From contig NC_045140.1 of the NCBI RefSeq assembly GCF_008831285.2, positions 7,744,505-7,808,504 on the forward strand: a stretch of 64,000 bases of DNA. Direction: 5' to 3'. The position numbers and the translations under genes are program-made. A model generated the notes under the pieces. The model saw only the letters and a list, made by a program, of their open reading frames with translations. It ran no database searches and was not told the DNA's origin. The DNA comes from Nymphaea colorata (Eukaryota > Streptophyta > Magnoliopsida > Nymphaeales > Nymphaeaceae). This document shows, one piece after another, positions 1-64,000 of this stretch (position 1 is the first letter of the stretch; every line of letters starts with the position of its first letter).

Positions 1-953
1 CCCCCCAAAAATTGTATATGGTATTGATTCATGAAGAACTTGCCTTTGAGGCTTGAGCAACTCATGCTCTATTCCCATTTTTTTCAATTTTTTTGCCTCA
101 AAGAATATTGGTCAACCTCAATGTATTTGACATGGCGATGGTGAATTCAATTAAAGGACATGTTTATCGCAGTTTGATTGTCACATTAGAATAGAGCATC
201 AGAAACTCTGTGCTCCCTTTCAGCATGACAAATTTGTCCTCCTTTTCGGCCCCTTTTTTTGCTGCTTTCCTTTCCACCTTTTCCTTTTTAAAGGATCAAC
301 CTGCCGGTAGACTCCATGGAACTTTAAAGGAGGGAAAAAAAAAAAGAGTTGGGAACAAAAGAAGGATGCTTGGTGTTATAGAAAATCAGATGTGCATTTG
401 TGAAAAGTTGATTTCAGATGCCTGTTCATGTTGTGTTGAAGGGCTGATCAAAATGCAAACAAAGTCATCCATTCTGTCCAACCAGATGCGGAGAGTAAGC
501 TGAACTGAATGATGGCCGATATTCAAAAGAAGGAATGGAAACAAGAAATCAGAAGTCAGAACAATGAAAAAGGACACACAAGCTGATCGAAAGAGAAAGC
601 AGAGATCAGATGAACTGATGTATTTAGAAGGCAACAGCAGAGCAGTAGAGTGCAGATTATAGGCAGATGGTACAGGTCAAGAACAAATTGGGGACAGATT
701 GCAGATTGCAAAGAAAACAGAGGGCTCGGATATTATGTAAGACTTAAAACTGCATAAGTAATTACAAAATAACAAGCGTGCATTGTGAACACATTGGGGC
801 TTATGGGAACATAACTATGTGTCTTTGATCCAACCCAGATCCAGAACAATATAGCCGGCATTCTTCTTTTCAGGTTAACAGTAGAACAGTGCCTAAATAT
901 TAGTACAGAAATGCAAATCACTAATTATTTCAAAAAAAAAAATGTAAGTATAC
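1..953. other. Sequence 3' of the last recognised SLC35F exon, no gene identified
   Basis: This should be intron of the minus-strand transporter. The conserved C-terminal exon was searched for on the minus strand and not recognised. The stretch is A/T-rich without a convincing coding signal; several short open frames carry no recognisable domain. Confidence 0.4.
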
Positions 954-1920
954 CTGGAGAATGAAAGGGACAGTACTATAAAATAGAAAGAACCCAACTG
1001 CAAAAGCAGCAAAGAGAAGTATCTGAAATGAACAACATATAAATGATTCTCAGATCAGATTTCTTAAATTATAAGAAGTACCTAGAGACATTCCAAGTTT
1101 CAAAGGGTAGACTATCTTACAACTTTTGGGGTCCAATTGATTGATTCAAGTTCGGCATACTCAAATATCAAACTGAAAGCATCTCAGGATTAACAAGGAC
1201 AAAAAACTAATGCTATCATTAAGTTGAAAATTCAGGTAATATCCAATAAATGAAGCAGCAGATTGGTTCGAGTTCTGCATTCCCGAATTTGAAGCTGAAA
1301 AGGTCTCAGGACTAACAAAGTAGCAAACAAAAAAGAACAGATGATATAACTCAGTTGTAAATCCAGGAAAGTATCCAATAAATAAAGCAATGGATAACAG
1401 AATTGAAACTCTTCTTTAAACTTTTGGAAGATGTGCAAATGTTAGGGTATTTTCTAATTATAGTGTCAACAATTAGGGTGTGTTCGACATCTAAGTTTTC
1501 TTAATTGTAGTTGGATTTCAAGTTGGTCAAAGCCCTAAAAAGCTAGTCAAGATTAGTCAGGATTAATCGATTTAAGCCAGTTTAAGTTGGTCAACTAAAA
1601 TAAAATAAAATATACATATATTATAAGTTTATAACACTGCAGCCAGATATGCAGAAAGATAAATAAACAGATATACAAAAAAAAGAAAAAAGAAAAACAC
1701 ATCTACAAACATAGATGCCAGACATATATTAAGAGTAAAAACATGTGTGTCTCTATGCCATGCGGCCTCTTCATGTGGAGCAACACACCCATGTAGACAT
1801 GCCAAGATATGAGTGCAGGCCTGGACACATTATTGAATGCATGGGGTCCAATCAATGCACCTGATCCTAAATCTGTCTTTGTTCAAGCTCAGTCAATCAT
1901 AACCAAGTCAAAAAGTGTTA

Positions 1921-1980
<60 letters not shown>

Positions 1981-2226
1981 GAGAAAAAGTGCTGGTTTGA
2001 GGTTTTCTGTATTTTGGAACTTTATTATTAGGTAGTTCTTTGAATTTTTAATTATTTACTGGACTCTTCATGTAAGGGGTTAGACATAACCCTAATTAGA
2101 TCTTTTAATCTAGTCGAGGAGGAGGAGCCAGAGGTGACAACTCCCTTTTCTCTCTTTCTCTCATATCTAGCTTCCCTCGCTTATCTCTTGTCCCATCTTC
2201 TTTGTTCTTGCTCGTTTAATGTTAAG

Positions 2227-2280
<54 letters not shown>

Positions 2281-2535
2281 GAAATTGAATAGTGACTCTA
2301 GCTTTTTAAAGTCACCCTGCCATCTAACCGGGATCATCCGATCCAGCATGATGGACAATTAAGAGAAAAACAATGAGAAAAAGGTGATGGGTATTTTCGT
2401 CATCTAGTATTAGTTCTACATTTTTCTTCATGTTTTTCTCTCAACCATCCATCCACATCAGATGGATGGCCCTGATTAGATGGCTAGGTGATTCTAGATA
2501 GTTAGGCTCACCGTTCACTCTCTCTCTCTCTCTCT

Positions 2536-2580
<45 letters not shown>

Positions 2581-5500
2581 ATAAACCCTCTGTGTGTGCT
2601 GACAACCAAAAGCCCGCCAGCGACTCCAATGATTAGCAGGTACTCTCTTTTTCTCTGTCACTTGCTCATCTCTCTCCATTGGCCCCTCTCAGCCCTCTGT
2701 CTCCATCAGTCAACTCTTTCCTGCGTCGTCCTTCCAGCAACTACTTCCATCCATCCATCACCCTCTCTTTGTCTGCTGATCTCCCTTCCTCTCTTTGCTG
2801 CTTTCTTTGTCTCCTCCTTCTCTCTCTCCTGGTTTCCCTTTTCTCTTTTTCAATCTCCCTTCTTCTTGCTCTCTCTTTGTATCCCTCTCTTTCTTCAGAG
2901 CAGCCATTTTTTGTGAGGCAGGAAAAACAAACAATGTCTTTCACAAAGCACAGTCATGCTTCCATCTCTCTCTGTTGATTAAAACTTATGAGTCTTTATT
3001 TACTTAACATCCAGAAGTTCAGGACAAACCTTTTGAACTTTCTAAAGCTCTTTTATTCCTTATGCCTTTCTGGTTCTAAAAAAGTTAATCTGATTCTATT
3101 AGGCCCATTTCTTGAGTTAAAGTTTATTTTCTGAAGAACACATTGTAAGCTGTAACCAATAACAACATTGTTTTTTCCTAATTATGCCATTTTTTATGAG
3201 TTCTTTTTGCTGCTAATATAGACCTGGTAACTTGTGGGCATCATATGGATCAGAGAACAAATCTCCATCATCTTGCAATGAAATTGGTGTCCCAAGCCTG
3301 CTATATCATCATATTCTGACTGGCTAACTCTTGACTGGCATTTGTTAGCTTAAATATGCCTTCAAAAAATGGTCATATAGTTCTCCATCCTCCTGAAATA
3401 ACTCCATATGTACCTGCCCCAAGCCTGGAACAACTCCAGGAAGACGTTCATGAGTTCCAACTGTAAAATCTTTCTATATTTGATGGAGTCAAGCTAAAAA
3501 AATGGTACTTAATACAAAACTTGCATAGATGAATGTCAGATAAGATTGATTTTTCTGTGTTGGACACAACCATTTTAGTGTATGGTATTCCCATCATACA
3601 ATAGCATAACCAGGTAGGCCTCAATTTAGCCCAACTTGCTAGGGAAATCATCAAAACTTAAATTTCAAACAAGATGCACCTATAACTTACTACACCTACA
3701 GCAGACAATATCACTGTTAAGGACCATGAACTACATTCAAGCACACACTAGATTAGTTAAATAAATGGCACGGGCAAACCCGGTGGTGAAGAAGGGGGGA
3801 GGGGGGACTGGCTCCTTTGAACTTTTGAAAAAAATAAATTCAATATGGATCTTCTGGAAAACGACTTTTTGCCACCCTAAAAGTTTGGAAAGGAAATAAC
3901 CTCCCCCTCCACTTTGGAGGTCAGAGCTGTGATTGTTAGTTCACAACTCAAGCGTGCAACGTCCACAAATATTACATGAAAAGCATATAAAATGGAAGGC
4001 CACAGGTATAGTCACCAAAACATGCTCATCACCAAAAGAAGGCATAGTATAAGTGGGTAACAAATGCACATACAATGCAGACCTTGGCTTTAAGAATAGT
4101 GTCCTCATGTACTAAAGCTCTCACGTTTTCACTTTTCATGTCACTTACAATAATGCACATGTGTTCACCTAAATAGGGATCTTCAACGAATCAAGCCAAC
4201 TAGAGTTCGACCTGAACTCACTCAGCTAAACTCCACTTGAGCTCCCGAGTTCGAGTTAAGAAATACAGTCACTTAAAAGAATGAGTTGAACTTGAGCTGG
4301 GCAGGCTTGACTCATTTATATTCGATTAAACTCACAGAAAGAAAATATATAATATGTGTCCTACAATACTATCACAAAAAAGCAACAGCCACAATGGAGT
4401 TCCATCTGGGTAGCAAGCATGATGTCAAGAGTTTGAACCTGGTCGTTTTCTTTCGTGTTAAAAAAGATAATAATAAACAGCTCAAATGGCTCGGTGAGCT
4501 CAAGCCGAGTTCGAGCCAAGCTCAAGTTGAGTCCTTTGGCACTCGAGCAGAGTTCGAGCTGGCCCAGCTCGGCTCGGGAACATCCCTACACCAAAACTAG
4601 TCTTTGTTTCTAGTCATGAAAGACACACAGGAGATGCATTATTGAAACCAACAAATAGTTCTCATGACACAGTAACAAATTTATCACCACAAGGAAAAAA
4701 AGAAAAAAGAAAAGAACACCACCAGTATGTTCAAGCATTGCCGACAAACCATAGTGAATCATCACAAGCATATCCAAGAAATACATCAACCATGTAGAGG
4801 ATACATTTCACATCCGCTAATTAAAGTCCCAAAAATTCCAAGCATTCCAATCACTTCAATGAGGTCTCTCTTTTTAACACAAAATTCCTGCAAATAAAAA
4901 ACATTTTTGTGAAATAATCATTAATATGACCAACATAAATAACCATAAATGCAGGTTAATAAACAAGTGAGGAAAGGAAAGAGACATCAAGGATGCTTGC
5001 AACAAAGTATCTGGATCTTCACTAGTGCTGTGAACTCGTGTAATGCATCGATGAACTGTGAAAAATAATGGTACTTTCACTTGAAAGGAATATCATTCCA
5101 AAAATCTATCCATGAAGAGAGGAAAAGCAGATGTTCGATAAATGAAATGTCGGTCTACAATCAATAACAAATCAAAATTCTTTCCATCTAGCAGTTAGTT
5201 GTTCATGAGAAGATTCAAAACTTTACTCGATTAACCGGTTAGTGATTAATCAGCCTTGCTAGCAAGTAATTTATAACTAACAGGAAAACTAACCTCCCAA
5301 ACATTACTGATTGCATAAAAAATTGTTCCTGCAATTACAAGCCCATCACCAAGAAGGGGTCTGGTTCCACCTGCATTCAGAATGTCAACAGATATTGCAT
5401 CTACTCCATTTGAAACATTAAATGCAATCTAGAAAAGGTAACATTAGAAAAAGATACCATACATAAGCAAGACTGGCAGCATTATGATATTAAAGTAGCG

Positions 5501-8500
5501 TGAAGAATAAATCGACCTTGTGCTTATCTTGATCTTAGATTGTTTCAGAAAAACTGTAATCCATAATACCTCAATAGCAGGTAATGCCTGAAAATTTCTG
5601 TGACTATTAGCTGCTTAAGCAATTTACTCCAATTGTTATTTGTATCCTTCTAGTGGAAAATAAAGAAATAATCCAACATCTCAATGACTTCCTAAAAAGA
5701 AAAATCAGAATGGTAACTTCAGGTATCACAAAAGCACTTTTCTATACTCTTTTCTGTTTTCTCATTATATAAGGATGTAACCTTTGTTTGTATTTGAAGC
5801 AAAAAAGGAAATGTAAATGCATTCAACTAAGAAAATAAGGAATGCAAATGTGTGTTATGCAGGGAATGGAAAACAAGATAAAGTACCTCCACCAGCTACA
5901 CCAGCATCTGAAAAAAGCACCAAAACAAGGCCCAACACACAGGTGGCTGCCCCAATAAACTGCAGGACTGTATATCTGGTCCCAATGTAAATTCTGGTAA
6001 GTATCATGACCCATGGTATAGTAAAGCAATCCAATAGTGTTACACTTGTGATTGATGTGTACTGGTATGCCTTCAAAACTGGGGAACAAAAAGGCACATC
6101 AAGCATGACAGAAACTGTTAATATCATTTCAGAAACCTGTCTATTTGAGAAAACCATCAAATTACTGCTATTCATAAATCTAATTCCAAGCATAGAAAAT
6201 GATTCAAGAAAATGGCAACAGTTTGATAAGCATCAAGAGAAACAATTGTTCCATGTCATGTGGAATTAAGACAAACACAATTTCTAGACTTGTGAAACAC
6301 CATGGATAATGAAGCCCCAGTATTCATCAACCCACTCCAAACAGGTGAGCAAGCAGATCGAGGCTATTTAAGTTTCACAGTACATTTTCATCCTATCCGA
6401 CAGTTCTATAAATGTTGAGGGGTTCAGTTTTATCCAGGAGAAGAAAATGTTTCACGTGAAAAAATTATCCTCAACCTTCTCTTTGAGAAATAATTTTTCA
6501 TCAACTTTTCCGTAAGAGTATTCTCTATTTTGTGAGCATGCGCTAAAAAGAAAATAGAATGTATAAAGAATCACAGTTCTTACCAAGATAATTTCCTTGA
6601 ACATCAACAAAGCCCAAAAAGATATACCAATACCAAGACACCTGCAGGGCCCATGCACGACATAAGATGCATTTACGATTTATGGTAGATCAAAAGCAAC
6701 AACCAGGGAATGAAAAGCATCACAGAACATCTCAAGGACAAAAAGAAATAAGAGAATTTTTAAAAGTAAACCAAAAGGTTTGGCACAATCAACACATGCC
6801 CAACATTTTCAACATTATTGGAAATATAGCTGATTTTTGCACTGTAAAGAAATAATAAACCATCAATTGAACCTTATCTTGTCATTAACCAAAGTTGGGC
6901 CGATGAGGTACATGATTAAAATACCCTTAAAATAAATTTCATGTTGACTAGTTTGTATGAGACTCTTTAACTGCACCAAATAATATTATTAATTCAAGTT
7001 CAACCATAACCAAACTGGCCTTTTTTATTAATTAGAAAATTAGTTAGGGTAATTTTATTGCCTCTTCAAGCTAGAAAGTTGTGCAAGAAAAACTCAGGTG
7101 TATCAGGAAAATTAGCTATATGTTTCAGTTGACTTGACCGAAATAAACTTATGCTTGTTTTTAGTTGACCATAACAAACCCTAGGCGTAATTTAGTAATG
7201 CAGAAACACTAGGTATGTTTTTTGTTTATTGCTGTTCGTTAGGTGTGTTTTCAGAAATTTCTCTGTACATAATAAAGTAAAGAAGCATGAACAGTTTGTG
7301 AAAATGGATTACTTCGCTATGAAGCATTATCCAGATATCCACATTTTTTATAAATGAAACTACACTTTCTAATGTGATGCACTAGCATTTGTGTTAGTTT
7401 TTAGGGGAATTTTTTCTTGATTATGTAATTGTTATTAGGCCTAAGAGGCTAACTTCTTTTATATGATTCTCACAAAAAGGCATCCAGGCTTCTAGCCATC
7501 AAGTGTTTGTCTTGCTCATCATTGGGACAAGGCTTATATTCCCACCTACCATCACAGTAAAAGTAGCATCGATGACCCAGAAAAAATTTGTCCAGATCCA
7601 ATGGTCAGCAAATTGGCCATGTTGGTTTTAGATTTCTCTTATTTTTGGTTTTGAATCTTGCCTGAGAGCCTCTATTTGCAGTTCCAAATTTGACCTTTTA
7701 GTTAAGGTTGGCCTTCCTTGTAACCTTCAGCACAAGCTTCAATCTTGACATGGAGTTATCATCGTTTTCAAGGCTAAATTCATAATGTTCTAAGGTCAGC
7801 CGTAAATAGCACTCAGGGACTTTTTCCTCTTGTAATGCTCTTTCTGATGCAATAGAAACTACATCTCAACAAGTCAAACATGTACCATCTTGCCCTTATT
7901 CATAAGCATGTCCCTCTAGCTTTTGAAGCCTTGAGGTGTCCCACACTCCATCTATCCATGTATGACAGCAGATCCCATATAACATAGCCCAAGTCCCATC
8001 ATTAGGAGGATATAGCATTTGCAACGAAATGAGGATATATATAGCAAAATGGTGCTGGAGATCTATCCCCAGCTCGCTGGAGATCTATCCCCAGCTCGCT
8101 GGAGTTCTTACTCGCATCTTAGCTAAGTCATGGGTGCGGCTACAGGTATGGACATGAACATGGAGGTATGGGCATAAGAACTTTAAAAGTATGGGTACAG
8201 CCAGCTATATATATGTATGTATGCAAAATACCACAAAAAATTCAATATGAAAGAAACAAATAAACAAGTAATACAAAATAAAAACAAATACATGTAAACT
8301 CTGTAACACGGGTACTCCTCCAAAGGAGGAGTACCCGCCCGGTACCAGTACAACACCGGTACCGGTACGGGTACGGGCTTCGGTACGCCATTGGTGCGGC
8401 GTTGACCGTACCGGGTACGGTCAACGCACCGGAGGCCGTATCTGTTCTTTTTTGGACACGGTCAAATTTGACCGAATACAAATATGTCCGTTTTTAAATT

Positions 8501-10349
8501 TTAACGATTATTTGATTTTATCTTCTAAAACTATTTTAACGTTAAAAAACACGAAAGTTCGAAACCCTTAAAACTTAAAACATGTTTTCTTTTTAAGTTT
8601 TAAGGGTTTCTTCTCACCTCTCACCGAGCGACGTCCAGCGATGAAGGCAGCGGCAGTGAAGGCAGGGTCGATGAACGTGGCGGTGATGTTGGCTGCCCGG
8701 GGGAGGAAATGGGTGAGCAGAGCGTGGGTGCCACCGTAGAGGCACGTCAGGGCGACGACATGGTCGCCGCTGGCGCAGAGCTGCAGCAGCACGGAGGAGA
8801 TGGCGGACATGCCACTGGCTGTATATGAAGAAATCTCGGTCAGGACCGAGCTCGCCGGCGAACATCCTCTGCATCGTCTCCGGCTCCATGATCGTGAACG
8901 TACAGTGGACGCCTCGATGGACATGTTGACGCCTCTGTGCTCTTCGAATTCGTGTCGAACGCTCGCCAGCGCCTGCACAGGGTCCGACAAGCCCGTCCAT
9001 TTCCTCCCACCCTTCTTTATTGAAAAGCCTTCATCGTCGTCATAAGACCCTGCATCGTCTTCACTATAACATTTCTTCCCCACGAGAGGCAGAACAGTAC
9101 TGGTGGCGGCCGTCGCCTCAGCAGCCATGGATGGAAGGAGGAGGGGGCGTATGTCTCTTTGGATGGACTCGGGCCGTCTCCCTTTGTGGTGTTCTTGGTT
9201 TGTTGGGTGTCCTTTACTTATAGGTTGATAAATTTTGGATTATGATTTATGAATATATTTTGTTTGTTATTTTTGATATATATATGTGTGAATATGTTAT
9301 TTTGTTTGAAATTTTTTGACATATATATGTATATGTGCATGTGTGTGTACGGCCGTACCCCCGTACCCAAGGTTTTTAAAAATGGTCTGTACCGGTACCA
9401 GCACGGGCACTCGTACCCGCACCTGTACCCATGCCTATGTGACATAGCATGTAAATGACCAATAACTTTCAGAAACAGAACAAAAAACTGAGTTAGACAC
9501 AAGCTAAATCAAGTAAAGTTAAACACAAGCTGAATCAAGTAAAGTTATGTAGTTTGGATAAGTTTTAATTCAAAAAGTCCCCAAGTGTGTCCAAGTATCC
9601 ACTTTGGCATGTTGGTACCGCAACATAGGTACGGGGACCTTTATGAACCCGCAACACAAGAACCTTACTGGAGTGCCCATTAGACACTTAGAGAAGTTCG
9701 GAGTAACCAACAACGATTCAAATACCCAACTCATAGTAAAAATTTGGGAACGTCAAATCATCCATGTTCACTAATAGCAAACTGTGATTAACATAAGTAA
9801 GCTTACTCAAGCTCATACAGCAAAAAAGTTCAAGCAGCATGACCGCCTAAAAGTTTCAGTATAAATACAGTAGTTCTAAGTTTCTAACATACACAGTTAA
9901 AAATGCAACACCAATTCATAAAAGATCCAAAAATTCAACACCGGCTAACACATGATTTTCAGGTCACGTGTTGTTGTTAAAGCGAAACATACCGTTCGCG
10001 TAGAGACACACACACACACAAAAGCACACACGTAGCATTACCTTCAATCTCCTGCGTCGGTAGAGAAGGACGCAGCCGAAGACGATAGCAAGAATGATGT
10101 AACTAAGAAAAGCCTGGGTCAGCGGAGCATCGATGTCTGTGGCATCCAAAAACCACAAAAGAAGACAAAAGGAAGAACATCAGCAACCCTCTCCCACTAT
10201 AGAGAGAGAGACAGAGAGAGAGAGAGAGGGAACCTGCCTAGATCGGTGAGGAAGGAGGTGATGAAGCTGCCGACTGTAAGCAAGAAGGAGACGACCTGGC
10301 CCAAGAAGAGACACCAGAGCACATGCAGCACCTTCCTTCTACTGTCCAT
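954..10349 (-). CDS. SLC35F/DUF914-type membrane transporter, partial (3' end outside window)
   Basis: Exons placed by eye in minus orientation: 10238-10349 (ATG at 10349), 10042-10136, 6584-6641, 5887-6078, 5294-5370, about 4800-4887, and 954-1022. The first five join in a single frame: phase 1, 0, 1, 1, 0. Products include MDSRRKVLHVLWCLFLGQ, IDAPLTQAFLSYI, SWYWYIFLGFVDVQGNYL, KAYQYTSITSVTLLDC, RPLLGDGLVIAGTIFYAIS, EFCVKKRDLIEVIGMLG and FAAFAVGFFLFYSTVPFIL. These match the plant DUF914 family (SLC35F-like members of the drug/metabolite transporter superfamily), which has about ten membrane helices; substrates in plants are largely unknown. A short exon usually found between the EFCVKK and FAAFA exons was not located, and the donor of the EFCVKK exon is uncertain. 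The final exon(s), expected to encode the conserved LNLSLLTSDMWA stretch, were not seen and should lie left of position 1. Otherwise no stop or frameshift was noticed. Confidence 0.85.
1923..2578. repeat. Microsatellite cluster: (TA)n, (GA)n, (CT)n, (GT)n
   Basis: Seen directly: (AT)n at 1923-1975, (AT)n then (AG)n at 2233-2280, and (CT)n, (AT)n, (GT)n in succession at 2519-2578. A pyrimidine-rich tract follows to about 2890. Open frames across these repeats are artefacts. Confidence 0.9.
1976..2233 (+). mobile_element. Probable solo LTR of a Copia-type retrotransposon
   Basis: The block begins TGTTGGAG, ends AACAACA, and contains the AACCCTAATTAGATC style stretch and a CT-rich 3' part also seen in the LTR at 22670-22958. 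It is flanked on both sides by (TA)n, so a 5-bp target duplication (TATAT) is possible but not informative. No internal retroelement sequence adjoins. Inferred from TG...CA ends and composition only. Confidence 0.4.
4174..4588. mobile_element. hAT-type MITE, 415 bp, with 8-bp target site duplication
   Basis: The element starts TAGGGATCTTC and ends GAACATCCCTA, an imperfect terminal inverted repeat. It is flanked by CACCTAAA (4166-4173) and CACCAAAA (4589-4596), an 8-bp direct repeat with one mismatch, the size expected for hAT superfamily insertions. Subterminal parts are rich in GAGCTCGAGC-like motifs on both sides. There is no coding capacity. It sits within an intron of the minus-strand SLC35F-like gene. 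Confidence 0.75.
8053..8106. repeat. 22-bp tandem repeat, about 2.4 copies
   Basis: The unit GCTGGAGATCTATCCCCAGC plus TC occurs at 8053-8074 and 8075-8096 without mismatch, followed by the start of a third unit. It lies in intron 2 of the transporter. Confidence 0.85.
8399..8427. repeat. 29-bp perfect palindrome
   Basis: GCGTTGACCGTACC, a single G, then GGTACGGTCAACGC: two 14-bp arms that are exact reverse complements. It sits in the GGTACC-rich flank of the captured fragment and could form a cruciform. Role unknown. Confidence 0.9.
8615..9128 (-). pseudogene. Methionine gamma-lyase pseudogene fragment (5' part)
   Basis: In minus orientation the sequence starts with an ATG and reads MAAEATAATSTVLPLVGKK, then SVRHEFEEHRGVNMSIEAS, then in another frame FTIMEPETMQRMFAGELGPD and FFIY, then SGMSAISSVLLQLCAS and YGGTHALLTHFLPR. 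This matches the N-terminal third of plant methionine gamma-lyase, a PLP enzyme that cleaves methionine in the cytosol. Two frame changes are needed, and about 25 codons usually between DFFIYS and TASGMSA are missing. The match stops before the PLP-binding lysine region, so no active enzyme can be made. GC content is higher than the intron around it, consistent with captured coding sequence. It lies in intron 2 of the SLC35F-like gene, on the same strand. Confidence 0.85.
10233..10238 (-). other. Non-canonical GC splice donor of intron 1 in the SLC35F-like gene
   Basis: Exon 1 ends CTAG and the intron begins GCAGGT on the minus strand. Using this GC donor with the acceptor at 10137-10138 restores the reading frame into the conserved IDAPLTQ stretch (112-bp and 95-bp exons, phase 1). 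The nearby GT (four bases further in) would shift the frame. AG|GC donors are a known minor class of U2 introns. Confidence 0.65.
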
Positions 10350-12068
10350 CACGAAGGGAAGAAGGACCGACGACCTTTCACACTTCGTCTCATTTGACTG
10401 GCATGCAGCCCTGCAACAATGAGAACTAGCATACTTTCTGCTGAAGTTGTTGACTGGTAGCTAAGGATCAGGTGGGAAGATACTCCGACCAACCGAACAC
10501 GTGGGAAACTGAATTCTGGCTTTGGAACAACCGAAGGAGAACTACGGAAGGGATTGAATTCGGAGGTCCTTTCGAGACTACCAAATCCTAACGGCCCTCA
10601 CTGATGATGGGACCCACCAACCAGTCCATCGGGTCGATCTTGCCCTCTTGCAAAAAGCCACTCATACATCAAATGATTAAAAACCAACCACATATCGATT
10701 GACAATTATATCGCCTTTTCCTTCATATTCATATAACCGCGATTACGCCTTTTTGCCACAACCCATCAATTTATCATCGTGACCTCTCTCAGAGTTCATA
10801 TTCAATCTCTTTTATTCTATTGGTGTTTCCCCGAAAGGGTGGAGAAGCCCTTTGAATCTCCTTCGTCCTCCACAATGAAGTATTTGCTAAGTACTATGAC
10901 CTATATCTGGACGTCAATAGCAAGAACTCCTATCCTCCAAATCTGTAGGTGTTGTGAAACATCGACAAAACCCCTTCTTTTCACCAGCAAAATTGCTGGC
11001 AAAAGAGTTTTAAATGCAGCGAAAAAAAAGATGCGCCAAAACCAAGACCACCAAACTACCAAAAACGACGGAAGAAGTTGGAATTGTCGGCTAGTTTGAC
11101 GGCCACATTTGGAGTGAGTTTAAACGTTCAACTTAAAGGACCTGCTAAATGCTATGTGCCATGTCTGGATGTCAATAGCAAAAAAACCCATCCTGTGAAG
11201 CTACAAGTATTGTGGAAATCAACACACAGTAATCCTCCTTGTCACCAAGAATTATCGACCCCCAAAAATAACAATCATCATCGAAAGAGGTTTAGAAGAA
11301 GGTTAAGAAGCAGACATGCACCCCATCACTGACGAAAGAAGCTCGAAAGTATGCAAAGGAGTAGACATGCTTCCCATCACTAGTGATTATCGACCAACAA
11401 CACCCATCCCCCTCTCCCGAGTAGGAAAAAGAAGTTAACAAGTCCCAGGCCCCTAAAACAACGGTGGCACATGCAAGATAAGGTGTGACGGTAGATAGAC
11501 ATCTAGAGGAGCATAACTCTCCATCTTTAGCATGTGGGAAGTTGGCATCCTCCTGGCAAGGGATGTGGTTGAATTTAATTGCATAGGTCAATGAATAGCA
11601 TCATTGCCGACCTCCACAAGTGGGCAAGGGGTGGAGGAAGAGGAACAATACAATAGAACTGCAAAAGGAGTTGTACGTTGAAGGAAGAGTAAGATGAGAA
11701 TGAATAAGATTGTTGTGAGGGAGGTGATTATGTGCATGATTTAGAAACAGAGGAGGATGGGGATGAGCCGATGAGGAGATGTTGTGTGAGGAGGAGGTTG
11801 ATTCATGAATCTGGTGGGCAGGAAGAACATGTGTTGTATGGAAGAGCAGGGTGAAAAACAAACATGATGACTTAACTATGCTATGTAATAGCATTTTCAT
11901 GTAATTGACATCTCTTTTCCTCAATCGCCAACGATATGCCCCTTTTGCTACTTATTTTGTCATTTTCGTTAGCATTTCTGTCATTTTCAATAACATTACT
12001 GCCGAAATTTGTAGTGTTTTTGTTGTTTATGTGCTCTTAGACGGACATTAGAGCTAAGTCTGTGTGTA

Positions 12069-12740
12069 GTGATGCAAAAAAGCATTCCCTTTGCCTTCTT
12101 ATGGCTGCAGGTGCAGGGCCCTTTTTATGTCCAACGCAGCTGGCCTATGGTGCAATGGTGGTGGTACTCGAAGCTAGCTGAGTGCCAGAAGCGACAGTTA
12201 AGAGTGATGCATTTCAGTGGCATTCCAGAAGCCATTAAGATTAATAACCAAACTTATTATTTTTTGTCTTGATACTGGAACCCATATACCAAAACGTTAT
12301 AGTTTGATGACTTTGAAATGACTATCATGCAGGAAGATGTATATCTTATTACTGGATTGAAGTGTCGGATCCCCAATTTTGGATTATTGCAATGTGTTCA
12401 TATGAACGCTGTACAAGATGCTCTAGGTGTTGAGGCTTTGTGGGCATATATTGTGAAGATCGATACCACCGGTATCATTAGAATTAGTTTACTCGAGGAT
12501 CAACTTGGTTAAAAATCCCCCCAACAAGACCAGATCCATTGGCTGATAGAGAGCTGCACCACTTCATATTGTTCTTGTTCGATTATTGCCTATTTTATGA
12601 CATTTCTAGGGGGAGCATCCATGCCAATTCCTATTGAAAAGTTGGACTGGACTAGCCATATTTACAACCAAATGCATTGGGTGCAAACGAACAAAAGTGC
12701 TTGTGGTTTTTGGTCAATTGTGCAGGTAAACTGGTATACT
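12069..12740 (+). pseudogene. Decayed plant-mobile-domain-like frame, transposon-associated
   Basis: Broken frames read QLRVMHFSGIPEAIKINN, then FDDFEMTIMQEDVYLITGLK, then DPLADRELHHFILFLFDYCL. The phrase 'F..FEMTI..EDVYLITGL' resembles the motif of the plant mobile domain (aminotransferase-like, found in MAIN-type proteins and in several transposon-captured frames), where T-x-T-L-x-D-V-x-x-L-x-G-L is typical. At least two stops or frame changes interrupt it and no start-to-stop gene is possible. The family assignment rests on this one motif; it could be another transposon-encoded protein. Confidence 0.35.
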
Positions 12741-13707
12741 ACTCTCTTTTTTTATTCACATTCATGATGCTTGTGTTGTCGTGTGTGGTGTAGGTTTGAT
12801 GTGGAACACATCCCCACTCTTGCTCCGAAGCAGCTATCTAACTTCCATGCATTTACCAAGCTCAAGAAATGGGAAGACGTATGGAAGAAAGAAAACAAAA
12901 AGCATGGTCAAGTGAATGTTATTCTTCATAGATTGCAAGAAAACAAGGTACATCATCACACTTTGCTTTGATATGGTAGTTGATTTGTTAACTTAGTGTC
13001 AAGGATATTTAAACATTGTCATTTTGTCTTCTTTTCGCTTTCAAATATATTGATGTTCTCTGCATTATATGTTATTTTGTTGATTTAGTCATTGTTAAAT
13101 TTGCTCAGTTTTGACAAAAGTCTCTTTTGTTTATAGATGCTATCAAATTACATAAATTGCCTTCTTTTGTAATTCTTTTCACTGTCAATATTTTCAACCT
13201 TGGTATTTTGTTATACTCTCCTTGTAAAACTAGTTGATTGTATTGTTATGTTATGTTATCATTGTAAAGGTAGTTAATATTATGGTTGTATCCAATTCGT
13301 CAACCTGTGCAGCCTCTGATTAGGTCTAGAAACACTAGCAATGTACGTTGCAAGAGAGCTTTGCTGACCCAATTTACAATAAAGGCAGGGTGGAGAATGT
13401 TTAGGGGGACACAAAAGGCAAATGTGTAGCCTCCATTTATGTTGAAACATATAGAGGAATGAGGACATAATTGCATTCTTTATAAGTAGAAGGAGAGGGA
13501 TTGTGCAAGTCTCTTCATGCATCGAAAAGACTAAAATCAAGCTCTTCTCATTCGCAATTGATTAGGAGATGATAGTCTCGTCATCCAGCACCAACAAGTG
13601 AAAACCATAATGGTTCAACAATGACATCAAAGATGAAATTGTGAGGATGCATCGATTGCATGACCACCTCCATGACAGGATCGATCAGTTGATACTCAGT
13701 TTCGTAC

Positions 13708-14156
13708 TTAATAATGATAGATCAAAGGAAGCTGCTTAGAAGTTAGTGAGTGGTGCTACAAAGCTAATTAGTAGTTGTCACCATTAACTCTTAATTTGGT
13801 TGTATAATGTGCGTTCTATTGGTGATTTTGAATTGTCATTCTTTTATTATATACTCATTTGCAAACTTAACAATGGTTGATCAAAGAAAGCTGCTCAAAA
13901 GCTGGTGAGTGGCGCTACAAATCTAATCAATAGTTGTCACCATTGACACTTAATTTGGTGGTCATAGCATGCTTCCTATTGGTGATCTTGAATTACCTTT
14001 TTTGTATTATATACTCATTTGCATACTTAATAATGACAGATCAAAGGAAGCTGCTTAGAAGCTAGTGAGTGGTGTTACAAAGCCAAAAAGTAGTTGTTAC
14101 CATTAACTTTTAATTTGGTTGTCATAACATGCTCCCTTTTGGTGATCTTGAATCTA
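13708..14156. repeat. Three-copy tandem repeat, period about 158 bp
   Basis: Units begin near 13708, 13864 and 14024 with CTTAATAATGATAGATCAAA or close variants, followed by GGAAGCTGCTTAGAAG, GTGAGTGGTGCTACAAA and TAGTTGTCACCATTAAC. The third unit is incomplete. Divergence between units is visible, so the array is not recent. Confidence 0.85.
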
Positions 14157-15858
14157 ATAAGGGTCAAGTACGTGTACATGTGTTATTTCTTTAGATTTAC
14201 TTTTTTATGCATCACTTTTCAGTGAATTAATTGTTTTTGCTTGCATATGGATCAACCATATGCATAAATGCACCACTTATTATAAACAACAAAATCACTT
14301 ATTATTATTTTTTTATATATCATTATATGTAACAATTGCATGGGATTTACAAAATCACAGTATGCTACATCAAGCTGGGAAAATTGATGTTTTAATAATC
14401 TACATTTGCGTCAGGCTCATTGCTCCCTCATACATTAGGTTTGAAGGTCTTACTCCACCCTCGACTTGAAGCTGGTCAAGTCTTGATATGGTTGCTTCTG
14501 AATTACATCATCCTATAATAAATTGGTGTCGTGATATATGGCACAATAAGGAAACTGAAGCCAATAATATTTGGCAATGTTATTAACCTACTTGATCGAA
14601 TTATAATGCCTTTGAAAAATGCCTTCATATATATTTGAAGGCAAATATACTACAATTACAGCTATTTTTCTAAATAGAGGCATAGTCTTTTTCCTCAACA
14701 CTCTAATAGCCATTGTCAAGCCATATTTATGTTTGAAGAATCCCAACTTTGGGATAAAGCACATGATCATAAGAAATCATTGAACCTATATAATGCATTT
14801 TGAAAACAAAAGCTCTCGTGAAATCTTGCTAACATTAATATGCTATGTCACCACAAAAAAAGCTCCTTCCACCTATAGTGAATTAGAATGCACCAGCTTT
14901 TGCTTGTGAATATCAACCATGTTTAGCAGCACCTAAGGTTCACACTTTATCCATAAATTATGGAGGATAATATATACACAACCAACACATTGACAATTAG
15001 CAAAGTAAATCACTATTTATGTTCTATTGCCTACATTACATAACAAAAAAAAAAAATACAAACATGGCAATTCACAGTCTATGATTTTGTTGAAGGCAAC
15101 AATAGTGTAAGAACCGGTAGCACCAAAGCCTTTTTGTGATGTTTTTTGCCAGACAAAATCCTGTCCATCAAGATAATTAAAGTGACACACTACACCATGG
15201 GTAACAAAATGAAATTGAATAAATCTTCGATTTGTTTGAGGTCTTCACTAACATGCATGACAAGTGCGTATCATGTACATACACTCACTATTATTGTATA
15301 GATGCAACTTTTGATACATATGAAGTTAGTTATTTCATGCAGTAGCATAAGTTCATTTTGGATACCTACTATTTTTTGTCTCACAGATGCATTGTAAAAG
15401 ATGCAACTTTTGATACATATGAAATTGTGCTTGATGAAGATTAACATTTGGAGATAGTTTGACTTCATCTTGAAACTGTTTTCTTTTTCACCAATGCAGG
15501 TCCCTCTTTACCAACAGTCTATCAAGTTTCCCACCAAGACGAAAGAGGTCGATCCTAAATATGCTTGAGAGTTGACTATGGACTCTTCATAACCCTACTC
15601 TTTACATTGGAAGAAAGACCATGCAAGATTGCCTGCAATCTTAAAGCGTGATCAAACGGTCGCTGTTTTTTTTCACATGTTGTGGGCCCCACATTCGTCC
15701 ACGAACACGGTCTGTCTCGGTCCAGTGATCGAGTGAACCGGTTGGATGGGTCTCTCTTTCTGTTCTTGCCTTTCTCTAGTCTTGTGGCAGTCGAATTAAG
15801 ACGGGGAAACCAAAACGGAGCGGGAGGCACCATCCAACCGGTCATTCTTCCCTCCTCG

Positions 15859-33836
<17,978 letters not shown>

Positions 33837-34589
33837 ACTTGTAACATTCTCAGGTTCAGAATCCCTCTCTTTTGCTTTTGTTTGCATTTATGTGCATGTG
33901 TATGTTTACAATTTGTGGATGCTTGTTCCTTGATTACATGATAGTTCAAAACTAAAGCCTGCTTCCGGTGTGTATAGATTTGCTTCTCTCCAGGCACTTC
34001 TGTATGCGGGTACCACTATAGATTTCCTGTGTTTTTTTTTCCTCTTGATTGGGCTATAAGATTTGATTGTCCTGGAACGTTCACCCGTTTGCTTCTCCCC
34101 AGTGGTTGGCCCCGACAAGGTAATGCAATTGGTGTTGGAGATTCTTGTGAAAGTCAAGAGTTCAGGAGAGAGCACTTTCTGGAATATTGCAGCTGAAGCT
34201 GACCTCTTGCTCTCAACCCAGGGGAGTCAGAAACTGAGATTAGAGGCTAGTGGAATATGTTGATGTGAACTATAATTTATAGGTAACCTATTGTTATTGG
34301 AAAATTTTGTATCTCTTATGCCTGTCAATTGTTTGCATATTCATTAAATGTTATGCCTATTCATTGCTCGGGCACGTGAGTACCCTGCTTCCATAGTGGC
34401 GAATATCTACATTTCACTTTATATTGGTTATACCTACCTCTATCTGTAATTATATGTTTCTTCGTAGTTTTTAGGGAAATTTTTAAAACTGCACCCAAAG
34501 AATGGGCCACAATAAAAAACACAGGTTTTTTTTTTTCTTGTGTATGTTAGAAACTTAGAATTTTTAGGAAAATTTTATGAATTCATTCA

Positions 34590-34945
34590 GTTCCATGCCT
34601 CAGCCAGAATTGACGTGATCGGGCTGGGTACCTGGTACCCTGCCAGACTCAAGCCTGGGCCGGGCCAGAGAAATGGGTATGAGGCTATTTCAGGTTGGCT
34701 TGATTTGGCCTAAAAAGTTTTTTTTTTAATTTTATATATATATATATATATATGTATATATGATTATGTATATTTTATTATAATTAATTATATTTATGTA
34801 TTATTTTATATTAAAAAAATATTTTTTTAACCGGGCCGGGCTTGGGTCTTGGGTGCCGAGCCGAGCTCGGGCAACAGTCACGAACTTGGCCCGGCCCGAG
34901 CCCAACTGCTTATCGAGCCGGCCCAGTGTCCAGGCCTAGTGACAA
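34590..34945. repeat. GGGCCGGGC-rich repeat with (TA)n core (copy at 45110-45440)
   Basis: The ends carry GGGCTGGGTACCTGG, GCCTGGGCCGGGCC and CCGGGCCGGGCTTGGG, and on the right the mirror-like GGCCCGGCCCGAGCCC. In the middle is an A/T-rich stretch with (TA)n. The composition recalls plant non-autonomous TIR elements, but ends and a target duplication were not resolved. Confidence 0.4.
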
Positions 34946-35094
34946 TTAGGTTTTCTCATTGCTTATATATGGATTATAGAATGAATCAAGGGTTGAGATA
35001 CAATCATTTCAAATTAACCTCAAATTATAATTTACAGATATGCTCATTGACACTAATCTTATGCATAAATTGCCACTTGAACTTTTAATCGTTA

Positions 35095-36340
35095 GAGAGT
35101 TTATACTGCTGCAACTTTAACACCCCCTCAAACGGAGCATAGAGATTGACAATGCTTAGTTTGCACCTTAAATTTTGAAATGATCCTTTGCCAAAGCATT
35201 CGTAAATGAGTCTGCAACATGTCCATGAGAAGCAATATATCTGAATAGCTGACCTGTTGTTGCATAGAAGTTGAACTAAAGATGAATTATCAACCTGAAA
35301 GTTAAGGTGAAGAATTTGTAGCCATAAAATCTCAGAGCATGTGTTTCCCATAGACTTGTATTCGGCTTCAGCTGATGTTTGGGAAGCAGTTGCTTGTTTC
35401 TCAGTCTTGTATGAAACCAAACTGCTGTTAATGTAAAATGAGATCAAACTGCTGTTAAAGTAAATATGAGACCATACTGCTGTTCAAGTAAATATGAGAG
35501 CCAACTGATCTCCTTGTGTTACTGCTGTTCAAGTAAATATTAGATCCAATTGATCTCCTTCAGTTACTGCTGTTCAAGTAAATATGAGATCCAACTGATC
35601 TCCTTGAGTTTTACATGCTATAAAATCAACGTTACAATATGACCTAAGTTTTAAATTGCTACCTCCAGGAAAAAAGAGTTCTTGACCTGGTTCCATCTCA
35701 CTCTTAGAGCTGCTTTATAATGAATCATTCTTGGGTGCTGCATATGACGACTAAGAACATGAACAACAAATGTAATTTCGGGCCCAGTTATGGTTAAGTA
35801 TATAAGGTGCCCTATTATACAGTGATATTAAGTTGGATCATTTGACAGTTCTCCATCTGAGGTTGAAAGTGTTTGTTTATACTCCATTGGTGTGTCACAT
35901 GGTTGTGCATGAATTAGACCTACCTCATCAAGAATGTCACATGTATATTTATGTTGTGACAAATAAATCTCTTTGGCTGATCTAGCAAGTTAAAGTCCCA
36001 TAAAATGCCTAAGTTCCCCCAAATCTTTCATAGGAAAATGCTTGCCAAAAATATCTTTTGAATTCTTCAATATTAAAAAGACTATTTCCGACTACTATGA
36101 GATCATCTACATACACCAACACAGTCATATAAACCCCCTTTTGCATATAAGTAAATGGTGAGTAGCCACATTTGGATTGAACAAAGCCATAAGCAATGAG
36201 TGCAGTATAAAATTTTGTGTACCAATTTCGATGGACCTACTTGAGGCCATAAAAAGACTTTTTTTATGGCTAGACATATCCTCTTGATCTCCAATTTCTC
36301 CCTTCCAACTGGGGCATCTTTTTCTTTCTCTCTTATTCTA
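35095..36340 (-). pseudogene. Copia RT/RNase H remnant in copy A
   Basis: Minus strand: VYVDDLIVVG near 36085-36115 (RT active-site box), KLVHKILYCTHCLWLCSIQM, then LIYLTITGPEITFVVHVLS and ISFYINSSLVSYKTEKQATA plus TSAEAEYKSMGNTCSEILWL (RNase H). A short array of CTGCTGTTCAAGTAAATATG units at 35420-35600 interrupts the RNase H part. There are stops and frame changes throughout. It shares an internal deletion of about 700 bp with copy B, compared with the copy at 63.15-64.0 kb. Confidence 0.85.
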
Positions 36341-36344
36341 ATAA

Positions 36345-36713
36345 ATGAGCAACAATGATGCCCACCATGATGATCATCATGATAATCACGACCCTCATCG
36401 TCGAGAGCCCCGCTGGGTTCAAGTTCCCCATGCCGAGAAGGATCACCACATTCAAGAATTGGGCAAATCAGCCGTAGATATGAACAACAAGAAAAACAAT
36501 GCCCGCCTCCATTTTCTGCATGTCATCGCTGCAGAGAAATTAGAGCGTGCCCCTGGGCACGACAGCTATAAGCTGCTCATTAAGGCTCTTCCCCCTCACC
36601 GCCAGCATCCAGAGTTTTACAAGAGCCTAGTTATGGAAGATTCAGCACAGCATCACCATGGAAAGCCAGCAGTCAGCTTTGGTTACTTTGTGCCTGCCCA
36701 TAACCTGCATTAG
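36345..36713 (+). pseudogene. Truncated cystatin-like gene fused to Copia sequence
   Basis: From 36359 the sequence equals the inverse of 56473 downward: HHDDHHDNHDPHRREPRWVQ, IQELGKSAVDMNN, FLHVIAAEKLERAPG, YKLLIKALPPH, ending FGYFVPAHNLH and TAG. The first 24 codons (signal peptide), 5' UTR and promoter are replaced by Copia sequence, which by chance supplies an in-frame ATG (MSNNDA). The junction lies in a shared CACCA. Without the signal peptide the product could not be secreted, and no promoter is seen. It is otherwise open to its normal stop. Confidence 0.8.
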
Positions 36714-37275
36714 TCAAATCCCTATATTAATAACTGTTGAAGCTATAATAAGAAGTAGCCAGCATGACACTTGGCTGCTTCCATGTTGCAAAAAAAAAAA
36801 AAACATACATAATAAATAGTGTGTTAAGTTGACCAGACTTAGCACTAGTACATATATATCTGCATTGGTTCTTTATCATTCTCTTTGTCTTGAATGTTGG
36901 ACTTCTGGTTTGCTTTGCTTCATCAGTACGTAATAGAGTTTATTATTTCTACAATATATGTGACTTTCCCATGTTCCCTTTGGTCTATAGCTTGTACCTA
37001 CCAATTACGTGCCTTTCGTTTTTTGCCGTTCCCTACAACTTGATTTTTTAATAAGTTGGTCCACTTTTCTCATACATGACCTGCACCCAGCTAGCTGACA
37101 TACTTTCATTATTTGTATGCAAACCTTTTATCGATCCTCAACAATGTTATTTCCGGTATAGCCATTCAAATGGATGTTTGTAGTGTGAACCCTTTTGTAT
37201 ACATGCCTCTTGAGTACAACGAATGTATATATGCCAAAGCACCAGAACAAAAAGCCAAGTGTAAAATGGAAATTA

Positions 37276-37279
37276 AGCT

Positions 37280-37340
<61 letters not shown>
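37276..37340. repeat. (GA)n microsatellite
   Basis: About 32 GA units downstream of the truncated cystatin-like frame; the inverted copy has (CT)n at about 55511-55559, somewhat shorter. Confidence 0.95.
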
Positions 37341-37343
<3 letters not shown>

Positions 37344-38537
37344 TAATTTCGTCAAAACAAATGGTAAATATATTGCAATAACAGTATGCAGGGGGTTAGG
37401 CTCCCCACCTATAGTAAAAATGCAATTCCTGTACAAGGAAATGGTTAGCAGGAACAAATATGCTAATCTTCACACTAACAAAAAAACAAAGGGTTTACTC
37501 AACCCTTCAAACGATCCTCCAAGAAATTCACTTGTGCTGTCGTCCACGCAATAGCACAAATAAAACTAGAAGAGTAAGAGTTTGCGCTTTTGCAACCACG
37601 TCCCGCTTTGAACATTTACCCCTTTGACTGTGCTTGTCATGTTACTTTTGATGTATAAATATTAAAAGGGATGCAATGGTTTAGTTAAAGAAACTGTACT
37701 TATCAAAATTAAAAATGATCCTTAGTGAAATAAAATGGCATACAAGCCTGCCTGTTTCATGCAAATATATATGCTCAATTCAAGTGGTTAATTATGAAAT
37801 ATTTAAGCATGGTCGTTATTTTGTTATTCCTTAAAAAGGTAAGCAATTTTTTTTTGAAACATTCATATAGAAATGCCGATTAAAGAGTTAGGAGTTTGAA
37901 GGAACTGCTGCAGTATGTAGTCGAGGTTCTCACTACAAGTAAAAATACATTTGATTATGCGGGTAAAATCAAACAATGATGTGTTAATGTATGCTTGAAA
38001 TTTGATCAATTAAAAATGTCAAAGCAAAAATGCCATGATTTCTCTTATATAATAGTTGTATGTGTACCTTGTTTTTGGTATTATATATAGTTGTCTGGAC
38101 ACCTTACTGTTGTTAACATTATCTGCATTTTTTACTGTATATATATATGCTGACCGTAGCACCCTTGTTTTTTAATATTCCTTGAATTAAAATGTCAGAA
38201 AGATTTTATATCTCTAATGAAATTCACTGACACGTTATTTTTTTTCAGACACAAGATGAAAACCTTCCCTACTTTAAAACACTTCAAATGCAAGTTTTTG
38301 ATTTTGATTGGCGTAAATCAAACTCCCTTAACACAAATCCGTCGTCATATATATATACATACATACATACAAAATAATGCGGACAATTCTCAGGAGATAA
38401 GAATTTCAATACTGTTATTGTAATAATCATAAATCTCCAATATGTCACTTGTCATAATAACATATGAATTGTTTCAAGAACATGGCACACCACTTAATTA
38501 CTATGTCGCTGTGAGAAGATGGTACCACATGAACTCA

Positions 38538-38539
<2 letters not shown>

Positions 38540-38600
<61 letters not shown>
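38540..38600. repeat. (TA)n microsatellite
   Basis: About 30 TA units; the corresponding tract in the inverted copy is at about 54296-54352. Confidence 0.95.
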
Positions 38601-38608
<8 letters not shown>

Positions 38609-39561
38609 TTATATATAGCCATGAACAATGTATCAACCATAATATATTATAGTTTCACTTACGCAAGAATTTGAACATCCAATAAATCTCAATCTTGCAT
38701 ACCATTGTCATCGTAAGTGTTATAAATACCATTCAATCAATTATCAGCCTAAACGTCATACATTTAGTCGCACTTAAGCAATTCAAACATTACACCTATG
38801 AAATCTATCGACAGCATGCCTTCCCATCAACTAGTACGCGAACCTAGGATGCCATGCATTAGTTCGCTTTTTAAGGGGAGTCAAAACAAGCCAATTCAAA
38901 CTCTCCATTTTCTCAAAATACAAATATAAATGTAATTTGAATTTTCAAATCGCAAGTATATCAATATGCCCTCAAAATTCTAGTTGAAATATGACAGCTA
39001 ATTTGGTACCACCACAAGCATACCACAATATTGCAGTTTTAAAAAATCTAAAATCTATGTTCTCTTTAATTTGGAAGTTAACTTTTTGCCTTCTCTCATA
39101 AATCCTACAGAACGGGTCCACAAATACAGTATCAAATCTAAAATGGTGAGCGAAAAAAAACTGGTGTAATGAGAGAAACAGCAATTGGCTTAGTGTGTTA
39201 GTGTTAAGCAAGGAGGTGCTGAAATCGGAAGTGGAATGTAATTGTCTGAAAATGCCAGTATCCACAATCGATGTCTAGAGAAAAAGGAAAATGCAATTTT
39301 CATATTACAAGCATATAGCAAGACATTTACTTGTCATGGAAATAAATTTATATACATGCGTTAGCCATATATTGTTAGCTCATATGTTGACAATTTCAGT
39401 ATGATGACATATTTGCAAATGATTGACACGAAAAATATGTTGCAGATATACAAATGGTTTGGCTTTTGCCCTTTGAATGTTATACCTAAGATTTGTATCC
39501 GTCGCAGTAAAATTGCCTCTCTTTTGCGCTGTAGTTTGAAGGAAATAGTGAGAATCAATTT

Positions 39562-39964
39562 TTAAACGTCGTTAATGACAAACGATAATTTCTCATTCAT
39601 AGGTGGAGCAAGTGTGCGTCGTCTAACAATCTTGAATTTGATTTTTGAATGAGTTTCTAATTTGGTGCGTCTGCCCTTGATTCTCGTTATCATGACCAGC
39701 AGTGGTAGATCGGTTGCCATTGTTATCTCTAACAGCATTACCGCCAACCATATTATTGTCATCGATATTACTACTATGAACATTACCACCAGCAAGTTTT
39801 TTGCTCCCACCATTATAGTTAAAACCACCACCTTCCAATCGAGGCTTCAGATCCGTTCGAAGCCTAAGCTTGTGAGCTAGAGTTGAGACGTGCCTGAGGA
39901 AATGGCTAGTAAACAAATCAGCAAACTGATCTAAGGAACTCAAGTACATATTTTGAGTAACCAA
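39562..39964 (-). pseudogene. Possible Copia pol C-terminal remnant
   Basis: The minus-strand frame begins YLSSLDQFADLFTSHF and HVSTLAHKLRLRTDL, resembling the pol tail of Copia elements (S..QLADIFTK.L....F..L..KL). After RLEGG the frame continues with Asn/Gly-rich low-complexity sequence without a known match. Short and uncertain. Confidence 0.4.
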
Positions 39965-39969
39965 TGAAC

Positions 39970-40335
39970 GTCTTTAACATTTTTATAAACGTTTCCTTTG
40001 GACATCGGTGAACACTATCACCGACATTTCTGCTACACGGCTGCACGCCTCGATGTATTACTGTTCATTGACACGTGCAGAACACAATTGAATAAACTAT
40101 TATTGACATCAGCCAGATGTCAGTAATAGTATTAGAGACGAGTTTACTAACGTTGGTGATAATTATCACCGATGTTTGCTGAACGTTGGTAAGGATTATT
40201 ACTGACATTCGACCAGATATCAATCAAAAGTCTACCGACGTTTGCCTTAACATCAGTAAATCGTTAGCCGACGTTCACAGAAACGTTGGTAATAATCTTT
40301 ACCGATGCACTAGCATGCGTCAATAAAGACTTGTA
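39970..40335. repeat. CACTA-like subterminal repeat array
   Basis: Within 370 bp the motifs ACCGACGTT/AACGTTGGTAATAAT and variants (ATCACCGACATT, ACGTTGGTGATAATTATCA, CCGATGTTTGCTGAACGTTG, TACCGACGTTTGCC, TAGCCGACGTTCACAG, TTACCGATGCACTA) occur at least eight times in both orientations. Such arrays are typical of the subterminal regions of plant CACTA (En/Spm) transposons. The CACTA terminus itself and a 3-bp target duplication were not identified. Confidence 0.5.
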
Positions 40336-43300
40336 AGTTTTTTTTTGCCAATTGACAATTGAAATAAGTTCAGAAAATCAGAAATACATATGCAAATAGA
40401 AACTTGCTTACAATAAAGTCATTTAAGCAGTTACATGTCCATAATTAAACAAAATTCGAACCTGTATTACACCAAAACTCAATAACTAAAGTTCGAAGTT
40501 ACAACGACATATTAAAGGAAGTTATGTTATGTACATGTCCACGGTGCTGTAACTTAAAACGAAGAACAAAATTTTTTCCTCCAAATGTAATCACTAAGGA
40601 GGGAATCATGTAAAGTTTGGTGATGCTGGCATGCCTATAATGAACATTAAGAAAATAAGTTAGAAGGACCAAGAATATAGTTTAACAAATAGAACCCATA
40701 ACTGAAAGTTAAACTTTACATAACTGGAATTGTTTAGCTATTGTACCATAAACTGAGTAACCTTCTCTTGAAAGTCATGAAATTGGGAGTCAAATCATGT
40801 AGTAGCCATCATTACTTTCCAATATATCTTATGGCCCTTGAGGGAATGTTTGAAGTTGTTTTTTAAATTGATCATACAAAATATAATAATATATAGTATG
40901 AATTTAAATCAACAACTGCTAAGATAGAAGAATGTAATCATTCGATTGACACTTACAATGACACTATTGGTTTCTGGGTTTGAGTAGTTTGAGTTTTATC
41001 TAGCTCTAACAGCAATGAACAGCTTAACATGCGATGACCGTTCAACCCCTAAACTGTACATTGCAGCACAAGTTACAAGTTAATGTGTTTAGCCATAAAA
41101 TACATTTACCTCCTTTTCCTTAAAACATGTGAAACTTGGGTACCCAAGTTTTAAAGTCATGCATGTTTTGAAATTTAAATAGATCACCAAACTAGACTTA
41201 TGAACACAAAGAATTGAGCCTTGATGTCTGTTTATGCTAGATCATCAGATATCAATGCAAATCCATGTCTTAAATCTAATATGATACATGCAAAAACTAG
41301 GTCATGTAGACCTGGAGATCGATCACTATTGGAACTTGGCTGTAGGACATAGATCTAACAGGGAAATTTAAATTTGAATCCAAAAATTTAAATCGGTATT
41401 TGAGAGAGTTATAAGATTCTTGTTCTAAATTTGAAATTAGAAATGTCATATATAGCCAAAATATCAAAAAGCAAGGTCAGAAATCCAGTAGTTTTGATCT
41501 TGTATCCATGATTGGATCTCTTAAGATCCAAATTATAAAAGGATAGATCCAAGTCTAATGAATACCAGGTTTAAAAATTTTGTATTTGGGTCTGATCATG
41601 TGAATATTGATCTAAGATTTATTATCGAAAGCTTATGCTATAAAATCTGATCCAAAATACAAAATCAGAGATCCTAGATCCACAATCCAAAATCCAAAAT
41701 ATATGGTTTGTTAAGGTTTGAAATCAAAACTGATATCCAAAATCCATAATATGACACCTATAACCATTATGTGAAATCTGTTAAAAAATCCAAGCTTTGA
41801 AGTCCAAGATCTAAGATTTAAGATCCAAAGTCAGAGATCCAAGATCCATAATCCAAATTTTGGGATCCAAATCTAACTATGCTAAATTTGGGCTTAAGAT
41901 TCAAGTTTAGATCAACATGAGTTTTATGATTTAAATCTTATATTTTGAATTGAGATCTAAGATCCAAATGTGCTAAGGGTAAGTTGGTCAAAATGGCCGA
42001 GTTCAGTTTTGTCTAATGCTGGATTTGAACCCACTTGGGTTCGACTGTAATAAGTGGGTTTGGTTTTAGTCAAACCATGTGATATCTGCTTCATTCATTC
42101 CATGTGAATGAGTTTGTAAAGAAGTTTGACTAGACCTAGGCCATGGATTGAGTTCATATGTAGTAGTCTCTAATACAGGTCTCGGATAAGTCCTAGAGAG
42201 TTGAATTAGGATTGGACTCCATGCCTACATGGCCTAAGGTTTTTTGAAATCATTTTAAAGAGATTGATTTTTGAAATATTTTTGGAAAATTATGATTTGA
42301 AATGATTTTTGACTGAGGACCAAGCTGAGTTCAAGTTTTCACATACTTGGACTGATAAACATAGGGTATGCTACTTGACCCAATCTGGTTTCAAAAAAGG
42401 GGTGCATGAGGATGCAAGGTGGTACTGTCTATATTAAAACATAGGTGCAAAACATGCTAAAAAAAGCACAAAAGGGAACTTTATTCTGTATGGATGACTT
42501 AAGTAAAACTACGTAAACCCAAAACATGAAATTAAAAGAAAGAGGCGAGAAAGAGAGAAGTATACTTGACCTATGCCTACCCTAAGACATTAAAATAAAT
42601 CTAATCCAGAAAATAAACATGCTAAACTAAGCAAAAGATAAATTAGTCTGGACATTTAGAAGCATAAAAGAAAACTAAACAATCTAAAGGCAAAAAGAAA
42701 ACTAAACTAGACATGATGAAAGCAAAAAATTAAACTAAAAATGCATAAAAAAAAAGAACTAAATTGCAAAGAAAAAAAGAGGAGGAAATATTAATTTACC
42801 AGAAACTGGCACCCTAGCTGAACCTAATCCCATGACCCCTATGTCGAGTTTGGCTGGGTTTAGGCTGAGTACTAATGCAACCCGAACCAAGACTTAAACC
42901 AATCTTCTTTTTAGCAATTTTATTGGACTTCTCAAGGGAAGCTCAAGTGTGTGAAGTGAGAGAGGGATGAACCCCTATATATAGGAGGGAGAGCCTCTCG
43001 CTTGAATCTACATGACTAAAATTTCTCTCCCTCTCTCTCCTCTCAAAACTCAAAACCATATGTTAAAACTACATTTTCAATCAAAATTTGATTGTCGTGA
43101 TCTTGTCTAGACTTTGAATTCAATTCCATAAAAAGCAATGGGTGGACGATGCGTGAATATGAAGAGGAGAAAACACACTTTTAAACTTTATTTTGAAACT
43201 TGATGTAAATCAGAAAAATGTCCATTGAGACTACATATAGATGTTGATTTCAATTTCGTTTGTATCGAGCCCTCAACAAAGAATTATGCACATTTCAAGT

Positions 43301-43650
43301 GCTTACATGTGAATTAATATTAAGCGTGAAGTGAGAAAAACATTATACATTTTTGAGATGTAATGTGCATTAAACTCACATGTGGATCCTAGATCTAGGT
43401 TTGATCTTGAGACCCAATCTAAGTCCAGTTCCAAGAACAATTCTAGATGAAGAATCTAGGTATGGTTAGAATTGGATTGTGCTTTGATATCCAAGATCTG
43501 AATTGAGAATAATGAATCTGGATCTATAAAGATAAACCAGATCTGAGGCTTGCATATGAGATGCAAACATAAAAATAAGACTTGAATATGTGATTTGGAT
43601 TAGAACTATGAAATGAAATCTGAACTATAATGAACACGTTTGAAAACTTA
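40336..43650. other. Gene-poor A/T-rich spacer with degenerate ATCCAAGATC repeats
   Basis: No coding sequence was recognised. From about 41250 to 42000 and again near 43380-43540 there are many degenerate AGATCCAAGATCCAAA-like repeats, the same family as at 47.93-48.44 kb and, inverted, 61.56-62.10 kb. Purine/pyrimidine-rich sequence lies at 42530-43070. Likely old retroelement non-coding sequence. Confidence 0.5.
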
Positions 43651-43986
43651 TGTAGGCTAGTATGTTTTCTTGAGTGCATTGAAGCGAGAATTCTTAGGTT
43701 AAAGGCATGTTTCCTTAGAGGTGCCGTAGTGCAAAATCTTATACCAAAGTGGGTCTGCTTGTGTGTACTGAAGCACAAAATCTTACACTTAAACACAAGA
43801 AAAGTATGCATTTCTATGTTTACTTGGGGGTGCTGATGCTCAAAATCTTATGTCGATGCACGTTTACTTGGAGGAGCTGAAGTGTGAAATCTCTGCATAC
43901 AAGAATTTCAAAACAATAATAAACTGGTAAGTTTACTTGGGTACATTGAAACACAAAAGCTTATGCCAATGCAATGTTTGCTTGTA
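43650..43986. repeat. Degenerate minisatellite, about 6 units of roughly 50 bp
   Basis: Units follow the pattern TGTTTACTTGGGGGTGCTGA then AGCACAAAATCTTATGCC, at about 43655, 43706, 43752, 43815, 43860 and 43928. It ends exactly where copy B of the segmental duplication begins. Confidence 0.7.
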
Positions 43987-44109
43987 GTTGTCTAGGTCTT
44001 TTGAAATTTCCCTATACTTTTTGCATAATATATGATTCATCCCACTTTGGATGTTTATAATGATTTCCTGTAATCCTTTGCTTAACTCAGGCCGCAACAT
44101 GTTATACAG

Positions 44110-44361
44110 GTTGAGAAGGTGAATGATGTTGAAGTTGAAAACTTAAAACATCTTTGTGGACTTGTGGAGAACTGCATAGATAAGACGATACGGTTTGACC
44201 TTGATGAAGATCGAGTTATTGTTTTAAACTACATTAAAGCCAAACTTGCTGCCTCTCAGATTCTTAAAATTAAGCGCCATAGAATACCATCTGTAATGTC
44301 TAATGATCTACTTGACACACAAAAAAGCCAAGAGGAAATTCAAGCTTCATGCACAGGCTGA
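44110..44361 (+). CDS. Duplicate DEG10 terminal exon, intact splice acceptor and stop
   Basis: After an acceptor TTATACAG the exon reads [40 protein letters not shown] and [11 protein letters not shown] before TGA. It keeps the same phase (0) as the first copy at 33591, so splicing from exon 7 (donor after 30178) would give a 557-residue protein. It differs by a 6-bp insertion (extra Ile-Lys before RHRI), Arg-to-Glu and a few other changes, and the stop is TGA, not TAA. No upstream exons accompany it within 43.99 kb, so alone it cannot encode a protease. It is either an alternative terminal exon or a non-functional relic; the lack of stops argues that the duplication is young or under constraint. 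Confidence 0.7.
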
Positions 44362-45589
44362 ACTTGTAACATTCTCAGGTTCAGAATCCCTCTCTTTTGC
44401 TTTTGTTTGCATTTAAGTGCATGTGTATGTTTACATTTTGTGGATACTTGTTCCTTGATTACATGATAGTTCAAAACTAAAGCCTGCTTCCGGAGTGTAA
44501 AGATTTACTTCTCTCCTGGCACTCTGATAGGTAGTATTATTCTGTATGCGGGTGCCACTATAGATTTCTTGTGTTTTTTTTTCTCTTGATTGGGCTATAA
44601 GATTTGATTGTCCTGGAACGCTCACCCGTTTGCTTCTTCCCAGTGGTTGGCCCCGGCAAGGTAATGCAATTGGTGTTGGAGATTCTTTTGTGAAAGTCAA
44701 GAGTATGGGAAGCATGCAGAGAGCACTTTCTGGAATATTGCACTTGAAGCTGACCTCTTGCTCTCAACCCAGGGGAGTAGATTAGAGGCTAGTGGAATAT
44801 GTTGATGTGAACTATAATTTATAGGTAACCTATTGTTATTGGAAAATTTTGTATCTCTTATGCCTACCAATTGTTTGCATATTCATTAAATTTTATGCCT
44901 ATCCATTGCTCGGGCATGTGAGTACCCTGCTTTCATGGTGGCGAATATCTACATTCCACTTTATATTGGTTATACCTACCTCTATCTGAAATTATATGTT
45001 TCTTCGTATTTTTTAAGGAAATTTTTAAAACTGCACCCAAAGAATGGGCCACAATAAAAAACACAGTTTTTTTTTTGTGTATGTTAGATTTTTTAGGAAA
45101 ATTTTATGAATTCATTCGGTTCCATGCCTCAGCCAGAATTGAGGTGATCGGGCTGGGTACCTGGTACCCTGCCTACTAGACTCAAGCCTGGGCCCGGCCA
45201 GAGAAATGGGTATGGGGCTATTTCAATTTGGCCTGATTTGGCCCAAAAGGTTTATATATATATATATATATATGATCATGTATATTTTATTATGATTAAT
45301 TATATTTGTGTATTATTTTATATTAAAATATTAAAAAAAATATTTTTTAACCGGGCCGGGCTTGGGTCTCGGGTGTCGAGCTGGGCTCGGGCCGAGCCCA
45401 ACTCATTATCGAGCCGGCCCAATGTCCAGGCCTAATGACAATTAGGTTTTCTCATTGCTTATATATGGATTGTAGAATGAATCAATGGTTAACCTCATAT
45501 TATAATTTACAGACATGCTCATTGACAATAATCTTATGCATAAATTGCCACTTGAACTTTTAATCGTTAGAGAGTTTACACTGCTGCAA

Positions 45590-46935
45590 CTTTAACACCC
45601 CCTCAAACGGAGCATAGAGATTGACAATGCTTAATTTGCACCTTAAATTTTGAAACTGATCCTTTGCCAAAGCATTTGTAAATGAGTCTGCAACATGTTC
45701 ATGTGAAGCAATATATCTGGTTGAAACAGTGCCATCTTCAGCAAGTCATGAACCAAATGGCAATCCAATTCTGCATGTCTGGTAAGCTCATGTAGAATTG
45801 GATTTGATGCAATCTGAATAGCTGACCTGTTGTTGCATAGAAGTTGAACTAAAGATGAATTATCAACCTGAAAGTTAAGGTGAAGAATTTGTAGCCATAA
45901 AATCTCAGAGCATGTGTTTCCCATAGACCTGTATTCGGCTTCCGCTGATGTTTGTGAAGCAGTTGCTTGTTTCTCAGTCTTGTATGAGACCAAACTGCTG
46001 TTAATGTAAAATGAGACCAAACTGCTGTTAAAGTAAATATGAGACCAAACTGCTGTTCAAGTAAATATGAGAGCCAACTGATCTCCTTGTGTTACTGCTG
46101 TTCAAGTAAATATTAGATCCAATTGATCTCCTTCAGTTACTGCTGTTCAAGTAAATATGAGATCCAACTGATCTCCTTGAGTTTTACATGCTACAAAATC
46201 AACGTTACAATATGACCTAAGTTTTAAATTGCTACCTCCAGGAAAAAAGAGTTCTTGACCTGGTTCCATCTCACTCTTAGAGCTGCTTTATAATGAATCA
46301 TTCTTGGGTGCTTCATATGACGACTAAGAGCATGAACAACAAATGTAATTTCAGGCCCAGTTATGGTTAAGTATATAAGGCGCCCTATTATACAGTGATA
46401 TTAAGTTGGATCATTTGACAGTTCTCCATCTGAGGTTGAAAGTGTTTGTTTATACTCCATTGGTGTGTCACATGGTTGTGCATGAATTAGACCTACCTCA
46501 TCAAGAATGTCACATGTATATTTATGTTGTGACAAATAAATCTCTTTGGCTGATCTAGCAAGTTAAAGTCCCATAAAATGCCTAAGTTCCCCCAAATCAT
46601 TCATAGGAAAATGCTTGCCAAAAATATCTTTTGAATTCTTCAATATTAAAAAGACTTTCCGACTACTATGAGATCATCTACATACACCAACACAGTCATA
46701 TAAACCCCTTTTTGCATATAAGTAAATGGTGAGTAGCCACATTTGGATTGAACAAAGCCATAAGCAATGAGTGCAGTAGAAAATTTTGTGTACCAATTTC
46801 GATGGACCTACTTGAGGCCATAAAGAGACTTTTTTTATGGCTAGACATATCCTCTTGATCTCCAATTTCTCCCTTCCAACTGGGGCATCTTTTTCTTTCT
46901 CTCTTATTCTAATAAATGAGCAACAATGATGCGCA
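45590..46935 (-). pseudogene. Copia RT/RNase H remnant in copy B
   Basis: Same element as in copy A and nearly identical, but retaining about 105 bp (45720-45825) lost from copy A, so its RNase H frame reads through TSAEAEYRSMGNTCSEILWL, LLCNNRSAIQIASNPILHEL and TRHAELDCHLVHDLLK. The VYVDDLIVV box lies near 46660-46690. Dead by deletion and stops. Confidence 0.85.
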
Positions 46936-47569
46936 CCAATTTCAAAGAAAATTAAAAAAAAAAAATTCAAAGAACTTCCACAAAAGGTAATTACATCTTT
47001 CAAATCTTAAAATTCTCACCCCTAAGAAAGATGGATTGTTAGAGCTTTAAAATGCAACGTTTTTGCATTATGTTTGATTCCTGGTGCAGGAAATAGTGCA
47101 ACTAGCACCAAAGATAAAAATCTCATTGCATGTTGTAAACTGAAATGCATTAGTCTAAACTTTTTTGGTTAAACCACAGAGAAAAGATTGCGTCAACAAG
47201 TTCATTTTTAGATGTATCTCTCATGTTTTATTTAGAAGAAATGATGCATTTGGTTATTAATTTCTAACATCAGCGTATGTTTTCTTACAAATGGAAAACC
47301 ATTGGCTCAGACTACGTAAAAACTTGATGATGAAAAGCTTAAACTTTTTAGTTAGCCAAATTCAGTTAAAGATGTAGTTTTATAGTTAAAGACGTAGTTT
47401 TAATTAGCGATAGGCAATTAAAAATGGCATCTATAGGTCAGATTGGGCTGAAAACATTTGTTATGATTTAATGCTGGGGCCTAACAAAAAGGAGTCAGAG
47501 ATAAAGTGCATTTTCCTGTAGAGCAAATAAATATATCACGTCGTGTGATTAAAAAAATGCAAAATCTTG

Positions 47570-47890
47570 TGATTAATGAGTCATAAGTGTATTATGTTGA
47601 TTTATCAATTCCTTCCATTAGCCTTACAAAGATCTTTGTCAAAGAAAGTAAGTGCAATATTGATTGAATTTTCCAGTTTTTCCAAGGAATCATGTACAAA
47701 AGTTGGAAAAGAAAATGATTTAAAGCATTTAGGATCAGATTATGCTGATATTATGCCATATGGAAAGGATTTTTCCTCCACCATCCTTTGATATCATGAT
47801 CCACTTCCTATTCACTTAACTCATGAAGTAGTATTAAGTGGGTTTGTACAATACCATTGGATATATCCCATCGAAAGGTGTTTGACTATC
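47570..47890 (+). pseudogene. CACTA transposon DUF4218 remnant, left arm
   Basis: The frame reads LPLALQRSLSKKVSAILIEF, KENDLKHLGSDYADIM, and after a frame change PPPSFDIMIHFL, LTHEVVLSGFVQ and WIYPIERCL. Plant CACTA (En/Spm) elements encode a DUF4218 domain with the signature LP.ALR..L.K.V...I..L..FF, ...LE..FPPSFFDIM.HL..HL, and ..RWMYPIER; the order and spacing here agree. It is short, has a stop (TGA after STIL) and frame change, and lacks the TNP2 transposase. Confidence 0.7.
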
Positions 47891-47929
47891 AACTATATTT
47901 TTGCAGTTATTTGGATCTAATTTCAGACT

Positions 47930-48440
47930 TTGGGCCCAAAGCCCAATCTCAATTTAGACTAATTTTATAATTCAAATCAGGATCCAGTCCAAAAAACTCA
48001 TATAGAAGCCTAAAGCAGATCCATTGATCCAAATCCAGATCCAAATCCCAGCTCCACATCCAAATCTAAATCCTAAAACATGAAACATAACAGAACTTTA
48101 GATCCACACCTTGATCTAAATCTCAATTATGGACTAATTTGATCCCAATTTGTGCCTTCAATCCAATTCAGATCTGATCCAGATCCAAGATCCAAACTTT
48201 AGATCCATATCCTTGTTTGGTTATAAATTCTTAACTTAGATCCAATTCCTTCGTTTTACCTGAATTCATGTGTTGTTTGAGGTTTAGATCCCAAATCTAA
48301 ATGTTAGATCCAAATTTGAGATCTAAATTTAAATTTAAATATAATATTTTTATCCATTCTAAGCTCTTAATCCAAATCCAGATCCAAATCAGAGACCAAG
48401 TTCCATTTTTAGATTCGAATCCAAGTCACAGATCATTCGT
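47930..48440. repeat. Degenerate GATCCAAAT(C) repeat, left arm (right-arm copy 61560-62100)
   Basis: Many imperfect units of GATCCAAATCCAGATCCAAA with variants. The inverted arm holds TTGGATCTGGATTTGGATC. Probably non-coding retroelement sequence; no frame is conserved. Confidence 0.6.
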
Positions 48441-48719
48441 AACCCAAGTATCGAGGCGTTACGATCATTTTTCAAATACCAATAAATTTTAATTCAAAAT
48501 TCCCAATATACCATTGATTTTTGAAAATATAATTGAATATTCTAAAAAAACCTTGATTTGATCAAAATACAATTTAATTTTCTGGAAATACCCTTGTTTT
48601 TTAATAAATTTTTTCAAATACCCTTCGTGGGACCAATAACCAACTCGACAGGCTGACCAAGCATGACCAAGCACCGCCATGGTCCAGGCCTAGGAGGGCA
48701 GCATGCCCTTAGTGCGGTC

Positions 48720-51220
48720 AACCTATTTTTGGGTAGATTTAAATCTTTTAATGTTTTAAGTTATTTTTAAGCCAATAATGACTAATTAATGGCTAATTTT
48801 ATTTTGAAAAAAAATCACAATCCCCTTGAGCTTCCTTCATCTATAAATACCTCTTCATTTCTCTCATTTACCTATCATGTTTTAAAAGCTTTAAACCTTC
48901 TCTCATCTTTTAGATTTCTTGTTCTTCTCATCCTTTTCCTCTTTTTCTTTTACATTTTTCTTGCTTGCCTCTCTTCATTATCAACTTCAAACATTCATTT
49001 CCAAAAAGAGACCTTGGAGGAGCTTATAAAGGACTCTTGAAAAGCATGTGCAACCCGTTGGAGCCACTATCAAGGAATTCTCTTTGCCGAAAAGATCTAA
49101 AAGGCCACCTTTTACATTAAATTTTTTTTTAAAGGTATTTATAACTTTTCTTTCTACAATTTTGTTGCCCCTTTTTTTTTTTATTTTTTTATAACAAGCC
49201 GATGAAGGCCTTGAATCTCTCTAGAGCTTTGAATACTCTTTGAAGCTTTGGGAGCATGACCAAGACTAATGTTTAATTCATTTTCTATTTTGATTAGAAT
49301 TTTTTCTCTCTTTTAACTTATCTTTTATCAGTTAACTCTTTTTTTCATTTCTTTTAACTTTTTTTTTTATCTCATTTAAACTTGCTTTCTCTCATTTTAA
49401 CTTTTCTCTTTTTCATTTTAACTTCTTTTGCAGTCATTCTTTACTTTTTTTTTCATTTTAATATTTATTTCTCATTCTTAACTTTCTTCTTGCGTTTTAA
49501 CTTATGTTTCTTTCATTTTAATTTCTCGTGTATATTTCTTTCTTTTTATTGCTCTTTTCATTTCTCTCTCCTTTTAATTTTTCCTCTTTCAAATCTCTCT
49601 CTGTCTCTCCTTATCAGTATTTCTCTCATATTTATTTTCATTTTTTTCTTTCCCTCTTTTAATTTCTATCTATCTATTTTCACTCTCTCGTTTGATTGTT
49701 TGTGGATATGCATTATAATGTGAGGATTTGGGGTTGATTATTTTTTTATTTTCATCATTTTGAAGTTGGGACATGTCTAACCCCAAGAACATCTAAACAA
49801 ACTTGATGTACAAGTTAATTTGCATTGAGCATGTCATTTTCGATTTTTTAAATTGTAAATTATCTTTCACATTTTCCTAAACATTCATTTCTTTCTAGCC
49901 TTCCTTGGCCTACTTATATTTAAGTGACTCGGTAGATGAGATTTTACCTTTATTGATTTCTAACAAATGTTTCTTCTTCATTGTTCAATAGATATATGTT
50001 ATGGTAAGAATAACTTATTTTATTCTTAAGCATATAGAATTGATGTAATCATCATTTTTGGAATTCCTGAATGCTCACACGCACGCGACTCTAAGAAATT
50101 TAGGTGAGACAAGATCAAACCATAATAAAGTGATAATTGAATTAAGGCAAAATCTTGAAATTTTCTTAAGATTCAAAAGAAACACTCTTACAAATTCTAA
50201 TATTTTTTTTTGTTTCAAATATCAAATCTTGATTTTTTTAATATATTGTTTTGATTTTCAAATCTTTATAATATTACAAAATTCTTCGCTTTGGCCCTAT
50301 AATGAACAAGAACAATGGTGGTCGTTCATTTATTTTGATATATTATCTTTCAAACAAAACTTGAAAGTTTGCTTTTGCAAAGCATGATAAGTTGAAGCTC
50401 TGATTTGCGAAACAAGTAATTTACAAGTGTGTTTCTAATCATATTTTCTTTTGAAAACTTCCATTTTCAAAAACTATCTTTCCAATATGAGTTATTTTCA
50501 TTTGAGTTCTAGTGATAATATTTAAAGAACTCAAATGATCTTACAAGTATTTCTTTTAAACAATTTGGTTTTTATACTATTTATTTATTCCAACAATTCA
50601 ATCACAAGTTCATAAAATTACTAATTCATTAACCCTTAAGACCATAGTTCTAGACATGATGGCACTACTTTTTAAATCAAACTATAGTTTAATTAAATTT
50701 GTCTTAATATTTAAAAATTTTATTTAGACTTGAGCATGCATGCATATGAGATTTAGGATAATATTTCATATATCAGAATGTGCAAAACAAAGCTTAGTTC
50801 TTCGTATGGTTACCTCTAATAAAGGCATTGGAAACGTCCAGACTTCATACCAATGGACGAGTTCCTTTCTCTTTCATTCCAAAATAAAATCACATTTTTA
50901 TGAAGCACTTTAAAAACCAAACAATTTTGGGATGCAAACAGGCAATCGTGATTAATGCCTTGGACCGATTGAACCAAGCCCACTTTGAATTAGGCCGCGC
51001 AGCCCCATGCCCATCCCAAGCAAGAAGTAGACAAAGGGGATCATAGGAAAGACACATATATATATAGAATAATAAAATCTGTTACATAGTCATGAAGCAA
51101 AGGAGAAAGTCCAACAACATAAAGAACCAATGCAGTACATATGTGGTGCTAAGTCTGAACAACTTAACACATTATTTATTATATAAGTATAATTTTCAAC
51201 ATGCAAGCAATGCTGGCTAC
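48720..51220. other. Left-arm A/T-rich block, no gene recognised
   Basis: T-rich low-complexity sequence at 49130-49720 produces long Phe/Leu/Ser-rich open frames that are compositional artefacts. A frame of 109 codons at 50058-50387 is identical in both arms (59332-59661 on the minus strand) but has no recognisable domain and low-complexity hydrophobic content; identity reflects recent duplication rather than selection. Confidence 0.4.
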
Positions 51221-51269
51221 TTCTTATTGTAGGCTTACAGCTTCAGCCGCTATTAGTATAGGGATTTGA

Positions 51270-51689
51270 CTAATGCAGGTTATGAGCAGGCACAAAGTAA
51301 CCAAAGCTGAGGACTGGTGGCTTTCCATGGCGTGCTGCATCTTCCATAACTTGGCTCTTGTAAAACTCGGGATTGTGGCGGTGAGGGGGAAGAGCCTTAA
51401 TGAGCAGCCTATAGCTGTAGTGCCCAGGGGCACGCTCTAATTTCTCTGCATCGATGACATGCAGAAAATAGAGGCGGGCATGGTTTTGCTTGTTGTGCAT
51501 ATCTACGGCAGATTTGCCCAATTCTTGAATGTGGTGATCCTTCTCGGCATGGGGAACATGAACCCAGCGGGGCTCTGGACGACGATGATCATGATTATCA
51601 TGATGGCCATCCTGGTGAGCAGTGGCCAGCAAGGCCATTGCTGCAAAGCAAGTCATAGAGAGCAGGAGAAATGGAAGGAGACGACCCAT
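51270..51689 (-). CDS. Secreted His-rich cystatin-like protein, type II
   Basis: A single exon, 139 codons. Residues 1-24 form a signal peptide (MGRLLPFLLLSMTCFAAMAL, cleavage likely after ATA). A His-rich segment follows (HQDGHHDNHDHRRPEPRW), then a cystatin-like fold: IQELGKSAVDMHNK matches the plant cystatin LARFAV-like helix signature except that the aromatic position is Ser; RLYFLHVIDAEK fits the first strand; ERAPGHYSYRLLIKA occupies the place of the QVVAG loop and following strand, but lacks Gln-Val-Val; no PW loop is seen. Phytocystatins inhibit papain-type proteases through the QxVxG loop and W residue, so inhibitory activity is doubtful. TATA box CTTATAAATG lies at 51806-51815, 117 bp before the ATG. 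It is divergent to the type I gene started at 53162. Function unknown; cystatin relationship is by motif only. Confidence 0.75.
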   Translation of the reverse strand: MGRLLPFLLLSMTCFAAMALLATAHQDGHHDNHDHRRPEPRWVHVPHAEKDHHIQELGKSAVDMHNKQNHARLYFLHVIDAEKLERAPGHYSYRLLIKALPPHRHNPEFYKSQVMEDAARHGKPPVLSFGYFVPAHNLH

Positions 51690-51805
51690 GGCGATAGTGG
51701 ACGGGTGATGTTGGGAGGGTTGTGGAGCTAGAGCTTGGAAGAAAGCTAGCTCTGGTTATGATGAAGTAGTAGTACCGATGGGTAAGGGTCCTTGGACAAA
51801 ACTCC

Positions 51806-51815
51806 CATTTATAAG
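51806..51815 (-). promoter_or_regulatory. TATA box of the left-arm type II gene
   Basis: CTTATAAATG on the minus strand, 117 bp upstream of the ATG at 51689. The same box stands at the same distance before the right-arm copy. Confidence 0.65.
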
Positions 51816-51932
51816 CGCGGCCAGGGAGGCACACAGGGATCATAGCTGGTCATGAATTTTCATTTACTTATCTGAAGGAGCCAAATTAAAGGAATTATTA
51901 GAAGGCATATAGTTCTACAACATGTATCCTTG

Positions 51933-51950
51933 GGCGACGCAGTCAATGGT
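51933..51950 (-). promoter_or_regulatory. Conserved 18-bp element with W-box core, type II promoter
   Basis: ACCATTGACTGCGTCGCC on the minus strand, about 244 bp upstream of the ATG. The identical element occurs in the type I promoters at 52877 and 56813 and in the other type II promoter at 57767. TTGAC is the core of WRKY-factor binding sites. Confidence 0.6.
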
Positions 51951-52876
51951 AAACACTACGAAATGGCTTGCACGTCTATTCTCGCTCATCTCAAGATATC
52001 CCTAACCTTGAGGCTTTTGATTTTAAACGTTTATCTTCCTAAGCTTGAGACTTTTGATTTTAAAACTTATCCTCCTGTTAAGCAATACGACTAATCCGAA
52101 CCTTTAGTGGGCATTGTTTCGTTTAGGTCTCAACATTAATTATTGTAGCATGCTCCATTTAGATTACATCGCAAATTGTTAACGTGATTCTTATTCTACT
52201 TCTCTTCCACTTTCTTTAACGTGCTTAGATTTGTGATGTTCACGTTGTATCCCTTTGAAAGGAGCGTCCTGTTTTCCGATGCTACCCTGGTGGGAGGAAT
52301 GACAGTCCTTTTACCTGTACGCGCCACCAATTGCCATGGCGAACACGGAATTCAATGACCTATACATTCATTCCTGATTATAAGTGGACTTTCATGCATT
52401 ATTGCCGTTTATAACAGAACCCATATATGAAGAGGCAAAGCAGGTCCACTTATTGACCAAATTAATTGCCCTCAGTAGAGAGTTTAAAGCCAATGAACTG
52501 AATAAGCGGCATCAATATTTTACATTATATGCGGCGGAGTACAGGCACAGTTCCTTTCTTCTAAAACGCAATGCTTCCACCAGCAGTGCTGCTTCGGAAA
52601 ACAGGACGCCAGTAAGAAAAGAAGACAAGAAAGGACGTGGATGTCACAAATTTGAAGCATGTTAAACAATGTAGAGGAAAAAAATATAACATAATAATCA
52701 GTGCACGTTGCGCGATGTCATCAAAATGGAACAAGACAAAAATATTATTGAGTTTATTGGGAATTCAAGGAGCCTGAACATTTAAACTCAAATGTCTGAC
52801 GAGTAATATATAAATATATCTCTCTCTGAGTGGTCCAGAGATCGAGAACCAACATGCAGAACATGTCTCAGTATAT

Positions 52877-52894
52877 ACCATTGACTGCGTCGCC
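52877..52894 (+). promoter_or_regulatory. Conserved 18-bp element with W-box core, type I promoter (left arm)
   Basis: ACCATTGACTGCGTCGCC, 268 bp before the ATG at 53162, in a promoter that otherwise differs from the type II promoters. Confidence 0.6.
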
Positions 52895-53018
52895 TCTAGC
52901 GTACATGACCCAAACTATGTCTTCATCTTCAATTTTTTTTCCCCCTTCACTTAATTTGGGTCAATTCCTTCATAGAAACATACAAGATCACCAGCCAGGC
53001 GAGCGCGTTGTTGTTGGC

Positions 53019-53028
53019 CTATAAATAG
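53019..53028 (+). promoter_or_regulatory. TATA box of the gap-truncated type I gene
   Basis: CTATAAATAG, 134 bp before the ATG at 53162; identical box at 56678-56687 before the complete type I gene. Confidence 0.65.
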
Positions 53029-53161
53029 CCAAGGACTTACAAATCAATACCCTACTACTTCTTCGTAGCCAAAGCAAGATTTCTTCCTCTCCACAAGCTT
53101 GGTTAATAACTTATTGCGATCTCCGTGAAAGCTGCCACCAATATCCCCGTCCACTATCACC

Positions 53162-53182
53162 ATGGGTCGTCTTCTTCCATTG
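53162..53182 (+). CDS. Type I cystatin-like gene, cut off by assembly gap after seven codons
   Basis: ATGGGTCGTCTTCTTCCATT encodes MGRLLP and the start of the next codon before the N run. Promoter, TATA box and 5' leader upstream match the complete copy at 56120-56542. The remainder is missing from the assembly rather than demonstrably from the genome. Confidence 0.75.
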
Positions 53183-53282
53183 NNNNNNNNNNNNNNNNNN
53201 NNNNNNNNNNNNNNNNNNNNNNNNNNNNNNNNNNNNNNNNNNNNNNNNNNNNNNNNNNNNNNNNNNNNNNNNNNNNNNNNNN
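53183..53282. other. Assembly gap, exactly 100 N
   Basis: A run of 100 N, the conventional length for a gap of unknown size. The flanking sequences are not contiguous parts of one known unit: left is the start of a type I gene, right (53283) is 158 bp of arm sequence. Confidence 0.98.
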
Positions 53283-53440
53283 AATAAAACATGAGAGATA
53301 CATCTAAAAATTAACTTGTTGACGCAATCTTTCTCTGTGGTTTAACCAAAAAAGTTTAGACTAATGCATTTCAGTTTACAACATGCAATGAGATTTTTAT
53401 CTTTTGGTGTAGTTGCACTATTTCCTGCACCAGGAATCAA
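53283..53440 (-). repeat. 158-bp piece of arm sequence next to the gap
   Basis: Direct match to 62782-62940 and inverse match to about 47085-47245. It adjoins type I gene 3' flank at 53441 (CAGGAATCAA then GGGCAAAGGC). Read on the minus strand it looks like the start of another repeat unit after the end of the previous one. Confidence 0.85.
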
Positions 53441-54298
53441 GGGCAAAGGCCAAACCATCTGTATATCTGCAACATATTTTTCATGTCAATCATTAGCAAT
53501 ATGTCATCATACTGAAATCGTCAACATATGAGCTAAATATATGGCTAACGCATGTATATAAATTTATTTCCATTACAAGTAATGTCTTGCTATATGCTTG
53601 TAATATGAAATTGCATTTTCTTTATCTCCAGACATCGATTGTGGATACTGGCATTTTCAGACAATTACATTCCATTTCCGATTTCAGCACCTCCTTGCTT
53701 AGCACTAGACACTAAGCATTGCTGTTTCTCTCATTACACCAGTTTTTTTTCGCTCACCATCTTAGATTTGATACTGTATTTGTGGACCCGTTCTGTAGGA
53801 TTATGAGAGAAGGCAAAAGTTAACTTCCAAATTAAAGAGAATAGATTTTAGATTTTTTAAACTGCAATATTGTGGTATGCTTTTGGTGGTACAATTAGCT
53901 GTCATATTTCAACTAGAATTTTGAGGGCATATTGATATACTTGCGATTTGAAATTCAAATTACATTTATATTTGTATTTTGAGAAAATGGAGAGTTTGAA
54001 TTCGCTTGTTTTGACTCCCCTTAGAAGCGACTATGGATGGCATCCTAGGTTCGCGTACTAGTTGATGGGAAGGCATGCTGTCGATAGATTTCATAGGTGT
54101 AATGTTTGAATTGCTTAAGTGCGACTAAATGTATGACGTTTAGGCTGATAATTGATTGAATGGTATTTATAACACTTACGATGACAATGGGATGCAAAAT
54201 TGAGATTTATAGGATGTTAAAATTCTTGCGTAAGTGAAACTATAATATATTATGGTTGATACATTGTTCATGGCTATATATAATACATACATATATAT

Positions 54299-54355
<57 letters not shown>

Positions 54356-55507
54356 TTCATGTGGTACCATCTTCTCACGGCGACATAGTAATTAAGTGGT
54401 GTGCCATGTTCTTGAAACAATTCATATGTTATTATGACAAGTGACATATTGGAGATTTATGATTATTACAATAACAGTATTGGAATTCTTATCTCCTGAG
54501 AATTGTCCGCATTATTTTGTATGTATGTATGTATATATATATGACGACGGATTTGTGTTAAGGGAGTTTGATTTACGCCATCAAAATCAAAACTTGCATT
54601 TGAAGTGTTTTAAAGTAGGGAAGGTTTTCATCTTGTGTCTGAAAAAAATAACGTGTCAGTGAATTTCATTAGAGATATAAAATCTTTCCGACATTTTAAT
54701 TCAAGGAATATTAAAAAACAAGGGTGCTACGGTCAGCATATATATATACAGTAAAAATGCAGATAATGTTAACAACAGTAAGGTGTCCAGACAACTATAT
54801 ATAATACCAAAACAACGTACACATACAACTATTATATAAGAGAAATCAGTTATTCACTTTTCCAGCCATGGCATTTTTGCTTTGACATTTTTAATTGATC
54901 AAATTTCAAGCATACATTAACACATCATTGTTTGATTTGACCCGCATAATCAGATGTATTTTTACTTGTAGTGAGAACCTCGACTACATACTGCAGCAGT
55001 TCCTTCAAACTCCTAACTCTTTAATCGGCATTTCTATATGAATATTTCAAAAAAAATTGCTTACCTTTTTAAGGAATAACAAAATAATGATCATGCATAA
55101 ATATTTCATAATTAACCACTTGAATTGAGCATATATGTTTGCATGAAACAGGCAGGCTTGTATGCCATTTTATTTCACTGAGGATCATTTTAATTTTGAA
55201 AAGTACAGTTTCTTTAGCTAAACCATTGCATCCCTTTTAATATTTATACATCAAAAGTAACATGACTAGCACAGTCAAGGAGGTAAATGTTCCAAGCGGG
55301 AAATGGTTGCAAAAGCGCAAACTCTTACTCTTCTAGTTTTATTTGTGCTATTGCGTGGACGACAGCACAAGTGAATTTCCTGGAGGATCGTTGGAGGGTA
55401 GAGTCAACCCTTTGTTTTTTTGTTAGTGTGAAGATTAGCATATTTGTTCCTGCCTAACCCCCTGCATGCTGTTATTGCAATATATTCACCATTGGTTTTG
55501 ACGAAAT

Positions 55508-55561
<54 letters not shown>

Positions 55562-56119
55562 AGCTTAATTTCCATTTTACACTTGCCTTTTTGTTCTGGT
55601 GCTTTGGCATATATACATTCGTTGTACTCAAGAGGCATGTATACAAAAGGGTTCACACTACAAACATCCATTTGAATGGCTATACCGGAAATAACATTGT
55701 TGAGGATCGATAAAAGGTTTGCAAACAAATAATGAAAGTATGTCAGCTAGCTGGGTGCAGGTCATGTATGAGAAAAGTGGACCAACTTCTTAAAAAATCA
55801 AGTTGTAGGGAACGGCAAAAAACGAAAGGCACGTAATTGGTAGGTACAAACTATAGACCAAAGGGAACATGGGAAAGTCACAGTAGAAATAATAAACTCT
55901 ATTACGTACTGATGAAGCAAAGCAAACCAGAAGTCCAACATTCAAGACAAAGAGAATGATAAAGAACCAATGCAGATATATATGTAGTAGTGCTAAGTCT
56001 GGTCAACTTAACACACTATTTATTATGTATGTATTTTTTTTTTTCAACATGGAAGCAGCCAAGTGTCATGCTGGCTACTTCTTATTATAGCTTCAACAGT
56101 TATTAATATAGGGATTTGA
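53441..56119. other. 3' flank of the type I gene, no further gene
   Basis: A/T-rich sequence with (TA)n at 54296-54352 and (CT)n at 55511-55559. It mirrors 36714-39471. No coding frame was recognised. Confidence 0.5.
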
Positions 56120-56542
56120 CTAATGCAGGTTATGGGCAGGCACAAAGTAACCAAAGCTGACTGCTGGCTTTCCATGGTGATGGTGTGCTGAATCTTCCAT
56201 AACTAGGCTCTTGTAAAACTCTGGATGGTGGCGGTGAGGGGGAAGAGCCTTAATGAGCAGCTTATAGCTGTCGTGCCCAGGGGCACGCTCTAATTTCTCT
56301 GCAGCGATGACATGCAGAAAATTGAGGCGGGCATTGTTTTTCTTGTTGTTCATATCTACGGCTGATTTGCCCAATTCTTGAATGTGGTGATCCTTCTCGG
56401 CATGGGGAACTTGAACCCAGCGGGGCTCTGGACGATGAGGATCGTGATTATCATGATGATCATCATGGTGGGCAGTGGCCACAAAGGAGATTGCTGCAAA
56501 GAAAGTCGTAGAGAGCAGGAGCAATGGAAGAAGACGACCCAT
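56120..56542 (-). CDS. Secreted His-rich cystatin-like protein, type I (complete copy)
   Basis: A single exon, 140 codons, intact. Signal peptide at residues 1-24 (MGRLLPLLLLSTTFFAAISF, cleavage likely after ATA), then HHDDHHDNHDPH; I count 20 His in the 116-residue mature chain, including HHHH near residue 125. Cystatin-like core: Trp42, IQELGKSAVDMNN at 54-66 (family consensus LGxFAVxxxN, aromatic replaced by Ser60), LNFLHVIAAEK at 73-83, then ERAPG at 85-89 where inhibitory cystatins have QxVxG, and Y-x-L-x-I-x-A at 93-99. No PW motif. Known family members bind papain-type proteases; loss of both loops suggests a different role. The His pairs suggest metal binding, which is inference. Head-to-head with the type II gene at 58029. 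TATA box at 56678-56687. Confidence 0.8.
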   Translation of the reverse strand: MGRLLPLLLLSTTFFAAISFVATAHHDDHHDNHDPHRPEPRWVQVPHAEKDHHIQELGKSAVDMNNKKNNARLNFLHVIAAEKLERAPGHDSYKLLIKALPPHRHHPEFYKSLVMEDSAHHHHGKPAVSFGYFVPAHNLH

Positions 56543-56677
56543 GGTGATAGTGGACGGGGATATTGGTGGCAGCTTTCACGGAGATCGCAATAAGTTATTA
56601 ACCAAGCTTGTGGAGAGGAAGAAATCTTGCTTTGGCTACGAAGAAGTAGTAGGTGTATTGATTTGTAAAGTCCTTGG

Positions 56678-56687
56678 CTATTTATAG
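56678..56687 (-). promoter_or_regulatory. TATA box of the complete type I gene
   Basis: CTATAAATAG on the minus strand, about 136 bp upstream of the ATG. Confidence 0.65.
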
Positions 56688-56812
56688 GCCAACAACAACG
56701 CGCTCGCCTGGCTGGTGAATCTTGTATGTTTCTATGAAGGAATTGACCCAAATTAAGTGAAGGGGGAAAAAAAATTGAAGATGAAGACATAGTTTGGGTC
56801 ATGTACGCTAGA

Positions 56813-56830
56813 GGCGACGCAGTCAATGGT
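56813..56830 (-). promoter_or_regulatory. Conserved 18-bp element with W-box core, type I promoter (right arm)
   Basis: ACCATTGACTGCGTCGCC on the minus strand, about 271 bp upstream of the ATG. Confidence 0.6.
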
Positions 56831-57766
56831 ATATACTGAGACATGTTCTGCATGTTGGTTCTCGATCTCTGGACCACTCAAGAGAGAGATATATTTATAT
56901 ATTACTCGTCAGACATTTGAGTTTAAATGTTCAGGCTCCTTGAATTCCCAAATAAACTCAATAATATTTTTTGTCTTGTTCCATTTTGATGACATCGCGC
57001 AACGTGCACTGATTATTATGTTATATTTTTTTCCTCTACATTGTTTAACATGCTTCAAATTTGTGACATCCACGTCCTTTTCTTGTCTTCTTTTCTTACT
57101 GGCGTCCTGTTTTCCGAAGCAGCACTGCTGGTGGAAGCATTGCGTTTTAGAAGAAAGGAACTGTGCCTGTACTCCGCCGCATATAATGTAAAATATTGAT
57201 GCCCGCTTATTCAGTTCATTGGCCTTTAAAACTCTCTACTGAGGGCAATTAATTTGGTCAATAAGTGGACCTGCTTTGCCTCTTCATATATTGGGTTCTG
57301 TTATAAACGGCAATAATGCATGAAAGTCCACTTATAATCAGGAATGAATGTATAGGTCATTGAATTCCGTGTTCGGCCATGGCAATTGGTGGCGCGTACA
57401 GGTAAAAGGACTGTCATTCCTCCCCACCAGGGTAGCATCGGAAAACAGGACGCTCCTTTCAAAGGGATACAACGTGAACATCACAAATCTAAGCACGTTA
57501 AAGAAAGTGGAAGAGAAGTAGAATAAGAATCACGTTAACAATTTGCGATGTAATCTAAATGGAGCATGCTACAATAATTAATGTTGAGACCTAAACGAAA
57601 CAATGCCCACTAAAGGTTCGGATTAGTCGTATTGCTTAACAGGAGGATAAGTTTTAAAATCAAAAGTCTCAAGCTTAGGAAGATAAACGTTTAAAATCAA
57701 AAGCCTCAAGGTTAGGGATATCTTGAGATGAGCGAGAATAGACGTGCAAGCCATTTCGTAGTGTTT

Positions 57767-57784
57767 ACCATTGACTGCGTCGCC
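57767..57784 (+). promoter_or_regulatory. Conserved 18-bp element with W-box core, type II promoter (right arm)
   Basis: ACCATTGACTGCGTCGCC, 245 bp before the ATG at 58029. Confidence 0.6.
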
Positions 57785-57902
57785 CCAAGGATACATGTTG
57801 TAGAACTATATGCCTTCTAATAATTCCTTTAATTTGGCTCCTTCAGATAAGTAAATGAAAATTCATGACCAGCTATGATCCCTGTGTGCCTCCCTGGCCG
57901 CG

Positions 57903-57912
57903 CTTATAAATG
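57903..57912 (+). promoter_or_regulatory. TATA box of the right-arm type II gene
   Basis: CTTATAAATG, 117 bp before the ATG at 58029; identical in position to the left-arm copy. Confidence 0.65.
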
Positions 57913-58028
57913 GGAGTTTTGTCCAAGGACCCTTACCCATCGGTACTACTACTTCATCATAACCAGAGCTAGCTTTCTTCCAAGCTCTAGCTCCACAACC
58001 CTCCCAACATCACCCGTCCACTATCGCC

Positions 58029-58447
58029 ATGGGTCGTCTCCTTCCATTTCTCCTGCTCTCTATGACTTGCTTTGCAGCAATGGCCTTGCTGGCCACTGCT
58101 CACCAGGATGGCCATCATGATAATCATGATCATCGTCGTCCAGAGCCCCGCTGGGTTCATGTTCCCCATGCCGAGAAGGATCACCACATTCAAGAATTGG
58201 GCAAATCTGCCGTAGATATGCACAACAAGCAAAACCATGCCCGCCTCTATTTTCTGCATGTCATCGATGCAGAGAAATTAGAGCGTGCCCCTGGGCACTA
58301 CAGCTATAGGCTGCTCATTAAGGCTCTTCCCCTCACCGCCACAATCCCGAGTTTTACAAGAGCCAAGTTATGGAAGATGCAGCACGCCATGGAAAGCCAC
58401 CAGTCCTCAGCTTTGGTTACTTTGTGCCTGCTCATAACCTGCATTAG
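58029..58447 (+). pseudogene. Type II cystatin-like gene with a 1-bp frameshift
   Basis: The first 100 codons equal the left-arm type II gene (signal peptide MGRLLPFLLLSMTCFAAMAL; HQDGHHDNHD; IQELGKSAVDMHNK; YSYRLLIKALP). At 58329-58332 there are four C where the left arm has five (51385-51389, read as G), so the frame shifts and runs on to 58493, giving an unrelated C-terminal tail. In the unshifted frame the normal end FGYFVPAHNLH and TAG at 58445-58447 are present. Either a young inactivating deletion or a homopolymer sequencing error. The cystatin-like core up to the last strand is still encoded. Confidence 0.8.
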
Positions 58448-61019
58448 TCAAATCCCTATACTAATAGCGGCTGAAGCTGTAAGCCTACAATAAGAAGTAG
58501 CCAGCATTGCTTGCATGTTGAAAATTATACTTATATAATAAATAATGTGTTAAGTTGTTCAGACTTAGCACCACATATGTACTGCATTGGTTCTTTTATG
58601 TTGTTGGACTTTCTCCTTTGCTTCATGACTATGTAACAGATTTTATTATTCTATATATATATGTGTCTTTCCTATGATCCCCTTTGTCTACTTCTTGCTT
58701 GGGATGGGCATGGGGCTGCGCGGCCTAATTCAAAGTGGGCTTGGTTCAATCGGTCCAAGGCATTAATCACGATTGCCTGTTTGCATCCCAAAATTGTTTT
58801 GGTTTTTAAAGTGCTTCATAAAAATGTGATTTTATTTTGGAATGAAAGAGAAAGGAACTCGTCCATTGGTATGAAGTCTGGACGTTTCCAATGCCTTTAT
58901 TAGAGGTAACCATACGAAGAACTAAGCTTTGTTTTGCACATTCTGATATATGAAATATTATCCTAAATCTCATATGCATGCATGCTCAAGTCTAAATAAA
59001 ATTTTTAAATATTAAGACAAATTTAATTAAACTATAGTTTGATTTAAAAAGTAGTGCCATCATGTCTAGAACTATGGTCTTAAGGGTTAATGAATTAGTA
59101 ATTTTATGAACTTGTGATTGAATTGTTGGAATAAATAAATAGTATAAAAACCAAATTGTTTAAAAGAAATACTTGTAAGATCATTTGAGTTCTTTAAATA
59201 TTATCACTAGAACTCAAATGAAAATAACTCATATTGGAAAGATAGTTTTTGAAAATGGAAGTTTTCAAAAGAAAATATGATTAGAAACACACTTGTAAAT
59301 TACTTGTTTCGCAAATCAGAGCTTCAACTTATCATGCTTTGCAAAAGCAAACTTTCAAGTTTTGTTTGAAAGATAATATATCAAAATAAATGAACGACCA
59401 CCATTGTTCTTGTTCATTATAGGGCCAAAGCGAAGAATTTTGTAATATTATAAAGATTTGAAAATCAAAACAATATATTAAAAAAATCAAGATTTGATAT
59501 TTGAAACAAAAAAAAATATTAGAATTTGTAAGAGTGTTTCTTTTGAATCTTAAGAAAATTTCAAGATTTTGCCTTAATTCAATTATCACTTTATTATGGT
59601 TTGATCTTGTCTCACCTAAATTTCTTAGAGTCGCGTGCGTGTGAGCATTCAGGAATTCCAAAAATGATGATTACATCAATTCTATATGCTTAAGAATAAA
59701 ATAAGTTATTCTTACCATAACATATATCTATTGAACAATGAAGAAGAAACATTTGTTAGAAATCAATAAAGGTAAAATCTCATCTACCGAGTCACTTAAA
59801 TATAAGTAGGCCAAGGGAAGGCTAGAAAGAAATGAATGTTTAGGAAAATGTGAAAGATAATTTACAATTTAAAAAATCGAAAATGACATGCTCAATGCAA
59901 ATTAACTTGTACATCAAGTTTGTTTAGATGTTCTTGGGGTTAGACATGTCCCAACTTCAAAATGATGAAAATAAAAAAATAATCAACCCCAAATCCTCAC
60001 ATTATAATGCATATCCACAAACAATCAAACGAGAGAGTGAAAATACATAGATAGAAATTAAAAGAGGAAAAGAAAAAAATGAAAATAAATATGAGAGAAA
60101 TACTGATAAGGAGAGACAGAGAGAGAGAGAGATTTGAAAGAGGAAAAATTAAAAGGAGAGAGAAATGAAAAGAGCAATAAAAAGAAAGAAATATACACGA
60201 GAAATTAAAATGAAAGAAACATAAGTTAAAACGCAAGAAGAAAGTTAAGAATGAGAAATAAATATTAAAATGAAAAAAAAGTAAAGAATGACTGCAAAAG
60301 AAGTTAAAATGAAAAATAGAAAAGTTAAAATGAGAGAAAGTAAGTTTAAATGAGATAAAAAAAAAGTTAAAAGAAATGAAAAAAGAGTTAACTGATAAAA
60401 GATAAGTTAAAAGAGAGAAAAAATTCTAATCAAAATAGAAAATGAATTAAACATTAGTCTTGGTCATGCTCCCAAAGCTTCAAAGAGTATTCAAAGCTCT
60501 AGAGAGATTCAAGGCCTTCATCGGCTTGTTATAAAAATATAAAAAAAAAAGTGCAACAAAATTGTAGAAAGAAAAGTTATAAATACCTTTAAAAAAAAGT
60601 TTAATGTAAAAGGTGGCTTTTTAGATCTTTTCGGCAAAGAGAATTCCTTGATAGTGGCTCCAACAGGTTGCGCATGCTTTTCAAGAGTCCTTCATAAGCT
60701 CCTCCAAGGTCTTTTTTTGAAAATGAATGTTTGAAGTTGATAATGAAGAGACGCAAGCAAGAAAAATGTAAAAGAAAAAGAGGAAAAGGATGAGAAGAAC
60801 AAGAAATCTAAAAGATGAGAGAAGGTTTAATGCTTTTAAAACATGATAGGTAAATGAGGGAAATGAAGAGATATTTATAGATGAAGGAAGCTGAAGGGGG
60901 TTGTGATTTTTTTTAAAATAAAATTAGTCATTAATTAGTCATTATTGGCTTAAAAATAACTTAAAACATTAAAAGAGTTAAATCTGCCCAAAAATAGGTT
61001 GACCGCACTAAGGGCATGC

Positions 61020-61390
61020 TGCCCTCCTAGGCCTAGGCCATGGCAAGCCTAAACAGGCCATTTTGCCTAGCCACATGCCTATTCTGGCTTGTTTTGAGCG
61101 GCCGCAAGCTGGGCCTGGTCAGCTAAAGGTCTACCCTCGCCGAGCCAAGAGGGCCCAAACTGGTATTGGCCAGCCAAGGGTGCGCCAAGCTGGCCAGGGC
61201 CTTGCCTAACTGGGCCAGGTGTGTTAGGGTGGTGCTTGGCGGGCTAGGCTGGCTGAGGCCGTGGTTGGCCTGCCATAGCCTGCCAGGCCAGCTTGGGCTT
61301 GGATTGGCTAGTCAGGCCAGGCAGTGGTTGAGGTTGGCCAGGCCATGGGGGTGCTTGGTCAGCCTGCCCAGTCAGTTGTTGGTCCTACAA
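61020..61390. repeat. GGCCAGG-type minisatellite, right arm only
   Basis: About 370 bp of degenerate GGCCAGGC, TGGCCAGCC and GGCTAGGC units, GC-rich in an A/T-rich arm. The left arm has only about 60 bp of the same material at 48640-48710 (CAGGCTGACCAAGCATGACC). Open frames inside are artefacts. Confidence 0.75.
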
Positions 61391-62129
61391 AGGGTATTTG
61401 AAAAAATTTATTAAAAAAGAAGGGTATTTCCAGAAAATTAAATTGTATTTTGATAAAATCAAGGGTTTTTTAGAATATTAAATTATATTTTCAAAAATCA
61501 ATGGTATATTGGGAATTTTGAATTAAAATTTATTGGTATTTAAGAAATGATCGTAACGCCTCGATACTTGGGTTACGAATGATCTGTGACTTGGATTCGA
61601 ATCTAAAAATGGACCTTGGTCTCTGATTTGGATCTGGATTTGGATTAAGAGCTTAGAATGGATAAAAATATTATATTTAGATTTAAATTTAGATCTCAAA
61701 TTTGGATCTAACATTTAGATTTGGATCTAAACCTCAAACAACACATGAATTCAGGTAAAAAGAAGGAATTGGATCTATGTTAAGAATTTATAACCAAACA
61801 AGGATATGGATATAAATTTTGGATATTGGAGCTGGATCAGATCTGAATTGGATTGAAGGCACAAATTGGGATCAAATTAGTCCATAATTGAGATTTAGAT
61901 CAAGGTGTGGATCTAAAGTTCTGTTATGTTTCATGTTTTAGAATATAGATTTGGATGTGGAGCCGGGATTTGGATCTGGATTTGGATCAATGGATCTGCT
62001 TTAGGCTTCTATATGAGTTTTTGGACTGGATCCTGATTTGAATTATAAAATTAGTCTAAATTGAGATTGGGCTTTGGGCCCAAAGTCTGAAATTAGATCC
62101 AAATAAATGCCAAATATAGTTGATAGTCA

Positions 62130-62445
62130 AACACCTTTCGATGGGATATATCCAATGGTATTGTACAAACCCACTTAATACAACTTCATGAGTTAAGTGA
62201 ATAGGAAGTGGATCATGATATCAAAGGATGGTGGAGGAAATATCTTTTCCATATGGCATAATATCAGCATAATCTGATCCTAAATGCTTTAAATCATTTT
62301 CTTTTCCAACTTTTGTACATGATTCCTTGGAAAAACTGGAAAATTCAATCAATATTGCACTTACTTTCTTTGATAAAGATCTTTGTAAGGCTAATGGAAG
62401 GAATTGATAAATCAACATAATACACTTATGACTCATTAATCTCAA
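62130..62445 (-). pseudogene. CACTA transposon DUF4218 remnant, right arm
   Basis: Inverted copy of the left-arm remnant with the same open frame (SHKCIMLIYQFLPLALQRSL to GKDISSTIL) and the same downstream frame break. Only a few substitutions separate the copies. Dead fragment. Confidence 0.7.
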
Positions 62446-63059
62446 GATTTTGCATTTTTTTAATGCACGAGTCGTGATATATTTATTTGCTCTACAGGAA
62501 AATGCACTTTATCTCTGACTCCTTTTGGTTAGGCCCCAGCATTAAATCATAACAAATGTTTTCAGCCCAATCTGACCCTATAGATGCCATTTTTAATTGT
62601 CTGTCGCTAATTAAAACTACGTCTTTAACTATAAAACTACGTCTTTAACTAAATTTGGCTAACGAAAAAGTTTAAGCTTTTCATCATCAAGTTTTTACGT
62701 AGTCTGAGCCAATGGTTTTCCATTTGTAAGAAAACATACGCTGATGTTAGAAATTAATAACCAAATGCATCATTTCTTCTAAATAAAACATGAGAGATAC
62801 GTCTAAAAATGAACTTGTTGACGCAATCTTTTCTCTGTGGTTTAACCAAAAAAGTTTTGACTAATGCATTTCAGTTTACAACATGCAATGAGATTTTTAT
62901 CTTTGGTGCTAGTTGCACTATTTCCTGCACCAGGAATCAAACATAATGCGAAAACATTGCATTTTAAAGCTCTAACAATCCATCTTTCTTAGGGGTGAGA
63001 ATTTTAAGATTTGAAAGATGTAATTACCTTTTGTGGAAGATCTTTGAATTTTTTTGTTA

Positions 63060-64000
63060 ATTTTCTTTAAAATTGTAGGGCATCATTGTTGCTCATTTAT
63101 TAGAATAAGAGAGAAAGAAAAAGATGCCCCAGTTGGAAGGGAGAAATTGGAGATCACGAGGATATGTCTAGCCATAAAAAAAGAATCTTTATTGAAGATT
63201 GACAAAAGTATATCAAGTATGAAACTTTTTTGGATGAACGGTATTTATATGATCAGGTAATTCTACACCATCACCATCAATGACAAGATTATCAAGAAAA
63301 ACCGATCGGTTTGTATTATTGAGGAACTTCTATTCCAGTGTGGTCATTCAAGAACCACTGATTGCAACTTTGTCAAGCAAAAAGATCTTCATACAAGTAC
63401 CCCTTGTCAAATTTCTTGTCGTTCTCAAAATTTTCAACCCATCACAAAAATCGAGTATCTCCAAAATTTCTAAACCCGCTTCCTATAGTGAAGCTGCTCA
63501 TCCATCTAATTGGGTCAAGGCAATGCAACAAGAAAGTGAGGCATTGAAAGCAAAAGACAACTGAACCTTGGTTTCACCTCCGAAGAACATTAAACCCATT
63601 GGATGCAAATGGGTTTGTTGCATCAAATATAGGCTGATGGTCAAACTGAGAGGTTCAAAGCAAGATTGATGGAAAAATAGTTTGCACAAATAGATGGAAT
63701 GGATTTTCATGAGATGTTTGCTCCAGTTGCAAAACTGATCATAGTCTGTTGTTTCTTAGCAGTGGCAGCCAAACGCAGTGGATCCTATATCAAAGGGATG
63801 TGTATAATGTCTTTTCAAATTACAATTTAGAGGGGGATATCTACATGTTGTCACCACTAGGATATTGCAGCAATGAAGAATCTTGTTTGCAAGCTCAAGA
63901 AGTCTCTTTATGGCCTCAAGTAGGTCCATCGAAACTGGTACACAAAATTTTCTACTGCACTCATTGCTTATGGCTTTGTTCAATCCAAATGTGGTTACTC
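63060..64000 (+). pseudogene. Copia pol remnant, longer version, running off the window
   Basis: Plus-strand frames read the spacer before RT (NFLSFSKFSTHHKN; ASYSEAAHPSNWVKAMQQES), then TLVSPPKNIKPIGCKWVCC, FAPVAKLIIVCCFLAVAAKR, QRDVYNVFSNYNLEGDIYML and, after 63890, KKSLYGLK and KLVHKIFYCTHCLWLCSIQM-like sequence. The stretch 63190-63890 is absent from the copies at 36.2 and 46.8 kb. Stops and frame breaks are frequent. The order is that of Copia pol, N-terminal RT side. Confidence 0.8.

Follow-up and report, generated by a model that had tools for sequence, protein, structure and literature searches.

A large inverted repeat in an inhibitor gene array of Nymphaea colorata is very probably a contig scaffolded backwards

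The large inverted repeat assembled on C3 of Nymphaea colorata is very probably a scaffold artefact: the locus would be a head-to-tail array in which a 41-kb middle contig, flanked by two gaps, was inserted in reverse. The DNA of the organism probably lacks the mirror image. The real feature appears to be a head-to-tail array of a unit with a DEG10-like last exon and two SQAPI/cystatin-like genes. The window, which is the whole stretch of 64,000 nucleotides that was analysed (C3:7744505-7808504), belongs to a 30.9-Mb scaffold in an assembly of 407.8 Mb and 783 sequences. I read the sequence 79.5 kb beyond the window and continued the window numbering to 143496. The whole analysis is based on the comparison of assembled sequences, and the features are collected in Table 1.

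The original prediction described two arms that are reverse complementary over more than 6 kb and flank a 100-N gap, and both are present as assembled. The gap is the sole N run in the window, and three inverted pieces align far above chance: 46731-46834 with 64000-63897 (97.1% identity), 46820-48663 with 63192-61352 (96.75%), and 48676-53182 with 61044-56522 (98.81%). It was also confirmed that the gap falls in the opening codons of a type I gene, the left contig ending 21 bases into the frame (ATG plus six codons), and that an intact twin with an open frame lies at the inner end of the other arm. Contrary to what had been claimed, the gap is not the heart of the repeat. The right side is longer by 3.24 kb (53283-56521), and this extra part matches, reversed, two left-contig stretches, segment B (36359-39473) and a piece of segment C (47074-47232). 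The one-sided surplus, a second gap and a contig end overlap together reject the gap as a palindrome centre. Inwards, the arms end where the left contig ends, at 53182; outwards, the limit as first described is the window edge, past which the homology continues (42996-46834 matches 67735-63897). Neither arm limit is biological.

A second 100-N gap was found at 94518-94617, and apart from these two gaps there is no N run of 10 or more bases in 1-143496. Gaps of this size are compatible with several scaffolding tools. Thus, the sequence to the right of the first gap is a separate contig of 41,235 bp (53283-94517), lying between the left contig (to 53182) and a third contig (from 94618). It was revealed that the end of the middle contig, 53283-60738, is the reverse complement of the start of the third contig, 94618-102098, with 0 substitutions in 7,456/7,481 bp (7.48 kb), and that the match is bounded by both contig ends. 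Indel events are concentrated at those ends: 34 are absent from the middle contig, 26 of them within 1.5 kb of its own end, and 14 are absent from the third contig, nine of them in its first 1.5 kb. The unusual B-to-C junction is common to both contigs; in the third, 101939-102515 matches 47073-47667 and adjoins segment B. The 7.48-kb match would be as in an unmerged end overlap of the same DNA, and only with the middle contig turned. As a general caution, an alignment bounded by two contig ends could likewise arise from a genuine inverted repeat that extends beyond the assembled ends. No proper end overlap was found between the left contig and the turned middle contig, and the left-gap side is therefore argued from structure.

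Repeat pairs of 500 bp or more were counted over 33465-104659. As scaffolded, there are 18 direct and 29 inverted pairs; after turning of the middle contig, there are 31 direct and 16 inverted pairs. No inverted pair of more than 90% identity is left, compared with 21 (50.0 kb) before. All 16 remaining inverted pairs match a type I with a type II gene (82.5-86.9% identity), as expected from a divergent gene pair with type II on the minus strand and type I on the plus strand. The DEG10-like last exon has four genome matches, at C3:7778071 (+), 7788596 (+), 7810884 (-) and 7832633 (-), so that the copies read +,+,-,- as scaffolded and all + after turning. Thus, the units share one orientation, as in a head-to-tail array, after turning and not as scaffolded.

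Table 1. Features of the locus in window numbering
Feature	Position	Strand	Basis or remark
DEG10-like protease gene, left flank of array	15652..33836	+	Pfam domains; 15652 is the ORF start, probable gene start
Array unit 1, segment A (DEG10-like last exon and Copia remnant)	33465..36367	+	direct copy of 43984-46938; PDZ_3
Array unit 1, segment B (truncated type I gene)	36359..39473	+	matches 56474-53439 inverted and 98875-101943 direct
Array unit 2, segment A with stranded DEG10-like last exon copy	43984..46938	+	PDZ_3 in 44086-44361
Outer left arm, first part of segment C	46820..49674	+	diverged from middle contig
Inner left arm, final 3.5 kb of left contig	49675..53182	+	0 substitutions versus middle and third contigs
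Type II SQAPI/cystatin-like gene, open frame	51270..51755	-	PF16845, 29.8 bits
100-N scaffold gap, left/middle contigs	53183..53282	.	N run
In-window part of middle contig, probably reversed	53283..64000	-	whole contig 53283-94517, C3:7797787-7839021
Start of further C copy, joined to segment B	53283..53440	-	matches 47074-47232
Segment B of middle contig	53439..56474	-	missing bases increase towards contig end
Intact type I SQAPI/cystatin-like gene	56120..56575	-	PF16845, 25.3 bits
Type II gene copy with 1-bp frameshift	57963..58493	+	4 C instead of 5

The array unit would consist of the DEG10-like last exon, a Copia remnant, the divergent SQAPI/cystatin-like pair and downstream sequence. In the left contig, segments A of units 1 and 2 (A1 and A2) align at 88.5% and 98.4% identity. 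Unit 1 has the last exon of the resident DEG10-like gene, a Copia remnant and then the type I gene; segment C is missing, the type I gene lacks its signal-peptide end (36345), and A and B are joined at a 9-base shared stretch. Unit 2 has the stranded exon copy, a Copia remnant, C with the type II gene, the type I start and the gap. As assembled, the turned middle contig holds two units at a spacing of 21.7 kb with 17 kb in common; the two 17-kb copies differ by one substitution and 30 indel events, 24 of which are absent from the contig-end copy. The third contig has C, B, a short C piece and a segment X in this order and exits the array at 104659; this position is homologous to 43984, at which the left contig begins its next unit. 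It is likely that the assembly broke within repeats and that the three contigs were placed in a row, separated by 100-N gaps, with the middle one reversed, after the scaffolder had picked the wrong orientation, probably from contact data. The true order would be the left contig, the turned middle contig and the third contig, the last two overlapping, and about 5.5 kb may be missing at the left gap, provided that unit 2 of the left contig is built like the middle-contig unit.

The gene at the left flank has Pfam matches to Trypsin_2 (16883-17236), Trypsin (19549-19833), PDZ (23884-24204) and PDZ_3 (24830-25117 and 33567-33836), the last also found in the exon copy of unit 2. The name DEG10 is adopted from the original prediction; it was the domains that were tested here. 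Four proteins of the array scored 25.3, 29.8, 26.1 and 25.6 bits against PF16845, below its curated cut-off of 31 bits, and are thus called SQAPI/cystatin-like only. SQAPI itself is described as a cystatin specific to the Cucurbitales that was recruited to act on aspartic proteases (PMC2784779). The intact type I gene has identical copies at C3:7822376 and C3:7843278. A genome search with the type I protein gave at least 80 matches, on C3, C6 and C8; among the matches listed, neither the type I gene at high identity nor the DEG10-like exon was found on other contigs. A PORR match at 52384-52665 (E 0.036, below the cut-off) is unsupported, as the other copy, 56909-57235, gave no family.

The arms were compared by piecewise alignment. 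In the outer arm, 70 of 2,843 aligned bases are substituted (2.46%), and longer length changes of 723 bp and about 300 bp lie at its ends. In the inner arm, 3,508 bases show 0 substitutions; at the outer-arm rate, 86 are expected. The switch between the two regimes is abrupt, at about 49.67 kb. It had been claimed that the arm differences exceed sequencing noise. This is true of the outer arms, with their substitutions and their Copia and minisatellite lengths, but not of the inner arm, where only one-base indels occur; the idea that all arm differences are real was rejected for this reason. The length changes in the Copia and minisatellite sequences are genuine, as both middle-contig copies have them. 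The outer arms are truly different units or alleles.

The inner arm has 18 one-base indels, and in 17 the base is absent from the left contig. Twelve of these 17 lie within its last 877 bp, and 16 fall in homopolymer runs, judged by the right copy, the exception being the one nearest the gap. As a control, the interior copies A1 and A2 of the left contig differ by 94 substitutions and six one-base indels, three each way. Segment B of the middle contig has 23 one-base deletions versus one in its left-contig counterpart, and their number per 505 bp, moving away from the contig end at 53283, is 8, 7, 5 and 3. This pattern looks like that of contig ends with poor polishing. One-base indels also occur away from contig ends: the outer arm has 11, with ten bases absent on the right and one on the left.

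The remaining indel of the 18 is the frameshift in the type II gene copy at 57963-58493, which the original prediction had counted among the differences above noise. Because the inner 3,508 bp carry one-base indels and no substitutions, the frameshift is best read as probable sequencing noise. A type II pseudogene in one arm was rejected, since an open frame of 161 aa is found in each of the other three copies in the array. The type II copy of the third contig lies within the overlap and would therefore be the same locus as the frameshifted copy, if the overlap is one DNA.

Is the identity of the left tip a sign that it is the same DNA as its partner? The inner left arm has 0 substitutions against the third contig and the second middle-contig copy as well, which means either a homogeneous array or a borrowed tip; by itself, left-tip identity is no proof of single-copy DNA. 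A borrowed tip, in which the final 3.5 kb of the left contig come from reads of another unit taken in at its end, is somewhat less likely than not. The abrupt fall from 2.46% to 0 substitutions and the gradient of deletions towards the tip would suit it, but the middle-contig units are themselves identical over 17 kb with the one substitution, so that a homogeneous array suffices too.

A haplotype misjoin was also considered rather unlikely. In this reading, the middle and third contigs would represent one haplotype and the left contig a second one, so that unit 2 on the left and the outer middle-contig unit would be alleles, not tandem neighbours; the middle contig would still be backwards. 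The outer-arm divergence and the shared identical stretch suit alleles as well as paralogues, and both middle-contig copies contain the 723-bp Copia piece, which neither left-contig unit has. However, units of one contig diverge similarly (1.4-4.8% between A1 and A2), the turned middle contig opens with about 5 kb absent from the left contig, and, among the matches listed, other contigs have neither a high-identity type I copy nor a DEG10-like exon. The original prediction had offered two haplotypes or two tandem units scaffolded facing each other; of these, tandem units are supported, and unit 2 of the left contig and the outer middle-contig unit may be tandem neighbours or alleles of one unit.

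A head-to-head duplication, the other reading offered, is not supported, because the contig to the right of the gap fits the remainder of the scaffold only when turned. For a piece of 41 kb of the inhibitor array to be truly inverted, with recombination or gene conversion between the arms keeping their inner parts identical and both breakpoints inside assembly gaps, is highly improbable. The arms are indeed near identical towards the gap and diverged farther out, and arm identity driven by conversion is described for palindromes (PMC3723533), including that of a willow sex chromosome (PMC7023750), which likewise have inverted arms with an identical inner part. Unlike the palindromes in these descriptions, the present arms turn into direct repeats when the orientation of one contig is reversed. 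There is no contiguous sequence across the arm junction, each change of orientation coincides with an N gap, and the arm boundaries are not independent of contig ends, being the left contig end and the window edge. Both breakpoints would need to fall in the two gaps, the turned contig fits the third by a substitution-free 7.48-kb end overlap, and turning abolishes every inverted pair above 90% identity. A real inversion requires more coincidences than a scaffold artefact.

The scaffold artefact has described counterparts. Inversions are said to be common in Hi-C scaffolding when contigs are short (PMC6719893), and here too a short contig between longer ones, gap-bounded on both sides, has an end overlap that contradicts its orientation. 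The marks given for false duplication are a gap between a duplicated pair on one scaffold, half or very low depth, single-copy k-mers and discordant pairs (PMC9516828), and such a gap is found here. One pair is identical save for sequencing-type errors, and thus homotype-like, and the other is diverged, and thus heterotype-like. Unlike the false duplications described there, this locus is set in a real tandem array, so that not every copy would be false, and it was judged from sequence alone. Overlaps retained among primary contigs have been described as well (PMC7203741). The descriptions in these three sources all fit the locus.

These results may serve as a test for similar cases that needs no reads: a second gap outside the window, a substitution-free end overlap, and indels that increase towards each contig's own end. 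They would also keep the locus from being wrongly described as a palindrome or as a case of pseudogenisation through a frameshift, and would correct the orientation of a small inhibitor gene array and its likely number of copies.

The middle of the three contigs, which are separated by 100-N gaps, carries a direct duplication of 17 kb, and its two copies differ by 1 substitution and 30 indel events over 16,950 aligned columns. Since the end of the contig terminates one copy, there are two readings: a tandem duplication that arose very recently, or a duplication introduced by the assembly. Repeats with a spacing of about 0.9 kb lie at 71112-73798 (480-bp blocks at 71112, 72014, and 72958; numbering continued past 64000), and the other copy of this stretch holds the far end of the contig. 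These repeats may be the reason why the contig breaks there. At the contig's other end (53500-54034), four two-base TG gaps were found relative to the left-contig copy, alongside one-base deletions; the TG gaps are perhaps a systematic base-calling error.

The third contig has an inverted duplication, in which 115012-118607 matches 129378-125777 in inverted orientation with 98.7% identity, and more inverted pieces show 96.2-98.2%. In contrast to the inverted repeat around the gap at 53183-53282, which is best explained as a scaffold artefact, this one may be genuine; alternatively, it may reflect transposons nested in one another.

Features of the window and the adjoining contigs (continued, numbering carried on past 64000)
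Feature	Coordinates	Remarks
Fragment, Cys/Met metabolism PLP enzyme match	8568-9239 (minus strand)	
Fragment, hAT transposase dimerisation domain match	26148-26684 (minus strand)	
Fusion between type I gene and Copia remnant	36345-36713	joined at 9-base shared stretch
Stranded duplicate of last exon of DEG10-like gene	44086-44361	PDZ_3 match
Copia sequence, ~0.7 kb	63184-63899	in middle-contig copies; absent from both left-contig units
17-kb direct duplication, middle contig	continued 55851-72789 + 77594-94517	C3:7800355-7817293 + 7822098-7839021
Inverted duplication, third contig	continued 111050-129378	no N run inside

Distant relatives of the type I (SQAPI/cystatin-like) protein, with 30-50% identity, form further clusters in the same genome (C3:1014023-1318533 and C6:4551415-4676340). 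Within the array of head-to-tail units, the fusion with the Copia remnant has removed the signal peptide of one type I gene. It is possible that the lack of the 0.7-kb Copia piece is a shared derived deletion grouping the two left units. The stranded DEG10-like exon, of which another two copies sit in the middle contig, has been carried along by tandem duplication.
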